From the NCBI GenBank assembly GCA_026225395.1, contig JAMFSR010000021.1, positions 248,001 through 312,000 on the forward strand: a stretch of 64,000 nt of DNA, in the 5' to 3' direction. This document shows positions 1-64,000 of the stretch, one piece after another (position 1 is the first letter of the stretch; each line of letters begins with the position of its first letter). The notes under the pieces were generated by a model. That model was not told where the DNA came from. It ran no database searches and worked only from the letters and a program-made list of their open reading frames with translations. The position numbers and the translations under genes are program-made. This DNA comes from Granulicella sapmiensis. Its GTDB lineage: Bacteria; Acidobacteriota; Terriglobia; Terriglobales; Acidobacteriaceae.

Positions 1-1452
1 AGCGCCATTAAACTGCTGCTGCATCCGGTATTGATCATCCGTCATACCGCGACGGGCTTCACCCGCTTGCTGCACGAGTGTCTTGAAGGAATTGAACTTC
101 CAATCTCTGGCGGCAAAGTCGCCCATGTTGCCGGTTAGCAAATCCAGGGTCTTGACGACGTCGTTCATGCTGTCTTTGACTGACAAGAGGCTAGCATTCC
201 AGATATCAGCCCATTTACCGCCGTCAATTTCTGAGCCCATTGCCGATTCTGAGATTTTATAAAAAGCAGTCGCAATCGCCGTCAACACCACGAGTGCGGC
301 CGTAGCGGGGTTAGTGAGCATGGCACCCTTGACGACGTCAAGCGCAGTCTTGGCCGCGTACGCTGCTGTCTCCATGAACCCGAAGGCCCGGTACAGCTTC
401 AAAACAGATGCCTCGCCGGTAACTGCTCCTTTGATCAACGGTCCAAATGCTGTGCCCAGAGAGGTGAGCCCGCTCATACGGCTGATCATTTTCACCGCGA
501 CTAGGCCAATAGAATCGATACCTTTAGTGGCGCCGGCTGAACCGGTTATCAGTGGTAAGAAAATGCTTGCAGCTTGAAGGAGAGCAAAGCCCTCCAGGGT
601 TCGCTTGACGGCCGTAGCATGTTCGACAAGGAATTCAAACGCTGAGCCCACGTCGTAGATCGCTTTGGAAACGTCAATAGCAACCGTGTCCACGGTCCTC
701 ATGCCATTGGCGCTGGTAACGAATTTCAGAATCTTGTCGCTAGCGTCCTGCAGGGCCGGCGACACACCACTGAGCAGACGCACACTGAATCCGAGCGCAA
801 CCGATTCAAGCTGCTCTAAGGATTCATGGAGTTGCTTAGCTTGGGCCGCAGTTTTGTCACCAACCACAACTCCGAAGAGCGAAGCTTGCTGAGAAGCAGT
901 GTCAAAACCTGTGGCTATTTGCTTGAGCAACGGGGCGAGCTCGGCGCCGGAACGTCCAAATATCTTCTGCTCCAAGCCAGTCTTCGCGGTCGAGTCCTTG
1001 AATTTGTCCAAGCTCTTCGACGCAGCAACCATGAGGTTGCCTGAGTCCTTCAGCGGGCCTTCCAAGTCCTTAACTGAGATGCCGAGAGCAGCATAGGCTG
1101 CCACAGCTTCCTTGTTGCCATTCTGAGCAGCAGATGAAGTTCTTGCCAGCTTCTCCATCGCCATTTTCACGTCGTCGACGGGCACGCCCGCGAGTTTCGC
1201 CGAGTAGGCCAATTTGCTGAACATCTCGACGCTCGAACCTGTCTGCTGTGCCATCTTCTGCATCGAGAACGCGAAGTCCTCAGCTTTAGCAATGGCAGCA
1301 GTCAGACTTCCAACAATGGACGCTGCCATCGCGGTAGCAGCGCCAGAAATCAGCGTCAGTGAGCGTTGGATATTGCGCCCTGTGGTCATGCTCAGCTGAC
1401 TCATCTTGGAAAGTTCTTTTGAAAACGATACTGTGTTAGCAACGAGATCCAC
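1..1452 (-). CDS. Phage tail tape-measure protein, partial (C-terminal part beyond window)
   Basis: An open minus-strand frame runs without a stop from about 1495 to the window edge, giving at least 484 residues. The N-terminal text (VDLVANTVSFSKELSKMSQ) and the long Ala/Lys/Gln-rich helical stretch with repeated AKAEDFAFSMQKMAQQ-like heptads resemble TP901-type tape-measure proteins, which set tail length and act during DNA injection. A hydrophobic stretch (about residues 370-390, AALVVLTAIATAF) fits the membrane-active segments of this family. The start is uncertain: GTG at 1452 is the first conventional start codon in frame, but the coding signal seems to begin a few codons earlier (ISIRIGTIS), so an ATT start or a frameshift from an upstream chaperone frame is possible. 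Confidence 0.75.
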   Translation of the reverse strand, partial: MDLVANTVSFSKELSKMSQLSMTTGRNIQRSLTLISGAATAMAASIVGSLTAAIAKAEDFAFSMQKMAQQTGSSVEMFSKLAYSAKLAGVPVDDVKMAMEKLARTSSAAQNGNKEAVAAYAALGISVKDLEGPLKDSGNLMVAASKSLDKFKDSTAKTGLEQKIFGRSGAELAPLLKQIATGFDTASQQASLFGVVVGDKTAAQAKQLHESLEQLESVALGFSVRLLSGVSPALQDASDKILKFVTSANGMRTVDTVAIDVSKAIYDVGSAFEFLVEHATAVKRTLEGFALLQAASIFLPLITGSAGATKGIDSIGLVAVKMISRMSGLTSLGTAFGPLIKGAVTGEASVLKLYRAFGFMETAAYAAKTALDVVKGAMLTNPATAALVVLTAIATAFYKISESAMGSEIDGGKWADIWNASLLSVKDSMNDVVKTLDLLTGNMGDFAARDWKFNSFKTLVQQAGEARRGMTDDQYRMQQQFNGA

Positions 1453-1829
1453 GGAGATTGTGCCAATACGGATGGAAATGGGGGAGCCTGCTTTCTAGTC
1501 GCAGGGCCACCGGTGGAGCGGTCGCAGATACCTGCAGAAATACGTTGGAATAGGTGCAAAGCCTGTTAAACTCGGTTCAATCACGAGCTAAGCTTTGCCA
1601 AGGTGCATGGAAGCTCTGCTTCAGTTGTCAGGTCTGCACAGTATGCAGACGGCGCCGAGGGTCGAAAACCCACTTTTTGTTTTGTGGATATAAAAATTTG
1701 ATTGGTCAGTCGGTCGCGGGTCACTGAAGCCGCCCGGAAATCACTCACCCCTACCCTGAATCGACGCCTGGGCCCGTGAACTCTTTACGGTAAGAAGTTT
1801 AAGGTTGTATTCAGGCTGACACCACTTGA
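1453..1829. other. Gene-poor intergenic stretch in the prophage
   Basis: No frame here has convincing coding character on either strand. It holds one copy of the prophage palindrome (1632-1650) about 180 bases upstream of the tape-measure gene and AT-rich stretches (around 1672-1702) that could form part of a promoter. Tail genes in most phages are packed without gaps, so a 377-base gap directly before a tape-measure gene is unusual. Confidence 0.4.
1632..1650. promoter_or_regulatory. Palindromic operator-like site, copy 1
   Basis: Sequence GTCTGCA-CAGTA-TGCAGAC: perfect 7-base inverted arms around a 5-base centre. It shares the core TGCAYAGTRTGCA with three other intergenic copies in the island. 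It lies upstream of the tape-measure gene. A repressor or activator binding site is inferred. Confidence 0.5.
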
Positions 1830-2510
1830 CTAGGCAGCGATCAACTCATGATCTGCAGACTCGTCCAGCGTTTCATCGCAGTCGGATCTATCCATCTCAT
1901 CGACCTCTCTAACCAACCGCTCGAATGACGTTCGATAGAAGTCCCGTGTGGGTCCGTCGTGGATCGCCGCCCTACCTGGTTTGCAGTACAAGTGTGCCCA
2001 GCGTTCAAGTGCCTCCACTTCGGCCGCACGCGCGGGAAGCTGAGTCCATATGATTGCGATATCGGAGCGCTGCAACTGCTGACAGAAGTTACGGACGATG
2101 TCTTCCGGTTGCTCACTAGCGTCCTGCGAAGTTAGATACTGCGCAGCTGCAATCAGGTCAGTCGAGTCTGTGCGCAGATGGACGGACACTGGTTTGAGTT
2201 CGGGTTTGGCAACAGGCGGCCCATCGGGGTTGACATGGAACGCTTCGTACTCAGCGTGAGCTTTGGCGAACGTCGCGATCCGAATCGTGGTCAAAGAACG
2301 AAGAGCTTGGTTGCACGCTGTGATCAGGCCGTCTGCATTTCCAAGGATACTCATCTGACCTGAACGGTGCTGAACCTCAAGAGGTCCCGAGAGGCCATAG
2401 GCGATGTGCGTGTCACTGGCTGCGACTGTAATGAGAATGGGGAGCGGCTGTGGAGGCGTTGGTTTGAGAGCTATCTTCGGTTTGGCAGGTGGAATTCTGA
2501 AGATCGACAA
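1830..2510 (-). CDS. Hypothetical prophage protein, 226 aa
   Basis: I do not recognise the family. The start is a TTG with AAGGAA eight bases upstream, the best-supported start in the frame. The N-terminus is Pro/Lys-rich (PPAKPKIALKPTPPQPLPILI), the middle looks alpha/beta, and the C-terminal 60 residues are strongly acidic (EVDEMDRSDCDETLDESADHEL). No signal peptide or membrane segment is seen. It lies in the minus-strand block of small prophage genes, 89 bases after the next gene upstream. Confidence 0.6.
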   Translation of the reverse strand: MSIFRIPPAKPKIALKPTPPQPLPILITVAASDTHIAYGLSGPLEVQHRSGQMSILGNADGLITACNQALRSLTTIRIATFAKAHAEYEAFHVNPDGPPVAKPELKPVSVHLRTDSTDLIAAAQYLTSQDASEQPEDIVRNFCQQLQRSDIAIIWTQLPARAAEVEALERWAHLYCKPGRAAIHDGPTRDFYRTSFERLVREVDEMDRSDCDETLDESADHELIAA

Positions 2511-2599
2511 ATATGGTTCCTTCTTTATTGGTTATGCGGCGAGCCTGGTGTTACACACCAGGGCGTCGCGTCGTAGAATTCGTATCCGACTAGCGATGC

Positions 2600-2959
2600 T
2601 TAGGAGATCGATGCGCCGCCACTGAGGGCGAAGGTCAGATGAAACTTGGTGCGTGCTTCCAGATATTTCTTCCAGAGGTCATCATCGTCACCGTCGGTCA
2701 GCTGTTTACCGTCTCTCATCTGGTTGAGCCGCGCTGCCAATCGCGAATCTTCAAGTCCAACGAAGACTTTGTGACCGGCGCCAGCTATGGCCTCAATTCG
2801 ATTCAGACCAGCTGTTACGGCGAGCAATGCTCCGCGCAGTGGGGAGCTGTTTTTCTCCATGCCACTTGTTTGGCATTGATCGCCATTTGCGTTGGTCTTG
2901 GCGGTGTAATAACACTCGGAGCTATTCTTCAAAAACTTTACTTCAGTTGTCAGATTCAT
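2600..2959 (-). CDS. Small prophage protein, paralogue of the 3025-3495 product
   Basis: 119 residues with an ATG behind AAGGAATCCC. It clearly shares a plan with the gene directly upstream: a short N-terminal part ending in aromatic-Y-T (CYYTAK), then LRGALLAVTAGLNRIE, a strand-like KVFVGLED, a helix RLAARLNQM, and an acidic patch DDDDLWKKYLEARTKFHLTF. This order of strands and helices recalls RNase H-like domains, but the catalytic acidic residues of RNase HI cannot be assigned, so the fold is only a suggestion. Probably arose by tandem duplication. Confidence 0.6.
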   Translation of the reverse strand: MNLTTEVKFLKNSSECYYTAKTNANGDQCQTSGMEKNSSPLRGALLAVTAGLNRIEAIAGAGHKVFVGLEDSRLAARLNQMRDGKQLTDGDDDDLWKKYLEARTKFHLTFALSGGASIS

Positions 2960-3024
2960 GGGATTCCTTATGTGCTCATGTGCCGCGAGAACTCATGCAA
3001 GTGCCTAGCCGGCTCAATGCAGAC

Positions 3025-3495
3025 TTACTTGGCAATCCACGATGTACTGAAGCTCGGGCGGTCCGACTCGGTTCGCTGCCAGCGGGCCGGCTCAGGTCGC
3101 TGCCATTTCCATAGCCGAAGCACTTCATCGCCTTCATCTGGATGACTGATGATCCGCAGATTGAAGTCCAGCTTCCGCTGAAGGAAAAGCTTCCATAGAT
3201 CCTCATCGTCATAATGGAGAATCTTAGAGAACGTCGAAGGCGTTGCGTCCCGCAGCCTTGCTGCCACCTTCTCATCGGGAATCAATAGCTCGACGACAGT
3301 TCCCTTACCCTTTCCATCGACGTTCTCCACTTTGCTCAACCCGTCCAGAGTTGCGAGTAAAAAACCTCTGATAAGAGAAGACTGTTGCTCATCGCCGTGG
3401 TGGGTAGTCTGACCATGAAAGATGCCGCCGTTGCTGGTATAAAAGACTCGTCCTGTTGTTTCGTTGAGACGTGCGGTCGTGATGACAAATGCCAT
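3025..3495 (-). CDS. Small prophage protein, tandem paralogue of the 2600-2959 product
   Basis: 156 residues, ATG with AAGGAACATC upstream. It matches its downstream neighbour over most of its length: RVFYTSNGG, LIRGFLLATLDGLSKVE, TVVELLIPDEKVAARL and DDEDLWKLFLQRKLDFNL correspond in order. It carries about 35 extra C-terminal residues rich in Trp and Arg (LWKWQRPEPARWQRTESDRPSF). Family unknown. Both genes belong to the same minus-strand block, 65 bases apart. Confidence 0.6.
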   Translation of the reverse strand: MAFVITTARLNETTGRVFYTSNGGIFHGQTTHHGDEQQSSLIRGFLLATLDGLSKVENVDGKGKGTVVELLIPDEKVAARLRDATPSTFSKILHYDDEDLWKLFLQRKLDFNLRIISHPDEGDEVLRLWKWQRPEPARWQRTESDRPSFSTSWIAK

Positions 3496-3547
3496 GAATG
3501 ATGTTCCTTAGTTTGAATGTGTTTTGGTTGGAGCGGTATGAGTCGAA

Positions 3548-3844
3548 CTACTTGCCGTTCATAATTTTGACCTTCAACTTGCAGTTCTCATTCTCCAAGC
3601 GTTCGATCTTGCGCTTTAGCTTCCGCTCAGCAACGGTTTCTATAGAAGTTGAGTTGCCTACTGTGGACCTGGTGGTGGGAACAACAATTGAGCGGGTCCC
3701 TGCCTTGGCGTGTGCGCGAATTTCGCGAAGCTGCTCACCGGTGATGGTATTACCAAGTCCTCTGGTTGCTGCATAGGCGTATTCTTCTGGTGTCGGCGGC
3801 TTTATGCTTGATGCGGCATTACGATTTGCATGTTCGAGTTTCAT
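3548..3844 (-). CDS. Hypothetical prophage protein with C-terminal coiled coil
   Basis: 98 residues, ATG with GAGGAA upstream. The last 30 residues (VAERKLKRKIERLENENCKLKVKIM) form a clear leucine-heptad coiled coil, so it probably dimerises. The N-terminal half (PTPEEYAYAATRGLGNTITGEQLREIRAHAKAG) is helical without a recognised DNA-binding motif. It is the first gene of the minus-strand block and is divergent from the zinc-ribbon gene at 3918, sharing a 73-base promoter region. Confidence 0.6.
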   Translation of the reverse strand: MKLEHANRNAASSIKPPTPEEYAYAATRGLGNTITGEQLREIRAHAKAGTRSIVVPTTRSTVGNSTSIETVAERKLKRKIERLENENCKLKVKIMNGK

Positions 3845-3917
3845 AGGTATTCCTCAAATTTTGGGATTTATATACATGACTCCCGCGCTCCCTTTGCGCG
3901 AAGAGTAGGATTCAGGG

Positions 3918-4199
3918 ATGGCAGACGATACGGATTCCGGGGCAACTGACATCATCGGACACAGCGAGTTCACTCTTAGCTGCCAAAAGTGCGGCAGCAA
4001 TGAACTCACGATTCCAGACGAAGCGACCGAAGACAGTCGCCTCACCTGTGCCAGTTGTGGTGCGGATGGCGGTAGGTGGGGAGATGTTCAGGCCGCTGTA
4101 ATGGAAGCCTCTGGTAAGCAATTTGAAGAATCTCTCACGGATGCCATCGGGCAAGGATTTAATGGCGAGGATGGTATCAGCTTCAAGAAGGTTGAATAG
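3918..4199 (+). CDS. Small zinc-ribbon protein
   Basis: 93 residues with two CxxC knuckles 23 residues apart (CQKC at about 22-25 and CASC at about 48-51), typical of a zinc ribbon, followed by GGRWGDVQAAVMEASGKQFEESLTDAI, a pattern seen in small phage proteins of the ECs_2282 (YdaE/Gam-neighbour) kind. A good start context (AGGATTCAGGG) precedes the ATG. It is transcribed alone and ends before a strong hairpin terminator. The opposite frame over the same bases is open but lacks any such motif. Confidence 0.65.
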   Translation: MADDTDSGATDIIGHSEFTLSCQKCGSNELTIPDEATEDSRLTCASCGADGGRWGDVQAAVMEASGKQFEESLTDAIGQGFNGEDGISFKKVE

Positions 4200-4257
4200 C
4201 TCACTCAATGCATAGTCCACTGTAAAGGTTCCTAGCCGCATACTGATCTCCAATAGA

Positions 4258-4280
4258 AAACCCTCCAATCAGGAGGGTTT
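4258..4280. terminator. Rho-independent terminator, probably bidirectional
   Basis: Nine-base stem AAACCCTCC / GGAGGGTTT with a 5-base loop, followed on the plus side by a T-rich run and on the minus side by TTTTC. It ends the zinc-ribbon gene and may also stop transcription from the right. Confidence 0.75.
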
Positions 4281-4501
4281 GTCTTTCTGCTTTTCCAGTG
4301 CTGTTTGTTTTCGCTTGCGCTTCTTCTCACCCTTGCTCTTAGGCCAAGCTGCTTCTACCCAACCTGGGGTTCTGCACACTATGCGTGACTCAAAGGCGAA
4401 GAGGACGGGAGCATTAGCTCGACCGTCCTCTCACCAGAGAACATGTCAGGCACATCGACGGTGACCACTACGACACCACCTACGGCCGAGATGTTCTCAA
4501 C
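4281..4501. other. Short region without a confident gene
   Basis: It carries a degenerate copy of the prophage palindrome (4371-4389). On the minus strand two short open stretches have coding-like codon use: one after the stop of the 4502-4942 gene (reading VVTVDVPDMFSGERTVEL, stop near 4384), and one reading VCRTPGWVEAAWPKSK followed by a basic tail (GTG 4379 to stop 4269). Neither has a normal start with a ribosome binding site. They could be remnants of one gene broken by a frameshift. Confidence 0.35.
4371..4389. promoter_or_regulatory. Palindromic operator-like site, copy 4 (degenerate)
   Basis: On the minus strand it reads GCATAGTGTGCAGA, matching the TGCAYAGTRTGCA core except at the outer positions. 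Weaker symmetry than the other copies. Confidence 0.35.
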
Positions 4502-4942
4502 TCAATCTTTTGCCACCTGCCGTAAAACTGTTCCGCTGAGCATGAATGGCAGTACCCCTGCTCTACAGTCAAATGCATTCATTCTGTCGACCATGTCCAT
4601 TCCAGCAGCGAATATCCATTTTCCGAGCGCGGCGATCTCAGGTGGCAGTTTTTCATTTCTAGCCTGCGGTTCTGTGATGTGGCGGATGATTTCACCAATC
4701 GAGCTGGCTGCCCCTCTAAGGTGACCGTACCTCTCAAAGGCGCTTTGATACTCGACGGCCAGCCCCGTGGAGTGCATCAATTCGGAGATGTATGTCTTGG
4801 CGAACAGGACCAGGGTGTCGGTGGCGTTCCGGTCGGCCGAAGACTGACGCTCGTCTTCTGGGTCAGGGTAATCCGCCTCAAACAATTCCAACCATCTGCG
4901 GGCATTGGACAACCGGGATAGTTGCGATTCTTTGTGTGCCAA
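4502..4942 (-). CDS. Hypothetical prophage protein, 146 aa
   Basis: TTG start with AAAGGA about nine bases upstream. The product is soluble and mostly helical with an acidic N-terminal third (FEADYPDPEDERQSSADRN). No family recognised. It is the first minus-strand gene left of the inverted-repeat region and is therefore divergent from the HTH gene at 5661, so it may belong to the regulatory or early segment of the prophage. Confidence 0.6.
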   Translation of the reverse strand: MAHKESQLSRLSNARRWLELFEADYPDPEDERQSSADRNATDTLVLFAKTYISELMHSTGLAVEYQSAFERYGHLRGAASSIGEIIRHITEPQARNEKLPPEIAALGKWIFAAGMDMVDRMNAFDCRAGVLPFMLSGTVLRQVAKD

Positions 4943-5008
4943 TTAGTTGTCCTTTGCTGGCGGGTCACGGATCTGGCCCACGCGGTCGTCAATAGCCGAG
5001 GTGTGTTT

Positions 5009-5142
5009 CCTTCTCTATATAGAAGACGCCGCCATGATTGCGTTTCTGACATTTATTTTCTTCGAGCGCGATGTTTTTGACGTCGAGCTGCAAAATAAAT
5101 GTCAGAAACGCAACTGTCCCCGCGTCTTCTATTCAGAGAAGG
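5009..5142. repeat. Interrupted two-block inverted repeat, 134 bp
   Basis: Outer blocks 5009-5029 and 5122-5142 match in inverted orientation at 19 of 21 bases. Inner blocks 5040-5059 and 5092-5111 match at 20 of 20 (GCGTTTCTGACATTTATTTT and its complement). Between outer and inner block each arm has a 10-base spacer that matches at only about 4 of 10 positions. The loop is 32 bases. Each outer block itself contains a small dyad (CTTCT...AGAAG). No transposase or clear target duplication is present. Confidence 0.75.
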
Positions 5143-5173
5143 TTAATTCTTTCTCGGAAGCTCAATCTCTGAG

Positions 5174-5192
5174 GCTTGCATAGTATGCAAGC
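5174..5192. promoter_or_regulatory. Palindromic operator-like site, copy 2
   Basis: GCTTGCA-TAGTA-TGCAAGC, perfect 7-base arms. About 20-25 bases downstream both this copy and copy 3 have GCAGAACAC, so the conserved unit may be longer than the palindrome. Confidence 0.55.
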
Positions 5193-5619
5193 GGTTGGTT
5201 CGCAGAACACCTTTTCCTAAAAAACGGTCTGCTCAAAAACACACGTCAAACGCTTCGACGGTGATGTCGGTACATTCCGAGGCTGAATGCCTCCAGATGG
5301 GTACCTTATGGTGAAGTGAAATAGATGGTTCTGTCGATTGACAGTTTTCCGGGCAACGGGCGAGTGATTGATCTCGCAACAAGGGCAACGCCCCGGTCAT
5401 AATATGGATTCCAAAAACCGCTAGTAATAATACAAACCAGCATCTTCAATGGTGAATTGGCTCTGAGAGACATATCAAACCCAACAACTGATGAACAGGT
5501 GGTCCAGGTCGCGCCGATGGTATCGGTGTTAACAGGGTCTACATAACCCCGCTTACAAGAGGGGTTCAAAACTGTTTTCCAGATGGGATGCCCTTGGTGT
5601 GCCTACTGATAAACACGTG

Positions 5620-5638
5620 TTTTGCATAGTATGCAGAG
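5620..5638. promoter_or_regulatory. Palindromic operator-like site, copy 3
   Basis: TTTTGCA-TAGTA-TGCAGAG, with the core TGCATAGTATGCA intact. It overlaps the first codons of the longest version of the HTH gene, which argues for a downstream start and for control of that gene through this site. Confidence 0.5.
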
Positions 5639-5660
5639 CCGACGAGCAGAACACGTGTGC

Positions 5661-6818
5661 ATGCAAAATAAACCTTGCGTTAGAAGGCCATCATGTGTAA
5701 TCTGGAAGTTAGCTCATTTAGTCGTGAGCAGAGAAAGTGCAGCCTACGAACTGCAACTACTCAACTTTATAGAGGATGGAAAAGGATGTCAAGCGTTGTT
5801 TGAAAATAATTCGGACGTTGTACCTACTGCCCCCGAGGTGTCTGCCTTCTTGCGGACGCCGGAACAGTGGACAACACATAAGGAAAAACGGAATAGAACA
5901 CAATTGCAGAAGAACTTTGCAGCGTTCTCCCCGCTCTTCCATGCTTTCTATGCAGGAGAGAGCCATAAAGAAAGGACGAAAGCCCGTGAGGCGATGGCTG
6001 ACGCACTGATCAATGAGTACGAATCAGGCATCTCCCGGAGGTTCGCAGAGATAATTGATGAGCAGTCCGACGCCCGTATCAAAGCTGCGCTCGAACACAT
6101 GCAGTTCGATGAAGCTCAAATGAGGACCATACGCACGGTCAAGCTTCTCGATGGGGGTAAGTTTCCCACTGTCGTCAAGCTGTTGGCCTATATCGGTCAC
6201 TCGATCACCAAATCAAAGATGCAAGGCTATAAGGAAGCCAAAAGGCTTGCGAAGTACGTTTCGCTCATGAGCTCCGTAACCACTGAGAATGACGAAACGG
6301 GCGAATCCAAAGAGAAGGTCGACGACAACACGTTTGGGAAGTGCGTCGGCGTGAATCCGGCGGGACGGTCTGTCCTTCCAAAAGAGCCGGTGGACTATGA
6401 GCGACAAGCCCTGCTGGCAAAGCAGACCATCTCCACTGCTCGATTTCTTGAGGCGTACAGAGACAGTCAACTCGACATAGAAGCCACCGCTCAGGTTTTG
6501 TCTGTGACAAAGTCGGCGGCCGAAAAGCGGCTGGAACGTTTACGTAAAGATTTGCGTCGGTCGGAGTTAGAGATTCACCTCCGACGTCAGTTCAATGCAC
6601 CCCGCCCAATCGCGAAGGCTATGGCGACAGACATGTTGCCCATGATCGAGATTCTGTGTCAGAGGACCAAGATGAACTTTCCGACGTCATGGGCAGCGGC
6701 GCTGGAACTCAAACGCGTCAATAAAACTAGACGAAGAAAAGACGACAAGCCCAAGAGTCAATGGCTGTCGGCCGTTCGATGTCTCTACCCGCTATGGTGC
6801 CTCGAACGAGGCTACTAA
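5661..6818 (+). CDS. Prophage protein with sigma-region-4-like HTH
   Basis: About 385 residues. The C-terminal part contains LDIEATAQVLSVTKSAAEKRLERLRKDLRR, which reads like a sigma-70 region-4 or related helix-turn-helix, so DNA binding is likely. The middle is helical and charged. The frame is open from 5622, but that start lies inside an operator-like palindrome; ATG 5661 or GTG 5724 are more likely and neither has a strong ribosome binding site. First gene of the rightward block that ends with the integrase, so a regulatory or recombination-directing role is plausible. Family not recognised. Confidence 0.6.
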   Translation: MQNKPCVRRPSCVIWKLAHLVVSRESAAYELQLLNFIEDGKGCQALFENNSDVVPTAPEVSAFLRTPEQWTTHKEKRNRTQLQKNFAAFSPLFHAFYAGESHKERTKAREAMADALINEYESGISRRFAEIIDEQSDARIKAALEHMQFDEAQMRTIRTVKLLDGGKFPTVVKLLAYIGHSITKSKMQGYKEAKRLAKYVSLMSSVTTENDETGESKEKVDDNTFGKCVGVNPAGRSVLPKEPVDYERQALLAKQTISTARFLEAYRDSQLDIEATAQVLSVTKSAAEKRLERLRKDLRRSELEIHLRRQFNAPRPIAKAMATDMLPMIEILCQRTKMNFPTSWAAALELKRVNKTRRRKDDKPKSQWLSAVRCLYPLWCLERGY

Positions 6819-6900
6819 GCTTCCGCAACAACGAGTCAACCTTGTTGCCTTTACCTGATATAGGACTGGCCGAGAAAGACTACCGCAAACCATCACAGCA

Positions 6901-7554
6901 GTGTCTGTGATCCCGCCTTCACCAGCACCCGAACGGATGCTCCCACCACTCACACAGGATAATTTGAAACCCACTACGAAACCCACTACGAAACCCACTA
7001 CTGCGTACCACCAGATTTTTGAATCAATCATTGTCGTGTACCAGGAGAGGAACCAATCCTCCGGAGATTTGAAAGCAAAGGACTACAGCGAGTCTGCCCA
7101 ATCGGGCGAGGCTGGTCTCGCTGGTTCATCATGTATCGTTCGGCCGTCTAACTCAGACTTTGTTATCGACGTCCAGAATGCTGCCCGGAAATCCCTTACT
7201 CCAGGCGAGTTTGCCTACTGGACTCGCTACTACAAGTCGGGAGAAGTGATAGTAGTCACCGAAGCTGATAAGAGAGAGGCCGGCCGCGATGCATGGTTGG
7301 ACGATCACATCCTCTCGTTCCCTAAATCCAAGCAGGCAGCTGTATGCAGCTTGGACAACAAGATGCGTATGAAGATGGGTAGACAATTTGATGAAGCCCA
7401 ACTACACCCCGTAGCGAAGTACATGACACCCGTTGACGTTCGCCAGACGGGAAAAAGGGACAAACGGCAATGTGCGTCCTACATGGACCCCAAGAGCCCT
7501 GCCTACAATCCTTTCTGGGGCGGCAATCAGATCCGGCCGGAGGTTGTACAGTGA
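6901..7554 (+). CDS. Hypothetical prophage protein with KPTT repeats
   Basis: 217 residues from a GTG start without a clear ribosome binding site; ATG 6937 is an alternative. Residues about 24-35 are three KPTT units encoded by a 12-base tandem repeat (6966-7001), followed by a linker. The second half is a compact domain with conserved-looking text (SLTPGEFAYWTRYYKSGEV, CSLDNKMRMKMGRQFDE) of no family I know. Its stop overlaps the GTG start of the excisionase-like gene (GTGA), so the two are translationally coupled. Confidence 0.55.
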   Translation: MSVIPPSPAPERMLPPLTQDNLKPTTKPTTKPTTAYHQIFESIIVVYQERNQSSGDLKAKDYSESAQSGEAGLAGSSCIVRPSNSDFVIDVQNAARKSLTPGEFAYWTRYYKSGEVIVVTEADKREAGRDAWLDDHILSFPKSKQAAVCSLDNKMRMKMGRQFDEAQLHPVAKYMTPVDVRQTGKRDKRQCASYMDPKSPAYNPFWGGNQIRPEVVQ

Positions 7555-7874
7555 AAGGTCGCGAGTTGATCAATCTGCCGGACTGCGCTGCTACTGATCA
7601 CGAGGGAGTCCTCTTAAATCTTCAGGCGAGCTCTGCCGACGATTCTTTTGAACCACTTTTAGGGGTCGAAGAGGCAGCCGCACTTCTGAAGATTCATCCA
7701 AAGACGCTCCAGGCGCTTTGCCGGGCCGGAACCATACCATGTGCGCGCCTCGGCAAATACTGGCGCTTTCGTGCTTCTGCCCTTGATAGCTGGGTTGCGC
7801 ACAGACTACAGTTTGATCACCAGTCACGGTGCATGAGTCGAGAGAGAGACAACCTTGAAGCACACGCGAGATAG
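7551..7874 (+). CDS. Excisionase-like HTH protein
   Basis: 107 residues. Residues about 32-85 (LLGVEEAAALLKIHPKTLQALCRAGTIPCARLGKYWRFRASALDSWV) are a typical helix-turn-helix 17 (MerR/Xis-type) excisionase domain: AAxLLxxHPKTL, GxIPxxRxGxxWRF. The start is GTG 7551 with GGAGG nine bases upstream, overlapping the previous stop. It ends inside the start of the integrase gene, the common xis-int arrangement. It probably directs excision or controls integrase expression. Confidence 0.8.
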   Translation: MKGRELINLPDCAATDHEGVLLNLQASSADDSFEPLLGVEEAAALLKIHPKTLQALCRAGTIPCARLGKYWRFRASALDSWVAHRLQFDHQSRCMSRERDNLEAHAR

Positions 7875-9039
7875 GTATCAACAAGGCAGTTTGAGGAAAG
7901 TCATGCGGAAGTCTGGCGAAGAGGTTTGGGAGTACCGATACAGGGACAAGTCTCTGCCCGGTTCCCCCATGCGTCAGATCACGCTATCCGTAACGGAGTA
8001 TCCAACCGAAAAGAAAGCTCGCGTTGCACTGCAAGAGCAACTGCTTAGGATGAATGGGGCAGAGGCATTTAGGGCACGGTTAGAGCCAACGTTCGGGGTT
8101 GTCATTGATCGTTTCGTCATCGTGGAGCGTCTAGCAGAGATATTGGCGCAAAGCCCCGGCGAAGTAAATGGAGATGGTCTCGCTTACAGCACGGCAGCGG
8201 GATACACCTCATACATCAGCAGGCACATTCGGCCACGGTGGGGAAATACCCCCCTAAGCAAGATGCGCCCCTTGGACGTTGCCGATTGGCTTCGCAGTCT
8301 GCCACTCGCCCCGAAAACCCAAGCGCACATCAAGCGGGTTCTGCACCTGCTTTTTGAGCGCGCGATGCTTTGGGGTCTAATCGACGTTCAACGCAACCCT
8401 TTGGAGCTCGTCCGTATCAAGGGCGGCAGCCGAAGGCAGAAAATACTCGTCACTCTCACAAGTGAAGAGTTCATTGATTTGATCGGCAAGTTGCGGGAGC
8501 CTGTTCGCACAATGGCGATTGTTGCCATGTGTACTGGCCTTCGTATCTCTGAAGTTCTCGCCTTGGAATGGGAGAACTTGGATTTCATGGCAGGAACTAT
8601 GCTTGTCGAGCGCGCGGTCGTCAACGGAAGGATTGGTCCCACCAAGACTGAGACTTCCAAAGACTACGTGCCACTCGACGGTGAACTCGCCACGGTGCTC
8701 CATGCGTGGCAGGAGGAGCTCGGTCGGAACAATGGCCTAGTGTTCCCTTCTCCACTCACAGGCGGTTGCTATCACGCTGGGATGCTTCAGAAGCTTCACC
8801 TGAAGCCTGCCGGCGAGAGTATTGGTATCAAGGGGCTCGGGTGGCATGCATTCAGGCATTCCTACCGTGGGCTGCTAGATGAGTCAGGAGCCAATGCAGG
8901 TATGCAAAAGGGCCTCATGCGTCACGCCAATATCAGCACGACCATGAACACCTATGGACGCGCAGCGATCAAGGCGAAGCAGGAAGCCAACAGCAAAGTG
9001 GTGCAGATGATCCTGCCCAGAAAGGCTCTCTGCGCTTAG
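7855..9039 (+). CDS. int: Tyrosine recombinase (phage integrase)
   Basis: 394 residues. The N-terminal part holds an arm-binding-like region (QQGSLRKVMRKSGEEVWEYRYRD) and a SAM-like core-binding domain. The catalytic domain shows the first Arg in CTGLRISEVLALEW, the HxxR box in HAFRHSY, then MRHANISTTMNTYGRA with the second His and the Tyr nucleophile, so all expected active-site residues are present. Start TTG 7855 overlaps the excisionase-like gene. It integrates the element at the adjacent tRNA-Asn. Confidence 0.93.
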   Translation: MKHTRDRYQQGSLRKVMRKSGEEVWEYRYRDKSLPGSPMRQITLSVTEYPTEKKARVALQEQLLRMNGAEAFRARLEPTFGVVIDRFVIVERLAEILAQSPGEVNGDGLAYSTAAGYTSYISRHIRPRWGNTPLSKMRPLDVADWLRSLPLAPKTQAHIKRVLHLLFERAMLWGLIDVQRNPLELVRIKGGSRRQKILVTLTSEEFIDLIGKLREPVRTMAIVAMCTGLRISEVLALEWENLDFMAGTMLVERAVVNGRIGPTKTETSKDYVPLDGELATVLHAWQEELGRNNGLVFPSPLTGGCYHAGMLQKLHLKPAGESIGIKGLGWHAFRHSYRGLLDESGANAGMQKGLMRHANISTTMNTYGRAAIKAKQEANSKVVQMILPRKALCA

Positions 9040-9095
9040 TGTGGGGTTCTGTGGGGTTGTACTTTTGAAGGGCTGCATCTAAACCCTTTAGAATC

Positions 9096-9170
<75 letters not shown>

Positions 9171-9307
9171 TCATGCGAGAATACGCTGGCAACCGGGCGG
9201 TTGCGCTCCTTCAGTTATAACAAATCGCCATAAGCAGGTCAAAGAGGAGACAGCTGTTTCCGACGGAGCACCACACGCAGTATCATGCTCTTCAATGGAG
9301 GATTGCC

Positions 9308-9886
9308 ATGCCGCGAATTTCTCGCCTGACCCGCTCTGAGGTCGATCCCGCCCTTCGCCCTATCTACGATCGTTTTCTTCGAGAGCGCGGCAATGTGCCC
9401 TATTTCTTTCGCACGGTTGCCCATCGGCCGGAAATCATGGAAACCATGGCCGCCCATATGAAGGCCGTTCTCTCCACCGGAACCCTGTCCACCAAGCTGA
9501 AAGAGTTGGTGGTGGTTCGCACCTCGCAGATCAATTGCACGGCATACTGCCTGGCAAGCCACACAGCCATTTCCCTTAAGCTGGGATGGACGCCGGAACA
9601 ATTGGAAGGGCTCAAGAACTGGCGCGGCAACGCGATGTTCAGCGAAGCGGAACAGGAAGCCATTCATCTGGCCGAAGTCATGACACTGCACTCTCACGAG
9701 TACACCGACGAGGATATGACGAGACTGCGGCGCTTTTATTCTGAAGGCGAAGTCGTAGAGTTGCTGGCCGCGATCGGATTATTCAACTATTTCAACCGGT
9801 TCAACAACATGCTGCAAATGGAGCCGACAAAGCCTGCAACTGCCGAAGAGCTAGCCGAGGCCGGCGTCGAACCGGTATCCGTTTAG
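9308..9886 (+). CDS. AhpD-like / carboxymuconolactone decarboxylase family protein
   Basis: 192 residues, ATG with GGAGG seven bases upstream. The core KELVVVRTSQINCTAYCLASHTAISLKLG carries the CxxxCxxxH motif of AhpD-type peroxidase-related proteins, which use the cysteine pair for thiol-based peroxide reduction. Many proteins of this form remain without known substrate. All-helical, no signal peptide. It stands alone just outside the prophage, convergent with the CAP-domain gene. Confidence 0.85.
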   Translation: MPRISRLTRSEVDPALRPIYDRFLRERGNVPYFFRTVAHRPEIMETMAAHMKAVLSTGTLSTKLKELVVVRTSQINCTAYCLASHTAISLKLGWTPEQLEGLKNWRGNAMFSEAEQEAIHLAEVMTLHSHEYTDEDMTRLRRFYSEGEVVELLAAIGLFNYFNRFNNMLQMEPTKPATAEELAEAGVEPVSV

Positions 9887-9895
9887 CGGCTCGCG

Positions 9896-10666
9896 TTACG
9901 GATACAGCAGCACGGCAATGTTGAAAGCTGTGAATGGCTGGCTTCCGTGCGGAGCGCAAGCTCCTACAGCCGCCTGGTGAAACTTACCCGTTCCCAGTTC
10001 TGTCTTCAGGGCATCTGGTAGACGTGTCAAATCGCCTGCGGTATACCGCATAACGAACCATGGGCGTCGCGTTCCCGCGTAACCGGTCTCCATCGAGCAG
10101 GTACGCCGCACATCATCCGAAGTCGGAATAAGTTCCAGTGGCGCAGCAGAGAGCAACAGAGAGCTGACCTTTGTCTCTTGTTCGGAAAAGGAAAGTGTAG
10201 CTACCGTGCGCCCGAAGTCCTGGACTGCATAAAGCTGTCCATCCCGGCGAAGCACGCTGATCCCCACCGAATCTACCTGCGGATCAAGCAGATTTGCACG
10301 GTGGCCGGGTGAATTCATCCACGCATCGTGAATGCGGACCGCAGTGGGAGCTTCGGCAACATTTTCGGCGATTTCGCTAAATCTGGCACCGGCTCTCCGG
10401 CCACGGTCGGCGAGTTCTGCTTCACCCGGATACTGATGCGAGATGGAAGCCCGCGCGGCCATCTCCTGGGCATGACCCTGCGCCGCACGGTAAAGAGCTG
10501 CATCCCAGTGAAGGGCTGGTAATCCGCGCTGGACGCGTTCAGCATTGGCTGCGGAAAACAGATACTGTTCCGCAACCGAACTTTGGGACTGTGCTCCTGC
10601 AGCCGGACCCGATATCGCCAGAAGCGAAAGGAACAAAACCGACAATAGAGCCCACAAACGCTTCAT
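9896..10666 (-). CDS. Secreted CAP-domain (SCP-like) protein
   Basis: 256 residues with a Sec signal peptide (MKRLWALLSVLFLSLLAISGPAAGA). Residues about 35-150 are a CAP domain: NAERVQRGLPALHWDAALYRAAQGHAQEMA, IAENVAE, IHDAWMNSPGHRANLLDPQVDSVGISV, including the conserved HRxNLL box. The C-terminal 90 residues are unassigned. CAP proteins are extracytoplasmic; bacterial members have poorly known roles. No operon partner is evident. Confidence 0.85.
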   Translation of the reverse strand: MKRLWALLSVLFLSLLAISGPAAGAQSQSSVAEQYLFSAANAERVQRGLPALHWDAALYRAAQGHAQEMAARASISHQYPGEAELADRGRRAGARFSEIAENVAEAPTAVRIHDAWMNSPGHRANLLDPQVDSVGISVLRRDGQLYAVQDFGRTVATLSFSEQETKVSSLLLSAAPLELIPTSDDVRRTCSMETGYAGTRRPWFVMRYTAGDLTRLPDALKTELGTGKFHQAAVGACAPHGSQPFTAFNIAVLLYP

Positions 10667-10721
10667 AGAGATTGGAACCCCGATTTTTCATCTCCGATGC
10701 GTTTCATCCTGAATCCGCACG

Positions 10722-11501
10722 TCAGACCGCCGAATTAGGCTCCGGTGCCGGCAAACGGTCGCGATAGCGTGCCATCAGTCCAAATAGCTTGCGAGCCCCC
10801 CAGTAGCGCGGGAGATAACGGCTCGGCTCGGAAATAGAGCGAAAAAGCCAACCCAGATAGAAGGTATCAGCCCAGACCGGGATATGAACCTGATCGCCGC
10901 TAAGAAAAGCAATGGCGGCACCGATGCAGTGGATCGCCGGCAAATAACTTGCATTGCGCTTCAGAAACAGGCCCAGCCGCTCTTGCGTTCCCCCGCCGAT
11001 GGTCACGACCACATGCACCGGCCGAGTGCGTTCAACGAGTTCGATCAGTGCATCGTCCTGAATCTCTTTGCCATACATCGGTGCCATGTAAACGTTGTCC
11101 GCCGGAATCTCAATGCCCTGCTCTACAAGCCAATCCCGGTTGCACTTGGCGCTCACCGGACTCGCCATGATCCAGAGCGTGTTCCCCGGCTCACGAAGAT
11201 CGGGCTGGCGCAGCAGGCACCGCAGGTACTCCAGGCCCGAAAGCCTCGTTATCCAATGAAAGCTGAGGCAGTTCCAGATCAGCACCATAAAGCTGGAATC
11301 CGTAATAGCGACGTCGGCGTTCACGAGCGCTTCCCGATAAGCGGAGTTGGTCGGAAGATCCTTGAGCGCAGGAGCAGCCGGAACAACCAGCAAGCCGCCA
11401 TGCTTCATAAGCTCCACTGCTTCCTCGGCCGAGCCGTGGAAAAAGTCGATGCCCAGAATCCGGGTTTGTCGGCGGGAAGCCGGTTGCGACTCAGAGGCCA
11501 T
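10722..11501 (-). CDS. WecG/TagA/CpsF-family glycosyltransferase (GT26)
   Basis: 259 residues. The C-terminal half has the family signature: VTIGGGTQERLGLFLKRN, IHCIGAAIAFLSGD and PVWADTFYLGWLFRSISEPSRYLPRYW, matching the GLEWLfRL-EPrRl-RY region of N-acetylmannosaminyl transferases. The N-terminal part has AITDSSFMV where the family usually has a catalytic Asp in ADG-like text. Such enzymes add a sugar to a lipid-linked precursor of a surface polysaccharide. It follows the GDP-mannose epimerase-like gene by five bases and is surely co-transcribed. Confidence 0.82.
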   Translation of the reverse strand: MASESQPASRRQTRILGIDFFHGSAEEAVELMKHGGLLVVPAAPALKDLPTNSAYREALVNADVAITDSSFMVLIWNCLSFHWITRLSGLEYLRCLLRQPDLREPGNTLWIMASPVSAKCNRDWLVEQGIEIPADNVYMAPMYGKEIQDDALIELVERTRPVHVVVTIGGGTQERLGLFLKRNASYLPAIHCIGAAIAFLSGDQVHIPVWADTFYLGWLFRSISEPSRYLPRYWGARKLFGLMARYRDRLPAPEPNSAV

Positions 11502-11506
11502 TTGGG

Positions 11507-12499
11507 CTATTTACCCTTCGTGCCGGTTGCAATCTGCTCTTCGATCCAGCGGTATGTTCGTTCCATGCCGTCACGCAGTCGGATAGACGGCTCCCAGCCA
11601 AGCTTTTCCAGGATCAAAGTGTTGTCGCTGTTGCGCCCGTTGACACCCTTGGGCGCATCCAGCTGATAGTGACGCGTTAGTTTTACACCTGCGATATCTT
11701 CCACAATGTCGACCAGTTGATTGATGGTGACTAACTCGCTCGAACCAAGGTTGATCGGCTCGTCGATATCGCTTTCCATGATCATCTGCGATCCCTTCAC
11801 GCAGTCATCGATGTACATGAAACTTCGGGTCTGCTTCCCATCTCCCCATATGTTGATCTCATGCTTGCCCGAGTTCTTCGCTTCGATGACCTTGCGACAC
11901 ATCGCGGCGGGAGCCTTTTCACGGCCTCCGTCCCAGGTTCCTTCCGGGCCGTAGACGTTGTGGTACCGCGCGACACGGCAGACCAGGCCATAATCTTCTT
12001 CAAAGTGACGGCACATCCGCTCGCTGAAAAGCTTTTCCCAGCCATAACCATCCTCTGGAAGCGCCGGATAGGCATCGGACTCCTTCAGCGCGACAACATC
12101 AGGATTAGTCTGCTTTTCGCCGTTATACACGCAGGCCGAGGAGGAATAGAAAAACCGTTTGACCCCTGCGTCCTTTGCCGCCATGAGCATGTGCGTATTG
12201 GTCAGCACGCTCAACATGCAGAGAGCCTTGTTGTTCTCAATGAAGCCCATACCGCCCATATCAGCGGCCAGCTGATAAACCAGCGACGTATCCGCGGTGG
12301 CGATTTCGCAGTTTGCCTTGTCTTTCAGATCCAGAGATAGATTCTCGACACCGTCTGTCTTCTGATACCACTCATCGAGAGACTTGATGTCCACCGCTCG
12401 AACCACGTTGACCCCGTCTGCAATTAGGCTCTTTACAAGATGGCCTCCGATGAACCCGCCCGCACCGCACACAACTGCCGTCTCGCCCTCGAATCTCAT
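11507..12499 (-). CDS. GDP-mannose 3,5-epimerase-like SDR protein
   Basis: 330 residues, extended SDR fold: GAGGFIGGHLVKSL for NAD near the N-terminus, YGWEK as the YxxxK pair. Several stretches closely follow plant GDP-mannose 3,5-epimerase: AADMGGMGFIENN, SSSACVYN (with the catalytic Cys), HNVYGPEGTWDGGREKAPAAMCRK (with the catalytic Lys), GDGKQTRSFMYIDDCVKG and GRNSDN. The enzyme would form GDP-L-galactose or GDP-L-gulose from GDP-mannose. Good ribosome binding site (TGGAG). In operon with a WecG/TagA glycosyltransferase, so the product probably feeds a surface glycan. A different GDP/dTDP-sugar epimerase is possible. Confidence 0.8.
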   Translation of the reverse strand: MRFEGETAVVCGAGGFIGGHLVKSLIADGVNVVRAVDIKSLDEWYQKTDGVENLSLDLKDKANCEIATADTSLVYQLAADMGGMGFIENNKALCMLSVLTNTHMLMAAKDAGVKRFFYSSSACVYNGEKQTNPDVVALKESDAYPALPEDGYGWEKLFSERMCRHFEEDYGLVCRVARYHNVYGPEGTWDGGREKAPAAMCRKVIEAKNSGKHEINIWGDGKQTRSFMYIDDCVKGSQMIMESDIDEPINLGSSELVTINQLVDIVEDIAGVKLTRHYQLDAPKGVNGRNSDNTLILEKLGWEPSIRLRDGMERTYRWIEEQIATGTKGK

Positions 12500-12702
12500 T
12501 CAGCACTCCAATAGTTCATATAAAAATGCGTTCGGTTCTTCGATCCACCGTCGGATGTTCTCTAATAATCTTGTTCCGTTCCTCTAGTCTATGTGCCAGT
12601 CTCCGAATGTCAAGAAATGTTCGAATCTGAAGAATCTCGGCAAGATAGAGCTATCATCGCTGAATAAAGTCCGCTAGGAGCGGTACCCTTCAGTTCACGA
12701 AT

Positions 12703-13542
12703 ATGTCTATACAGCGAATCAGGCAGTATCCGCTTTCCGCAATAGGAATAACAGTACTGTTGGCGTTCATGATGTGCGCGATCTTTGCGCCGTTGCTGGC
12801 GCCCCACGATCCTGCACAACTAAGTCTAACCGCAAGGCTCTTGCCTCCTTCCACAGCCCACTGGTTTGGCACCGACGAATTGGGGCGGGATGTGCTCTCG
12901 CGAACCATTTATGGTGCGCGAATCTCACTGACGGTTGCTGTGGCGGTTGTTTCGCTCTCTTTAGTCCTGGGATTAGTGATGGGATCCCTTGCCGGCTTTT
13001 ACGGAGGTTTAACCGATACGATTGTGAATATTTATGTGAGCAACGCCTTTCTGGCCCTCCCGGGAATCCTGCTCGCCGTCGCTTTCGTAGCCTTTCTCGG
13101 CCCAAGCCTGGGCAACCTGATCCTGGCGCTCGCGTTGGCGAGTTGGGTCAACTATGCGCGCCTCGTGCGGGCGCAAGTGCTGGCCATGAAAGAACGCGAG
13201 TTCGTGCAGGCAGCAAGATCGTTGGGTGCGAGCAATCTTCGCCTGATGGTGCGACATATTCTGCCCAACATCGTGCAGCCGCTGATTGTCCAGGCGGCTG
13301 TAGGTATGGCCGCCGCTGTTCTGGCTGAAGCAACTCTGAGCTTTCTCGGGCTCGGCGTTCAGCCTCCAACCCCCACCTGGGGAGCGATGCTCAACGACGC
13401 CCGTTCCCATCTGTTCGACTCACCCTATCTCGTCTTCTTCCCTGCCGCGGCTCTCGCGCTCTGCGTGCTGGCCTTCAACTTCATCGGTGATGGCCTGCGA
13501 GACTTCCTCGACCCTCGCTCCGGTCATCACGGAGCGCAATAA
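12703..13542 (+). CDS. ABC transporter permease, DppC/OppC type
   Basis: 279 residues, about six membrane helices, with the family N-terminal box HWFGTDELGRDVLSRTIYGARISL and the EAA loop EFVQAARSLGASNLRLMVRHILPN that docks the ATPase. Ends with FNFIGDGLRDFLDPR. It would form the inner-membrane channel of a peptide or nickel importer with a DppB-type partner. That partner is encoded at 14792 on the opposite strand; no binding protein or ATPase is in the window. Confidence 0.9.
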   Translation: MSIQRIRQYPLSAIGITVLLAFMMCAIFAPLLAPHDPAQLSLTARLLPPSTAHWFGTDELGRDVLSRTIYGARISLTVAVAVVSLSLVLGLVMGSLAGFYGGLTDTIVNIYVSNAFLALPGILLAVAFVAFLGPSLGNLILALALASWVNYARLVRAQVLAMKEREFVQAARSLGASNLRLMVRHILPNIVQPLIVQAAVGMAAAVLAEATLSFLGLGVQPPTPTWGAMLNDARSHLFDSPYLVFFPAAALALCVLAFNFIGDGLRDFLDPRSGHHGAQ

Positions 13543-13561
13543 GGCTGCGCAAGAGATACCT

Positions 13562-14020
13562 ATGCTCATCGGCGTGATCTCGGACACACACGGCCTGCTG
13601 CGGCCTCAGGCGCTGGACGCAATGTCAGGTGTAGAACATATCCTCCACGCGGGAGACATCGGTAACGCGGACATCCTCGATCAACTGCGTGCAATCGCTC
13701 CAGTAACCGCGATCCGCGGCAACGTCGACCTCCACGGTCCTTGCGCCGCTCTGCCAGCGACCGAAGCCATAGAGCTGGGCGGCTGCTTCCTCTACATGGT
13801 CCATGCCCTCGAGGACCTTGACCTGAACCCACGCGCTGCAAAGATCGATGTCGTAGTCTATGGACACTCCCACAAGCCATCGGCTATCGCACGCGATGAT
13901 GTCCTGTATCTGAACCCCGGCAGCGCGGGCCCGCGGCGCTTTTCTTTGCCGGTCACTCTTTCGTTGCTGCGCCTGGAAGGCGGCCGTGCAACAGCCCAGC
14001 TCGTCGAACTTGCCGTCTAG
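13562..14020 (+). CDS. YfcE/MJ0936-type metallophosphoesterase
   Basis: 152 residues. Metal-binding motifs of calcineurin-like phosphodiesterases are in order: SDTHG near the N-terminus, HAGDIG, RGNVD, then VYGHSHKPS and LNPGS. Size is typical of the small YfcE family, which hydrolyses phosphodiesters in vitro. The ATG at 13562 was chosen because the domain begins right there; the frame extends upstream into dppC, from which it is separated by 19 bases, so it probably shares that transcript. Confidence 0.88.
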   Translation: MLIGVISDTHGLLRPQALDAMSGVEHILHAGDIGNADILDQLRAIAPVTAIRGNVDLHGPCAALPATEAIELGGCFLYMVHALEDLDLNPRAAKIDVVVYGHSHKPSAIARDDVLYLNPGSAGPRRFSLPVTLSLLRLEGGRATAQLVELAV

Positions 14021-14784
14021 AGTGTTCCCTGGGATGCCTTCGCCGGCACCGCAACAGGAGTCGGCGAAGGCTGTTCCGGCAGTGCCGTCGCGGGGATAGG
14101 CACCGGGTGCGCGCCGCTCTTCTCCCACTTCAACACCACTGTCGAAAGAATGCTGGTCATGCGCTCCTCGATGTCATGCATCTGCCGGAGGGTAATCTCC
14201 TGTGCTCCACTGCTCTCAGGGCAAAAAGTATTTACCACGAGATCGAATCGATAACAGGCTCCCTTGCGAAAAGCCGTATAAACCTCATCGCGTGCCTCCA
14301 CGCAAATGCTGCCGTGTTCGTCGTGTCCGTGTAAAAAGTCCATGCCACCAATGTTCTGGATGTCTTTCTCCGGAGCATTGTCACTCCTCGTTTGAAGATC
14401 CGATCTAACCTCTTCCTTCTCCGGTGGCGTCCCTGTGACTTGACGCTCACATTCACGATCCGTCGTGTGTGGCTCCACGCTGTAATAAAATAACGCCCCG
14501 CTGAGCGTCGACATCGGGAATGGATTGAAGTCGAGAGTGGCCACAGCACGCATCTCCGACCGCGGCAACGCCGAACGCGCATCCAGCCGGAAGGTACTGA
14601 TCTCTCGGTCCTTGCGTGTGAGGTTCCAGCCCGGAGGAACACGAAACCGCACACCGTACCGCGAGTCGCTGAAGTTACGCGTCGTGTCCCTTGCCGGCGT
14701 AGCCGTTGGCACGCCGATCTGAGCACGGCCCATCGTTGTCACGAGAGCTGCCGCTGCGAGGATGAAGTAAGCGTCTCGAGACAT
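14017..14784 (-). CDS. Secreted protein of unknown function
   Basis: 255 residues from ATG 14784, beginning with a signal peptide (MSRDAYFILAAAALVTTMGRAQ). A central domain (YGVRFRVPPGWNLTRKDREISTFRLDA...) looks like a beta-rich periplasmic domain of the kind with a PPGW-type opening, and the C-terminus is Pro/Ala-rich. No catalytic motif seen. It starts seven bases after the DppB gene stop and overlaps the end of the convergent phosphoesterase gene by four bases. Confidence 0.7.
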   Translation of the reverse strand: MSRDAYFILAAAALVTTMGRAQIGVPTATPARDTTRNFSDSRYGVRFRVPPGWNLTRKDREISTFRLDARSALPRSEMRAVATLDFNPFPMSTLSGALFYYSVEPHTTDRECERQVTGTPPEKEEVRSDLQTRSDNAPEKDIQNIGGMDFLHGHDEHGSICVEARDEVYTAFRKGACYRFDLVVNTFCPESSGAQEITLRQMHDIEERMTSILSTVVLKWEKSGAHPVPIPATALPEQPSPTPVAVPAKASQGTL

Positions 14785-14791
14785 TTGCACC

Positions 14792-15733
14792 TTAGCGACG
14801 CATGCGCGGATCGGCGACCGCGTAAGCAGCATCGGTGAGCAGGTTGACCAGCACATACGTCAAACCCACCGTCAGAATGCAGCCCTGAACCAAAGCATAA
14901 TCGCGGTTCGAGATCGCAGAAAGCGTAAGCCGACCGAGCCCGGGCCAACTGAAGATCGTCTCGGTAACAATAGCGCCAGCCAGCAGTGAACCAAACTGTA
15001 AACCCACCACCGTCAGCACCGGATTCAGCGCATTTCGCAGCGCATGTCGGAGCACAACGGTCCGCTCCGGCAGGCCTTTGGCTCTGGCGGTACGAATGTA
15101 GTCCTGGCCAAGTTCTTCCAGCATGGATGTACGCACCATGCGCGTAAGGATCGCCGCCATGCCAAGCCCAAGCGTAACCGCCGGAAGGATCAGATGACGC
15201 AGAAACTGCGCCGTGCCTACTCCCGCACCAGAAACCGGAAGCCAGCCAAGACCGATCGAGAAGACCACAATCAGGATGGGCCCAAGCGCGAAGTTAGGAA
15301 ACGACAGGCCTGTAAGACTGAGCAGGCCAAGTCCCCTATCTTGCCAACGATTTCGTCGCGTAGCCGAGTAAACCCCCGCAGGAATAGCTAGACCAATACC
15401 AATGACCATCGCTGCAGCTGTGAGGGCCAGCGTGTAGGGATACCGCTGCAGCACCAGGTGCAACACCGTGTCGTGCAGCCGCAACGAGCGCCCCAGATCG
15501 GCGTGGAAGATCCCCCGCCAGTAGCGCAGATACTGCTCACTTAGCGGCGCATCGAGACCGTATGCGTGACGCAGACCGGAGATGTCCGCGGCCGATGCGC
15601 CATCACCGAGCATCTGCGCAATGGGATCACCAGGAACGATGTGGATGAGCAGAAACACGACAGTGACAACGAGCCAAAGCACCGGCAAGGTGGTCAGCGT
15701 TCGCTTGAGGATGTTTCTAACTCTCGGGTTCAA
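14792..15733 (-). CDS. ABC transporter permease, DppB/OppB type
   Basis: 313 residues with the N-terminal LLIHIVPGDPIAQMLGDGAS box, six predicted helices and the EAA loop LGQDYIRTARAKGLPERTVVLRHALRNALNPVLT. C-terminus TETIFSWPGLGRLTLSAISNRDYALVQGCIL is typical. It overlaps the end of the upstream CorC-like gene by four bases (ATGA). Its natural partner, a DppC-type permease, lies 2 kb away on the other strand, so the pair has been split by rearrangement or belongs to different transporters. Confidence 0.9.
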   Translation of the reverse strand: MNPRVRNILKRTLTTLPVLWLVVTVVFLLIHIVPGDPIAQMLGDGASAADISGLRHAYGLDAPLSEQYLRYWRGIFHADLGRSLRLHDTVLHLVLQRYPYTLALTAAAMVIGIGLAIPAGVYSATRRNRWQDRGLGLLSLTGLSFPNFALGPILIVVFSIGLGWLPVSGAGVGTAQFLRHLILPAVTLGLGMAAILTRMVRTSMLEELGQDYIRTARAKGLPERTVVLRHALRNALNPVLTVVGLQFGSLLAGAIVTETIFSWPGLGRLTLSAISNRDYALVQGCILTVGLTYVLVNLLTDAAYAVADPRMRR

Positions 15734-17157
15734 CGGGATCCTCCGGCGGTGATCTCCGGGCGTGACTCCGAGCCATCCATATGCCTCTTAGTATCTTCGG
15801 TTTCGTTGATCTCCTCGATGCGCACACGTGCGATACGTTGTCCCTTCATCTCCGCAATGAAGAACCTTCTGGGACCGAAGTCGACGAACTCGCCGACCGT
15901 TGGGATGTGACCCAGCTGAGCGAGCAGGAAGCCCGCAAGGGTTTCCACACCGCTCTCGCGGGGGAACTTCCAGCGGAGCTGCGTGACGAGGTCGCGGAGG
16001 CTGGCGCTGCCGTCGATCATGAGGCCGCCGCTGGCTGTGGGCAGCGGCAGATCCTTAGCGATATCGAACTCGTCGTGGACCTCGCCGACGATCTGCTCCA
16101 ACGCATCCTCAGCGGTCACGAGTCCCAGCGTGGAGCCGAACTCGTCGACGACGATGGCGATCTGGCGGCGACGCTCCTGGAACTCTTGCAGCAGTTCGAC
16201 AGCTAGCTTGGTTTCCGGAACGACGAGGATGTCGCGCATGACCTGTCTGAGAGTGATATTGGACGATCCCTGGCTGCCAAGGCCCTGCGAGACGCTGCGG
16301 AAGTGCATCAGGCGCGAGATGTCCTTGGAGTAAACGACGCCGATGATGTGCTCGCGTCCGCGATCTGGATCGTAAACCGGCACGCGCGAATGCTGCTCCT
16401 CAACGATGCGGGCGCTTGCCTGCTCGAGCGGCATGTCAGCTGGCAGGGAGAATATCTTGCCGCGAGGGGTCATGATCTCGCTGGTTGCGACGTGGTTCAG
16501 TTCGATGGCGCGATGGATGATCTCTTCCTGGAAGGCCGGTAGAAGGCCCATGCGGCGCGTTGCTGTGGCCATCAGCTTGAGTTCCTCGGGCGAGTGCGCT
16601 GCGGACTCCCCGCGAAGCGGCGCGTTGAACAGCCGAAGGACCAGAGAGGCAGAGATATTTACTACCTTGATCGCAGGTCGGGTCATGCGGATGAAGATGT
16701 CTACAGGAGGAGCGACAGCCAGTGCGATGCGCTCTGCACGCTGTAATGCCAACGACTTAGGAACTAATTCTCCAAGTAAAACTTCGAAGTACGTGATGAT
16801 GATGAAGGCGAGCGCGGTGGCGATGGAGTGGGAGTAGAGGGCCAGGTGGGGTCCTATCCCCGGAAGCCACGGGAGATGAGTCAAGGTGTGGGTTACGGCT
16901 TCGGCGAGGGCGGGTTCGCCGATGCCGCCGAGGGCCAGGGCGGCGAGTGTTACGCCGAACTGGACAGCGGGCAGGAACTCGTCAATGTCGTGCTTGAGCT
17001 TGAGGGCGGTGCGGGCGCCGGGGCGGTTGAGGGCGATGAGCTGCTCAATGCGGGTTTCGCGGACGGAGATGATGGCGTACTCGGCAGCCACGAAGAAGCT
17101 ATTCGCCAGGATGAAGAAGGCGATCAAGCTCCCGTGTACGAGAATCCATTCCAGCAT
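15730..17157 (-). CDS. CNNM/HlyC-CorC family membrane protein with CBS pair
   Basis: 475 residues. Order: DUF21/CNNM membrane domain with three or four helices (residues 1-190, including LGELVPKSLAL), two CBS domains (TSEIMTPRGKIFSLP ... VVYSKDISRL; LRQVMRDILVVPETKLAVELL ... IVVDEFGSTLGLVTAEDALEQIVGE), then a CorC_HlyC transporter-associated domain (about 365-450). Family members act in magnesium or cobalt homeostasis; the older name hemolysin is misleading. Length is normal. It heads a transcript with dppB. Confidence 0.9.
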   Translation of the reverse strand: MLEWILVHGSLIAFFILANSFFVAAEYAIISVRETRIEQLIALNRPGARTALKLKHDIDEFLPAVQFGVTLAALALGGIGEPALAEAVTHTLTHLPWLPGIGPHLALYSHSIATALAFIIITYFEVLLGELVPKSLALQRAERIALAVAPPVDIFIRMTRPAIKVVNISASLVLRLFNAPLRGESAAHSPEELKLMATATRRMGLLPAFQEEIIHRAIELNHVATSEIMTPRGKIFSLPADMPLEQASARIVEEQHSRVPVYDPDRGREHIIGVVYSKDISRLMHFRSVSQGLGSQGSSNITLRQVMRDILVVPETKLAVELLQEFQERRRQIAIVVDEFGSTLGLVTAEDALEQIVGEVHDEFDIAKDLPLPTASGGLMIDGSASLRDLVTQLRWKFPRESGVETLAGFLLAQLGHIPTVGEFVDFGPRRFFIAEMKGQRIARVRIEEINETEDTKRHMDGSESRPEITAGGSR

Positions 17158-17313
17158 TTTTCCGAGTCTATCAGCCGAGGGAATTCAGGGGTGGGGTGGG
17201 GCCCCTCCCCTCCCGTACTTTTTGGCTCAAATTCCTGAGAAAAGGAGGCTTAGGCCCGGACTTGTGAAAGTCACCCCCCACGAGTAAATGGGGGTATGCG
17301 CCGGAACGCAGAA

Positions 17314-17342
17314 AAGGCCTGTGGACGATGTCCGCAGGCCTT
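17314..17342 (-). terminator. Rho-independent terminator of trxA
   Basis: Stem AAGGCCTG/CAGGCCTT extended by GGAC/GTCC with a small loop, 15 bases after the trxA stop; the minus-strand exit is TTTTC. Confidence 0.8.
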
Positions 17343-17357
17343 CTGCAACGTCTCAAA

Positions 17358-17690
17358 TTAGACGAGGACGCGCTTGAGCGACTGATCGATGGTGTCCTTG
17401 GGGACAAAACCGACGATCTGCTCGGCGACCTTGCCGCCCTTGAAGATCAAGAGGGCGGGGATGCCACGGATGCCGTAACGGCCGGGCGTCATGTTGTTCT
17501 TATCGACGTCCATTTTCATCACCTTGAGGGTACCGTTGTACTCCTCGGCGATGGCGTCCACGACAGGCGCGAGAGCGCGACAGGGACCGCACCAGGCTGC
17601 CCAAAAATCGACCAACACGGGGGTATCCGACTGGAGCACCTTTTGCTCAAACTCGGCGTCGCTTACTTCGCTAACGAACTGTCCTGCCAT
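17358..17690 (-). CDS. trxA: Thioredoxin
   Basis: 110 residues with the redox site WCGPC in VDFWAAWCGPCRALAPV and the cis-Pro loop GIRGIPALLIFKGGK. Cytosolic protein-disulfide reductase. The frame is open further upstream, but ATG 17690 has a strong AAAGGAGAG and gives the usual thioredoxin N-terminus. Single-gene unit with its own terminator. Confidence 0.95.
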   Translation of the reverse strand: MAGQFVSEVSDAEFEQKVLQSDTPVLVDFWAAWCGPCRALAPVVDAIAEEYNGTLKVMKMDVDKNNMTPGRYGIRGIPALLIFKGGKVAEQIVGFVPKDTIDQSLKRVLV

Positions 17691-17816
17691 GATTCTCTCT
17701 CCTTTAGCCACGCTGGTTCGTGCGGCTATATTGCGCAACTTCTATGCGCCTCAATCATAGATGCTTGCCAGTGGAAAACGGTGCGAGTGGCGAGATCCGG
17801 GGGTTCAACGGTCGAT

Positions 17817-18782
17817 TCAAGGGACTAAAACGGTCTTCGTCGCGCCGGAAGCGATGCGAAGGGAGATTAGCTCGACTTCTGGAGCAAGGATTTGGCGGAG
17901 CCGGGTTTCGGCTTCGAGGAATGTCGTGGTTTCGGCCAGGCAAAGCAGAACCGAGGGGCCAGCGCCGCTGAGGCTTACAGACGCGATTTCGGGCTCGGTG
18001 GCGAGCGGAAGGAGTTGGGCCAGCAGCGGGCAGGCGTCGCTGCGATAGGGCTGGTGGAGGCGGTCCTGGGTGGCAGTGCGGAGCAGGTCGAGGCGGTTCT
18101 GGGCGAAGGCGGCTACGAGGAGCGAGGCACGCTGGATATTGAAGACGGCGTCGGTGCGGGAGTAATTGTCCGGCAGGAGGGCGCGGGCTTCCTTGGTGGC
18201 GAGGCTTGTGGGTTGAAGGGCCAGAACGAGCTCCCAGGCAGGGTTGCCGGGGAAGGTGGCTACCTCGACCGTCGGAAGGGTGTCATCGTCGCTTGCTGAC
18301 TGCACGGATGTGGTGAAGCCGCCGTACCAACAGGCGGCTACGTTATCCGGATGGCCTTCGCGCCAGCTGGCTTCGGCTACGATGCCGGTATCTCCGAGCT
18401 CCAGGTTGCCGAAGTGGTCGGCCAGGGCTACGCCGGCGAGGAGCGCGGCGGCGCTGGACCCGCAACCGGCTCCGAGGGGGATTTCGTTGTGGATCGTGAG
18501 CTTGAGCGGCGTGATCTTCTGTTCGTCTTCGCGCAGGATGCTGCGGTAGGTGTCGAGGATGAGATTGCGTTCGGTATCGGCGATGAGGTCGGCGTTGCGC
18601 CCGGTCGCGTGGATGGAAAATGTGGAGGCTGGATGGGCTTCCACGGTGAGGTGCATGGAGAGTGCGAGGCCTGCGGCGTCGAAGCCGGGGCCCAGGTTGG
18701 CGGAGGTTGCCGGGAGGACGAGGCGGATGCCGGGGATTGGCTTGAGCTGGCTAATGGGTATCGGCTCCGTAGAGGTGTTCAC
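17817..18782 (-). CDS. thrB: Homoserine kinase (GHMP family)
   Basis: 321 residues. GHMP motifs: LPATSANLGPGFDAAGLAL near the N-terminus, the phosphate loop EIPLGAGCGSSAAALLAG, and the C-terminal SLSGAGPSVLLC. It phosphorylates homoserine, supplying O-phosphohomoserine to threonine synthase encoded 89 bases upstream on the same strand. Length is normal. ATP- and substrate-binding motifs are intact. Confidence 0.95.
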   Translation of the reverse strand: MNTSTEPIPISQLKPIPGIRLVLPATSANLGPGFDAAGLALSMHLTVEAHPASTFSIHATGRNADLIADTERNLILDTYRSILREDEQKITPLKLTIHNEIPLGAGCGSSAAALLAGVALADHFGNLELGDTGIVAEASWREGHPDNVAACWYGGFTTSVQSASDDDTLPTVEVATFPGNPAWELVLALQPTSLATKEARALLPDNYSRTDAVFNIQRASLLVAAFAQNRLDLLRTATQDRLHQPYRSDACPLLAQLLPLATEPEIASVSLSGAGPSVLLCLAETTTFLEAETRLRQILAPEVELISLRIASGATKTVLVP

Positions 18783-18821
18783 AGCTGGCTTAGAACTTCG
18801 TGCCTGTGCGAGGGAGAACCT

Positions 18822-18868
18822 TTAACGCAGAGTTCGCGGAGGTTTCGCAGAGGCCGCGGAGGAAAAGA
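18822..18868. repeat. GCAAAG/GCAGAG-type intergenic repeat
   Basis: Reads AACGCAGAGTTCGCGGAGG followed by a second similar unit (TTTCGCAGAGGCCGCGG). Related text occurs at 21090-21140 and 27421-27470 (GACGCAAAGTTCGCAAAGG), always between genes. A family of degenerate intergenic repeats is inferred. Confidence 0.45.
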
Positions 18869-18871
18869 GGT

Positions 18872-20263
18872 TCATGCGGGGACCGCATTTTGGGCTATGG
18901 CGTCGAGGGCACGGAGGACGTCGTCGGCGTTGGGTTCGAGGACGATGGGGCCATGCTTCGAGGCGGTGTATTGGGTCAGTTGGGCCGATGTGGCAGAGGC
19001 CATTTCCTGGCTGTCAAAGAGCTCACCGCGATGGTAGTGGATGGTGTACTCGGGATCTTTGAGGGTGTGGCCGGTGAGGAGAAGAACTGCGGTCTCTTCC
19101 TTCCCGACGCGACCGTCAGCGACGAGCTTTTTGAGGCCGGCAAGAGTAACGGCAGAGGCCGGTTCGCAGCCTATGCCTTCGGCGCCGATTTCTGCCTTGG
19201 CGAGAGCGATTTCGAGTTCGCTGACCTGCTCGCACCAGCCACCGTTGGCCTGGAGGATGCGGACGGCCTTGCGCCAGGAGGCGGGGTTGCCGATGCGAAT
19301 GGCGGTCGCGCGCGTGTCGGCAGTGACGGGAGTGAGCGAAGTGCCGCCGTTTTCCTTCATCGCCGTGTAGAGCGGGTTCGCGCCTTCGGCTTGGATGATG
19401 GAGATTTTGGGAACGCGGTTGATGAACCCGAGATGCTTCATTTCGGCGAAACCCTTGCCGAGGGCGGAGCAGTTGGCGAGATTGCCGCCGGGGACGATGA
19501 TGTGGTGCGGGACCTGCCAGTCGGTCTGCTCGAGAATTTCGAAGGCAGGCGTTTTCTGGCCTTCGAGCCGGTAGGGGTTCACGGAGTTGAGCAGGTAGAC
19601 GGGGGCGCGGTTGACGATTTCGGTGAGGACGCGGACGCAGCCGTCGAAGTCCGAACGGAGCTGGATGGTGGTCGAACCGTAGTCCATGGACTGCGAGAGC
19701 TTACCCCAGGCGATCTTGCCTTCGGGGATGAGCACCATGCTGCGAAGGCCCGCGCGGGCGGCGTAGGCGGCCATGGCAGCGGAGGTGTTGCCGGTCGAGG
19801 CGCAGGCGACCCACTCGAAGCCGCGGCTGACAGCGACGGAGAGCGCGGCAGTCATGCCGGTGTCCTTGAAGGAACCGGTGGGATTCATACCCTGGTGCTT
19901 GGCTAGCAGCCAGTTCATGCCCAGGGCGGCGGCGGACTTTGGCAGCTCGTAAAGCGGCGTGTTGCCTTCGCGGAGGGTGATGACTTTGTCGTCGTCGACG
20001 ATGGGGAAGAGGTCGCGGAAACGCCAGACGCCTGACTGGTCGATGGCGAGCGACGACGTGCGGCGTTCCTGCCACAGGTAGCGGAGGGCGTTGGGGTTAG
20101 GGCGATTTACTTTCTCAGCCTCAACCACCGCCCCTTCCGACCAGGGGTATTCGACTTCGTATAGGTCGCCACACGATGGGCAGCGAAAATCGCTTCTTGC
20201 GTCTTCTCCGGCTATCCGGAGATCGCATCCGGTGCATCGAAGTTTATGTGTCCTCATACTCAT
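18872..20263 (-). CDS. thrC: Threonine synthase with N-terminal zinc ribbon
   Basis: 463 residues from ATG 20263 (GAGG upstream). Residues 9-31 contain CTGC and CPSC, a small zinc ribbon seen in many class of threonine synthases. The PLP-binding lysine is in NPTGSFKDTGM, and CASTGNTSAAMAAYAARAG is the phosphate-binding Ser/Thr/Asn/Gly loop. It converts O-phosphohomoserine to threonine. thrB follows. Its start codon is only 26 bases from that of divergent modA, so the two promoters must overlap or lie in coding sequence. Confidence 0.95.
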   Translation of the reverse strand: MSMRTHKLRCTGCDLRIAGEDARSDFRCPSCGDLYEVEYPWSEGAVVEAEKVNRPNPNALRYLWQERRTSSLAIDQSGVWRFRDLFPIVDDDKVITLREGNTPLYELPKSAAALGMNWLLAKHQGMNPTGSFKDTGMTAALSVAVSRGFEWVACASTGNTSAAMAAYAARAGLRSMVLIPEGKIAWGKLSQSMDYGSTTIQLRSDFDGCVRVLTEIVNRAPVYLLNSVNPYRLEGQKTPAFEILEQTDWQVPHHIIVPGGNLANCSALGKGFAEMKHLGFINRVPKISIIQAEGANPLYTAMKENGGTSLTPVTADTRATAIRIGNPASWRKAVRILQANGGWCEQVSELEIALAKAEIGAEGIGCEPASAVTLAGLKKLVADGRVGKEETAVLLLTGHTLKDPEYTIHYHRGELFDSQEMASATSAQLTQYTASKHGPIVLEPNADDVLRALDAIAQNAVPA

Positions 20264-20289
20264 ATAGACCTCTAGATTACCGTAAAGGC

Positions 20290-21075
20290 ATGTCAAAGAC
20301 CTTGCGCGGATGTTTGCTGGTGTTGGCTGCACTGGTGCTGATCGGGGTAGTGGACGCAGCTTTTGGACAGGAAAAGACGTTGCACGTGGCGGCGGCAGCG
20401 GATTTGACGCCGGTGATGCCGGTGCTGGCGGCGGCATATGAGCATGCCACGGGCGTAAAGGTGGTGACGTCGTTTGGGTCTTCCGCGACGCTGGAGCAAC
20501 AGCTGGAGAATGGTGACCCACAGGATGTGTTTCTGTCGGCTGACTTCATCCATCCGGAGGCGTTGGTTGCGGCAGGCAAGACGGTAGAGACGAATCCCGT
20601 TGCGTATGCGCGTGGGATCCTGGTGCTTTGGGCGCGGAAGGATTCTGTGGCGCAGCCTCTGAGCCTGGATTCGCTGACGAAGCCTGGTGTGGAGAAGATT
20701 GCGGTGGCGAACGATTTGCATGCGCCGTATGGCGTGGCGGCAACGCGGGCGATTGCGGGGCTGCACTTGACCGACAAACTACAAGGCAAGCTGGTGGTGG
20801 CGGAAAATATCGCGCAAACGGCGCAGTTTGTGGAGTCGGGCAATGCGCAGGTGGGATTTATTTCGCTGACGATTGCGAGCTCTCCGAAGTTTGTGCAGGA
20901 AGGTACGTTTGTGCGAGTGCCTATGATCTATCCGCAGATTCAGCAGTGCGGGGTGGTGCTGAAGGGTGCGAAGAACGAGGCGGCTGGGGTGGATTTTCTG
21001 CGGTGGTTGACGAGCACGGATGTGCAGGCGACGCTGGGGCGGATGGGGTTGGACCCGATCAACGGGTTGAAGTAG
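20290..21075 (+). CDS. modA: Molybdate-binding periplasmic protein
   Basis: 261 residues, signal peptide MSKTLRGCLLVLAALVLIGVVDAAFGQ, then the mature ModA fold: VAAAADLTPVM, FGSSATLEQQLENGDPQDVFLSAD, IAVANDLHAPYGVAA, and VAENIAQTAQFVESGNAQVGFISL. It delivers molybdate (or tungstate) to ModBC, encoded directly downstream. Start chosen at the ATG before the signal peptide (AAAGG close upstream). Confidence 0.93.
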   Translation: MSKTLRGCLLVLAALVLIGVVDAAFGQEKTLHVAAAADLTPVMPVLAAAYEHATGVKVVTSFGSSATLEQQLENGDPQDVFLSADFIHPEALVAAGKTVETNPVAYARGILVLWARKDSVAQPLSLDSLTKPGVEKIAVANDLHAPYGVAATRAIAGLHLTDKLQGKLVVAENIAQTAQFVESGNAQVGFISLTIASSPKFVQEGTFVRVPMIYPQIQQCGVVLKGAKNEAAGVDFLRWLTSTDVQATLGRMGLDPINGLK

Positions 21076-21161
21076 GCAAGTAAAGACTTTGAACGCAAAG
21101 GGCGCTAAGGTAGCGAAGTTTCGCTAAGTAAGGCGAGGGCGCAGGTTAGACTGGCTGGACG

Positions 21162-21833
21162 ATGGACTTCCCTGCTCTTGGATTGACGCTGCGGCTGGCT
21201 TCGGTGACGACGTTGGTGCTGCTGGTGGTGGCTACACCGTTGGCTGCGTGGATTTCGAGCGGGCGAGGGTGGGGTCGAAGGGTGATGCAGGCGGTGGTGG
21301 CGCTGCCACTGGTTCTGCCGCCAAGCGTGCTGGGGTTTTATCTGCTGCTTGGGCTTTCGCCGCGGACGGCGATTGGGCGGATGCTGATTGCGGTTGTGGG
21401 ACACTCGCTGGCGTTTACGTTCTGGGGGCTGGTGGTGGGATCGGTGATCTTTAGCCTGCCGTTTGCGGTGCAGCCGCTGGTGGCGGGTTTTTCGGGGGTC
21501 GATCGGGGGCTGGTAGAGACGGCCAGCGTACTGGGTGCGGGGTGGTGGGTGGTGTTTGCCAGGGTGATCGCGCCGTTGGCGAGGATGTCATTCGTTACCG
21601 CAGCTGTGCTGACGTTTGCCCACACCGTGGGTGAGTTTGGCGTGGTGCTGATGGTGGGTGGGGATATTCCGGGTGTGACGCGGACGCTTTCGATTTCGAT
21701 CTTCGACCAGGTGCAGGAGGCCAACTACGCGGGCGCGAACCGGGCGGCAATCTGGCTGGTGCTGCTGTCGTTTATGGCGCTGCTGGCCGTGTATGCGCGT
21801 GGCCGGGGCCAGGGGCTGGGGGTTCGGGACTGA
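21162..21833 (+). CDS. modB: Molybdate ABC transporter permease
   Basis: 223 residues with five to six membrane helices; LPLVLPPSVLGFYLLLGLSP and the EAA loop LVETASVLGAGWWVVFARVIAPLA are typical of ModB. LTFAHTVGEFGVVLMVGGDIPGVTRTLSISIFDQVQ completes the conserved C-terminal part. Length is normal. Its stop overlaps the start of modC by one base. Confidence 0.93.
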   Translation: MDFPALGLTLRLASVTTLVLLVVATPLAAWISSGRGWGRRVMQAVVALPLVLPPSVLGFYLLLGLSPRTAIGRMLIAVVGHSLAFTFWGLVVGSVIFSLPFAVQPLVAGFSGVDRGLVETASVLGAGWWVVFARVIAPLARMSFVTAAVLTFAHTVGEFGVVLMVGGDIPGVTRTLSISIFDQVQEANYAGANRAAIWLVLLSFMALLAVYARGRGQGLGVRD

Positions 21834-22558
21834 TGGAGTTGGTGCCGCATCACCGGTTGCAGGTTGTGGCGGATGTGGGAGCGCTGCGGATGGACGTCGC
21901 ACTGGCGTTTGCGGCGCCATGGACGGTGATCTTTGGGCCGAGCGGCAGCGGTAAGAGTTCCCTGCTGCGGGCTATGTGTGGGCTGCTGCCGGGGGCGCAG
22001 GTGTCGTTTGAGCGTCGGGATGCGGATGAGTGGACGGCGGTGGAAGAGCTGCGGACAGCGCAGCGGAAGCTGGGGTACGCACCGCAGCAGGCGGCGCTGT
22101 TTCCGCATTTGAATGTGCGGAAGAATGTGGGGTTTGCGACGGCGCAGCGGCCGAAGGGTCGGGCGGCCTGGAAGCGGGCTGAGGCGGTGGTCGAGGGTGC
22201 GCTGGAGCTGTTTGCGCTGGGCGACCTGGAAGATCGGATGCCGCGGGAGCTTTCTGGTGGTGAAAGCCAGCGGGTGAACCTGGCACGCGCGTTTGTGGTG
22301 CCGGGGGCGAGGCTGATGCTGTTGGATGAGCCGTTTTCGGGTGTCGACAGGAAGCAGCGGGACGCGATGCTGCCGAAGATGAAGAGCTGGCTGGCGGAGC
22401 TGGACCTGCCGGTCATTTCTGTGACGCACGATGTGGATGAAGCGCTGCTGCTGGGGGCCGAGGTGGTGCGGCTGGAGCTTGGGCAAGTGGTGGCGCAGGG
22501 ACCGGCGGCTGAGGTGCTGGCCGAAGAACGGGTGCGGATGCTGGCGAACCTTGGGTGA
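21833..22558 (+). CDS. modC: Molybdate ABC transporter ATPase lacking the TOBE/MOP domain
   Basis: 241 residues. Walker A GPSGSGKSSLLRA, signature LSGGESQRVNLARA, Walker B LMLLDEPFSGVD and H-loop SVTHDVDEAL are all present. E. coli ModC is about 350 residues and ends with a molybdate-binding MOP domain; here the protein stops after the ATPase domain, so regulation by bound molybdate is probably absent. Last gene of modABC, convergent with murB. Confidence 0.92.
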   Translation: MELVPHHRLQVVADVGALRMDVALAFAAPWTVIFGPSGSGKSSLLRAMCGLLPGAQVSFERRDADEWTAVEELRTAQRKLGYAPQQAALFPHLNVRKNVGFATAQRPKGRAAWKRAEAVVEGALELFALGDLEDRMPRELSGGESQRVNLARAFVVPGARLMLLDEPFSGVDRKQRDAMLPKMKSWLAELDLPVISVTHDVDEALLLGAEVVRLELGQVVAQGPAAEVLAEERVRMLANLG

Positions 22559-22564
22559 GAAGCA

Positions 22565-22594
22565 GGGGTTGGAGGTTGGGGGTGGGGGGTTGGG
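22565..22594 (+). other. G-rich tract with G-quadruplex potential
   Basis: Four runs of at least three G (4, 5, 6 and 3) with loops of 9, 1 and 2 bases lie between the converging ends of modC and murB. Confidence 0.35.
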
Positions 22595-22601
22595 AACGGC
22601 T

Positions 22602-23654
22602 CTAGGCGAGGAGGACGGGCTCGCGTTCTAGCTTGATGCCGAATTTCGCCTGGACGGTGGCGATGATTTGGGCTTCTAGGGCCTGGATGTCGGCGAAGGT
22701 GGCGTGGTTGCGGTTGACGAGGGCCAGCGTGTGGCGGGTGGAGATTCCGGCGGGGCCGTTGCCGTAGCCTTTGATAAAGCCGGCTTGCTCGAGGAGCCAG
22801 GCGGCGGGGAGTTTGGTCGTGCTGCCGCTGGGGGTGGGCCAGTTGGGGACTTTGTCGGCGGGCAGGTTGGCGGCGGCGGCGATGGTGGCTAGCTGCGCGG
22901 TGGGGACGATGGGGTTCTTGAAGTAGGAGCCGGCGCTGCGGGTGTCGGGGTCGCCGGGGGTGATGAGCATGCCCTTGCTGCGGCGGATGTCGCGGACGGC
23001 GGCGGCGACTTCAAGCAGCGTGGGTGGCGCGGATGCAACGGCGAAACGCTTTTGAAGGTCGGCGTACTTGAGGTTGGGCGCGCCGTTGGGGTGAAGCTCG
23101 AAGTCAACGCGGGAGACTATGTAGCGGTTGGGTTCGTCGGTGTTGAAGCGGCTAGCACGGTAGCGGAAGTTGCAGGCGGCTTTGTCGAAGGTGATGTGGG
23201 TTTGGGTTTCGCGGTCGAAGGCGTGGACGGCGACGATGGTTTCGGCGACCTCCTGACCGTAGGCGCCGACGTTCTGGACCGGTGTGCCGCCGACGGAGCC
23301 GGGGATGCCGGCCATGCACTCGATGCCGGCGAAGCGCTGCTCGATAGCGTGTTGGACAAAATCGTCCCAGGATTCGCCCGCGCCGACGGCGAAGAGATTG
23401 TGGCCGAGGTGGTTGATTCCGCGGATTTTGATTTGAAGGACGAGGCCGGGAAAGCCTGAATCGGGAACGAGGAGATTGCTGCCGCCGCCGAGGACGAATA
23501 GCGGGAGCGAGTGATCCTGCGCCCAAGTGACGGCCTCAGAGATGTTTACCGGGCTGTGGGCTTCCGCGAAGAAGCGGGCCGGGCCACCTATTTTGAAGGT
23601 GGTGAGGGGGGCCAGATCGACGTTTTCGCGGACTTCAAGGGCGGGAGATGGCAC
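22602..23654 (-). CDS. murB: UDP-N-acetylenolpyruvoylglucosamine reductase
   Basis: 350 residues from GTG 23654. FAD-binding LTTFKIGGPARFFAEA, VLGGGSNLLVPDSGFPGLVLQI, GIPGSVGGTPVQNVGAYGQEV, YRASRF, the catalytic Ser in DTRSAGSYFKNPIV and the C-terminal Glu region (FGIKLEREPVLL) define a type I MurB of peptidoglycan synthesis. The frame continues upstream over the bacilliredoxin gene as a shadow; GTG 23654 is the best start before the conserved domain, though without a clear ribosome binding site. Confidence 0.93.
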   Translation of the reverse strand: MPSPALEVRENVDLAPLTTFKIGGPARFFAEAHSPVNISEAVTWAQDHSLPLFVLGGGSNLLVPDSGFPGLVLQIKIRGINHLGHNLFAVGAGESWDDFVQHAIEQRFAGIECMAGIPGSVGGTPVQNVGAYGQEVAETIVAVHAFDRETQTHITFDKAACNFRYRASRFNTDEPNRYIVSRVDFELHPNGAPNLKYADLQKRFAVASAPPTLLEVAAAVRDIRRSKGMLITPGDPDTRSAGSYFKNPIVPTAQLATIAAAANLPADKVPNWPTPSGSTTKLPAAWLLEQAGFIKGYGNGPAGISTRHTLALVNRNHATFADIQALEAQIIATVQAKFGIKLEREPVLLA

Positions 23655-23765
23655 GGGTTTGAGGGTATCGCAGGTGAGGCGTGGATTTGTGGGCCCGTTT
23701 CGAATCCGGGCGGCGGTGAGTACAATCAGATACGGGAAGCAATACCAAGTTTGAAGGAGACGTAC

Positions 23766-24191
23766 ATGTATCCAGAGTTGATGGTAATTCCGATGCGCGA
23801 AGAGTTGACGCGCGCAGGTGTGACGGAAGCGCGTTCGAGCGCGGATGTGGACGCGGCCGTGGCGCAGCCCGGAACGACGATGCTGGTCGTGAACTCGATT
23901 TGTGGATGCGCGGCGGGCAAGATGCGTCCGGGCGTTCGCCTGGCGCTGCAGAACGCGACCAAGCCGGACCATGCGGTGACCGTGTTTGCGGGGCAAGACC
24001 GTGAAGCCACGGAGCGCGCGCGGAGCTACTTCCAGGGCCATCCGCCGACATCGCCGGCGATTGCCATCCTTCGCGATGGGCAGCTGGTGTACCTGATGCA
24101 GCGGTCGGCGATTGAGAGCTCGACTGCGCCGGCGATTGCGCAGGAGTTGCAGCGGGCGTTCGATACCTATTGCACGAAGACGACTGCGTAA
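23766..24191 (+). CDS. Bacilliredoxin (BrxA/BrxB, YphP/YqiW family)
   Basis: 141 residues, ATG with AAGGAG seven bases upstream. The CGC redox motif lies in VVNSICGCAAGKMRPGV, and YPELMVIPMREELTRAGV is the conserved N-terminus. In Bacilli these proteins remove bacillithiol from oxidised proteins; in acidobacteria the thiol partner is not established from this sequence. Monocistronic, followed by a terminator-like hairpin. Confidence 0.92.
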   Translation: MYPELMVIPMREELTRAGVTEARSSADVDAAVAQPGTTMLVVNSICGCAAGKMRPGVRLALQNATKPDHAVTVFAGQDREATERARSYFQGHPPTSPAIAILRDGQLVYLMQRSAIESSTAPAIAQELQRAFDTYCTKTTA

Positions 24192-24212
24192 AGAGATTGA
24201 TCGGAAGGCGAA

Positions 24213-24249
24213 ACGGCGAGGGGCTTTCGGGCTTCTTGCCGGTTTTGTT
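24213..24249 (+). terminator. Probable terminator after the bacilliredoxin gene
   Basis: Stem CGGCGAG/CTTGCCG (one G-T pair) with an internal CG-rich loop, followed by GTTTTGTTT. Confidence 0.6.
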
Positions 24250-24338
24250 TAAATCCGATTTTTCGCTGTATGAGTGTGCAGGGCTCTGTCTCGATATTTT
24301 GTAGACACTGCTCACCTGATTCTCAAACCGGTCGATGA

Positions 24339-25292
24339 ATGCGGTGTATGAATTATTCGTCGCGTCTCCTTCCCTTCTCTTCAGCCAAGGCTCCGGCCGC
24401 GCCGACCCAGGCCGTGGCCGCGTCCGGACTGGATGGGACGAGCGCGGCGGTTGCGGAGCTCCGGTCAAAGCTGCTGCGGGTGGCTCCTTACTTTCGGACG
24501 GTGCTGCTGACAGGTGAGATGGGAACGGGAGCGGCGTTCGCCGCGCGCGTGCTGCACGATCACTCGCCGTTTCGCAGCAAGCCGCTGAAGGTTCTGGCTG
24601 CGGGGCCGGCGGAGGTTTACTTTGCTCCGGATAGTGCGGGGGTTCGCAGCCCGAATGGCGTGGTGTTTGTGGAAGAGCTGGCGAAGCTTTCGCGGACGGC
24701 GCAGGCGGGGCTGTTGCATCTGGTGCGGGTTCGTGGGCCGAGGGCGGTGTGCGTGATCGCCTTTGCGCCGAACGATCTGCGGGCGCTGGTGAGCGCCGGG
24801 AGTTTTTCCGGGGAGCTGGCGGCGGCGCTTGGCGGGTTGCGGATTGCCCTGCCTTCGTTGCGGGATCGGCGTGAAGATATTCCGACACTGCTGATGGAAA
24901 TCCTGTCCCGAACGGCCGCGAAGCTGGGACGGACGGAGCCGCTGTTGGGTGAGGACTTTGTGAAGGCGGCTTGCAACTTTGCGTGGCCACGGAATCTCGA
25001 CCAGATGGGCGAGGTGGTGGCGTGGCTGCTGAGCCACCGGGCGGCAAGCGAATTGCATCGTGACGACTTTGAGGCTGCCTCCGAGGCCTGTGAGCCGCGG
25101 ATGGCCGGCACAACGAAGCCGGTGCGGATGGCACGACTGGAGGAGATGGTGCAGGAACATATTCGGGCGGTGCTGCTGGCGTGCGAGGGCAACAAGCTGC
25201 GGGCGGCGGAGATATTGGGCATCAGCCGGTCGACGCTGTATCGCATGCTGGATGCTGCTGCGGTGAATGGTTTTTTGCGCCGCGCAGGCTAG
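24339..25292 (+). CDS. Degenerate NtrC-like AAA+ regulator with Fis-type HTH
   Basis: 317 residues with the layout of a sigma-54 enhancer-binding protein but with lost ATPase residues. Walker A reads GEMGTGAAFAARVLH, with Ala where Lys is required; the GAFTGA sigma-54 contact loop is absent; the Walker B region is VVFVEELAKLSRTAQAGLLHLV. LPSLRDRREDIPTLLMEIL and a C-terminal Fis helix-turn-helix (NKLRAAEILGISRSTLYRML) remain. It probably binds DNA without acting as a sigma-54 activator. Upstream of proC by 50 bases, but with no evident link to proline. Confidence 0.8.
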   Translation: MRCMNYSSRLLPFSSAKAPAAPTQAVAASGLDGTSAAVAELRSKLLRVAPYFRTVLLTGEMGTGAAFAARVLHDHSPFRSKPLKVLAAGPAEVYFAPDSAGVRSPNGVVFVEELAKLSRTAQAGLLHLVRVRGPRAVCVIAFAPNDLRALVSAGSFSGELAAALGGLRIALPSLRDRREDIPTLLMEILSRTAAKLGRTEPLLGEDFVKAACNFAWPRNLDQMGEVVAWLLSHRAASELHRDDFEAASEACEPRMAGTTKPVRMARLEEMVQEHIRAVLLACEGNKLRAAEILGISRSTLYRMLDAAAVNGFLRRAG

Positions 25293-25342
25293 AACGCTCG
25301 TAAGTTGATACGGCTGCGTTCAGGGTTTGATAGCCTTGCTGC

Positions 25343-26197
25343 ATGCCTTTGACCAGTAAGAGCGAACGATTGAAGACCGGAGTGAGTGCGGACCTGCGCG
25401 TGGCGTTGTTGGGCACCGGGAAGATGGGTGGGATTCTGCTGCAGGGGTTTCTGCAGGCAGGTTTGCTGGAGCCGGAGCAGATTGCGGCGACGGTGGCGCA
25501 TGAAGAGCGGGCGAAGGACATCTCCGAGCAGCTTGGCGTTACGGTGGGAACAAGCAATATTGACGCCGCGCGTGGGGCGAACGTGGTGTTGCTGGGCGTA
25601 AAGCCGTACCAGATAGCCGCGGTGACGGCGGAGATCAAGCCGGTGCTGGAGCCGGATGTGCTGCTGATTTCGTTTGCTGCTTCTGTGAAGACTCGGGCGA
25701 TTGAGGATGCTGCGGGCGGGACCGCTGCGGTGATTCGCGCGATGCCGAATACGCCTTCGGCCGTGGGTGCTGGCGTTACGGCGCTTTGTCGCGGGCGGTT
25801 CGTGAGCGAAGAGCAGTTGGAGATTGCGCAGAAGATTTTTGCGACCGTGGGCCGGACGGTTGTTGTGGATGAGAAGCACATGGATGCGGTGACCGGGCTT
25901 TCGGGGTCGGGGCCGGCGTTCCTGTACATCATCATTGAAGCGTTGGCAGAGGCTGGCGTGAACGTTGGGCTGCCGCGGGATATTGCTACGCTGCTGGCGG
26001 CGCAGACGACGTATGGCTCGGCGAAGATGGTGCTGGAGACCGGATCTCATCCGGCACTGCTGAAGGATGAAGTGACGACTCCGGGCGGATGCACGGTGGA
26101 TGGGATTCTGGAGCTTGAAGCGGGCGGGCTGCGGATTACGCTGCTGAAGGCTGTGAAGCGCGCGGCGGAGCGGGCGAAAGAGCTGGCCGGTAATTGA
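25343..26197 (+). CDS. proC: Pyrroline-5-carboxylate reductase
   Basis: 284 residues. Rossmann motif VALLGTGKMGGILLQGF, VLLGVKPYQIAAV, IRAMPNTPSAVGAGVTAL, and the C-terminal signature VTGLSGSGPAFLYIIIEALAEAGVNVGLPRDIA with SHPALLKDEVTTPGGCTVDGILELE. It makes proline from pyrroline-5-carboxylate with NAD(P)H in the cytosol. About 15 residues precede the usual N-terminus, so GTG 25382 is an alternative start. Confidence 0.95.
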   Translation: MPLTSKSERLKTGVSADLRVALLGTGKMGGILLQGFLQAGLLEPEQIAATVAHEERAKDISEQLGVTVGTSNIDAARGANVVLLGVKPYQIAAVTAEIKPVLEPDVLLISFAASVKTRAIEDAAGGTAAVIRAMPNTPSAVGAGVTALCRGRFVSEEQLEIAQKIFATVGRTVVVDEKHMDAVTGLSGSGPAFLYIIIEALAEAGVNVGLPRDIATLLAAQTTYGSAKMVLETGSHPALLKDEVTTPGGCTVDGILELEAGGLRITLLKAVKRAAERAKELAGN

Positions 26198-26251
26198 ACG
26201 CTGTGGCGTAGATCACATCGTTGAAGCTGCGATGCGCCGTATCATCGAAGC

Positions 26252-27382
26252 ATGAGTGAACTGGTGCGTGCGTTAAGGTCAGGACGATGGCTTTCGGGCT
26301 ACGCGGCGTGCGTGCTGGCGTTCATGGTGGTGGTGATTCTTGAAGGTGCGGTGGTTCGCGCTACAGGCTCAGGTGCTGGGTGTGGGAACCACTGGCCGCT
26401 TTGCAATGGTGAGGTGATTCCGCATCATCCGCGCATTGCCACGATGATTGAGTTTGCGCACCGGTCGTTGACGGGGATTCTTTCTACGCTGGTGATCTTG
26501 CTGATTGTTTGGGCGTTCGTTGCGCGCGAGCGTGGGACGCGGGTGCGGCTGGCGGCGAAGTGGGTTGGAGTGTTGCTCGTGACCGAGGCGCTGCTCGGGG
26601 CAGTGCTGGTGAAGGGTGCTTATGTGGAGAAAAACGCTTCGGACATGCGGGTGTTCGTGCAGTGTATTCACTTTACGAACACGATGTTGCTTGTCGCGGC
26701 GCTGGCGTTGACGTGGTGGTGGGCGCGGGAACGTGAGGGGGTGGAAACGAGAGGCATACCCCCGGGGCTAAAGCCCGGATTCTTGCAGGGCTTGAATGCC
26801 GGGGCTGAAGCCCCGGCCTACCGGGACGTGGCACACCACGATACGGCATATCAGGATGTGGCGTCCCGGGACGCGGCATACAGGGACGTCGCACACAGGA
26901 ACTCGGTATACCGGACTGGCGAGAATGTGGCACTTGACCGAAGTGTGGCGTGGATGTCCGTGGTGGCTACGCTGGTGGTGGGGGCAACGGGGTCCGTGGC
27001 GGCGTTGGCGGACACGCTGTTCCCTGCACCGAGCTTGCGGACTGGGTTGATGGAGGACTTTTCGAAGACGGCGCCGTTGCTGGTGAGGATGCGGTGGGTG
27101 CATCCGGCGGCGGCTTTGGTGGGCGTGGCTTGTGTGGGCTGGTTGTGCATTCGTGCTCGCGGGACCGCAGTGACGTGGCTTGGGGCACTGATGGTGCTGC
27201 AGTTAGCGTTGGGTGTGGCGGATGTGTTGTTGCTGGTGCCTACGTGGATGCAGGTGCTGCATTTGCTGGGAGCGGATCTGTATTGGATTGCGCTGGTGGC
27301 TGTAGCAGCAGAGGTTTTGTGGCCGGGGCTGGAAGCCAGGGCTAAAGCCACTGCTCACGTTACGCAGTATTTAGCGGGCTGA
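26252..27382 (+). CDS. ctaA: Heme A synthase (CtaA/COX15) with an in-frame repeat insert
   Basis: 376 residues. Eight membrane helices are expected; the conserved features are the cysteine pair in GAGCGNHWPLC, His in EFAHRSLTG, CIHFTNT, RWVHPAAAL and LHLLGADL, which ligate heme B and heme O/A. The enzyme oxidises heme O to heme A for cytochrome oxidase. Residues about 166-228, between the two four-helix halves, are foreign: a palindromic repeat plus three 10-residue tandem units (YRDVAHHDTA, YQDVASRDAA, YRDVAHRNSV). The C-terminal 15 residues also come from repeat DNA. The frame is preserved, so the gene is probably still active. Confidence 0.9.
   Translation: MSELVRALRSGRWLSGYAACVLAFMVVVILEGAVVRATGSGAGCGNHWPLCNGEVIPHHPRIATMIEFAHRSLTGILSTLVILLIVWAFVARERGTRVRLAAKWVGVLLVTEALLGAVLVKGAYVEKNASDMRVFVQCIHFTNTMLLVAALALTWWWAREREGVETRGIPPGLKPGFLQGLNAGAEAPAYRDVAHHDTAYQDVASRDAAYRDVAHRNSVYRTGENVALDRSVAWMSVVATLVVGATGSVAALADTLFPAPSLRTGLMEDFSKTAPLLVRMRWVHPAAALVGVACVGWLCIRARGTAVTWLGALMVLQLALGVADVLLLVPTWMQVLHLLGADLYWIALVAVAAEVLWPGLEARAKATAHVTQYLAG
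26757..26908. repeat. Palindromic and 30-bp tandem repeats inside ctaA
   Basis: Two hairpins, GGGCTAAAGCCC (26765-26776) and GCCGGGGCTGAAGCCCCGGC (26798-26817), are followed by three 30-base units (26819-26908) encoding YRDVAHxDxA-like decapeptides. A further related palindrome, GCGGGCTGAAGCCCGC, spans the ctaA stop near 27375-27392. The arrangement suggests invasion of the gene by a mobile intergenic repeat. Confidence 0.8.
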
Positions 27383-27505
27383 AGCCCGCTGCTAATCCGA
27401 AGACAACAACGGCAACAGCCTTGACGCAAAGTTCGCAAAGGAAAGCGCCAAATTTCGCAAAGTTCTTGCGAGGTTTGGCGCTTTGGGTTTTCCTTTGAGT
27501 GCGGT

Positions 27506-28921
27506 TTAGCTGTCGGAGGTGATGCTGGTCAGGTCTTGTGAGGAGGACGTGACGCACTGCTCGTCGGCGATGCTGAGGTGCTTGTCGAGGATGGAGATGC
27601 CGAAGTCCAGCTCTTCCTTCGTGACGATGAGCGGCGGCGCGATGACGAAGTGCGAGACCCAGGCCTGGATGCTGACGCCGTCGGCGAACATTTTTGCGGC
27701 GATCTGGTCGACGAGTAGCGGTGTCTTGCCATCGACCTTCTGCGCGTAGGTGTTGAAGGGTTCTTTCGTCTCGCGGTTCTTGACGAGATCGACGGCCCAG
27801 AAGAGGCCTTTGCCGCGGACGTCGCCGATGCTTGGGTGCTTGGCTTTGAGTTCGTTCAGCTTGGCTTCTACGTAGGGCGCTAGTTCGGCGGCGCGGTCTA
27901 CGAGGTTGAGGCGCTGCATCTCGTGGATGGTGGCGACGGCCGGAGCGAGCGTCATCGGGTGGGCTTCGTAGGTGTGGCCGTGGGCGAAGTAGTGATCGAT
28001 GAAGAAGTCAGCGATCTTCTGTGTGGTAGCGCAGAGGCCGAGCGGAACGTAGGCCGAGGTAATTCCCTTGGCCGTGACGAGGATGTCGGGCTTGACGCCC
28101 CAATTGTCCATGGCGAACCATTTGCCTGTGCGGCCCCAGCCGGTCATGACTTCGTCGGCAATGAGCAGGACGCCGTACTCGTCACAGATCTTGCGGATCT
28201 TCGGGAAGTACTCGTCGGGTGGGACTAGGATGCCGTTGGTGCCGACGATGGGCTCCATGATGACGGCGGCGACGTCGGACTCGTTGCGGATCATGTGCTC
28301 GATGTAGTCGGCACAGGCGATGCCGCACTGCGGATAGGTGTGCTTGATGGGGCAGCGGTAGCAGTTGGTCTCAGGCGCGAAGACGATGCCAGGGCCTTTG
28401 CCTCCGGGCTCCATGGCCCAGCGACGCGGATCGCCTGTAGCAGCGATGCTTCCGGTGGTCGATCCGTGATAGCTGCGGTAGCGCGCGATGATTTTCGACT
28501 TGCCTGTGTACATGCGAGCGATCTTGAAGGCGGCTTCGTTGGCTTCGGTGCCGGAGGTCGTGAAGAAGAACTTGCTGAGTCCTTCGGGGAGGACTTCGAG
28601 CAGGAGCTTGGAGAGCTCGGCGCGTGTGGCCGTGGCGTAGCCGGGCATGGCGTAGGGGAGCTCTTCGGCCTGTTGCTTGATGGCGTCGATGACGGCCTGG
28701 TTCTTATGGCCGAGGTTGACGCACATGAGCTGCGAGGAGAAGTCGAGATACTTCTTGCCGTTGCCATCGAAGATGTGACAGTCCTTGGCGTCGGTGATGA
28801 GCATGGGGTTCCATGCCTTCTGGTAGCGCCAGGTGCCGTAGTTGTGCTGCTTGGTAAGCGCGGTGATCTCTTCGGCAGTCATGCCGTGCATCAGTTCAGG
28901 GAGTGTTTCTGTGGGACTCAT
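27506..28921 (-). CDS. Class III PLP-dependent aminotransferase
   Basis: 471 residues. SGTEANEAAFKIARMYTGK and YRSYHGSTTGSIAATGDPRRW bind cofactor phosphate and ring, VLLIADEVMTGWGRTGKWF carries the Asp that contacts the pyridine nitrogen, and the Schiff-base lysine is in ILVTAKGITSAYVPLG. Closest in feel to beta-alanine or taurine:pyruvate-type omega-aminotransferases. As the last gene of the pyrimidine operon, a role in deaminating beta-alanine or 3-aminoisobutyrate is likely. GAGG precedes the ATG. Confidence 0.88.
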   Translation of the reverse strand: MSPTETLPELMHGMTAEEITALTKQHNYGTWRYQKAWNPMLITDAKDCHIFDGNGKKYLDFSSQLMCVNLGHKNQAVIDAIKQQAEELPYAMPGYATATRAELSKLLLEVLPEGLSKFFFTTSGTEANEAAFKIARMYTGKSKIIARYRSYHGSTTGSIAATGDPRRWAMEPGGKGPGIVFAPETNCYRCPIKHTYPQCGIACADYIEHMIRNESDVAAVIMEPIVGTNGILVPPDEYFPKIRKICDEYGVLLIADEVMTGWGRTGKWFAMDNWGVKPDILVTAKGITSAYVPLGLCATTQKIADFFIDHYFAHGHTYEAHPMTLAPAVATIHEMQRLNLVDRAAELAPYVEAKLNELKAKHPSIGDVRGKGLFWAVDLVKNRETKEPFNTYAQKVDGKTPLLVDQIAAKMFADGVSIQAWVSHFVIAPPLIVTKEELDFGISILDKHLSIADEQCVTSSSQDLTSITSDS

Positions 28922-28923
28922 AG

Positions 28924-30366
28924 TTATGCCTCTTGCGGTGCTGCTGGAATTAAGTTTACTTCGGTTTGTTGACGGCGGACGTGGCCGAGCATGAGCAGAT
29001 AGTAGATGGCGCCCGAGAGGAAGAAGCCGACGAACCAGGCCATGGTGAAGAGGTCCTGGAAGCGCGGGACGAACTTGCCGACGAGCGCGGCACCGACGCC
29101 GACCAGGAGTGCAAAGATCGCAACGAGGTTGAAGCCGTTGCGGTACTCATAGATACCGCCGCGGCGATAGAGCGAGTACGTGTCGAGCTTGGTATGGCGG
29201 ACGAGGAAGTAGTCGGCAACCATGATGCCGGCTACAGGACCGAGCAGGCCGGAATAATCGACCAGCCAGCCAAGATAATTGTGCGAGCTCGAGACCAAAC
29301 GCCACGGCATGATGAGCAGGCCGAGCGAGCCTGTGATGAGGCCGCCGGTGCGGAAGCTGATGAACCTCGGCGCGAGGTTGGAGAAGTCGTTCGAGGGGCC
29401 AACGACGTTGGCACCGATGTTGACGTTAAGCGTCGCGACCAGCAGCGCGATGAGGCCGAGGAAGGCAACCAGTGGCTGGTGGAACCTGCCGAGGAGTTCC
29501 ACGGGACTCCAGATGGGATGGCCGAAGACGACGGTAGACGCAGACGTAACGGCGATACCGAGGAACGAGTAAAGCACCATCGCGACGGGAAGGCCGATGG
29601 CCTGGCCGACGATTTGCGCGTCCTGATTTTTAGCGTAGCGGGTGAAGTCGGGGATGTTGAGCGAAAGTGTAGCCCAGTAGCCGACCATCGCGGTGAGTGC
29701 CGGGAAGAAGACGCGGAGGAAAGCGCGGTTGCTTGTGAAGCTGCTGGGCGCGGCGAGCATGGGGCCGAGACCGCCGGCCTTGTGGTACATGAAGATCAGC
29801 AGCGTGAGCGACATGATAACCATGAAGGGCGCGGAGTAGCTCTGGAGGAAACGGATAGACTCTACGCCACGCCAGACGACGTACATGTTGAGCGACCAGA
29901 AGAGGATGAAGCAGACGCCTGGTACCCAGGGCATATCAATGGTGCGCGGTGAGAGCACATTGATCATCTGCGCGATGGCCGTGCCGCCGATCCAGGATTG
30001 AATGCCGAACCATCCACAGGCGACGATGGCGCGCAGGATGGCGGGAATGTTCGCGCCGAGCGGGCCGAACGATGCGCGGACGAAGACCGGGAACGGGATG
30101 CCATACTTGGTGCCGGCGTGGGCGTTGAGCAGCATCGGGATGAGCACGATGAGGTTGCCAAGCAGGATGGTGCCAACGGCCTGCTTCCAGTTCATGCCGC
30201 CGGCGATGAGCGACGCGGCAAGCATGTAGGTGGTGACCTCCATGGACATGGAGAACCAGAGCGCGAGGTAGTTATAGGTGGACCATGTGCGCTGCGAAGG
30301 CTGCGTGGGCGCGAGGTCGTCGTTGTAGAGGCGCGCGTCGGGCGCGTACTCGTGGCCGTACTCCAT
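28924..30366 (-). CDS. NCS1-family nucleobase/hydantoin permease
   Basis: 480 residues, about twelve helices, with the NCS1 N-terminal text LYNDDLAPTQPSQRTWSTYNYLALWFSMSMEVTTYMLAASL and GWFGIQSWIGGTAI, PDFTRYAK, and NIGANVVGPSNDFSNLAP. It probably imports uracil, thymine, allantoin or hydantoins. ATG 30366 has no ribosome binding site; a CTG at 30405 in the same frame has GGAGG six bases before it and overlaps the stop of the preceding gene, so the true protein may have 13 extra N-terminal residues. Two bases separate it from the aminotransferase gene. Confidence 0.9.
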   Translation of the reverse strand: MEYGHEYAPDARLYNDDLAPTQPSQRTWSTYNYLALWFSMSMEVTTYMLAASLIAGGMNWKQAVGTILLGNLIVLIPMLLNAHAGTKYGIPFPVFVRASFGPLGANIPAILRAIVACGWFGIQSWIGGTAIAQMINVLSPRTIDMPWVPGVCFILFWSLNMYVVWRGVESIRFLQSYSAPFMVIMSLTLLIFMYHKAGGLGPMLAAPSSFTSNRAFLRVFFPALTAMVGYWATLSLNIPDFTRYAKNQDAQIVGQAIGLPVAMVLYSFLGIAVTSASTVVFGHPIWSPVELLGRFHQPLVAFLGLIALLVATLNVNIGANVVGPSNDFSNLAPRFISFRTGGLITGSLGLLIMPWRLVSSSHNYLGWLVDYSGLLGPVAGIMVADYFLVRHTKLDTYSLYRRGGIYEYRNGFNLVAIFALLVGVGAALVGKFVPRFQDLFTMAWFVGFFLSGAIYYLLMLGHVRRQQTEVNLIPAAPQEA

Positions 30367-30401
30367 GTCGCTATCGAGTGCGATGTTTCGTGAGGGCGGG
30401 T

Positions 30402-31823
30402 TCAGGTGAGACCTCCTGCATTAGCTTCGCGTTTCAGAAACTTGCCGCGGCCGGTAGCGCCGAGGAACTTGCCGGGCTGCGTAGTGTTATCCACGACGAG
30501 CTCGCCGCGGGAGAAGACCTTGGCGGCGTTTCCCTTGACCTTCCAGCCTTCAAACATGGAGTAGTCGGTGGCCATGCACTGGGTTGCGGCGGAGATGGTG
30601 TAGTCGACGTTGGGGTCCCAGAGGAGGATGTCGGCGTCAAGGCCTTCCTTGATGCTTCCCTTTTGGTTAGCCATGCCGAAGATGCGGGCGGGTGCAGTTG
30701 ACGCGAGGTCCACGAACTTCTCGGGGGTGATGCGGCCCTGATTGACGCCGAAGTGCCAGAGGATCTGGAGGCGGTTTTCGATGCCGGGGCCGCCGTTAGG
30801 GATCTTGCGGAAGTCGCCTTTGCCGAGCGCCTTCTGATCCATGCGGAACGGGCAGTGGTCGGTGGAGACGACAGAGAGTGAGCCATCGGCTAGTGCGGCC
30901 CAGAGAGGGTCCTGATTCCACTTTTCGCGGAGTGGAGGGGTGAAGACGAACTTGGCTTCGTCCCAGCTCTTGCCGGGCATCTGCTCTTCGATGGAGAGGA
31001 CGAGGTATTGCGTGCAGGTTTCGGCGAGAGCTTTGGCGCCGCGGGCTTGCATGAACTTGAGCGCGGCGAGGGAGTCTTCGTTGGAGAGATGCACGATGTA
31101 GACGGAGCAGCCTGCCATGTCGGCGAGGGCGATGCTGCGGTGGGTGGCTTCGGCTTCGGCTTTGGGGCTGCGCGAAAGTGCGTGGTAGTGGGGTTCGGTA
31201 TGGCCGGCGGCTATGGTCTGGGCGACGACGATGTCGATGGCGCTGCCGTTCTCGGCGTGGATGCAACAGAGCGCGTTGAGCGAGGCGGCTTTCTGCATGA
31301 CCTGGAACATGAGGCCGTCGTCGATCATGAGGACGCCTGGATAGGCCATGAAGAGCTTGAAGGAGGTGATGCCGAAAGCGACCATATCTTCGAGCTCGGC
31401 GAGGCCGGCGGCGGTCGAGCCGGTCTTGTTGGGGTCGAGATCGGTGACGGCCATGTGGAGCGAGAAGTCGATGCAGGCTTTGTTGTTGGACTTGGCGAGC
31501 CAGGTGGTGAGGGCTTCGGCCATGGTGTGGCCCTGGGACTGGAGAGCGAAGTCGATGACGGTGGTAGTGCCACCGACGGCTGCGGCCTGCGTGCCGGTGG
31601 TGTAGTCGTCGGCGGAGGTGGTACCGCCGAAGGGCATGTCTAAGTGCGTGTGGACGTCGATGCCGCCGGGCATGACGAGGAGGTTGGTGGCGTCGACGAG
31701 GGTGTGGCCAGTGGGGTCGATGCTGGGCGCGACTTTGATGATGCGCTCGCCTTCGATGAGGACATCGAGCTTTTGGCTGTAAGTGGAGCTGACGACGGTG
31801 CCGTTTTTGATCAGGGTTCCCAT
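30402..31823 (-). CDS. hydA: Dihydropyrimidinase / D-hydantoinase
   Basis: 473 residues, amidohydrolase fold. Metal ligands: GGIDVHTHLDMPF, the carboxylated lysine in ITSFKLFMAYPG, CIHAENG, VYIVHLSN and VVSTDHCPF. It opens dihydrouracil or dihydrothymine (or hydantoins) to N-carbamoyl-beta-amino acids. It lies between preA and the permease on one transcript, so the pyrimidine role is favoured. Length and motifs are normal. Confidence 0.93.
   Translation of the reverse strand: MGTLIKNGTVVSSTYSQKLDVLIEGERIIKVAPSIDPTGHTLVDATNLLVMPGGIDVHTHLDMPFGGTTSADDYTTGTQAAAVGGTTTVIDFALQSQGHTMAEALTTWLAKSNNKACIDFSLHMAVTDLDPNKTGSTAAGLAELEDMVAFGITSFKLFMAYPGVLMIDDGLMFQVMQKAASLNALCCIHAENGSAIDIVVAQTIAAGHTEPHYHALSRSPKAEAEATHRSIALADMAGCSVYIVHLSNEDSLAALKFMQARGAKALAETCTQYLVLSIEEQMPGKSWDEAKFVFTPPLREKWNQDPLWAALADGSLSVVSTDHCPFRMDQKALGKGDFRKIPNGGPGIENRLQILWHFGVNQGRITPEKFVDLASTAPARIFGMANQKGSIKEGLDADILLWDPNVDYTISAATQCMATDYSMFEGWKVKGNAAKVFSRGELVVDNTTQPGKFLGATGRGKFLKREANAGGLT
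30403..30417 (-). promoter_or_regulatory. Strong ribosome binding site before a possible CTG start
   Basis: AGGAGGT, then six bases, then CTG whose last two bases fall in the TGA stop of the dihydropyrimidinase gene (CTGA). The frame is that of the NCS1 permease. It is the only Shine-Dalgarno sequence near that gene's start. Confidence 0.55.
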
Positions 31824-31838
31824 GGTATATCTCGTGTT

Positions 31839-32123
31839 CTATACGGCGGCTCTATGCGCGATACGTTTTTGAATGAAACGAACAACAAAGAAATAGAAAG
31901 CGGTGTTAAAAATCAGATACAAGAGTTCTAAGATAATTTTCGCGGCGCCGTCCTCGGGACCCGTCTGACTAATCATCAGGTATACCAATCCACCGGGAAA
32001 GCCGAGCAATGTAAAGGTAAGACTAAAGTGCAAGTATCCCCATCCGCACAAACAGGAAAATCCAATTGCGATAAGTAACGCAATGACTTTCGATAGAAGA
32101 GAGTTCCTGTTACCGCGATCCAT
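31839..32123 (-). CDS. Small membrane protein of unknown function
   Basis: 94 residues with about three hydrophobic helices (VIALLIAIGFSCLCGWGYLHF, FTLLGFPGGLVYLMIS, ILELLYLIFNTAFYFFVV) and a basic C-terminus. ATG 32123 was preferred because GAGG lies 11 bases before it; GTG 32135 is the alternative. Base composition is visibly more AT-rich than the flanking operon genes, so it may be a later insertion between preA and hydA. Family not recognised. Confidence 0.55.
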   Translation of the reverse strand: MDRGNRNSLLSKVIALLIAIGFSCLCGWGYLHFSLTFTLLGFPGGLVYLMISQTGPEDGAAKIILELLYLIFNTAFYFFVVRFIQKRIAHRAAV

Positions 32124-32170
32124 AAGGAATTGCACCTCGACAGGTAAAGCTATGCTCCTTCAACGCGATC

Positions 32171-33655
32171 TTACTGATGGTTCGGGTTACCGTGGTTTTC
32201 GTGCGGCACGCCGCTTGGTGTTGCGCCTGCGGCTACGCGTTCGGCCCAGGTGTTGGGGGTGATGCTCGGGTCGTCGCGGCGTTCCATGGTGATGCAGTCC
32301 GGAACGGGGCAGACGAGCGAGCAGAGGTTGCAGCCGACGCACTCGTCTTCGTCGACGCGGGGGATGCGGTTGAGCGGTGTGGCGTAGGGACCGAGTTCGC
32401 CCAGGCCGTCGAGATCGAGCTTGGGGATTGGGGTGGTGGAGATGGTGCTCTTCGATTTCGCGAAGCGTTGGTCCGGTGTTGGCATGCCGTGCGGGTTGGC
32501 TTGGTGCATGGCGTAGCGTGGGTCGGTGCCGGCGAAGGTGATGACGTTGCCTTCGGTGCGGTCCATGTGGATGCACTGGTGTGCACCGTCCCAGCAGGCT
32601 GTGTAGCAGAGTTGGCAGCCAATGCACTTGTCGGCGTGGATCTCCGCCACGACGCGGTAGTTGAGGTTAAGGTTCTTCCACTCGCGGACGTTGGGGAGCG
32701 AGAGGCCGCGGAAGTCGTTGATGGTTTCGTAGCCCTTCTTGCGCATCCATGAGAGCAGGCCGTCACCCATGTCTTCGACGATGCGGTAACCGTAGTGCAT
32801 GGCCGCAGTGCAGACCTGCACGGTGCCGGCACCGAGGAGGATGAACTCGGCTGCGTCCTGCCAGGTGCCGATGCCGCCGATGCCGGACATGGGGACGGGA
32901 TCGCCATCGACGTAGTCGGAGTTGACCTGCTGGACCATGTTGAGTGCGATGGGCTTGACCGCGGGGCCGCAGTAGCCGCCGTGGGAGCTTTTGCCATCGA
33001 CCATTGGGTTGGGCTCGAGGGTGTCGAGGTTGATGCCCGTGATGGAGTTGATGGTGTTGATGGCGGAGACCGCGTCAGCCTTCGCGCGCTTGGCGGCGCG
33101 GGCGGGGATGCGGATGTCTGAGATGTTCGGTGTGAGCTTGACGATGACCGGCGTGCGGGCGACTTCTTTCACCCATTCGGTGATCTGCTGGCAGTACTCA
33201 GGGACCTGGCCTACGGCGGAACCCATGCCGCGCTCGGACATGCCGTGCGGGCAGCCGAAGTTGAGTTCGAGGCCGTCGGAGCCGGCGTCTTCTGCACGCT
33301 TCACGATGTCGTGCCAGGACTCGCGGTTGGATTCAACCATGAGGGATGCAATGACAACGTTCTTCGGGTAGCGGCGCTTTACTTCGGCGATCTCGTCGAG
33401 GTTGGTTTGTGTGGGGCGGTCGGAGATGAGTTCGATGTTGTTGAAGCCCATCATCTTCTGACCGGCCCAATCGATGGAGCTGTAGCGCGAGCTGACGTTG
33501 GTGACGGGAGCGCCGATGGTCTTCCATACGGCTCCGCCCCAGCCGGCGTCGAAGGCACGCATGATCTGCTCGCCGCAGTTAGTGGGGGGCGCGGAGGCCA
33601 GCCAGAAGGGGTTGAGGCACTTGATGCCGGCGAACGTGGTTTCGAGAGTAGGCAT
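32171..33655 (-). CDS. preA: NAD-dependent dihydropyrimidine dehydrogenase subunit PreA
   Basis: 494 residues. A DHOD-like FMN barrel with the active-site Cys loop NFGCPHGMSERGMGSAVGQ, then two 4Fe-4S motifs, CIGCQLCYTAC (about 344-354) and CVGCNLCSLVCPVPDC (about 439-454). It reduces uracil and thymine with PreT. The segment between the two clusters is about 82 residues; in animal DPD it is under 30, so there is an unusual insert (rich in Pro and Gly, PTPDQRFAKSKSTISTTPIPKLDLDGLGELG). The start overlaps the preT stop by one base (TAATG). Confidence 0.93.
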   Translation of the reverse strand: MPTLETTFAGIKCLNPFWLASAPPTNCGEQIMRAFDAGWGGAVWKTIGAPVTNVSSRYSSIDWAGQKMMGFNNIELISDRPTQTNLDEIAEVKRRYPKNVVIASLMVESNRESWHDIVKRAEDAGSDGLELNFGCPHGMSERGMGSAVGQVPEYCQQITEWVKEVARTPVIVKLTPNISDIRIPARAAKRAKADAVSAINTINSITGINLDTLEPNPMVDGKSSHGGYCGPAVKPIALNMVQQVNSDYVDGDPVPMSGIGGIGTWQDAAEFILLGAGTVQVCTAAMHYGYRIVEDMGDGLLSWMRKKGYETINDFRGLSLPNVREWKNLNLNYRVVAEIHADKCIGCQLCYTACWDGAHQCIHMDRTEGNVITFAGTDPRYAMHQANPHGMPTPDQRFAKSKSTISTTPIPKLDLDGLGELGPYATPLNRIPRVDEDECVGCNLCSLVCPVPDCITMERRDDPSITPNTWAERVAAGATPSGVPHENHGNPNHQ

Positions 33656-34986
33656 TAGTTGGCCTCCAGTGCAGCGGCTATTCCGATGCCTGCGCGTTTG
33701 CCGTCTGCGACGGCGTCTACGACTTCACGGCCGCCGTTGGTGCAGTCGCCGCCAGCGAAGTACTTGGGGTTTGAGGTTTGTCCGGTGGCGCGATCAATGA
33801 GGATGCGGCCGCGTTCGAGCTTGACCTTGTCGCCCGAGAGGAACTCGGTGTGCGTGGCCTGGCCGATGGCGAGCACGATGAGATCGACGGGCAGGGTGAA
33901 CTCGCTTCCCTGCTGCGGAACGAGCGAGCCGTCGGCGGTGGTTTCGAGCTTTGCAAGCTTAAGTGCTTCTAGTTTGTCGCTGCCTTCGAGGCCGGCGGTG
34001 ACGACGTGCCAGAGGAACTTCACGCCTTCCTGCTTGGCGTGTTCGTACTCGAAGCTGAAGGCCGACATCTGCTCGGGGCCGCGGCGGTAGACCATGGTGA
34101 CTTCCGTTGCACCGAGACGTACGGCAGCATTGGCGGCGTCGATGGCGGTGTTTCCTGCGCCGATGACCGCGACCTTTGGTGGTGCCGTGGCGATCTCGCC
34201 GCTCTTGTAGCCAGCGATGTAGTCGAGCGCGTTGGTGACGCCGGGCATGTCTTCGCCAGTGAGACCGAGCTTGTGGATGGCACCGAGGCCCATGCCGAGG
34301 AAGACCGCATCGTAGCTGGCTTCGAGCTCGGCGAGCTTCGCGGCGTCCACCAGCGTGTTGAAATGGAACGTGACGCCGAGCTGCGAGAGCAGGTCGATTT
34401 CGCGTAGGCTTTCGGCGAGCGGCAGCTTGTATTCCGCAATACCGTAGGTGTTCAGGCCGCCGGGGAGTGGGCGCGCGTCGTAGATGTCGGCGGTGATGCC
34501 GCGGCGGCGTAGCTCGGCAGCGCAGGCGAGCGAAGCAGGGCCACCGCCGATGAGAGCGACGCGCTTGCCGGTGTCGGCGCCGGGGGTGAATGGAAGCGGA
34601 GCGCCGGACTCGTGAAGCGCGTCCATCGCGAAGCGCTGCAGGCGGCCGATTTCAATGGGCTGCTTGTTGTAGCGGTGCATCACGCAGGCGCCTTCGCAGA
34701 GGACGTCTACAGGACAAGCGCGGGAGCAGCTTGCGCCGAGGATGTTGGCGTCGAGGATGGTCTTCGCAGAGCCTTCAAGGTTGCCGGTGGCGATCTTCTT
34801 GATGAACTTTGGCACATCGATGTGCGTAGGACAGGCGGTCATGCACGGAGCGTCGAAGCAGTAAAGACAGCGATGGGCTTCGGCGATGGCCGCGGTCTGT
34901 TCAAAGGCCGGATGGAGGTCCGGGAAGCGCGCGGAAACGTCGCCCGGGGTGGGAGACTGCGCGTAGAAGCTGGTTGGTTCGCTCAT
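33655..34986 (-). CDS. preT: NAD-dependent dihydropyrimidine dehydrogenase subunit PreT
   Basis: 443 residues from ATG 34986. N-terminal alpha-helical Fe-S domain with CLYCFDAPCMTACP and CSRACPVDVLCEGACV, then FAD binding VALIGGGPASLACAAELRRRG and NAD binding VAVIGAGNTAIDAANAAVRLGA, ending in YFAGGDCTNGGREVVDAVADGKRAG. This is the GltD-like flavoprotein that feeds NADH electrons to PreA. The frame is open for 51 codons upstream without conserved text; AAGGAG lies 13 bases before the chosen ATG. Confidence 0.93.
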   Translation of the reverse strand: MSEPTSFYAQSPTPGDVSARFPDLHPAFEQTAAIAEAHRCLYCFDAPCMTACPTHIDVPKFIKKIATGNLEGSAKTILDANILGASCSRACPVDVLCEGACVMHRYNKQPIEIGRLQRFAMDALHESGAPLPFTPGADTGKRVALIGGGPASLACAAELRRRGITADIYDARPLPGGLNTYGIAEYKLPLAESLREIDLLSQLGVTFHFNTLVDAAKLAELEASYDAVFLGMGLGAIHKLGLTGEDMPGVTNALDYIAGYKSGEIATAPPKVAVIGAGNTAIDAANAAVRLGATEVTMVYRRGPEQMSAFSFEYEHAKQEGVKFLWHVVTAGLEGSDKLEALKLAKLETTADGSLVPQQGSEFTLPVDLIVLAIGQATHTEFLSGDKVKLERGRILIDRATGQTSNPKYFAGGDCTNGGREVVDAVADGKRAGIGIAAALEAN

Positions 34987-35185
34987 CTTGCGGGTGAATC
35001 TCCTTCTTTTGTTGGACGTGGGCGACAGTGAAAATGAAAATGCGAAGCCCACAGGCCAATTGAAGCTTTGAATGCCTGATCGAGTTTGAGACTGCTTTTG
35101 CTTTATAGAAGAGACGATTATGCACCATTTCTGGCGCAAAGGCGAGGCGGGTAACGTCCCGGGTACGTCAAAATCGCGTTAAGCA

Positions 35186-35215
35186 AACCCGGGGCCGAAA
35201 ATTCGGCCCCGGGTT
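35186..35215 (-). terminator. Strong hairpin terminator between operon segments
   Basis: Perfect 14-base stem AACCCGGGGCCGAA / TTCGGCCCCGGGTT, 16 bases after the stop of the carbamoylase gene on the minus strand, with TTTGCTT beyond it. It separates that gene from preT, whose own promoter should lie at 34990-35180. Confidence 0.75.
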
Positions 35216-35231
35216 CACGTCTTTGTCCTGC

Positions 35232-36488
35232 TTATTGATGGAGTATCCAGGTGATCGTTTTCCCAGCGAGGGCATTGAGTGCGGAGACCGCCTGCTCGAT
35301 GTGTTCGCGGATGGTGTCTTCGGCCTTGTTGTGGCTCAAGCCGTTCAAGGATTGGACGAACATCATGACGGTAGGTATGCCGACGCGGGCGACTTCGGCG
35401 GCGTCGTGCAGCGGACCGGAGGGCAGGTGCTCTGAAACACCCACGGTTTCCATAATCGCCTGATCGCAAAGGCGGATCAGATCAGCGTTGAAGGGGATAG
35501 GTTCGATGGACCAGATCTTCGACCACTCGACGGTACAGCCTTCTTCTGCGGCGAATTTCTCGCTCGCTGCTTGCGCGTCGGCTAGCATTTGGGCGAGGAC
35601 TTTGGTGTCGAGGTCACGCATGTCGAGCGTGGCTTCGCAGCGGCCGACGACGGCTGTCACGATGCCTGGGAATGTCTTCACGCTGCCCATGGTCGCGACC
35701 GACTGTGGATGCTTGCGGGCGATAGGGCGGATCTCCAGCGCGAGTTTGGCGCAAGCAGCGAGCGCGTCGCGGCGGACTTCCATCGGCGTCGAGCCGGAGT
35801 GAGCTTCCTGACCACGGAAGGTGATGGCCCAGCGCTCAACGCCCTTGGTTCCCTGCACGACGCCGAGCGGCTTGCCGAGCTTTTCGAGGATCGGACCCTG
35901 CTCTATATGCAGTTCCAGGTATGCCGAAAGATTCTTCTGCTCAATGGCCGCTTCGCCGATGCTCTCGACGGTGTAACCGCAGTGCGCTAAGGCCGCTTCC
36001 AGCGTGAGACCGTCGCGATCCGTACGAACGCGATCGGCTTCTATGCTGTGCGTTCCGGCGAAGGCGGACGAGCCAAAAAGGCTTCGGCCGAAGCGCGCTC
36101 CTTCTTCGTCGGCCCAGTCGACGAGCTTGATCGTGACGGGCGGCTCGCCCTTATACTGCTTTGCGATGCTGGTGAGAACTTCAAGGCCGGCTAGAACACC
36201 GAGGCAGCCATCGAGCCAGCCGCCATTGGGCACTGAATCAAGGTGACTGCCGAGGACCAGAGCCTTCTCGGAAGCGCCGGGCAACGTGACCCAGTGATTG
36301 CCGGCAGCATCGTAGTGGTGCTCGAGATTAGGCGCGATGGTGGTGGAGAGGGTGGTGAGTTTTTCTTCAAACCAGGCGCGGGCTTTGAGCCAGACGGGGG
36401 ACCAGGCGAGGCGCTGGGCGCCGTCGTCATCCGCGGTAAGGGCTCGTAGTTCGTCAAGGTGCGTGAGCACCGCCTTGGGGTCAATCAT
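35232..36488 (-). CDS. Zn-dependent N-carbamoyl amino acid hydrolase / beta-ureidopropionase-like (M20 family)
   Basis: 418 residues. Metal-binding sites: GSHLDSVPNGGWLDGCLGVLAGLE (His and Asp), DWADEEGARFG (Glu pair), LELHIEQGPILE (His) and a late His in PSGPLHDAAEVA. This is the AmaB/HyuC/allantoate amidohydrolase type. Next to preTA and hydA the likely substrate is N-carbamoyl-beta-alanine, the last hydrolytic step of uracil breakdown; N-carbamoyl-L-amino acids or allantoate are alternatives. It is cut off from preT by a strong terminator. Confidence 0.88.
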   Translation of the reverse strand: MIDPKAVLTHLDELRALTADDDGAQRLAWSPVWLKARAWFEEKLTTLSTTIAPNLEHHYDAAGNHWVTLPGASEKALVLGSHLDSVPNGGWLDGCLGVLAGLEVLTSIAKQYKGEPPVTIKLVDWADEEGARFGRSLFGSSAFAGTHSIEADRVRTDRDGLTLEAALAHCGYTVESIGEAAIEQKNLSAYLELHIEQGPILEKLGKPLGVVQGTKGVERWAITFRGQEAHSGSTPMEVRRDALAACAKLALEIRPIARKHPQSVATMGSVKTFPGIVTAVVGRCEATLDMRDLDTKVLAQMLADAQAASEKFAAEEGCTVEWSKIWSIEPIPFNADLIRLCDQAIMETVGVSEHLPSGPLHDAAEVARVGIPTVMMFVQSLNGLSHNKAEDTIREHIEQAVSALNALAGKTITWILHQ

Positions 36489-36533
36489 CTGGTGATACCT
36501 CTTCCAAAGAAATCGGTCCGCGCAGTGGAATCA

Positions 36534-36609
36534 TGGCGTCCCCGACAGGATTCGAACCTATGTTTCTACCTTGAGAAGGCAGCGTCCTGGGCCACTGGAC
36601 GACGGGGAC
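36534..36609 (-). tRNA. tRNA-Glu (anticodon CTC)
   Basis: Cloverleaf on the minus strand: acceptor GTCCCCG/CGGGGAC, anticodon stem CTGCC/GGTAG with loop TTCTCAA (anticodon CTC), T loop GGTTCGAATCC, encoded CCA. Stands alone between the carbamoylase and the RmlC-like gene; no sign of an integrated element beside it. Confidence 0.95.
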
Positions 36610-36844
36610 AATGCCAAGAGCAAGCGCACTGTTCGCGGCGCGATTCCAGTATAGGTGAGCGCGCCGCGGAAGATGTTCTACGTGGACCACAGACAGTTCT
36701 CCCCGTTTTGCCTTTTTGTAGTGAAATCCATGGTCGTTTCTATGGATGTTTATGGTGAATTCGTGGTGATTTTCGCGCTGTATGGTGTCCAGCAAACTTG
36801 ACATTTTCCGCGGCCGGTCACGCTCACGAACGATCTCACTTGAA

Positions 36845-37465
36845 CTAGCTTTTGTCCGCTTGCTGGTCTTCGGTGGTTCGGTATACGAACGGACTTTCGA
36901 ACTCCTGTAAACCGGGGAAACCCATGTCGCGCGTTGAGACAACCGGATTGTCCGTTGGCCACGCTGCGCCGAACGAATCCCATCTAATCCCCTTATCGTG
37001 CAAAGGGTCGTGCTCGCTAGAGACGTGATAGACCATCACAGCTGGCGCTTCCCGTACGTAAAAACCATGGGCAATACCTCGCGGCAAATAGACGGCGTTC
37101 GACGCATTGCTGGATAGTTCATAGACCTCGTGCTTCCCATAGGTGGGCGAACCGACACGTATATCCAACGCGACATCGAAGATCGCACCCGCGGTGCAAT
37201 AGACGAGCTTGGCGTGATCGCTGGGAGGCGTTTGAAAGTGCATGCCCCGCAGCACGTTTGCAAGGGATGTGCTGTAAAAGCACTCGCGAAAATCTCCTTC
37301 GAGCCCACGGGCCTCAAACACGGAGCGCTGAATTGTTTTTACGAAATGTCCTCGGTGGTCGTGCGCCACAGGAAACTGCACCCAGAAACAGCCGGCCAGT
37401 TTGGACTCTGTGAATTGAATACCTCTCAGGAGAGGCGCGGATTTTGCCGATGATAATTGGGTCAT
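36845..37465 (-). CDS. dTDP-4-dehydrorhamnose 3,5-epimerase family protein (RmlC-like)
   Basis: 206 residues, cupin fold: DHRGHFVKT, ECFYSTSLANVLRGMHFQ, KLVYCTAGAIFDVALDIRVGSPTYGKHEVYELS and YLPRGIAHGFYV match the RmlC family, including the catalytic His in LRGMHFQ. The C-terminus (IRWDSFGAAWP...STRDMGFPGL) is also typical. It could act on a dTDP- or CDP-4-keto sugar. Last gene of an operon with two glycosyltransferases; other RmlABD genes are not in the window. Confidence 0.87.
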   Translation of the reverse strand: MTQLSSAKSAPLLRGIQFTESKLAGCFWVQFPVAHDHRGHFVKTIQRSVFEARGLEGDFRECFYSTSLANVLRGMHFQTPPSDHAKLVYCTAGAIFDVALDIRVGSPTYGKHEVYELSSNASNAVYLPRGIAHGFYVREAPAVMVYHVSSEHDPLHDKGIRWDSFGAAWPTDNPVVSTRDMGFPGLQEFESPFVYRTTEDQQADKS

Positions 37466-37511
37466 GAGTTGGCTGCTGGATCTCTTTCTGCAGGCTGATG
37501 GCGAGAGCTTG

Positions 37512-38807
37512 TCATGAGGCGGCTTCGGAAAGCCGGAAAGCCTCGTCATGGCCCTCCGCTTCGAGATCCCCTGCGGCAAAGGGAAAGCGCAGCGCGATGA
37601 CGAAAAGAACGATGAGGGTCACTGCCTTGATCTGACCGCCGTAGGACCAGTGGTGGAAGATGACCTCCGTTTCAGGAGCAAAAAGAATGGCAAAGCAGGT
37701 GAAAGCAGCCAAGAGCCCCTTGGGATATGTGCCTTGCCTCGCAGCCTGCACTGTAATCAGCGCCAGGATCGCCCAGGGTGCGTAGAGATGCATGAGGGTG
37801 TAGTCGAAAGAAGTCGGCGGAAGAAGGATCGACAGAACACAAAAGCACAATATCTGGTTGGCCACCGGCAACAGGCGAATCCGGAGGAAATAGATCACCA
37901 GGACAAACACCACCGCAGTTGCCAGATATAAGGTCAGGAGATGATCCATGACGGGCTTGGGAGGCAGTGGGTGGAATAAAGCTTTGAAAAGACCAAAAAT
38001 CGAATGGTCGAATGAATTTTGTGGATTGGATCTGACCAGCATCACCCGGTATCGAAATTTGGCGATCTGCTCGTTTGTAAGTTTCCAGGATTCGACGATG
38101 TTCGGATAAACCAGCCAAAGACTTGGCAGGCTCACGGCGATGGCTGCCAGAGCACCGGCAACGATCTGCCGATATTTGCGGTGGCTGAGCAGGAGACCGA
38201 GATAAAGAAACGGAAAAATTTTAAGAGCGCCGGCGATGCCAAAACAGGTAGCTGCAGAATAGTCTTTCGATCGCAAGTAAAACAAGACCCCGAGGGATAC
38301 AAAAACCCAGCTGGTTATCTCCATGTTGCTCTGCCTGATTTCGAACCAGAGCGGGTAGGAGGTCAAAAGCATGATGCCGAGGAACAGCCATGTTGTCATG
38401 ACGCCTAAACCGCTGTGGATAAGCGCACGGCCCAAAAGCACGGTTGCCACAAGAAACGATAGAGCGATAAACGACAGGAACACGATTAGCTGGTGTGGAA
38501 CAAACAAAAAGAAGAAGCGATAGATGACCAGTACGGGCGCCGGATACATGCAAAGTGGATCTGTTGCGTCCGTGAAGAACAGCAAGGTTCGAAAGTGCTG
38601 AAAACGCGGATACTCGTTGAGAAGATCCAAGAAATGCTCGTTGAGTAATGGGAAGCGATAGGGGTACGCTAACTTCAGCACAAACCGGCAGAACACTTCA
38701 CAAGCTACCGCAATAGCCAAAAGTCCCAAATCCATGCCCAGAAAGATTTTGAGAGGCCGCGGCAGAGCAGTAAAACTGGCTGTAGCGGCGGGAGAGTTAC
38801 TCTTCAT
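37512..38807 (-). CDS. GT87/DUF2029-type membrane glycosyltransferase
   Basis: 431 residues with about ten to eleven helices. Features of polyprenyl-phosphate mannosyltransferase-like GT-C enzymes: an acidic loop after the first helix (FTDATDPLCMYPAPVLVIYRF), LTSYPLWFEIRQSNMEITSWVFVSLGVLFYLRSKD, and GIAGALKIFPFLYLGLLL. The RQSNxE and K(I/P)FP text is typical of this family. ATG 38807 overlaps the preceding GT2 gene by 11 bases. Likely adds a sugar to a glycan on the outer face of the inner membrane. Confidence 0.8.
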   Translation of the reverse strand: MKSNSPAATASFTALPRPLKIFLGMDLGLLAIAVACEVFCRFVLKLAYPYRFPLLNEHFLDLLNEYPRFQHFRTLLFFTDATDPLCMYPAPVLVIYRFFFLFVPHQLIVFLSFIALSFLVATVLLGRALIHSGLGVMTTWLFLGIMLLTSYPLWFEIRQSNMEITSWVFVSLGVLFYLRSKDYSAATCFGIAGALKIFPFLYLGLLLSHRKYRQIVAGALAAIAVSLPSLWLVYPNIVESWKLTNEQIAKFRYRVMLVRSNPQNSFDHSIFGLFKALFHPLPPKPVMDHLLTLYLATAVVFVLVIYFLRIRLLPVANQILCFCVLSILLPPTSFDYTLMHLYAPWAILALITVQAARQGTYPKGLLAAFTCFAILFAPETEVIFHHWSYGGQIKAVTLIVLFVIALRFPFAAGDLEAEGHDEAFRLSEAAS

Positions 38808-39765
38808 GCAATTCTCGCTCGACAATGGATAATGATTTGTTTTTCATCTGCAAGTACATCCGCCCCAGGTATTCCCCTATGACGCCAAGCATCAGAGCGT
38901 TGATGCCTAGAGATCCGAGAATTAATACCGTAAGGGTCGTAAAACCCGCCGGGGCGCGGAATCCAACAGAATAGTAAGCGACGATGTATCCCACACTGGC
39001 GAGCACTGTGAGCAGGGCCACGCCGGCTCCGACGTACGTTGCCATGCGCAGTGGCACAACGGACTGGTTGATGATGCCATCAAGCGCGAGCATGATGTTG
39101 TCGTAGAAGGAAAACTTTGAGGCTCCCACTACTCGAGCCCGCCGCGAATAGCTGATGCCGGTCTGTGTGAATCCCAGTGTAGCGATTGTCCCGCGCAGAT
39201 AGGGTTTCGGATCTCCGACGCGGCGCAGTTCCTCAATAACCCTGCGGCTGATGAGGCGGAAGTCGCCCGCGTCACGCGGAATGGGATCCTCAGAGAGAAA
39301 ATCGACGAGCCAATAAAAAATCTTGCGGGCCACGGTCCAGCGGGATGATTCCAGTCGCGATGTGCGGATACCATAGACGACGTCCGAACCCTGCAGCCAC
39401 TTTTCGATGAATACGGGGATAAGTTCGGGAGGATCCTGGAGATCGCAATCCAGTTGGATTGCCGCATCGCCATTGCAGCGGAGATACGCAGTGAGGATTG
39501 ATCTCTGATATCCAAAGTTGCGAGAAAAACGAAACGCGCGCACCCGCTTATCTTGCTTTGCGAGATCCTTGAGCAGGTCTGGAGTTCGGTCCGCGGAGTG
39601 GTTATCCGTAAAGACAAACTCGAAGTCATACAGCGATGCCAGAGGCTCGATCACCGCGATGACCGCCGTATAAAAAAGAGAGATGTTGTCTTCCTCGTTA
39701 TATACGGGCACAACGAGAGAGATAAGGGGTTTTTGTCCGGTGAGGTCTGGAATTAGGTGGCTCAT
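38797..39765 (-). CDS. GT2 glycosyltransferase, GtrB/DPM1-like
   Basis: 322 residues. GT-A domain: SLVVPVYNEEDNISLFY, TDNHSADRTPDLL, QLDCDLQDPPELIPVF with the DxD-like metal site, and RDAGDFRLISRRV. Two C-terminal membrane helices (VGAGVALLTVLASVGYIVAYY; LTVLILGSLGINALMLGVIGEYLGRMYLQ). Such enzymes charge undecaprenyl phosphate with glucose or another sugar for the partner GT-C enzyme, here the next gene. First gene of the glycan operon; ATG 39765 has no clear ribosome binding site. Confidence 0.9.
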   Translation of the reverse strand: MSHLIPDLTGQKPLISLVVPVYNEEDNISLFYTAVIAVIEPLASLYDFEFVFTDNHSADRTPDLLKDLAKQDKRVRAFRFSRNFGYQRSILTAYLRCNGDAAIQLDCDLQDPPELIPVFIEKWLQGSDVVYGIRTSRLESSRWTVARKIFYWLVDFLSEDPIPRDAGDFRLISRRVIEELRRVGDPKPYLRGTIATLGFTQTGISYSRRARVVGASKFSFYDNIMLALDGIINQSVVPLRMATYVGAGVALLTVLASVGYIVAYYSVGFRAPAGFTTLTVLILGSLGINALMLGVIGEYLGRMYLQMKNKSLSIVERELHEE

Positions 39766-40135
39766 GGGTTTGAGAGAGTCGTGCAATTCAGTATTGCATC
39801 CATGGTTGTATAAACGCTAACAGACGGCAAAAAGGCTAGCACCCATAGGCAAGGAAACCAGAAGACCGTTTTCCGGTGCTGGGCGGAGGACAAACTCATC
39901 GAGAAGATGTTGACAATCTCCAAATGACGTAACTATCGATGCTGCAGTGGATTCAAGCGTTTCTCTCAAGTAAAACAACTCGCTTCAGGACGCAAAGATA
40001 GGCCACGAATGAGGTTTACTTACTTTTTGCTTAACTTCGAGTATATGTTTGCGCGTCGTTATCGCAAACGATAACTTTGCCATAGACGCATCTTCCAAGG
40101 ACCCGCCTCAGTCGTTCCGGAATCGGAAAACAGAT
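39766..40135. other. Intergenic region without a gene
   Basis: 370 AT-richer bases between the glycan operon and the UPF0182 gene. No ORF of coding character. It should hold the promoter of the leftward glycan operon. A TTGACA at 39910 points the wrong way. No repeats or hairpins of note. Confidence 0.5.
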
Positions 40136-42952
40136 TTACTTTGCGTGGGCGTTCAGCTGATCGATGACGTGTTTGAGTTCGTCGAGCTTCTGGCCTGCTT
40201 CGCCGAGCTTTCCGGCTGCGGTGAGGCGCTGATAGTCGGCGAAGTCTTTGCCGGCTTCCGTGATCAAGGAGTTGAGGTCGGCGGCTGGTTGCGCTGTGCC
40301 AGTGGTAGTTACTGTTGTCGGCTGTGTCTGTTGAGAGTCCGTGGAGGTGAGTGAAGAGGTTTGGCCGCCGAACAGGGACTGCAGCGCGGCCTGGAAGGTT
40401 GGGCCGTAGGCGAGGCGATCCTGCAGCGCGAGCACGACGAGTCGCAGCTCAGGCATGGGGCTTTGCTGGGCTTGCAGGTAGATGGGTTCGGCGTAGAGGA
40501 GAGCGCGCCCTGATGGGATGACCAGAAGGCTGCCGCGGCGGACGTGGGAGCCCTGCTGGTTCCACAAGGTGAGCTGGCCGGAGAGTTGCGCGTTCTGGTC
40601 GATGCGGGCTTCGATCTGTTGTGGGCCATCGACCAGTCTCGTCTTTGGGAAGTCGTAGACGATGGAGCTGCCATAGTTGGCGCCGTCCGAGCGTGCGGCG
40701 ATCCAGCCGATGAGGTTGTTGCGGTTGGCAGGGGTGAACGGAAGGATTTCGACGAACTCCACACCCGTTTCGCCGGGAAGTTTCATAAGCACGAAGTTCG
40801 GCTGCATGGCCTGCACGGCCTGGTTCCCTTCACTGTCGAGACCGGTTTCGGTGGCGACGGTCCAGAGGTCTTCCCGGTTGAAGAAGACCTCCGGGTTTGT
40901 CATGTGGTACAGGCCGTAGACTTCGGACTGGAGCTTGAAGAGGCCTTCGGGATAGCGCACGTGCCTGCGCAGATCCGCGGGCATCGCTGAAGACTCTTTG
41001 AAGAGCGCTGGGAAGATGCGGCGGTAGGCGGCGAGGATGGGATCCTGGTCGTCGAAGGTGTAGAAGGTTGTGGTGCCGTTGTAGGCATCGATGACTACCT
41101 TCACGCTGTTGCGCATGTAGTTGACGGAGTTGTTGCCGAGATTGTAGTGGGTGGAGTCCGGATAGTTGTCGGAGGTGGTGAAGGCATCCATCATCCATGA
41201 GAGGCGGCCGTCGTCGCCGACAACGATGTAGGGGTCCTGCTCGAAGGTAAGGAACGGCGCGATGGCGGCTACGCGTGCACGGACGTTGCGGCGCATCAGC
41301 AGCCGGCTCTGCGAATTGACGTCGTCGCTGAAGGGCAGCTTGCCGAGATCGTTGCGGTCGATAGAGAGAAGGACGCGGCGCAGGAAACTACCGAGGACGA
41401 TGCCGCCGGTACCCTGGTAGGAGGTGAGGTTGTTGGTCTGGCCCTGCGGGTAGTCGAACTCCTGCTGCTGGGTTTTTACGTAGACGTCGGTGTCGGTGAG
41501 CTCGCCGAAGTAAATCTCCGGCCGCTTGACGGCAAGGCCTGGCACGGTGCTTTGGACCGGCATGTTGCTGAGCATCAGCGTAGGCAGCCCTTCCGCCGTG
41601 AAGCCGTTGACGGGGTTCATGGTGATGCCGTAGCCGTGGGTGTAGATGAGCTTCTCGTTGATCCAGTTGCGGCTGCTATCGGGGAGCTTATCGACGTTCA
41701 ACTCGCGGGTTGCGAGCATGACCTCGCGCATGTTGCCGTTAATGACATAGCGATCGATGTCGATGTCAGGGAAATCGTAGTAGGTGCGGATCTCCTGCAC
41801 CTGGCGTAGCGTGTCCTGCAAGGCGTGCCAGTCCCAGAGGCGGATGTTCTGGAGGGTTGGCTGGTTATCTGCGGGATCGGTGGCGTCGACGGTGGTTTCG
41901 GCGGGAAACTCACGCTGCAAGAACTTGTCGAGACCGTAGGCTTGCCGCGTCATCTCGATGTTGTGCATGATGTAGGGCTCTTCGCGGACGAGCTCGTTGG
42001 GCTTGACGATGAAGCTGGCTACATACCAGCCCACGATCGTGAGCAAGACATAGGCAACTGCGGCGGGCGCGATTGCACCGACGATCCAGCTTCCACGGGC
42101 GTGGCGCACGGCGTTGACGGCAGCGATCGCCGCTCCGAGGATTAGCGCGACGCAGACGATCAGCAGACCGTGGATGGTGATGTGGGCGTCCGTGTAGGCG
42201 ATGCCGTCGAAGATGGTGTGGTGTTCGAGCAGGGTCTGGAAGCGGTCGACATAGACGTTGAGCGCGAGGACCAGCAGAAGGAACGCCGCCGTTATAGAAA
42301 GCCCGCGCCAGGGTGATGGAGCGGAGACGTTGCGGGTCTTGTCGAGCGCGCGGGCTCCGCTGGTGATCAGTAAGAACACGACAGCGGCAACGCACGTAAT
42401 GATCGACAGCGTGAGCAGCCAGCCGATAAGAAGCTGCCACGCAGGCAAGGAGAAGAGAAAGAAGTTCAAGGGCCGGGCAAAGATGGGGTCGACGATAGAA
42501 CCGGAGGAGTGTGGGGCATACCAGAACAGGGCCAGGGTGGGCCAGTCCGTGGCCATGGAGGCTCCGGTGAAGAGGGCCACGATGATAGAAAGCAACAGCG
42601 AGATGATGCGCAGGGCGGGTTGAACGGAAAAAGTAACCGGTTGGCCGCCGATCATGAGTTTGTGGTCTCGCGGCAAGACGGATTGATGCAAGCGGCGGAG
42701 AGCCGACAGCGCAAGGAAAAGAACAACAAACGTCACTGCCGCGAAGATGGCGAAGGTGGCCACCTGCAGACCAGTGGTTTTCCAGAACACCTGACCATAT
42801 CCAAGGGAGTTGAACCAGAGAAGGTCAACCCAATAAGAGAGCAATGTGCGGCTTGCGCCAAGCAAAGCAAGAATGACCGCGCCCAGAATGAGGAGCCTGC
42901 GACGGCGGGGTGAAGCCTGGTTCTGCTGTGGAGAGTCAATAAATACCGGCAC
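40136..42952 (-). CDS. UPF0182 (COG1615) large membrane protein
   Basis: 938 residues. Seven or so membrane helices in the first 320 residues, then a large extracytoplasmic domain with the family text IRLWDWHALQDTLRQVQEIRTYYDFPDIDIDRY, LIYTHGYGITMNPVN, RPEIYFGE, RSDGANYG and the C-terminal DKL-type helices. GTG start behind GGGGAG. The family is widespread in Actinobacteria, Cyanobacteria and Acidobacteria and its function is unknown. Near the C-terminus is a Thr/Gln-rich linker (SSLTSTDSQQTQPTTVTTTG). Confidence 0.92.
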   Translation of the reverse strand: MPVFIDSPQQNQASPRRRRLLILGAVILALLGASRTLLSYWVDLLWFNSLGYGQVFWKTTGLQVATFAIFAAVTFVVLFLALSALRRLHQSVLPRDHKLMIGGQPVTFSVQPALRIISLLLSIIVALFTGASMATDWPTLALFWYAPHSSGSIVDPIFARPLNFFLFSLPAWQLLIGWLLTLSIITCVAAVVFLLITSGARALDKTRNVSAPSPWRGLSITAAFLLLVLALNVYVDRFQTLLEHHTIFDGIAYTDAHITIHGLLIVCVALILGAAIAAVNAVRHARGSWIVGAIAPAAVAYVLLTIVGWYVASFIVKPNELVREEPYIMHNIEMTRQAYGLDKFLQREFPAETTVDATDPADNQPTLQNIRLWDWHALQDTLRQVQEIRTYYDFPDIDIDRYVINGNMREVMLATRELNVDKLPDSSRNWINEKLIYTHGYGITMNPVNGFTAEGLPTLMLSNMPVQSTVPGLAVKRPEIYFGELTDTDVYVKTQQQEFDYPQGQTNNLTSYQGTGGIVLGSFLRRVLLSIDRNDLGKLPFSDDVNSQSRLLMRRNVRARVAAIAPFLTFEQDPYIVVGDDGRLSWMMDAFTTSDNYPDSTHYNLGNNSVNYMRNSVKVVIDAYNGTTTFYTFDDQDPILAAYRRIFPALFKESSAMPADLRRHVRYPEGLFKLQSEVYGLYHMTNPEVFFNREDLWTVATETGLDSEGNQAVQAMQPNFVLMKLPGETGVEFVEILPFTPANRNNLIGWIAARSDGANYGSSIVYDFPKTRLVDGPQQIEARIDQNAQLSGQLTLWNQQGSHVRRGSLLVIPSGRALLYAEPIYLQAQQSPMPELRLVVLALQDRLAYGPTFQAALQSLFGGQTSSLTSTDSQQTQPTTVTTTGTAQPAADLNSLITEAGKDFADYQRLTAAGKLGEAGQKLDELKHVIDQLNAHAK

Positions 42953-43035
42953 GTTCGCTCCCCGCTTTATGCGTCAAGGTGGTCACGGGAATTGTACAGC
43001 CTGGTTCCAAAAGGCACGCCAGGAGTGAATGCAAC

Positions 43036-45462
43036 TCAACTCAAGAACGACTCGGTTCCCCGCTTTGCCTTGATCATGACCGTGCGGGTTCCGAGCGAAG
43101 AGCGTGTGGCATGCACCGTGATCGTTCCGGTGCTGTTGGGAACCGCTTTGATCCAGACGGCACCCACACCACCGCTGTCTGTGAGCGAGAAGGATGAATC
43201 GCCGACTAAAACTCCCGGGCCGGCGATATCGAACTTAACGTCGCCACCGGCGAGGAGACGATACATGCCGAATTTGTCGACGACCTTGAAGATGAGGCGA
43301 GTGGCGTCGGAGCCGTCAGCGACGATCTCTGCGTCGTCGGCCGTCAATACGAACTTGTCTTGCCTGCTATCGGCAGAGAACGATTGAGAGACGGCGAGCT
43401 TATCGGCTACGTAGCCGTCAATGCGGAGCTCCGGCTTGGCCGTGCCGTCCAGATCGAGGTCGACGAAGAAAGGCGGATACTTCGTGTTCGGATAATTCGT
43501 CTTATCAGGATGAGCCGTTGCGTGAGGCTTGCCGTCAACAAAAACTTCAAGTCGATCGCAGTTGGAAAAGATGGCGGAGTTCTTTCCCGGTCCGCGTGGG
43601 GACTTCGCGCCGAAGTCCCAGTAAAAGTTCGGGGCGATGACGGGGCGTATGTTGGGGCTCACCTGCGCAAGATAGAACGACGCGCCAAGCTTTGGAATCC
43701 GGAAGACATCGGAAACACCTGGGTTCTTGATGCCTTCATGCGAGTTCTGAGGGCTTGGGTACTCGAACGCGCACCAGGCGACGACACCGCAGAAACGTGG
43801 GTATGCCGCGGCCCTGTCGTGGGCCTGCGCGTGGAAGATGGCCTGATCGCATTGCAGCATCAGATCGCCATTGCGGTAGTAAGGATTATGGAAGCCTTTG
43901 TCGCCATAGCTAAACTGGCCGACGGTTTCCGCCAGCATGTAGGGCACGCCTGGCAAAGGCGGATAAACGCCAAGGGTTCCATCCTCCGCAGTGTGATAGT
44001 CGTCCATGGCGAAGACGTCGGAGTTCCATTCCGTTTGCCAGTTGCGAAAGTTTGTCATGGAGCCGGATGTGGGACGCGACCCATCGAGCTGTTTTGCGAT
44101 AACGCCGGTGCGGGCATACAGGTCCAGATCGTTTCGCGATTCGTTGACGCGCACGCCCCAGATAATGATCGACGCGTGATTGCGGTCGCGCAGAACCATG
44201 TCCCTCACGTTGTCATGGACGATGTCCTGAAAAGTCTTATCCGCACCGAGGTAGCCCCAGCCGGGAGGCTCCTGCCAAACCATCAGGCCGAGTTCATCGC
44301 AGGCATCGAGGAAAGCTTCGTTCTGCGGATAGTGCGAGCATCGCACCATGTTGCAGTTCAGATCGTGGCGAACGATCTCGGCATCGCGCCGCATGACGCG
44401 CGGCGGCATCGCCATGCCGACATAGGGATAGACCTCGTGGCGATTCAGGCCGAACAGCGTAAGCCTGCGACCATTGAGGAAGAAGCCGTCGGCCGTGAAG
44501 CTTGCTTCGCGGAACCCGATGCGGGTTTTGTAGTCGTGCAGTGGTTTCTCGTCCATCAGCAGCGTGGCGACAACCGTGTAGAGATGAGGGTTGTCCACAT
44601 CCCAGAGCTTGACGTTGCCGAGGTTCGAGAGCGTCAAGGAGACGTCCATCTTTCCCACGCTGGTAACGGTCAGTTTTTTGCTGGTAGTTGAGACGAGATG
44701 TGAGCCATCCATGAGGTCAACCTTGACCTCAACCGAACTGGACGCAGCAGCGGCATCGATCGTGCAGAGGACGTCTACGTGGCGCGTGGGCATGAGTACA
44801 TCGACGGGCTTCGCGAAGACATCGCTTACGAAGACCTGCGGCATTGCACAGAGCGACACGGAACGGAAGATCCCGCCCGGGGTGTAGTAGTCGACTGAAC
44901 CGGTTCCCTTGGGATTGCCGTCTGGTGGGACGTTCAAGAAGTTGGAGTCGAGTGTTACGTCGAGGATGTTATCGCCGGGTTTCTGTATCGAGGTTAGTTC
45001 GTAGGTGAATGGCAGATAGCCGCCGACGTGCCGCGTTAGAGCGTGGCCGTTAAACGTTGGAGTGGTGTTGACCATCGCCCCATCGAACTTGAGGAAGATG
45101 CGGCGACCGGCGAGCTCCTTCGGGATCGTGAGATGGCGGCGATACATCCAAACACTTTCCCAGTCGGCGGGATTCCATTTGTGCCAGGAAAGCTTTGCGA
45201 CGCAATGAGGCAGCGTAATGCGTGAGAAGGCTGCATCCGGGGCCTCGTTGATTGTGGCATTCGCGCCGAGCTTTCCTCCGAAGAGCCAGTTCTGATCGAG
45301 CGAGTAACGCAAGGTGGATGGGCCGTTTGGAGCCGAGGCCAACGCTTGCCGATCGCTCAAGCCCCATACCGCCCCAGAGGCGATGCCCGCTGTGGCAAGC
45401 GTGCCTGCCTTGAGAAATTTCCTGCGCGAGACTTTTTCGCGGTGGCGACTTTCAACCTTCAT
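43036..45462 (-). CDS. Tat-exported glycoside hydrolase family 2 protein
   Basis: 808 residues. Twin-arginine signal SRRKFLKAGTLATAGIASGAV. GH2 order: jelly-roll sugar-binding domain (WNPADWESVWMYRRHLTIP), Ig-like domain, TIM barrel with RHEVYPYVG, NMVRCSHYPQNEAFLDACDELGLMVWQEPPGWG, acid/base Glu in IIWGVRVNES and nucleophile Glu in YMLAETVGQFS, then DUF4982-type and C-terminal Ig-like domains. A periplasmic beta-galactosidase, beta-glucuronidase or related activity is expected; the substrate is unknown. It follows the SlcC-like gene by 53 bases and may supply the sugar for the downstream pathway. Confidence 0.88.
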   Translation of the reverse strand: MKVESRHREKVSRRKFLKAGTLATAGIASGAVWGLSDRQALASAPNGPSTLRYSLDQNWLFGGKLGANATINEAPDAAFSRITLPHCVAKLSWHKWNPADWESVWMYRRHLTIPKELAGRRIFLKFDGAMVNTTPTFNGHALTRHVGGYLPFTYELTSIQKPGDNILDVTLDSNFLNVPPDGNPKGTGSVDYYTPGGIFRSVSLCAMPQVFVSDVFAKPVDVLMPTRHVDVLCTIDAAAASSSVEVKVDLMDGSHLVSTTSKKLTVTSVGKMDVSLTLSNLGNVKLWDVDNPHLYTVVATLLMDEKPLHDYKTRIGFREASFTADGFFLNGRRLTLFGLNRHEVYPYVGMAMPPRVMRRDAEIVRHDLNCNMVRCSHYPQNEAFLDACDELGLMVWQEPPGWGYLGADKTFQDIVHDNVRDMVLRDRNHASIIIWGVRVNESRNDLDLYARTGVIAKQLDGSRPTSGSMTNFRNWQTEWNSDVFAMDDYHTAEDGTLGVYPPLPGVPYMLAETVGQFSYGDKGFHNPYYRNGDLMLQCDQAIFHAQAHDRAAAYPRFCGVVAWCAFEYPSPQNSHEGIKNPGVSDVFRIPKLGASFYLAQVSPNIRPVIAPNFYWDFGAKSPRGPGKNSAIFSNCDRLEVFVDGKPHATAHPDKTNYPNTKYPPFFVDLDLDGTAKPELRIDGYVADKLAVSQSFSADSRQDKFVLTADDAEIVADGSDATRLIFKVVDKFGMYRLLAGGDVKFDIAGPGVLVGDSSFSLTDSGGVGAVWIKAVPNSTGTITVHATRSSLGTRTVMIKAKRGTESFLS

Positions 45463-45515
45463 AGGCTCGGCATCTCTTCTTTATCCTGGATGTAATCGAT
45501 CTCAGTCGGCGCGTC

Positions 45516-46469
45516 TCAAATCCTATTGACTGCATTCTGTGCAGGTTGTCCATTGAGAACGCGCGCTACATCTTCACAGATCGTATTGGTCACGCGGGTC
45601 TGGGCTTCTTTTGTAAATGCGGCGACGTGCGGCGTGAGGATGAGATTGGGAAGGCTTTCCAACTCACCGGCTTGCGGCGGTTCTTTTGCGCGAACATCAA
45701 GCGCCGCACCGGCGATGGTCCTGGACTTCAGCGCCTGGATCAAATCGGACTCGTTGACCACTTCTCCGCGCGACGTGTTGATGAACGTGGCTGTCGGCTT
45801 CATCTTTCCAAATCGTTCTGCGTTGAAGATGCCATTCGTTGCGGGCGTGGCGGGCAGATGGCAGGAGATGACGTCTGCATGGGCCAGAAGGAAGTCGAGA
45901 TCGACGAGCTGAGCGTTCAGGTCGGCAAGCAGGATGTTGTCGGGACTGAGGTAAGGGTCATACGCAAGAATCTTCATGCCGAAAGCCTGGGCGCGGCGTG
46001 CGGCAAGGAAGCCGATCTTGCCGGCGCCGACGATGCCGAAGGTCTTTCCATACATCTCAGTGCCGAAGAAACCTTGCCGGTTCCAATTGCCTTGCCTGGT
46101 ATCGGCGCTCGCTGCGGGAATCAACCGCGCGAGAGAAAGCATGAGGCCGATGGCGAGTTCCGCAACGCTGATCGCATTCTGGTCGGGCGTGGAGGTGATC
46201 ACAACTCGGGCTTTTGTGGCGGCGACGACATCGACGTTGTCCAACCCTACGCCCGCGCGGCCTACAACGACAAGCTTCTTCGCGGCGGCGAATACATCTG
46301 CCGTCAACTGGGTTTGATTGCGCACGATGAGCGCGCGAACGTTTGCAACGAGCTGCTTTAACTCTTCAGGGTCTTTCCACAGGTCAGGAAGAAACTGGAC
46401 CTCAAAGCGGGAAGCCAATGCATCGACTGCAGCGCCACGAATATTTTCTGAGATAAGAATGTCCGGCAT
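45516..46469 (-). CDS. D-2-hydroxyacid dehydrogenase, probable (S)-sulfolactate dehydrogenase SlcC
   Basis: 317 residues. PGDH-type: GRAGVGLDNVDVVAAT, NAD-binding FGIVGAGKIGFLAARRAQAFGM, catalytic Arg in FINTSRGEVVN, Glu in ALDVRAKEPP and His in LILTPHVAAFT. No C-terminal ACT domain, so not a biosynthetic SerA. Adjacent ComC- and SuyAB-like genes point to SlcC, which oxidises (S)-3-sulfolactate to 3-sulfopyruvate with NAD. Assignment rests on context; a general hydroxyacid dehydrogenase is possible. ATG 46469 (AGGGAA upstream) overlaps the ComC-like stop region. Confidence 0.72.
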   Translation of the reverse strand: MPDILISENIRGAAVDALASRFEVQFLPDLWKDPEELKQLVANVRALIVRNQTQLTADVFAAAKKLVVVGRAGVGLDNVDVVAATKARVVITSTPDQNAISVAELAIGLMLSLARLIPAASADTRQGNWNRQGFFGTEMYGKTFGIVGAGKIGFLAARRAQAFGMKILAYDPYLSPDNILLADLNAQLVDLDFLLAHADVISCHLPATPATNGIFNAERFGKMKPTATFINTSRGEVVNESDLIQALKSRTIAGAALDVRAKEPPQAGELESLPNLILTPHVAAFTKEAQTRVTNTICEDVARVLNGQPAQNAVNRI

Positions 46470-46471
46470 GT

Positions 46472-47530
46472 CTAGTTCCCTACCTCTGCCCAATCAAACG
46501 GTACGTTCAAGCGAGTACATAAATCTTTGAGTTCTGCCGCGGTAACATCGGGAATCACGATACCGGCGGCTTCGTTCTCCGCGGCCTTACGGGACGACCG
46601 CTCGCCCGGGATAAGGATTTCGTCCACGCCAGGGCGACGTTTGCTGGACTTAATGCTGTCGATGGTTTCGTCCATGCGGCGCTTGAAGTCTGCGACGTCC
46701 AGGAAAGCCGCGATGTTCAAAAGACAGAAGAAGTGGCCGACGTCCTGCTTGCGGTCCATGTTCTTGTACATGGAACCGATCTCGGGACCGATGGCCGCGC
46801 CGGAGAGCACGCTGCTGAGGACTTCGATCATCAGCGCAAGCGCGTAGCCCTTGTGACCGGCCATGGTGAGGACCGTGCCGAGCAGAGCTTGCGAGGCATC
46901 GGTGGTGGGTTCGCCGTTGGGATCGAGCGCCCAGCCTTCAGGGATGGACTGGCCTTTCTTCTGCGCGACGATGATGTTGCCTCGCGCGATGATGGAGGTC
47001 GCCATGTCGATCTTCACGCTGTAGCCCTTACCCGTGGGGAAAGACGCGGCGATGGGGTTGGTGCCGAAGAAGGGCTGGAAACCACCGGCGGGAGACATGG
47101 CTGGCTCGCAGTTGGTCATGGCGAGGAGGATCATGTCCTGCTCCGCGGCGCGATTGCAGTAGTAGGAGAGTGCGCCGAAGTGCTGCGAGTTGCGGATGGT
47201 AGCAGCGGCGATACCGTTCTGTTTGGCGAGCGGCGTGAGCATGTCGAGCGCTTTCATCGCCTGGACTTGCCCGAGACCGTTACCAGCATCGAGCGCGAGG
47301 ACGCTGCCGCCGTCACGATCTACGCCGAGCGTTGCCTTGGGATCGATGAGACCTTTTTCGATGCGTTGGAGATAGATGTTCAAACGCGAGACGCCGTGCG
47401 TGGAAACGCCTTGCAGATCGGCGTCTACCAGCACACGCGCGAATACTTCCGCGTCGTCTGCCGAGACGCCGTCTGCGATGGCGAGTCTGCTCACGAGACT
47501 GCGCAGTTCCTGTGACTTGAACCGAGCCAA
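46472..47530 (-). CDS. Malate/L-lactate dehydrogenase family protein, probable (R)-sulfolactate dehydrogenase ComC
   Basis: 352 residues of the Ldh_2 family: DADLQGVSTHGVSRL, the catalytic His in RNSQHFGALSYY, TNCEPAMSPAGG, FGTNPIAASFPT, KGYALALMIEVLSSVLSGAAIG. Known relatives include ComC, ureidoglycolate and malate dehydrogenases. Beside SuyAB and SlcC the ComC role (sulfopyruvate to (R)-sulfolactate) is most likely, giving epimerisation of sulfolactate. TTG start with GGAG upstream, one base after the SuyB-like stop. Confidence 0.75.
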   Translation of the reverse strand: MARFKSQELRSLVSRLAIADGVSADDAEVFARVLVDADLQGVSTHGVSRLNIYLQRIEKGLIDPKATLGVDRDGGSVLALDAGNGLGQVQAMKALDMLTPLAKQNGIAAATIRNSQHFGALSYYCNRAAEQDMILLAMTNCEPAMSPAGGFQPFFGTNPIAASFPTGKGYSVKIDMATSIIARGNIIVAQKKGQSIPEGWALDPNGEPTTDASQALLGTVLTMAGHKGYALALMIEVLSSVLSGAAIGPEIGSMYKNMDRKQDVGHFFCLLNIAAFLDVADFKRRMDETIDSIKSSKRRPGVDEILIPGERSSRKAAENEAAGIVIPDVTAAELKDLCTRLNVPFDWAEVGN

Positions 47531-47531
47531 G

Positions 47532-48695
47532 TTATGCGCTCCGATACAGCTTGGTCATCGCGAATTCACGATGACCAAGCGCTTCTGCCGCGGTGTGGCG
47601 GCCGTTGGCGGTGCGAACGATCATGTCGAGCAATGCGTCGCCTGCTTCGTCGATGGTCATCTCACCCTGCAGGATTTTCGAGACATCGACGTCGATGTGT
47701 TCGGACATGGTGGCCATCGTCTTCGGATTGCCGGTGAGCTTGATGACAGGCTCAATCGGATGGCCGATGACGTTGCCCTGACCGGTCGGGAAGAGATGAA
47801 TCACCGCGCCGGACGCGGCCCAGAGCGTGACGGCTTCAGCCGCAGCACTGGAGGTATCCATAAACCACAGACCAGACTTAGTGGGTGCGACGGCGGGCGG
47901 AAGGCAGCCGATGAACTTAGTCTTCTTGCCGAGTTTCTCGACGTTGCCAAGCGCTTTCTCTTCGATGGTGGTGAGGCCGCCGGCGATGTTGCCCTTGGTC
48001 GGTTGCGACTCCGAGAGGTCGTTGGTCTTTTGGTCGAAGACAAGCTTGGTGTAGTCCTCGAACATGGCGAAGAACTCCTTGCGGACTTCTTCATTCGCGG
48101 CTTTGGCTGCAACGATGTGCTCGGCGCCCGTGAGTTCGCTCGTCTCGCCAAAGGAAGCCGTACCACCGTCTGCGCAGTGCTTGTCGATGACGTTGCCGAC
48201 AGTCGGGCAGCTGGAAAGGCCGGTGGTGGTGTCGGACTCGCCGCACTTCACGCTGATGTAGAGCTCACGCAGATCGCACTCGGTCCGCTGCAGCTCGGAA
48301 GCCCACTGCACGTACTCCTTCGCCTTGTAGGAGGCATCGGCGATGGTGCGAATGTCGCCCTTGCCTTCGATGGAGAAACCGAAGACAGGTTTGCCGGTCT
48401 TGGCGATGCCGTCGACGATCTTCTTCGTCCATCCAGCTTCGATGCCGATGACGATGACTGCAGCAACGTTCGCATTCGCACCTGTTCCGATGATGGTACG
48501 GAAGTGGAGTTCAAGGTCTTCGCCGAACTGCAGGCGGCCGTACGCGTGAGGGATTGCGAGCGTTCCCTTGATGTTGTTCGCCACTGCTTCGCAGGCAGCG
48601 TTCGAGATGTCGTCCACTGGAAGAATGATGACGTGATTGCGAACGCCGACGGCTCCATTTTCGCGCCTATAACCAAGAATTTTCCGCGTAGCCAT
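47532..48695 (-). CDS. UxaA-family lyase large subunit, probable sulfolactate sulfo-lyase SuyB
   Basis: 387 residues. N-terminal [169 protein letters not shown] belong to the altronate/galactarate dehydratase large-subunit family, which includes SuyB. SuyAB splits (R)-sulfolactate to pyruvate and sulfite. The neighbouring SlcC/ComC pair favours SuyB; altronate or a related sugar acid is the alternative. Starts right after the SuyA-like stop. Confidence 0.75.
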
Positions 48696-48977
48696 CTATG
48701 CCCACCTTTTCGTCTTGAGGTTCTGTGTATGTACGTGGTGCCCGGTCTTTACATCGGCTGAGATGCGGCCGATGACGCAGGCGTACTTGATAACGTCGTC
48801 ACCGACTTTGAAGTCCTTCAAGGCAATCTTGTGGCCGAGAGGAATGGCTTCCTCCGAGTGCGCTTTGAGCGGTTTGTTGTCGCTCAGGTTTCTGCCGGTG
48901 AGGTCCATGCCGGCCTCGATATCGACCACCGCAACACCGACGTTATCCTCGGTGTCATGAGTTAGAAAGTGAATCAT
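48696..48977 (-). CDS. SAF-domain small subunit, probable sulfolactate sulfo-lyase SuyA
   Basis: 93 residues, a single SAF domain: DNVGVAVVDIEAGMDL, IPLGHKIALKDFKVGDDVIKYACVIGRISADVKTGHHVHTQNLKTKRW. Altronate dehydratases of E. coli carry this domain fused; split small and large subunits are usual for SuyA/SuyB. ATG behind GGAGAG. Tightly coupled to the large subunit (zero-base gap). Confidence 0.76.
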   Translation of the reverse strand: MIHFLTHDTEDNVGVAVVDIEAGMDLTGRNLSDNKPLKAHSEEAIPLGHKIALKDFKVGDDVIKYACVIGRISADVKTGHHVHTQNLKTKRWA

Positions 48978-49011
48978 CTATTGCTCTCCTTGCTTTTCCG
49001 TGGCTGAAGCT

Positions 49012-50454
49012 TCAGACTCCGCCGATTGAAACGTGTTTGGTTTCTAAAAATGCTTCCAGGCCTTCGCTGCCCAGTTCCCGTCCCCAGCCGCTTTGCTTTA
49101 CGCCACCGAATGGCGCCTGGCTGGTTGTCGGTGCGCCATCGTTGATGCCGAGCGTGCCGGCCTCAAGCTGCTCACTGAGGCGGAAGATGCGGCCCATATC
49201 GCGCGTCATGGCGTAGGCGCTCAGGCCGTAAGGTGTGTTGTTGGCGCGGCGGATGACTTCTTCTTCCGTATCGAAGCTGCTGATCGGCGCAATGGGCGCG
49301 AACGTCTCTTCGCACATGCAGAGCGAGTCCTCATGCACGTCCTCAATCACGGTGGGCATAAGGAAGTAGCCCTCGGAATCTTCCATACGTGCGCCGCCAG
49401 CAACTACGCGCCCTCCGCGCTTCTTCGCGTCTTCAATCTGTGCAAGCGCTGCGTCGAGTCCACTTTGGTTCACCACCGGACCGATATCCATTCCGGGCTC
49501 AAGGCCGGGGCCGATCTTCAGCTTGCCGACGGCGGCGACGAAGCGGTCGACGAACTCCTTGGAGATGCCCTTCTGCACATAAATACGATTGGCTGCGATG
49601 CAGGATTGGCCCGTATTGCGGAACTTGGCGATGATCGTTTCCTGGACGGCCTTTTCCATATCGCAATCGTCAAAGACCAGCACCGGTGCGAGTCCGCCAA
49701 GCTCAAGGCAGAGTGGTTTGATGGTGTCCGCAGCGGCGCGAATCAGCGACTGCCCCACGCGCGTTGAGCCGGTAAAGCTGATCTTGCGGCAGATCGGATT
49801 CGACATCAGCTCCGTCGAAAACATGACTGGGTCACAAAGGATCATCTGGAAGACGCCTGCGGGAATACCCGCCGCTTCCATGCACTCTGCTAGTAGCACC
49901 GAAGACAGCGGCGTTTGCGAAGCAGGCTTGAGAATCACGGGGCAGCCGGCGGCCAGAGCCGGTGCAACCTTGCGTACCGAAAGCACCAGCGGGAAGTTCC
50001 ACGGAGCGATCGCACCAACGACACCGATGGGCGTCTTGACGACTATGTGACGCTTGCTGGTGACATTCTGCGGAATCGTTCTGCCATAAACGCGGCGGCC
50101 TTCTTCAGCAAACCAGCGGAGATGATCTTCGGACATGCCTACTTCGCCTTCGCTCTGCGCGATGGGTTTGCCGTTTTCGAGCGTGATGATCCGGGCGATT
50201 TCAGCTTTGCGCCTTACAAGTTCGTCTGCCACCTTGTGCAACAAAATCCCGCGATCTCTCGCCGGCATGTTGCGCCACGCGGGAAGCGCTTCCTCGGCTG
50301 CGACAAGAGCGGCTTTCAAGTGCGCGAGATCGGCCTTTGAGGCAGTAGCGAACGGCCGGGCAGTCGCAGGATCGACTACTTTGACCTCATCATCTGTCTT
50401 GATCCATTTGCCGCCCAGGTAAGAACGGAACGAATTCGTTGTGCTGTTTTCCAA
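49012..50454 (-). CDS. NAD(P)-dependent aldehyde dehydrogenase (SSADH-like; possible sulfolactaldehyde dehydrogenase)
   Basis: 480 residues. Catalytic Cys in FRNTGQSCIAANR, Glu in LELGGLAPVLVF, cofactor loop PWNFPLVLSVRKVAPALAAGC and FTGSTRVGQ, C-terminal EETFAPIAPI. Belongs to the succinate-semialdehyde dehydrogenase type, the same type as known sulfolactaldehyde dehydrogenases. In this operon it would make sulfolactate for SlcC/ComC/SuyAB. Lactaldehyde, glycolaldehyde or succinate semialdehyde cannot be excluded. TTG start preceded by GAGGAAGCC. Confidence 0.8.
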   Translation of the reverse strand: MENSTTNSFRSYLGGKWIKTDDEVKVVDPATARPFATASKADLAHLKAALVAAEEALPAWRNMPARDRGILLHKVADELVRRKAEIARIITLENGKPIAQSEGEVGMSEDHLRWFAEEGRRVYGRTIPQNVTSKRHIVVKTPIGVVGAIAPWNFPLVLSVRKVAPALAAGCPVILKPASQTPLSSVLLAECMEAAGIPAGVFQMILCDPVMFSTELMSNPICRKISFTGSTRVGQSLIRAAADTIKPLCLELGGLAPVLVFDDCDMEKAVQETIIAKFRNTGQSCIAANRIYVQKGISKEFVDRFVAAVGKLKIGPGLEPGMDIGPVVNQSGLDAALAQIEDAKKRGGRVVAGGARMEDSEGYFLMPTVIEDVHEDSLCMCEETFAPIAPISSFDTEEEVIRRANNTPYGLSAYAMTRDMGRIFRLSEQLEAGTLGINDGAPTTSQAPFGGVKQSGWGRELGSEGLEAFLETKHVSIGGV

Positions 50455-50505
50455 GGCTTCCTCAGACTGCTCACGAGCTTTGTGCGTAAACCGTACGACC
50501 TGCTT

Positions 50506-51156
50506 CTACCCAACCCACTTGGGTACGAAGGTTCCTTGCTTGACCTGGCTTTCGATCATTTCGCGCGCAGCTTTTACATGCTCGCGTGCCTGGCGATCGG
50601 CTTCGTCTCCGAAGTTGTGCTCGATGGCTTCGAGAATACGCAGATGCTCGGCATGGATCACGGCCGGCTCTCGGAAAGCACGTACCGTCATCCCAAGCAC
50701 ACGAGTCGTCTGCGACAAGCGAATCAAGGTACTGTTCCGGGAGAGCTCCGTGATGTGGAGATGGAACTGACGATCGAGCGCGGCGCTGTTGCCCTCGGTG
50801 TCCTGGGCCAGCCTGAAAATTTCATGCGCCATATTGCGGAGTTCCACAATGTCGGCGCGGCTTGCGTGGCCGCAGGCGAGACGAGCGGCGAGGCCTTCCA
50901 TCACCTCGCGTACCAGGTAGGCCTCGCAGATCTTCTCCGCATCGAGCGTGTCGACGAAGACGCCAAGATGATCGACGGACTCGACCAGCCCGAGCCAATG
51001 CAGCTCGAGAAGCGACTCACGCACGGTACCCTGCGCAACCCCGAGTTCGCGCGCCAGGCTTTGCTGGCTCAGCCGCTGTCCCGGCTTGCTTTCGCCGGTC
51101 AAGATGCGGCGTTGAATCTCGTCTCGAACTTCATGCCTTGCAACGCGAACTTTCAT
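50506..51156 (-). CDS. GntR-family regulator (FadR/FCD type)
   Basis: 216 residues. N-terminal winged helix: VRDEIQRRILTGESKPGQRLSQQSLARELGVAQGTVRESLLELHWLGLVESV. C-terminal FCD domain with likely metal ligands in DRQFHLHITELSRN and HAEHLRILEAI. ATG 51156 has GGAGG eight bases upstream. It sits inside the operon and has an AT-rich palindromic motif in front of it that recurs before the divergent transporter, so it probably represses the whole cluster and responds to a pathway intermediate. Confidence 0.9.
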   Translation of the reverse strand: MKVRVARHEVRDEIQRRILTGESKPGQRLSQQSLARELGVAQGTVRESLLELHWLGLVESVDHLGVFVDTLDAEKICEAYLVREVMEGLAARLACGHASRADIVELRNMAHEIFRLAQDTEGNSAALDRQFHLHITELSRNSTLIRLSQTTRVLGMTVRAFREPAVIHAEHLRILEAIEHNFGDEADRQAREHVKAAREMIESQVKQGTFVPKWVG

Positions 51157-51211
51157 GAATTGCCTCCTGCAGACATCGTTGGGCGGGTTCTGCAAGCAGT
51201 TTCTATGGCCG

Positions 51212-51227
51212 AATCATTCAATCGATT
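51212..51227. promoter_or_regulatory. Possible GntR operator, site A
   Basis: AATCATTCAATCGATT, 56 bases before the GntR gene. It resembles the complement of the site at 55156-55177 (AATCATTC, two extra bases, AATCGATT). Confidence 0.5.
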
Positions 51228-51252
51228 ATAACTTATCATCTTAGCGTCTTGC

Positions 51253-52632
51253 TCAATCGTGCCACTCCAGCGACAGCAGCCTCGCCGTCCGTTTGAAGGC
51301 TTTCACATGACTTCCATAGTGCAGCGTGACGTGATGAGGCATTGCGGCATGGATCATGTTGTCGAACCGCTCATACACACCCCCGCCTTCCACCTCAACC
51401 AGCACACTGTTACCCGACACCTTTCTGGTCGGCTCAATGGCCTTTCCCTCGAACGCGGTCAGATGATATCTGTTGTCGCACTTCCATAGCCGGGAAACCG
51501 TCACGGTTTCTCCCACCTTGAGCGGGCCGTTGACCACAAACGGTGTCTTCCCGTTGAAGTGAGCACCCAGCGTTGGCTCGCAAACGCCGCCGACCTCGTA
51601 ACACATATCCAGCGGAGCCATGCCGGGATGCCAGAAGAAGATGGTCTTATCGTCATGCTCCAGCCAGTCCGTCAGAAAGCCGGGGCCGAAACCAAGGTAG
51701 TTGCTGATGATGCTGCCGATAGCGCCATCGACGTCGCCTTCAATTGAAAGAGCCTGTCCTTCGGCAAGCAGCCGGGACACAGCGAAGTATGGCCATTGGC
51801 CAAGCTTGTTCGGTAAATCGGGCCAGCACTGCAGGGCCAGGCCATTGAGGCCATTCTCCTTCATGATGTCGATCATGGATAGATAAAATCGCGAGTTGAC
51901 CGCAAGCATCTTCTCCGAGGGTTGTACTGTTCCCTCCTCGCCGAAGTGCAGCCCAAGCTTCTCGACCTTCGCCATGTCCTCTTTCACCGCGAGCTCAGGA
52001 ACATCGCCGACGCGATCGATGAACTGCGGCAGGCTAAGCGAGTGCATTTGCATGCCGAAGGTCTGTGAAATGAGGAACGGATCGGCCGCAAGATCGATGA
52101 ATCCCGGAGCATGAATACCGACCACGCCGATCTTCGAACGCCGCAGACGATGTACCGTGCTGACGAGGGCGATGGCCTTGCGCAGGTCGTCATGCAGCGT
52201 CTCTGCGCTGCCATAAACGAACTCGAAGGGCCGATGATCCTGACGCAGGATCGAAGCCCATAGATGCTGGCCCACCAGCGAGCAGGAGCTGACATCGCCG
52301 TCGCCCGGGCGCTCCGGCGTTGCCCAAAGCACCAGCGGACCAGACCAGCGCTGGCTGATCGTGAACGCAAACTGGCCATCGCTGATGGACGGCTGAATGA
52401 CAACAATCGCTTCACACTTTGCCGAATGTATCTGGTCGAGCGATGCGTGAATCATTGCATCGTCGAGAATGGGGCTGTCGGCTCCGATGCAATGGAAGCC
52501 AAGGCCGGTAAGCGTGGCCAGACTGCGCTCGCGCGTGATCTTGTTCCACTCCTGGTCAAAGCCCGGACGCTTGCGCCCGAAGATCAACACGCCAAGATTC
52601 TTTGTCGCACCGCTCTCATAACTGGAGGGCAT
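51253..52632 (-). CDS. L-fucose/L-arabinose isomerase-like protein
   Basis: 459 residues from ATG 52632 (GGGAG upstream, two bases after the kinase-like stop). Overall plan follows FucI/AraA-type isomerases: N-terminal alpha/beta domains (LGVLIFGRKRPGFDQEWN, AIVVIQPSISDGQF, LVLWATPERPG), a middle with KIGVVGIHAPGFIDLAADP, LNGLALQCWPDLP and EGDVDGAIGSIISNYLG, FFWHPGMAP, and a C-terminal beta domain ending HVTLHYGSHVKAFKRTARLL. The probable metal ligands are the Glu/Asp/His of these blocks. Substrate unknown; isomerisation of the cluster's sugar (aldose to ketose) is inferred. Confidence 0.72.
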   Translation of the reverse strand: MPSSYESGATKNLGVLIFGRKRPGFDQEWNKITRERSLATLTGLGFHCIGADSPILDDAMIHASLDQIHSAKCEAIVVIQPSISDGQFAFTISQRWSGPLVLWATPERPGDGDVSSCSLVGQHLWASILRQDHRPFEFVYGSAETLHDDLRKAIALVSTVHRLRRSKIGVVGIHAPGFIDLAADPFLISQTFGMQMHSLSLPQFIDRVGDVPELAVKEDMAKVEKLGLHFGEEGTVQPSEKMLAVNSRFYLSMIDIMKENGLNGLALQCWPDLPNKLGQWPYFAVSRLLAEGQALSIEGDVDGAIGSIISNYLGFGPGFLTDWLEHDDKTIFFWHPGMAPLDMCYEVGGVCEPTLGAHFNGKTPFVVNGPLKVGETVTVSRLWKCDNRYHLTAFEGKAIEPTRKVSGNSVLVEVEGGGVYERFDNMIHAAMPHHVTLHYGSHVKAFKRTARLLSLEWHD

Positions 52633-52634
52633 GG

Positions 52635-53834
52635 TTATACAACTCCCATCGGTTGCAGGCCGCCGGTAAGCACCGGAGGATAGTGAAAGAGTTCTCCCAC
52701 TTGCGGGCGAACGTAGTCCAGAAAGGCATCGGTCACCGCGAGCGGGCCATCTGAAAGCCACTCGGCGGGAATCGCGCGGTGCGAACCCGCCGCAGCGTGC
52801 AGTGGGATCAGTTCAAAGAGCGTGGAAGTATCACCGATCGGACGCAGCGAAACCATCTTGTCCGTCTCCCCGGCCACGAGCGCGCGAACACCTTCGCGGC
52901 CAACGAGCTCCGCGTCGGCCTGATCCTGCGCGGATACCAACGCCATGCAGGCGCGCCCAATCAGCCCGGGCTTTTCGCTGCGGCAGCGAATGCCAAGATT
53001 TTCCGCCACAACGCCGGACAAATACTGTGCCACACCGCCAATCAAAGGGCGATTGAGCGCATCGTTCTGGGAGGCAATGCGCTGCTCAAAGACGGGCGTA
53101 CCGTCGGCGTAGCTGATGCCTTCGGAGACAACGACGACTGCCCATCCCTGGCGGCGCATCACCGTGTCGAGATCGGCAAGGAATGTCTCGCGAGAAAACG
53201 GAGTTTCCGGAACATACACCAGGTGCGGCGCATCGTTCGGGTCGATCTTAGCAAGCGAGGAGGATGCCGCCAGCCAGCCTACGTTCCTGCCGAGGGTTTC
53301 GAAGATCGTCACCGGTTGCGGCAGCGAGCGCATATCCATCCCAAGGTCACGCGTCGACTGCGCCACATAACGCGCGGCGCTGCCAAATCCCGGGCAGCGA
53401 TCCGTCGCCACAATGTCATTGTCGATCGTCTTTGGAACACCCATGATCTGAACGTCGAAGTTCATGCCGCGGCAGAACTCGCGGACAACTTCGGCGCCAC
53501 GCATGCTCCCATTGCCGCCCATAAAGATCAAATGGCGAATATCCATCTTTCTCATAAAACCGACGCTGCGCTCCAGATCCTCGTCCGTCGGCTTGAAGCG
53601 TGACGATCCAAGAGCAGCTCCTGGGCTTTTGTGCAAAGCCAGTATTTCCGCGGGGGTCATATCGCTAAGGCCGATAAAGCTTCCCTCTGCCATGCCCTTC
53701 ATGCCCGATTGCGCGCCATAGATCTTTCCAATTCCCGGCTGCTTGATCCCTTCGGCAATGATGCTCGCGAGGCTTGCATTGAAGACCGGTGTCGGCCCTC
53801 CGCCTTGTACGATCATCAGGTTTCCAGCGTTCAT
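52635..53834 (-). CDS. Phosphofructokinase family protein, PPi-type signature
   Basis: 399 residues of the PfkA family: LMIVQGGGPTPVFNASLASII, GAQSGMKGM, LIFMGGNGSMRGAEVV, VPKTIDNDIVATDRCPGFGSAARY, EGISYADG, FELIPL. PKTIDND rather than PGTIDND is the hallmark of PPi-dependent enzymes, and GGNGS replaces the usual GGDxS. It would phosphorylate a keto-sugar made by the isomerase encoded next to it. ATG 53834 has AGG close upstream; TTG 53837 is an alternative. Donor and substrate are unknown. Confidence 0.8.
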   Translation of the reverse strand: MNAGNLMIVQGGGPTPVFNASLASIIAEGIKQPGIGKIYGAQSGMKGMAEGSFIGLSDMTPAEILALHKSPGAALGSSRFKPTDEDLERSVGFMRKMDIRHLIFMGGNGSMRGAEVVREFCRGMNFDVQIMGVPKTIDNDIVATDRCPGFGSAARYVAQSTRDLGMDMRSLPQPVTIFETLGRNVGWLAASSSLAKIDPNDAPHLVYVPETPFSRETFLADLDTVMRRQGWAVVVVSEGISYADGTPVFEQRIASQNDALNRPLIGGVAQYLSGVVAENLGIRCRSEKPGLIGRACMALVSAQDQADAELVGREGVRALVAGETDKMVSLRPIGDTSTLFELIPLHAAAGSHRAIPAEWLSDGPLAVTDAFLDYVRPQVGELFHYPPVLTGGLQPMGVV

Positions 53835-53858
53835 CAATACCTCATCCTCAGAAAGATC

Positions 53859-54974
53859 TTAGCCAACCAACACACCCGCAGATGCATACTCATTGCCATC
53901 TATCATAGTGATCACAGTCGGAAGGTCAGGCGTCAGCGTGATGATCTCAGTTTTCCCATCCTGCACAATCACCGTATCCTCTGCCTTGGTGCCTTGCAGG
54001 CTCGGATTCCAGGAAAATGCCTGGTGATTCAACACCTTCTCGTGCCCACCCGGACGTGCAATCCACTCGCGCTCGGCGTAGCCGGTCGCACCGCCTTGAT
54101 GGTGCATAGTTTCTTCACCCGCATACCCGGTCGCGGCATAGGCTTCGCGCGCTATAGTAAATAGCTCGTCTGCGCTCTTCCCTTCGCGTGTCGCATGGAG
54201 GATCTTCCCATTGACCTCGGCCACCGCCGCGAACTTCTCGGCCAACTCCCCTGGCATGGGGCCGAAGTGTACAAACCGCGTCATAGAAATCGCAAGGCCC
54301 CACCGTCGCGAACAAAAGTTCACCATACCGTAACGCTCCAGCACACCGGCGCGCGGAACAGCGTGGCGATACTTTCTCACACGCTCATCCACCGCCGTAA
54401 GGTAGACGCTCGGCATAATGTCCCGCAACATCAACTGCTCGGCAAGCTGCGCCTGCATCATGGTTTCACTCATGCCAGGCCGAAGACCGAGCAGGACTTG
54501 CGTGACCGCCTCTGCAGTGTGAGCTCCGAGCCAACGATACCGCTCCATCTCATCCGGTGTCAGCTCGTATCGCAAAGGCTGTAAGGCGATCACCGGCAAG
54601 GAATCCAATGGAGCGTCCGTCGCCACTTTTCCGCTGCCTACAACTTTCGCGATCGAAGCCATAACGTCGTTGGCATACCAGGGCTGGATCAGCGGCTCAT
54701 AGCCGAGGAGTGGAAACTCTTCCGCGGCTAAACGTGGCGCCTCATTGTTGGTGGAGAGATAGAACGCTTTGCCGCCGCGTGTGAACAACAGACTCGCTAC
54801 GCCCGTCTCGCGCAAAACACCCACCCGTACATCGACTAATCCCGCGGTAGCCCACGCAATGTTTTCGTGGCGCGAAATAACAAGCGCATCCAGCCCCTGT
54901 TCTTCCATGAACTGGTACAGGCGCTTCCGTTTTTCAGCAAGCTCCGCTGTGCGGTCCTGTGCTTCAATGTCCAC
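53859..54974 (-). CDS. M24 (pita-bread) family protein lacking metal ligands, creatinase-like
   Basis: 371 residues, GTG start. N-terminal creatinase/prolidase domain (RLYQFMEEQGLDALVISRHENIAWATAG), C-terminal M24 domain. The five metal ligands of aminopeptidases are largely absent: VNF at about 218-220 where VDF is usual, Ser at about 230 in ISMTR, Asn at 323 in WNPS where EPG is usual; His 291/292 in MHHQGG and Glu 332 in KAEDT remain. This argues against a metallopeptidase and for a creatinase-like, metal-free hydrolase or a binding protein. First gene of the leftward operon. Confidence 0.75.
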   Translation of the reverse strand: MDIEAQDRTAELAEKRKRLYQFMEEQGLDALVISRHENIAWATAGLVDVRVGVLRETGVASLLFTRGGKAFYLSTNNEAPRLAAEEFPLLGYEPLIQPWYANDVMASIAKVVGSGKVATDAPLDSLPVIALQPLRYELTPDEMERYRWLGAHTAEAVTQVLLGLRPGMSETMMQAQLAEQLMLRDIMPSVYLTAVDERVRKYRHAVPRAGVLERYGMVNFCSRRWGLAISMTRFVHFGPMPGELAEKFAAVAEVNGKILHATREGKSADELFTIAREAYAATGYAGEETMHHQGGATGYAEREWIARPGGHEKVLNHQAFSWNPSLQGTKAEDTVIVQDGKTEIITLTPDLPTVITMIDGNEYASAGVLVG

Positions 54975-55155
54975 GTCGACCGCCTTCTGCCTTCAACAGC
55001 CCACACCGATCCAATGCTTCCACTCTGATCACCCCCCGCATATCCGACATCGACTGTAATACCGTAAACCTTCCCGCGCCCAGCTTCACCATCCGCGATC
55101 TTCCCTCCGAACCGTCTCTAAACCTCCCTCAATATAGGCAGTTCACTATCTAGAG

Positions 55156-55177
55156 TCAATCGATTGCGAATGATTGA
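55156..55177. promoter_or_regulatory. Possible GntR operator, site B
   Basis: TCAATC, ten bases, GATTGA: six-base perfect arms with further partial symmetry, 63 bases before the MFS transporter and 182 bases before the divergent M24 gene. Similar to site A before the GntR gene. Confidence 0.5.
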
Positions 55178-55239
55178 TAACGCGTGTTCTGCGTCGACCG
55201 TGCGTCCCTTCCGTTTGCAGGTGTTAAGCTGACAGGAAC

Positions 55240-57063
55240 ATGACGACATCTCCTTTGGTGCCTCAAACCCCTTTCGACAGAAAGCGACGCTCGTATACCC
55301 GATTTGTTCTTTTAGTGGCCGGGCTCGGCGGTCTGCTTTATGGGGTAGACATCGGCATCATCGGCGGCGCGCTTCCGTATCTTGAAGCAACGTCGAAGTT
55401 GAACGCCGGCCAGCTTTCCGTCATTGTTGCAGCCGTTTTGCTCGGCAGCGTATTTTCTACCCTGTTCGCCGGCTTGCTGGCCGATTGGTTGGGCAGAAAA
55501 CCGCTGATGATCCTTAGCGGCCTGGCATTTGTGGTCAGCATTCCAGTGATCGCACTTTCGCACGGCTATGGCTCTCTTTTTCTTGGCCGCCTTCTGCAGG
55601 GCGTGAGCGGAGGTATCATCGGCGTTGTGGTTCCGCTGTACCTCGCCGAATGTCTGCCGGCAGCGAATCGCGGCAAAGGGACGGGCGTCTTTCAGTGGCT
55701 GCTGACCTTCGGCATTTTTCTGGCCGCGGTCATCGCCTTCTACTACAGCATCCGGGTCGAACACGTAGCGAGCCTTGCGGGGCCTAATGCGGTTCTTGAT
55801 TTCAAAGATCAGGCATGGAGGAGAATTTTCTGGACCTCGCTGCCACCCGGAGTACTCTTCGTTCTCGGAAGCATCTTCATCACAGAATCTCCGCGATGGC
55901 TTTTCCAGCGTGGCAAAGAGGCACAAGCCTATGCGGCGCTGCTCCGTTCGCGAACACCGGAGCAATCGGATGTGGAACTCGCGGAGATGCGCCAGCGATC
56001 CGTTACCGACGTCGCCACTCGTGCTTCCTCAGGTGGTGCGCGGGAGACGCTCTTGCAGCGCAAGTACATTCTTCCTTTCGCCCTTGCCTGCGTCATTCTC
56101 TTCTGCAATACAGCCACCGGAGTGAACTCCATCATCGGCTACAACACCAGCATCCTGCTGCAGAGCGGCCTGTCTGATCTGAGCGCACATATCGGTTATG
56201 TGCTGTTCACGCTGGTCAACTTTGCCATGACCATGGGTGGAGTTGCACTCGTCGATCGCAAAGGCCGGAAGTTCCTGTTCACGATCGGGACCAGCGGCAT
56301 CGTGATTGCTCTGTTGGTGATTGGCGGTTTGTTCTACAGCAATGAAAAGTCCGGCGTCGACCGTCACCAGACACTGCAATCGATGGTCCAATCCGACCAA
56401 ACGCTCAGCCTGCCTTTCAACGCTGAAGAAGCGCAAAAGCTGTTGACCAGCGAAGGCTATGCCGGCGGTAAAGTGCAAAGCGATAAGGCATCGTTGGCCG
56501 TCATTTATTCGTACGGGGATTTCACGGCCGCCACCAGCTATCGCCGCAGTGACGACCCAGGCGCGGCGCCGCTCGTTATCACCCGGGAGAGCTGCGTTCC
56601 GGCAAACCGCGTTGAGGCGTTCTTCAAGAATCCATTCGCCGACTGGCGAGCTGCACAGACCGCCCCGTTGAAGATCAACCAGGCCTTGATTGGCCAGGTG
56701 CCGAGCGCACGGCATGGTTGGATCGTCGCCATCGCGCTTTATGTCTTCATGACATTCTTTGCGATAGGCCCGGGAGTTTGCGTGTGGCTGGCGCTCTCCG
56801 AGCTCATGCCGACCCGCATTCGTTCCAACGGCATGAGCATCGCACTTGTCATCAACCAGATCGTCTCCACCACTCTGGCCGGCGTCTTTCTTCCTGTCGT
56901 CAGCAAATACGGTTACTCGACGATCTTCTTTATGTTCGCCGCCTTCTCCATCTTCTACTTAGCCACCGTAGTATTTTTTCTTCCCGAAACGAAGGGCAAG
57001 ACGCTCGAGGAGATCGAGCAATTCTTTGATAAAAGTCGTCGCGTCGCAAGCCCAGGCCAGTGA
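55240..57063 (+). CDS. MFS sugar porter with a large insert
   Basis: 607 residues, twelve helices. Sugar porter signatures: GLLYGVDIGIIGGALPYL, LADWLGRKPLMI, GRLLQGVSGGIIGVVVPLYLAECLPAANRGKGTG, ESPRWLFQRG, TGVNSIIGYNTSIL, VDRKGRK, LPETKGKTLEEIEQFF. Between helices 9 and 10 (about residues 375-490) there is an extra soluble segment, so the protein is longer than the usual 450-500. ACAGGAAC precedes the ATG. Divergent from the operon and likely its uptake system. Confidence 0.9.
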   Translation: MTTSPLVPQTPFDRKRRSYTRFVLLVAGLGGLLYGVDIGIIGGALPYLEATSKLNAGQLSVIVAAVLLGSVFSTLFAGLLADWLGRKPLMILSGLAFVVSIPVIALSHGYGSLFLGRLLQGVSGGIIGVVVPLYLAECLPAANRGKGTGVFQWLLTFGIFLAAVIAFYYSIRVEHVASLAGPNAVLDFKDQAWRRIFWTSLPPGVLFVLGSIFITESPRWLFQRGKEAQAYAALLRSRTPEQSDVELAEMRQRSVTDVATRASSGGARETLLQRKYILPFALACVILFCNTATGVNSIIGYNTSILLQSGLSDLSAHIGYVLFTLVNFAMTMGGVALVDRKGRKFLFTIGTSGIVIALLVIGGLFYSNEKSGVDRHQTLQSMVQSDQTLSLPFNAEEAQKLLTSEGYAGGKVQSDKASLAVIYSYGDFTAATSYRRSDDPGAAPLVITRESCVPANRVEAFFKNPFADWRAAQTAPLKINQALIGQVPSARHGWIVAIALYVFMTFFAIGPGVCVWLALSELMPTRIRSNGMSIALVINQIVSTTLAGVFLPVVSKYGYSTIFFMFAAFSIFYLATVVFFLPETKGKTLEEIEQFFDKSRRVASPGQ

Positions 57064-57159
57064 CCGGTTCGCACTCACCGGTGCCGGAACCCGATTCAGG
57101 GAACCGTCACCGCCCGCGCTGCGTATCCTTACCAGCCCAAAGACCGGACGTCGACACCC

Positions 57160-58434
57160 ATGCCCTTTCGCGAGATCCTCAAACAAACGCTCGCCGCACT
57201 CTGGGAGACCAAACTCCGCAGCTTTCTCACCATGTTCGGCATCATCTGGGGCATCACCTCTGTCATTCTCCTGGTCGGCCTCGGCATCGGGTTCGGCGTC
57301 GACCAAAAGGAGCGCATGAAGAACCTCGGCACCGACATCGCCATCTGCTTCGGCGGCAAAACCGCCATGCCTTCCGGCGGCTACGCAGCGGGCCGCAACG
57401 TCACCCTCAAGATCGACGACGCCATCGCTATCCAGCAGTTCGCTCCACTCGTCAAATACGTCTCACCTGAGCTCCTCAAGACCGTCAGCGAAGTCAGCCA
57501 GTGGAACGCTGCCAGCCGCGCCGTCCGCGGAGTCTGGCCCGACTACCAGGCCTTCCGCTCGCTCCACGTTGAAACCGGCCGCATCATGACCGAAGCAGAC
57601 GAAGACAACGGCGCCCGCGTCGTCATCCTCGGCAACGACTCCAACCGCCAGCTTTTTCCCGGCAAACCCTCCGTCGGCGAAACCATCACCATCGCCAGCT
57701 ATCCGTACACCGTAATCGGCGTGATCGCGGCCAAGAAACAGAACGGCAGCTACGGCTCCGGCCCCGACAACTCCCAGCTCTTCGTTCCACTCTCCGCCAT
57801 GGAGCGCGACTTCCCTCCTGACGATAAAGGCGCCCTCCCCACCGACCCGCGTGACCTTCCCGGCGACGTCAACGACATCGTCGTCCAACCCGTCAGTCCG
57901 GCGCTTCACGAAGCCGCTCTGCGCCAGGTCCGCCAGATCCTCGCCGACCGCCATCACTTCGACCCCATCGACCTCGACGCGCTCTGGGTCTGGGACACGC
58001 TTGACGGAGCCAAGTTCACCGACCGCATCTTCCACGTCATGACCCTCTTCTTCGGCGCGGTCGCCATCCTCACCCTCGCGCTCGGCGGCATCGGCGTCAT
58101 GAACATCATGCTGGTCGCCGTCTCCGAGCGCACCCGCGAAATCGGCGTCCGCAAGGCCCTCGGCGCAACCGCTGTCGACATCCGCCGCCAGTTCCTCACC
58201 GAGTCCGCCATCATTACCCTTGTCAGCGGCAGCATCGGTCTGGCTTGCGGCGTCGGCATCTGCCTTCTTTTGCGCCTCCTCCCGCTTCCAGACTTCGTCC
58301 CCCACCCCGTCATCTCTACCACTGCCATCGTGGCCTCGCTGCTCACCCTCGCCGCTATCACCGTCTTCGCGGGCACCTACCCAGCGCTGCGCGCCGCCAA
58401 CCTCACACCCATCGAATGCCTCCGCACCGAATAG
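57160..58434 (+). CDS. MacB/FtsX-family ABC transporter permease 1
   Basis: 424 residues. N-terminal helix (LRSFLTMFGIIWGITSVILLVGLG), MacB-type periplasmic core (about 45-260), and three C-terminal helices of the FtsX domain with LALGGIGVMNIMLVAVSERTREIGVRKALGATAVDIRRQFLTESAII. Such permeases use a separate or fused ATPase to move substrates or transmit force in the periplasm. No ATPase is in this window. 34 bases before a paralogue. Confidence 0.9.
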   Translation: MPFREILKQTLAALWETKLRSFLTMFGIIWGITSVILLVGLGIGFGVDQKERMKNLGTDIAICFGGKTAMPSGGYAAGRNVTLKIDDAIAIQQFAPLVKYVSPELLKTVSEVSQWNAASRAVRGVWPDYQAFRSLHVETGRIMTEADEDNGARVVILGNDSNRQLFPGKPSVGETITIASYPYTVIGVIAAKKQNGSYGSGPDNSQLFVPLSAMERDFPPDDKGALPTDPRDLPGDVNDIVVQPVSPALHEAALRQVRQILADRHHFDPIDLDALWVWDTLDGAKFTDRIFHVMTLFFGAVAILTLALGGIGVMNIMLVAVSERTREIGVRKALGATAVDIRRQFLTESAIITLVSGSIGLACGVGICLLLRLLPLPDFVPHPVISTTAIVASLLTLAAITVFAGTYPALRAANLTPIECLRTE

Positions 58435-58468
58435 CTTTCTGGGCCCTGAGCCCTGAACCCTGGACCCT

Positions 58469-59725
58469 ATGAATTTGCGCGAAGCCATCACGCAGTCCCT
58501 CCAGTCGCTCAACCGCAACCGTACGCGTTCGGGCCTCACCATGCTCGGCATCGTCTGGGGACTGGTCACTGTCGTACTGCTGCTCAGCTACGGCCGCAGC
58601 GTGGGCGAAGAGGTCTTCCGCGGCTTCTCCGGCATCGGCAGCAACATCATCATGGCTTACGGAGGACAAACCTCCATGCAGGCCGGAGGCCAACGCTCCG
58701 GACAAAAGATAAAGCTGGTGGACGGCGACGCCGAAGCCGTCCGCGATTCCCTCCCATTCCTCACGGCTGTCTCCCGCGAGTCCGACGACACCTTCAGCAT
58801 CAAGTACGGCCCCAAGGTCGTCGCCATCCAGTCCAAGGCCATCGACCTTTCCTATGGACGCATGCGGAACCTCAACGTCGAACAGGGCCGTTATTTCGAG
58901 CCTGCCGACTTCGCCGAACATCGCCAGGTCATTATCTTCGGCCCCCACGCCGCGCAAAAGCTCTTCAACGGCTACCCGCCCGTGGGCGAAGTTGTACAGG
59001 TCGAAGGCCAGCCCTTCACCGTCATCGGCGTCCTCCGCAATAAAATCCAGGACTCCTCCAACAACGGTCCGGACAACGAAAACGTCTTCGTCCCCTTTGA
59101 CGTGATGCGCACGCTCCGCCAACAGCGCGACCCAGGATCGATCGTCTTCCAGCCTTCAACGCCGTCCATGCACCTGCAGGCCATCCAGGCCGTCCGCACG
59201 GTGCTCGCGCAGCGCCATCACTTTGACCCACGCGATGAAAAAGCCCTGAACACCTGGGACACCATCGAAGGCGCCAAGGACATGATGGCCTTCTCGCTCG
59301 CCCTGCAGGTCCTGCTCGGCATCATCGGCGCTATGACGCTCGCTGTCGGTGGCGTAGGCGTCATGAACATCATGCTGGTCTCGGTTACCGAACGCACCCG
59401 CGAAATCGGCGTCATGAAAGCCCTCGGCGCTCGCCGCCGCGACATCCTCGGTCAGTTCCTTCTCGAAAGCTTCGTCTTGACGTTTCTCGCCGGTATCGCC
59501 GGCATGATTATCGCCATCATCGCGACGCACCTCGTCCCACCGATGCCGCTCTACTCCGATATCTACAAAACCGCCAACCACGAAGGCGACATCATCCTTC
59601 GCGCCTCCGGCAGCACGATGATCTCGTCGTTCCTCATCCTCGCGCTGGTAGGCATCGTAGCGGGCTTCCTGCCCGCGCTGCGCGCCGCCCGCATGAACCC
59701 CGTAGAAGCCCTCCGCCACGAGTAA
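58469..59725 (+). CDS. MacB/FtsX-family ABC transporter permease 2
   Basis: 418 residues, same plan as its upstream neighbour, with shared text RSGLTMLGIVWGLVTVVLLLSYG, GPDNENVFVPF, AQRHHFDPRDEKALNTWDTIEGAK and LAVGGVGVMNIMLVSVTERTREIGVMKALGARRRDILGQFLLESFVL. The two probably form a heterodimer. The missing ATPase and membrane-fusion protein must be encoded elsewhere. Ends four bases before the convergent PIN-domain gene. Confidence 0.9.
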   Translation: MNLREAITQSLQSLNRNRTRSGLTMLGIVWGLVTVVLLLSYGRSVGEEVFRGFSGIGSNIIMAYGGQTSMQAGGQRSGQKIKLVDGDAEAVRDSLPFLTAVSRESDDTFSIKYGPKVVAIQSKAIDLSYGRMRNLNVEQGRYFEPADFAEHRQVIIFGPHAAQKLFNGYPPVGEVVQVEGQPFTVIGVLRNKIQDSSNNGPDNENVFVPFDVMRTLRQQRDPGSIVFQPSTPSMHLQAIQAVRTVLAQRHHFDPRDEKALNTWDTIEGAKDMMAFSLALQVLLGIIGAMTLAVGGVGVMNIMLVSVTERTREIGVMKALGARRRDILGQFLLESFVLTFLAGIAGMIIAIIATHLVPPMPLYSDIYKTANHEGDIILRASGSTMISSFLILALVGIVAGFLPALRAARMNPVEALRHE

Positions 59726-59729
59726 GACG

Positions 59730-60173
59730 TTAGATATCTGCCGGATGAAGAACTGTGATTTCCCTGTACCGAGTGAAATCGTTGCGGTCGAAAGTAAGAA
59801 TCTCTTCCACTCCGTTTGCAATCATCAATGCCGCAAGCCGTGCATCGTGGACTTGCACCCCGCGCACACGGTAGCGAACAAGTAAATCCTTCAGAATTTG
59901 TCCCATTCTTTCCAGTTCAGGCAGGAACTCAAACTGGCTTTCGATCATTTCAAGCCGGAGATTCGCTTGCTCAATCGACAGCCCCAATCCACCAGGCAAA
60001 TCTCTAGTACATACGTTCCAAAACTCAGCTAAGTTCTGAGACGTATAGACAAAAACCACACCTTGGCTTCCCAGTAACTCAATCGAGCGATCCGCATCCC
60101 TGCGTTCCAGACTGATCGGGTTCGTTAGGTGGATCAGAACGTTAGAATCCACCAACACTCGTCGCTCACCCAT
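59730..60173 (-). CDS. PIN-domain ribonuclease toxin, VapC-like
   Basis: 147 residues with the acidic PIN residues in place: VLVDSNVLIHL, SQNLAEFWNV, VHDARLAALMIANG and ILTFDRNDFTRY. VapC toxins cut tRNA or rRNA. The start overlaps the stop of the antitoxin gene (TAATG), the usual VapBC layout. Confidence 0.9.
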   Translation of the reverse strand: MGERRVLVDSNVLIHLTNPISLERRDADRSIELLGSQGVVFVYTSQNLAEFWNVCTRDLPGGLGLSIEQANLRLEMIESQFEFLPELERMGQILKDLLVRYRVRGVQVHDARLAALMIANGVEEILTFDRNDFTRYREITVLHPADI

Positions 60174-60430
60174 TAGGGATGATCACCATAGATAAACTCT
60201 CGCGTAATCTCCTGCGTCTTCATCAACGGATCGACGGGCCCGTGATAAGCCATCGCATCGAGAAACTCCCGGGTTGTCAGCTGGCGTTGACGACTCGCCA
60301 CTCGAATTCTCGATTGCGCCTTTTCTAACAGCGCTTCACGAACATACTCGTCGACCGAGATGCCACGTTCAGCTGCTGCAACGGTCACTTGAGACTCAAG
60401 AGCAGGATCATTTTCCAGTTTAATCGTCAT
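60173..60430 (-). CDS. Antitoxin of a VapBC-type pair
   Basis: 85 residues, starting with a short ribbon-helix-helix-like part (MTIKLENDPALESQVTVAAAERGISVDEYVREALLEKA) followed by a toxin-binding tail. ATG 60430 has GAGG seven bases upstream; GTG 60436 is an alternative. Likely represses its own operon and blocks the PIN toxin. Confidence 0.85.
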   Translation of the reverse strand: MTIKLENDPALESQVTVAAAERGISVDEYVREALLEKAQSRIRVASRQRQLTTREFLDAMAYHGPVDPLMKTQEITREFIYGDHP

Positions 60431-60460
60431 CGCCACACCTCAATCACAGTCTAACCCCGC

Positions 60461-62794
60461 TCACTTCCCCCCGTAAATCGCCCGATACATCTCCCTATTC
60501 CGCATAATGCTCTGCACATACTCCCGCGTCTCCGTAAACGGAATCGACTCCACCCACTCCGGCACATCCTTGTAGTCGTTCGTCGCCATCCACTGATGGA
60601 CCGGCACGCCACCCGCGTTATACGCAGCCAGCGCATACTCCACCGTCCCACCGTAATGGTCAATCGTCTCTTTCAAGTCCGCCGTCCCAAGCTCAACATT
60701 TATCGTTGGGTTCAGCAGATCGTTGGTGGAAAAATGCTTCTCGCCATGCTTCTTCGCGTACATCTTTCCCGTCGAAGGCAACAGCTGCATCAACCCCCAG
60801 GCGTTCTTATTACTCGCCGCATTCGGATTAAACTCCGATTCCTGCCGGATCAACGACGCCGTCAAGTAAGGATCAAGTCCGTTCGCTTCCGAGTCGCTCT
60901 TGATCTGCGCCCAGTACGGCAACGGAAACTCGAGATGCCAATACACTTGCGGCACATCCTGCATCGGCAGTGAGAAGAACGGCAGCCCACTATGTTTCAT
61001 CGCCTGCAGCGCCCGCGTGTCCTCGCCAAAGCTCTCATAGATCTCCGCCTCAGCCAGTACACCCCACGAGGCCGAAGTCGAGCTCAACTGGATCTCCGGC
61101 CGTATGTACTCGTTCAGTCCGGCATTCGCCAGCAATCGCGCTTTGATTAAATGCGGATCATTCTCCGGCAGCGCATCGGTTAGATGCGGATCGTTCACAT
61201 CCCGCACTGAAGCCAGCGCCGGTGCCGCATCCACCGCCGCCTGGTTACCCAGCACTGTAAGCCTTCCCCGAGCCAGAATCGCATAGTAGCTGTTCACATA
61301 GGCTACGTTCAGTGCCTTGTAGTAATTCACCGCCTGCCCAAGGTTGTGTTCCACGTCCTCATACAAACGACCGCGCCAGTACAGCGCTCCAGGAATCTCT
61401 ACACCCGCGGGGTAGTTCATGATCTGCTCATCCATCAACTTCGCAGCTTCCGGATAACGCCGCGTCCGGTAGTTCAGCCACGCCGCATGCCAGTGCGCAC
61501 TCGGCGCATACACGCTGTGCGGAAAGCTCTCCACCAACTGCGTGTACTGCTCGATCGCATGTCCCTGGTCGCGCTTCACCAGATACATGTTGCCGCCCGA
61601 GTACAACGCTTCCTCCAGCCATCGGCTATGCGGATACTTCTCCAGCATCTCCTGCACCAGGTCATCATGCACATCCGGCTTGCCTTCGTTCCGCGCCAGC
61701 TCCGACTCCAGATACATCTTCAGCGCCGCACTGTCATCACCCGTCACCGGCAGATGCTCCACATCGCCGCGACTCAGCTTCTTCAGCTTCAAATCGCATA
61801 CCGCCGCATAGATCTCCAACGCATCTCGATCCGCCGGCATCAGCTCGGCTTCATCCTTCTGCAGCGCACGATACTCCCCCTGCGCAATCTCATAGTGCTT
61901 CGCATTGAACATCGCATCCGCATGCTGCTTGCGCTCGCCCACCGTCAACGGCACATTCATCGTCGCCAGCTGTTTCTTCGCTCCATCGGCCTCACTGCTC
62001 AGCGGATCACCCACATAAATCCCGCGGTACAGCGTCGCCGCCGCCTGCACATTCCCACTAGCCTGGTATGCCTTGCCCAACGTAAACCGGAAGTCCGTAT
62101 GCCCACCCGCCAGCCCCGATTGCAGCGGCTGCAACAACCTCACCGCACTTCCCGAATCTCCCGCAGCCAGATAAGCATTCGCCAGCAGGATCGGCGCCGT
62201 CGGCGCAAACAGGCTTCCAGGATGCCGATCCGCAAAGCGATCCAGCAATCCATAAGCATCCGTCGCGCGACCACCCTGCACCGCCGCCTGCGCTCCTAAG
62301 TAGTCCGCATAGTCCGCCAACGACTGCCCATGCTGGCTCGCCTGCCGGAACACACTCTCAGCCTCACCAAACCGCCGGTCCAGCGCATACGCATGTCCCA
62401 GCGCCAACTCCGCCGCCGCGGCAGCCTCACCCGGATGCGACGCCGCATAAGCCAGCACGCCGTTATAAGCCGCCGCACTCCGCGTCGCGATCAACTGCTG
62501 CGCCATCGGCCGCAGCTGCGACGAAGCCGTAAACGCCAGCGTCAGCCGCCGGCTCTCCGGCGTCTCCTTCAGAACCAACCGCACCGGCGCACCACGCCGC
62601 CCGGCAGCCGCCTTCCCTTTCGCCGTCCCACGCGAGGAAACGGTATGCCCCGCAGCATGGCCCGCAACCGAATGCGCCGGCTTTTTCGCCGCAACGGCAC
62701 CCGCGGTCTTCTTCTTATGACTCACCGGCGCCGTCTGCGCAAACGCCTGCGCCGCCAGTAACCCCACCCCGACAATCCTGATACCCCAGCCCAT
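60461..62794 (-). CDS. Lytic murein transglycosylase with TPR superhelix (Slt-like)
   Basis: 777 residues. A signal peptide (MGWGIRIVGVGLLAAQAFAQ), a basic Ala/Lys/His-rich linker (about 25-70), many TPR-like repeats forming the U-domain (about 90-590), then the SLT catalytic domain with the catalytic Glu in LTASLIRQESEFNPNAAS, GLMQLLPSTG, NVELGTADLKETIDHYGG and ALAAYNAGGVPVHQW. It cleaves peptidoglycan to 1,6-anhydro products in the periplasm. Longer than E. coli Slt70 (about 620 mature) owing to the linker. Confidence 0.92.
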   Translation of the reverse strand: MGWGIRIVGVGLLAAQAFAQTAPVSHKKKTAGAVAAKKPAHSVAGHAAGHTVSSRGTAKGKAAAGRRGAPVRLVLKETPESRRLTLAFTASSQLRPMAQQLIATRSAAAYNGVLAYAASHPGEAAAAAELALGHAYALDRRFGEAESVFRQASQHGQSLADYADYLGAQAAVQGGRATDAYGLLDRFADRHPGSLFAPTAPILLANAYLAAGDSGSAVRLLQPLQSGLAGGHTDFRFTLGKAYQASGNVQAAATLYRGIYVGDPLSSEADGAKKQLATMNVPLTVGERKQHADAMFNAKHYEIAQGEYRALQKDEAELMPADRDALEIYAAVCDLKLKKLSRGDVEHLPVTGDDSAALKMYLESELARNEGKPDVHDDLVQEMLEKYPHSRWLEEALYSGGNMYLVKRDQGHAIEQYTQLVESFPHSVYAPSAHWHAAWLNYRTRRYPEAAKLMDEQIMNYPAGVEIPGALYWRGRLYEDVEHNLGQAVNYYKALNVAYVNSYYAILARGRLTVLGNQAAVDAAPALASVRDVNDPHLTDALPENDPHLIKARLLANAGLNEYIRPEIQLSSTSASWGVLAEAEIYESFGEDTRALQAMKHSGLPFFSLPMQDVPQVYWHLEFPLPYWAQIKSDSEANGLDPYLTASLIRQESEFNPNAASNKNAWGLMQLLPSTGKMYAKKHGEKHFSTNDLLNPTINVELGTADLKETIDHYGGTVEYALAAYNAGGVPVHQWMATNDYKDVPEWVESIPFTETREYVQSIMRNREMYRAIYGGK

Positions 62795-63171
62795 GCTTCT
62801 CGCCTACCTTCTCATCTCTGACTCTAAGACGCATTCCCGCGTCGCACCTGTGGAACCCCTCACCAGCGCGAACCACCACAGGTAACTCCAACCCTCAAAC
62901 CTCATCCCCCGCTTTTTTCCTCAAACCTCTACAGACACCTCTTGACACACCCCTTAGAATGGAAACAGCAGACAAAACATCCTCGCCCGGCCATCAGCCG
63001 GGCTTCGCATTTAACGCACTTTCCAACCATCCTCCCATTTCCTCAAGTCCAGCCCTAAGTCCTTATCCCTGCGAACTTTGAGCCAAAAAGACCCAGGGGG
63101 AGGGTGCCAAACCCAAAACCAGCCTCACTACCCTGAGCCATCCGCTCTTGTACACTTAGGATCAGCAAGTT
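62795..63171. other. Divergent promoter region of the transglycosylase and sigma-factor genes
   Basis: 377 bases without a gene. It contains a TTGACA at 62942 and a hairpin GCCCGGC-CATCA-GCCGGGC at 62985-63003 followed by a weak T-rich tail, which could be an attenuator or the end of a short RNA. Several C-rich tracts. An open minus frame (63055-63609) over the sigma factor gene is a shadow. Confidence 0.45.
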
Positions 63172-63846
63172 ATGGCAAGCCTTACTCCATCGACGGAACC
63201 GAAACTCACCGATCTGGTCCCGGATCTCCCGCCCGACGTACTCGCCGAGCCACCTCACCCCGACGTCGAGCTCGTCGCCCGCGCCAAGGCCGGGGACACC
63301 GCCGCCTTCGAGCAGCTCATCCGCCAGTACGAGCGCCAGATCTTCCGCACCGCCCAGCACATCACCCAAAACCGCGAAGACGCCGAAGACATCACCCAGG
63401 ACGTCTTCTTCAAAGCCTTCCAGAAACTCGATCAATTCCAGGGAAACTCCAAGTTTTCCACATGGCTGGTTCGGATCGCGGTCAATGAGAGCCTCATGCG
63501 GCTGCGCAAGCGCAAAACCTCGAAAACCGTTTCCATGGACCAGGACGTCCAAACCGACGAGGGCTCTATCCCCCGTGATTTCGCCGAATGGCGCCCAAAT
63601 CCGGAGCAAAATTACAATCAGGCAGAGCTCGCGGAGATTCTCCGCAAAACAATCGCGGGTTTACCCCCAGGATTCCGAACCGTTTTCACACTTCGTGACA
63701 TCGAAAACTTGTCGACGGAAGAAACGGCAGAAGCGCTCGGGCTGAGCGTTCCCGCTGTCAAATCCAGACTGTTGCGCGCGCGCCTGCAACTTCGCGAGCG
63801 TCTCAGTCGCTACTTCGGCAAAGGCAAGGAACCAGTAAAGGCTTAG
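63172..63846 (+). CDS. ECF RNA polymerase sigma factor (RpoE-like)
   Basis: 224 residues. Region 2: FEQLIRQYERQIFRTAQHITQNREDAEDITQDVFFKAFQKLDQFQGNSKFSTWLVRIAVNESLMRLRKRK. Region 4: LPPGFRTVFTLRDIENLSTEETAEALGLSVPAVKSRLLRARLQLRERL. An N-terminal extension of about 30 residues and a linker between domains are slightly long. Followed by an anti-sigma factor gene, so activity is probably released by a stress signal. Confidence 0.93.
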   Translation: MASLTPSTEPKLTDLVPDLPPDVLAEPPHPDVELVARAKAGDTAAFEQLIRQYERQIFRTAQHITQNREDAEDITQDVFFKAFQKLDQFQGNSKFSTWLVRIAVNESLMRLRKRKTSKTVSMDQDVQTDEGSIPRDFAEWRPNPEQNYNQAELAEILRKTIAGLPPGFRTVFTLRDIENLSTEETAEALGLSVPAVKSRLLRARLQLRERLSRYFGKGKEPVKA

Positions 63847-63937
63847 CAGGAACGTAATCGTCCTTTTCGTGGCGAGAACGACATTGACGATTAATACGGG
63901 TCACAAGTACTGTGACATGCGTGAGTGAGGGCTCCAA

Positions 63938-64000
63938 GTGAACTGCACAGATTTTCTGGCGAAACTAACCGATTACTTCGATGGCGAGATCGAGCCCGAG
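63938..64000 (+). CDS. Probable anti-sigma factor, N-terminal fragment
   Basis: Reads MNCTDFLAKLTDYFDGEIEPE from GTG 63938 with GAGGG upstream and runs off the window. The C..(L)xxYxDGE(L/I) opening is that of zinc-finger anti-sigma factors (the HxxxCxxC zinc motif would follow). Position directly after an ECF sigma gene supports the call. Confidence 0.7.
   Translation, partial: MNCTDFLAKLTDYFDGEIEPE

Follow-up and report, generated by a model that had tools for sequence, protein, structure and literature searches.

Breakdown of sulfosugars to sulfite is usually described as divided among different bacteria. Production of sulfoquinovose has been put at about ten billion tons per year (PMC9594981, PMC12890257), and the presence of both the sugar-splitting and the C-S-cleaving halves in one bacterium has been called unusual (PMC12421959). 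In the sulfo-EMP2 pathway (SqvD, SqiK and SqiA; Bacillus urumqiensis and Megamonas), an SqvD-type isomerase of the AraA/FucI family and the PF00365 kinase SqiK (PMC9594981) precede aldol cleavage to dihydroxyacetone phosphate and sulfolactaldehyde, with a sulfolactaldehyde dehydrogenase in aerobes; two accounts place this pathway in Firmicutes (PMC9594981, PMC12890257). Extended sulfo-TAL clusters of Thermotogae and Chloroflexi are described as combining an SqvD-type pathway with the sulfolactate sulfo-lyase SuyAB (PMC9594981). The tandem sulfofucolytic-sulfolyase pathway of Paracoccus wurundjeri, whose upstream half is reported to be of the Entner-Doudoroff type, takes a 6-sulfohexose fully to pyruvate and sulfite via SlcC, ComC and SuyAB (PMC12421959). 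Among Acidobacteria, the peatland MAGs SbA4 and SbA5 carry suyAB, and SbA5 also slcC and comC, providing genes for racemisation and cleavage of sulfolactate (PMC6018796). Both are presented as capable of sulfite reduction; in what that account says of them sugar genes are not linked, and the term "sulfoquinovose" is absent from its text (PMC6018796).

The cluster described here lies at positions 43036-57063 of a 64,000-nucleotide stretch of Granulicella sapmiensis DNA (the window). Ten tightly packed minus-strand genes form an operon, accompanied by a divergent sugar porter, and all frames are open. The order, strand and families given in the original prediction hold: an M24/creatinase-like protein, a PFK of the PRK14072 subfamily, an AraA/FucI-like isomerase, a GntR-FCD regulator, an SSADH-type aldehyde dehydrogenase (ALDH), a SAF protein, a GD_AH (UxaA-type) protein, an Ldh_2 protein, a 2-hydroxyacid dehydrogenase, a GH2 glycosidase and a sugar porter MFS protein. 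The isomerase and kinase placed upstream in that prediction both belong to families used on sulfosugars, as in sulfo-EMP2, and so find support at the family level. Unlike sulfo-EMP2, the system would use a class I LacD-family aldolase (PF01791) rather than the class II SqiA, its isomerase is divergent, no SqvB was identified, and SlcC, ComC and SuyAB are added. In contrast to the extended sulfo-TAL clusters as described, the PFK lies in the cluster and the aldolase elsewhere, there is no clustered transaldolase, and the organism belongs to the Acidobacteriota. It differs from the Paracoccus wurundjeri pathway in its isomerase-kinase-aldolase upstream half.

We consider it likely that the operon degrades a 6-deoxy-6-sulfohexose wholly to central metabolites and sulfite by a hybrid sulfo-EMP route joined to SuyAB. 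The AraA/FucI-type isomerase would form a sulfoketose, which the PFK-family kinase would phosphorylate at C1. A class I aldolase of the LacD family, with its gene elsewhere in the genome, would split the product into dihydroxyacetone phosphate and sulfolactaldehyde. Oxidation of sulfolactaldehyde by the SSADH-type enzyme would give (S)-sulfolactate, SlcC and ComC would carry this via sulfopyruvate to (R)-sulfolactate, and SuyAB would release pyruvate and sulfite. SuyB identity, the conserved operon and the cluster-tied aldolase paralogue are supported by sequences and trees; we infer every substrate, the sequence of steps and what the GH2, M24-like and MFS proteins do. That a single conserved operon holds both halves, the aldolase being separated from it in the Granulicella sapmiensis genome, points to an unnoticed sink for sulfosugars in soil, where Acidobacteriota are common bacteria, with sulfite returned directly. 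The system also offers enzymes that are new: isomerases of a divergent clade, a paralogous aldolase recruited to it and an M24-like protein apparently lacking metal.

The proposed sulfosugar aldose-ketose isomerase (51253..52632, minus strand), a divergent relative of SqvD and SftI, has a predicted structure with the AraA/FucI fold. Its likely start at 52632 (counted by hand from the frame) lies 2 bases past the PFK stop. Its best curated family is NF048012, the SftI sulfoquinovose isomerase, at 166.9 bits, far short of the cut-off of 700; against our reading, it is just 24-26% identical to two plasmid isomerases with higher NF048012 scores. The proposed sulfoketose 1-kinase (52635..53837, minus strand), a PF00365 protein, matches PRK14072 at 383 bits, above the cut-off, and 20 of 22 relatives have the two genes side by side. 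Also against our reading, the kinase groups at 100 (SH-aLRT) with the PFKs of nine genomes that have neither isomerase nor SuyB; neighbours at five of these nine loci, sampled here, include GH20, SIS, PfkB and amidohydrolase genes. Because its genome contains no second PFK match, fructose-6-phosphate or tagatose-6-phosphate may be its substrate.

The original prediction saw no aldolase, GH31 sulfoquinovosidase or sulfite exporter, and took the route to depart from described pathways. This is correct for the window, but the genome holds two LacD-family aldolases, three TauE-family genes (outside the window) and five GH31 genes. The supposed departure is not supported, since the genome has a class I aldolase paralogue whose relatives are cluster-linked in many carriers; for the same reason, a hybrid sulfo-EMP route with SlcC, ComC and SuyAB is the simplest reading. 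The two aldolases (PF01791, the family of YihT) are a C6 copy, on a contig other than that of the cluster, and a C42 copy. In the aldolase tree, the C6 copy groups with cluster-linked copies of relatives, where the gene is beside or near cluster genes, and the C42 copy with housekeeping ones. At least two copies (E<=1e-60) occur in 13 of 23 isomerase carriers versus 8 of 275 non-carriers, and in genus g2 such an aldolase copy is present in 7/7 isomerase-positive genomes and in 0/33 among the negative genomes listed. No class II (PF01116) SFP aldolase was found among the cluster genes. Several observations count against assigning this step to the C6 copy: its separate contig, its resemblance to tagatose-1,6-bisphosphate aldolases (E ~2e-85) and only weakly to YihT (E 2e-7), three cluster-adjacent aldolases on the housekeeping side of the tree, and three genomes (G270, G109 and G009) that carry one aldolase each, with housekeeping-like scores obtained outside the tree. 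Nonetheless, the second LacD-family copy probably supplies the step that seemed missing.

The sulfohexose would most likely be sulfoquinovose. Among the five GH31 proteins of the genome, none carries the full set of Gln288, Arg301, Trp304 and Tyr508, which we take to be the sulfonate-binding residues of YihQ (positions of the E. coli protein; the alignment is gappy around 288-304). No YihQ-type GH31 was found among them, which speaks against our reading. Sulfofucose is possible, as 6 of 22 relatives have beta-galactosidase-type families (GH2, GH42 or GH59) close to the cluster. The GH2 protein (43036..45462, minus strand), assigned from its Pfam domains, may be an exported sulfoglycoside hydrolase. 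Its N-terminus, read by eye, is twin-arginine-like, its nearest solved structure is a beta-D-galactosidase (5ldr/5euv, E ~7e-99), and relatives of at least 46% identity lie near the cluster at L033, L044 and L052 and in G009 (locus L106). The M24/creatinase-fold protein (53859..54974, minus strand) seems in the alignment to have lost most metal ligands and is apparently without metal. It is encoded by 10 of 23 isomerase-positive genomes; of the 275 others, 50 have a match at E<=1e-40 and 2 at E<=1e-130. A tentative and unlikely reading would be an EMP-type sulfofucolysis: isomerisation to sulfotagatose, a kinase with its nearest kin near amino-sugar genes and a LacD aldolase of the tagatose-bisphosphate type, spread among soil acidobacteria alongside a creatinase-like enzyme that lacks metal and has a new function. 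EMP-type sulfofucolysis was considered by Stewart et al. (2025), who did not find it operating.

Alternatively, the cluster could be of the sulfo-TAL type, a transaldolase splitting the sulfoketose into sulfolactaldehyde and fructose-6-phosphate, the PFK acting only on that fructose-6-phosphate and the LacD-type aldolase on fructose bisphosphate. Extended sulfo-TAL clusters with SuyAB are on record for Thermotogae and Chloroflexi (PMC9594981). A transaldolase gene adjoins the PFK in L025, L046 and L051 (that of L046 is TalAB-type), and the window genome has one transaldolase, on contig C39, that is 56% identical to the L046 protein. In addition, the verrucomicrobial locus L029 has an FSA/TalC-type transaldolase; this relative also carries the isomerase, a class II FBA, an ALDH, SlcC and ComC, and lends support to the hybrid sulfo-EMP reading too. 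However, a TalAB-type gene is found in only 3 of 29 loci, none is among the cluster genes of the window, and the aldolase paralogue tracks the cluster. We consider this alternative improbable.

Conservation argues for a single functional unit. In a survey of 298 genomes of the order from 70 genera, the isomerase is present in 23 genomes of eight genera. SuyB (E<=1e-100) occurs in all 23 of these versus 6 of 275 negative genomes, and the cluster-type PFK (E<=1e-39, a threshold set at a gap in the match list) in all 23 versus 9 of 275. The isomerase, ALDH, SuyA, SuyB, ComC and SlcC share one locus in 18 of 22 isomerase-carrying relatives, so the arrangement is not due to chance. The four exceptions are L040 and L046, which run into contig ends, L045, whose suy block is elsewhere on the same contig (L107), and L053, which is rearranged. 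A relative of the GntR/FCD protein (50506..51195, minus strand), the putative cluster regulator, is on the locus in 18 of 22 relatives. The suy block could instead serve external sulfolactate or sulfolactaldehyde, with the isomerase, PFK and GH2 handling an ordinary sugar; the six genomes with SuyB and no isomerase match (e.g., L099, with GntR-SuyA-SuyB-ComC-SlcC alone) and the nine with the PFK and no isomerase would fit. Two such unlinked halves are nevertheless decidedly unlikely, given SuyB in every isomerase carrier, the PFK and isomerase adjoining the ALDH-suy block in most relatives, and a sulfoquinovose isomerase as the best curated family of the isomerase.

The claim of sulfolactate degradation made in the original prediction is supported by the large subunit, SuyB (47532..48695, minus strand), which shares 60-72% identity with the SuyB proteins of five sulfonate loci, against 26-40% with eight further members of its family. 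That prediction named grouping with altronate or galactarate dehydratases as the outcome that would count against it; in the tree, the protein falls in the Suy clade with 100/100 support, apart from both. SuyA (48696..48977, minus strand), a SAF protein, adjoins SuyB here, as expected of the split enzyme, and in the 18 full-block relatives; split SAF/large-subunit pairs occur outside Suy too. It is 37-52% identical to SuyA of the five sulfonate loci, and identity alone cannot settle its assignment because a Priestia non-Suy small subunit also reaches 37%. We regard the assignment of the pair as sulfolactate sulfo-lyase, and of this part of the cluster to sulfolactate, as sound on sequence grounds. 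That the pair is a sugar-acid dehydratase for a non-sulfonated acid (e.g., fuconate or altronate) is extremely unlikely in view of the Suy clade and SuyB identities, although its Pfam families are common to altronate and galactarate dehydratases, the large subunit matches in NCBIfam only galactarate dehydratase (far below cut-off), and a 40%-identical Variovorax pair also sits with hydroxyacid and Ldh dehydrogenases.

The remaining enzymes are assigned largely by family and position. The reference loci of the SuyB comparison carry SlcC/ComC-like and sulfate-exporter genes, DHPS-type dehydrogenases and an exporter, or annotated hpsN/hpsO, and this too favours our reading. The candidate ComC-type (R)-sulfolactate dehydrogenase (46472..47530, minus strand; Ldh_2 family) has NF040650 (L-sulfolactate dehydrogenase) as its best NCBIfam, at 294.9 bits, below the cut-off of 500, and shows 37-39% identity to its ComC-like counterparts in three suy loci. 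The candidate SlcC-type (S)-sulfolactate dehydrogenase (45516..46469, minus strand; PGDH family), beside suyAB and comC, has a likely start at 46469, 2 bases past the ComC stop, and is 43% and 40% identical to SlcC-like genes in suy loci of Rhodococcus and Paracoccus aestuarii, respectively. Against our reading, the identity of these two proteins to their counterparts in the Paracoccus, SC52 and Rhodococcus suy loci is only 37-43%, and plasmid proteins not known to come from suy loci are equally close or closer (an Azospirillum Ldh, 45%; a Streptomyces "serA", 44%). The SSADH-type ALDH (49012..50454, minus strand), from its context the proposed sulfolactaldehyde dehydrogenase, matches TIGR01780 at 533 bits, under the cut-off of 646, and its position beside SuyA is conserved. 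The divergent sugar porter (55240..57063, plus strand), a possible importer, matches TIGR00879 at 260 bits, above the cut-off, and has a relative (29%) in L040 only, among 29 loci.

The cluster consists of ten minus-strand frames extending from 54974 to 43036 and one divergent frame at 55240-57063, and the encoded families are those originally named (an M24-like protein, PFK-family kinase, isomerase, GntR regulator, ALDH, SuyA, SuyB, ComC, SlcC and GH2, with a divergent MFS transporter). The junctions are tight: SuyA and SuyB directly abut, a single base separates SuyB from ComC, and gaps of 2 bases separate ComC from SlcC and PFK from the isomerase (start at 52632, counted by hand). Beside the MFS gene, at 57160-59725, is a pair of adjoining permease-like frames, judged by eye from their translations to be of MacB/FtsX type. 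Two tRNA genes are present on the minus strand of the window (9099-9170 and 36537-36609).

We consider it likely that the cluster encodes a hybrid sulfo-EMP pathway fused with a sulfolactate sulfo-lyase, in which a sulfohexose isomerase, a PFK-family kinase and a LacD-type aldolase would feed an ALDH, SlcC/ComC and SuyAB. Our confidence in this reading was lowered slightly by the weak match of the aldolase to YihT, the PF01791 aldolase of sulfo-EMP, and by matches of the dehydrogenases to Azospirillum and Streptomyces proteins. The core of the original prediction, sulfolactate degradation combined with a sugar cluster, is retained; its pathway without an aldolase is not.

SuyB, the large subunit of the predicted sulfo-lyase, is 68-72% identical to proteins from Paracoccus aestuarii, P. 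versutus, Rhodobacteraceae SC52 and Cupriavidus pinatubonensis and 60% identical to one from Rhodococcus koreensis, all in annotated plasmid records in which the SuyB neighbourhoods are sulfonate loci. One type of reference suy neighbourhood includes a putative sulfate exporter and SlcC/ComC-like genes, and others have DHPS-type genes (histidinol-dehydrogenase-like, SDR and alcohol-dehydrogenase) with a putative sulfate exporter; one carries annotated hpsN and hpsO, and one has SlcC/ComC-like genes with an ALDH. Identity is only 26-40% to the eight other family members compared, which are mostly annotated as altronate/galactarate dehydratases or sited near sugar-acid genes. In a 41-row tree, with long outgroup branches flagged, the window SuyB falls inside a 33-row Suy clade (support 100/100); L025, L027, L028, rows shorter than 300 aa and duplicates of references were left out, as was an E. 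coli record without annotation. On the basis of the tree, an altronate or galactarate dehydratase identity was rejected for the large subunit, and the prediction of sulfolactate degradation survived this comparison. ComC was assigned from family, gene order and best NCBIfam match, and SlcC from family and gene order. Both are only 37-43% identical to their counterparts in the Paracoccus, SC52 and Rhodococcus suy loci. Their orthology to the suy-locus enzymes stays putative, since matches to an Azospirillum Ldh (45%) and a Streptomyces 'serA' (44%) equal or exceed these values.

A PDB sequence search with the isomerase returned an L-arabinose isomerase as its sole match, and a weak one (E 0.099); AraA and FucI matched it by fold. 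The isomerase occurs in 23/298 sampled genomes of the order, representing 8/70 genera. All 23 carriers also encode SuyB (E ≤ 1e-100; 29/298 genomes overall) and a cluster-type PFK (E ≤ 1e-39; 32/298 overall). PFK adjoins the isomerase in 20 of 22 relatives, and isomerase, ALDH, SuyA, SuyB, ComC and SlcC are together on the fetched locus in 18 of the 22. Remoter relatives of the isomerase were identified in MAGs of Verrucomicrobia (41%) and Planctomycetaceae (36%). At the verrucomicrobial locus (L029), the isomerase is accompanied by ComC, SlcC, ALDH, a class II aldolase, an FSA-type transaldolase, a sodium:solute symporter and a protein that clusters with a TTE1925-type mutarotase. Directly upstream of PFK and the isomerase in three acidobacterial loci (L025, L046 and L051) is a transaldolase gene, an arrangement that suggests a transaldolase variant. 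In genome G093 (locus L099) the sulfolactate module occurs by itself, as GntR-SuyA-SuyB-ComC-SlcC without isomerase or PFK.

An aldolase-free route was rejected on the evidence of two homologues in the window genome, the copy-number pattern and the aldolase tree; one LacD-family paralogue in this genome has cluster-linked relatives. LacD-family (PF01791) aldolases recur in the neighbourhoods of relatives, at 12 of 29 examined loci (with one genome represented twice), and 7 of these 12 also have an ACS-type MFS gene. The two homologues of the window genome are on contigs C6 and C42, and the C6 gene adjoins an MFS gene ~70% identical to a cluster-linked one. In a 37-row quick tree (SH-aLRT only; L027 and rows shorter than 280 aa dropped), for which cluster and housekeeping labels were fixed beforehand from copy location and score, the C6 copy joins the cluster copies at a split of 100 and the C42 copy lies among the housekeeping enzymes. 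At least two aldolase copies are present in 13/23 isomerase-positive versus 8/275 negative genomes. Within one genus (g2), a copy is present in 7/7 isomerase-positive genomes and in 0/33 of the negative genomes identified by name. However, three cluster-adjacent copies lie on the housekeeping side of the tree, and three genomes (G270, G109 and G009) each have a single aldolase with housekeeping-like scores, outside the tree. It also counts against the assignment that the C6 aldolase is by sequence near tagatose-1,6-bisphosphate aldolases and weakly similar to YihT. Compared with 30 frames of the fetched loci, YihT reached 23-25% among the matches listed. Columns separating cluster from housekeeping aldolases were found, and no known sulfonate contact could be tied to them.

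The M24-like protein is not favoured as the missing aldolase or as a peptidase, as a PDB search yielded nothing beyond distant prolidases and M24 peptidases related to them, and the protein seems to be without most of what we take to be the canonical M24 metal ligands. A nine-row alignment (one row the window's own copy, two duplicates) retains motifs such as SRHEN, HHQGG and KxEDT in the window protein and six distinct carrier relatives. At E ≤ 1e-40 the family occurs in 60/298 genomes (10/23 carriers and 50/275 others). At E ≤ 1e-130, a cut picked after viewing the list, a close subclade is found in 10/23 carriers versus 2/275 isomerase-negative genomes. In some of the carriers, this subclade is thus probably part of the system.

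At four well-filled columns, cluster PFKs differ from the PFKs of isomerase-negative genomes, and there the window PFK sides with the latter. This argues against a kinase signature specific to the cluster. The PFK tree was a quick tree (SH-aLRT only) from which rows shorter than 300 aa and duplicates were dropped; the PFK of Chlorohelix has two entries in it, one among its cluster rows. Nine genomes (L090-L098) have a cluster-type PFK without isomerase or SuyB. In the five of these that were sampled, the PFK neighbours include GH20, PfkB, SIS and amidohydrolase genes, and the enzyme may have been repurposed.

The window GH2 resembles a beta-D-galactosidase. GH2 genes are also near the clusters of L033, L044, L052 and L106, with GH42 at L041 and GH59 at L040; other cluster-near glycosidases include GH39, GH92, GH38 and GH3-type. 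No GH31 was identified among the Pfam-scanned part of the neighbour proteins. The window genome encodes five GH31 proteins, none with the residue set of YihQ, the GH31 sulfoquinovosidase, so an enzyme of that type was rejected for this genome. Given this mix of glycosidases and no YihQ-type GH31, a beta- or galacto-linked sugar source is worth testing. A recurring protein family is encoded near the isomerase in six loci (L034, L038, L043, L045, L052 and L053). The two scanned members (L034 and L038) are DUF5054 proteins with export-like N-termini by eye, and this family is a candidate glycosidase.

According to the available extracts of the papers cited here, sulfo-EMP2 runs through the sulfoquinovose isomerase SqvD, a kinase of family PF00365 and a class II aldolase, and sulfo-EMP/EMP2 enzyme hybrids exist (PMC9594981, PMC12890257), including one of this kind in Vibrio (PMC13372026). 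Extended sulfo-TAL clusters with SuyAB were noted in Thermotogae and Chloroflexi (PMC9594981). A tandem sulfofucolytic-SuyAB pathway was shown in Paracoccus wurundjeri, whose authors regard the coexistence of both halves as unusual (PMC12421959). In peatland Acidobacteria suyAB was reported, with slcC and comC in one MAG and no sugar link in the extract (PMC6018796). PMC10156627, PMC8709368 and PMC13398701 mention sulfoquinovose where they predict community functions or count genes. In the sulfoquinovose passages of these and other papers that also mention Acidobacteria, the compound is tied to no acidobacterium, the other mentions being in reference lists and a remark on gut sulfite. Titles and abstract starts gave no link between Acidobacteria and sulfoglycolysis, and the literature searched, seen in part and exclusive of subscription papers and preprints, contained no description of a hybrid sulfo-EMP and sulfo-lyase pathway for this phylum.

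The genome search gave three TauE-family matches and one PF00174 match, none on the contig carrying the cluster; these are not decisive for the fate of sulfite. A plasmid of Candidatus Chlorohelix allophototropha (L110; NZ_CP128401.1, 3257-19106) encodes an SSADH-type ALDH, a nitrite/sulfite reductase, siroheme genes, a PRK14072-type PFK and an SftI-like isomerase (343 bits). Also present in this run are an ABC transporter, a PGDH-type dehydrogenase and a threonine-synthase-like gene. Sulfosugar use may be coupled to sulfite reduction in this Chloroflexota bacterium. Zymomonas mobilis plasmid pZZM402 (L111; NC_013785.1, 128-8445) encodes a class II FBA, an aldose epimerase, an SftI-like isomerase (288 bits), a Gfo/Idh/MocA protein, an MFS transporter and a TonB receptor, possibly a sulfosugar cluster without an evident kinase.
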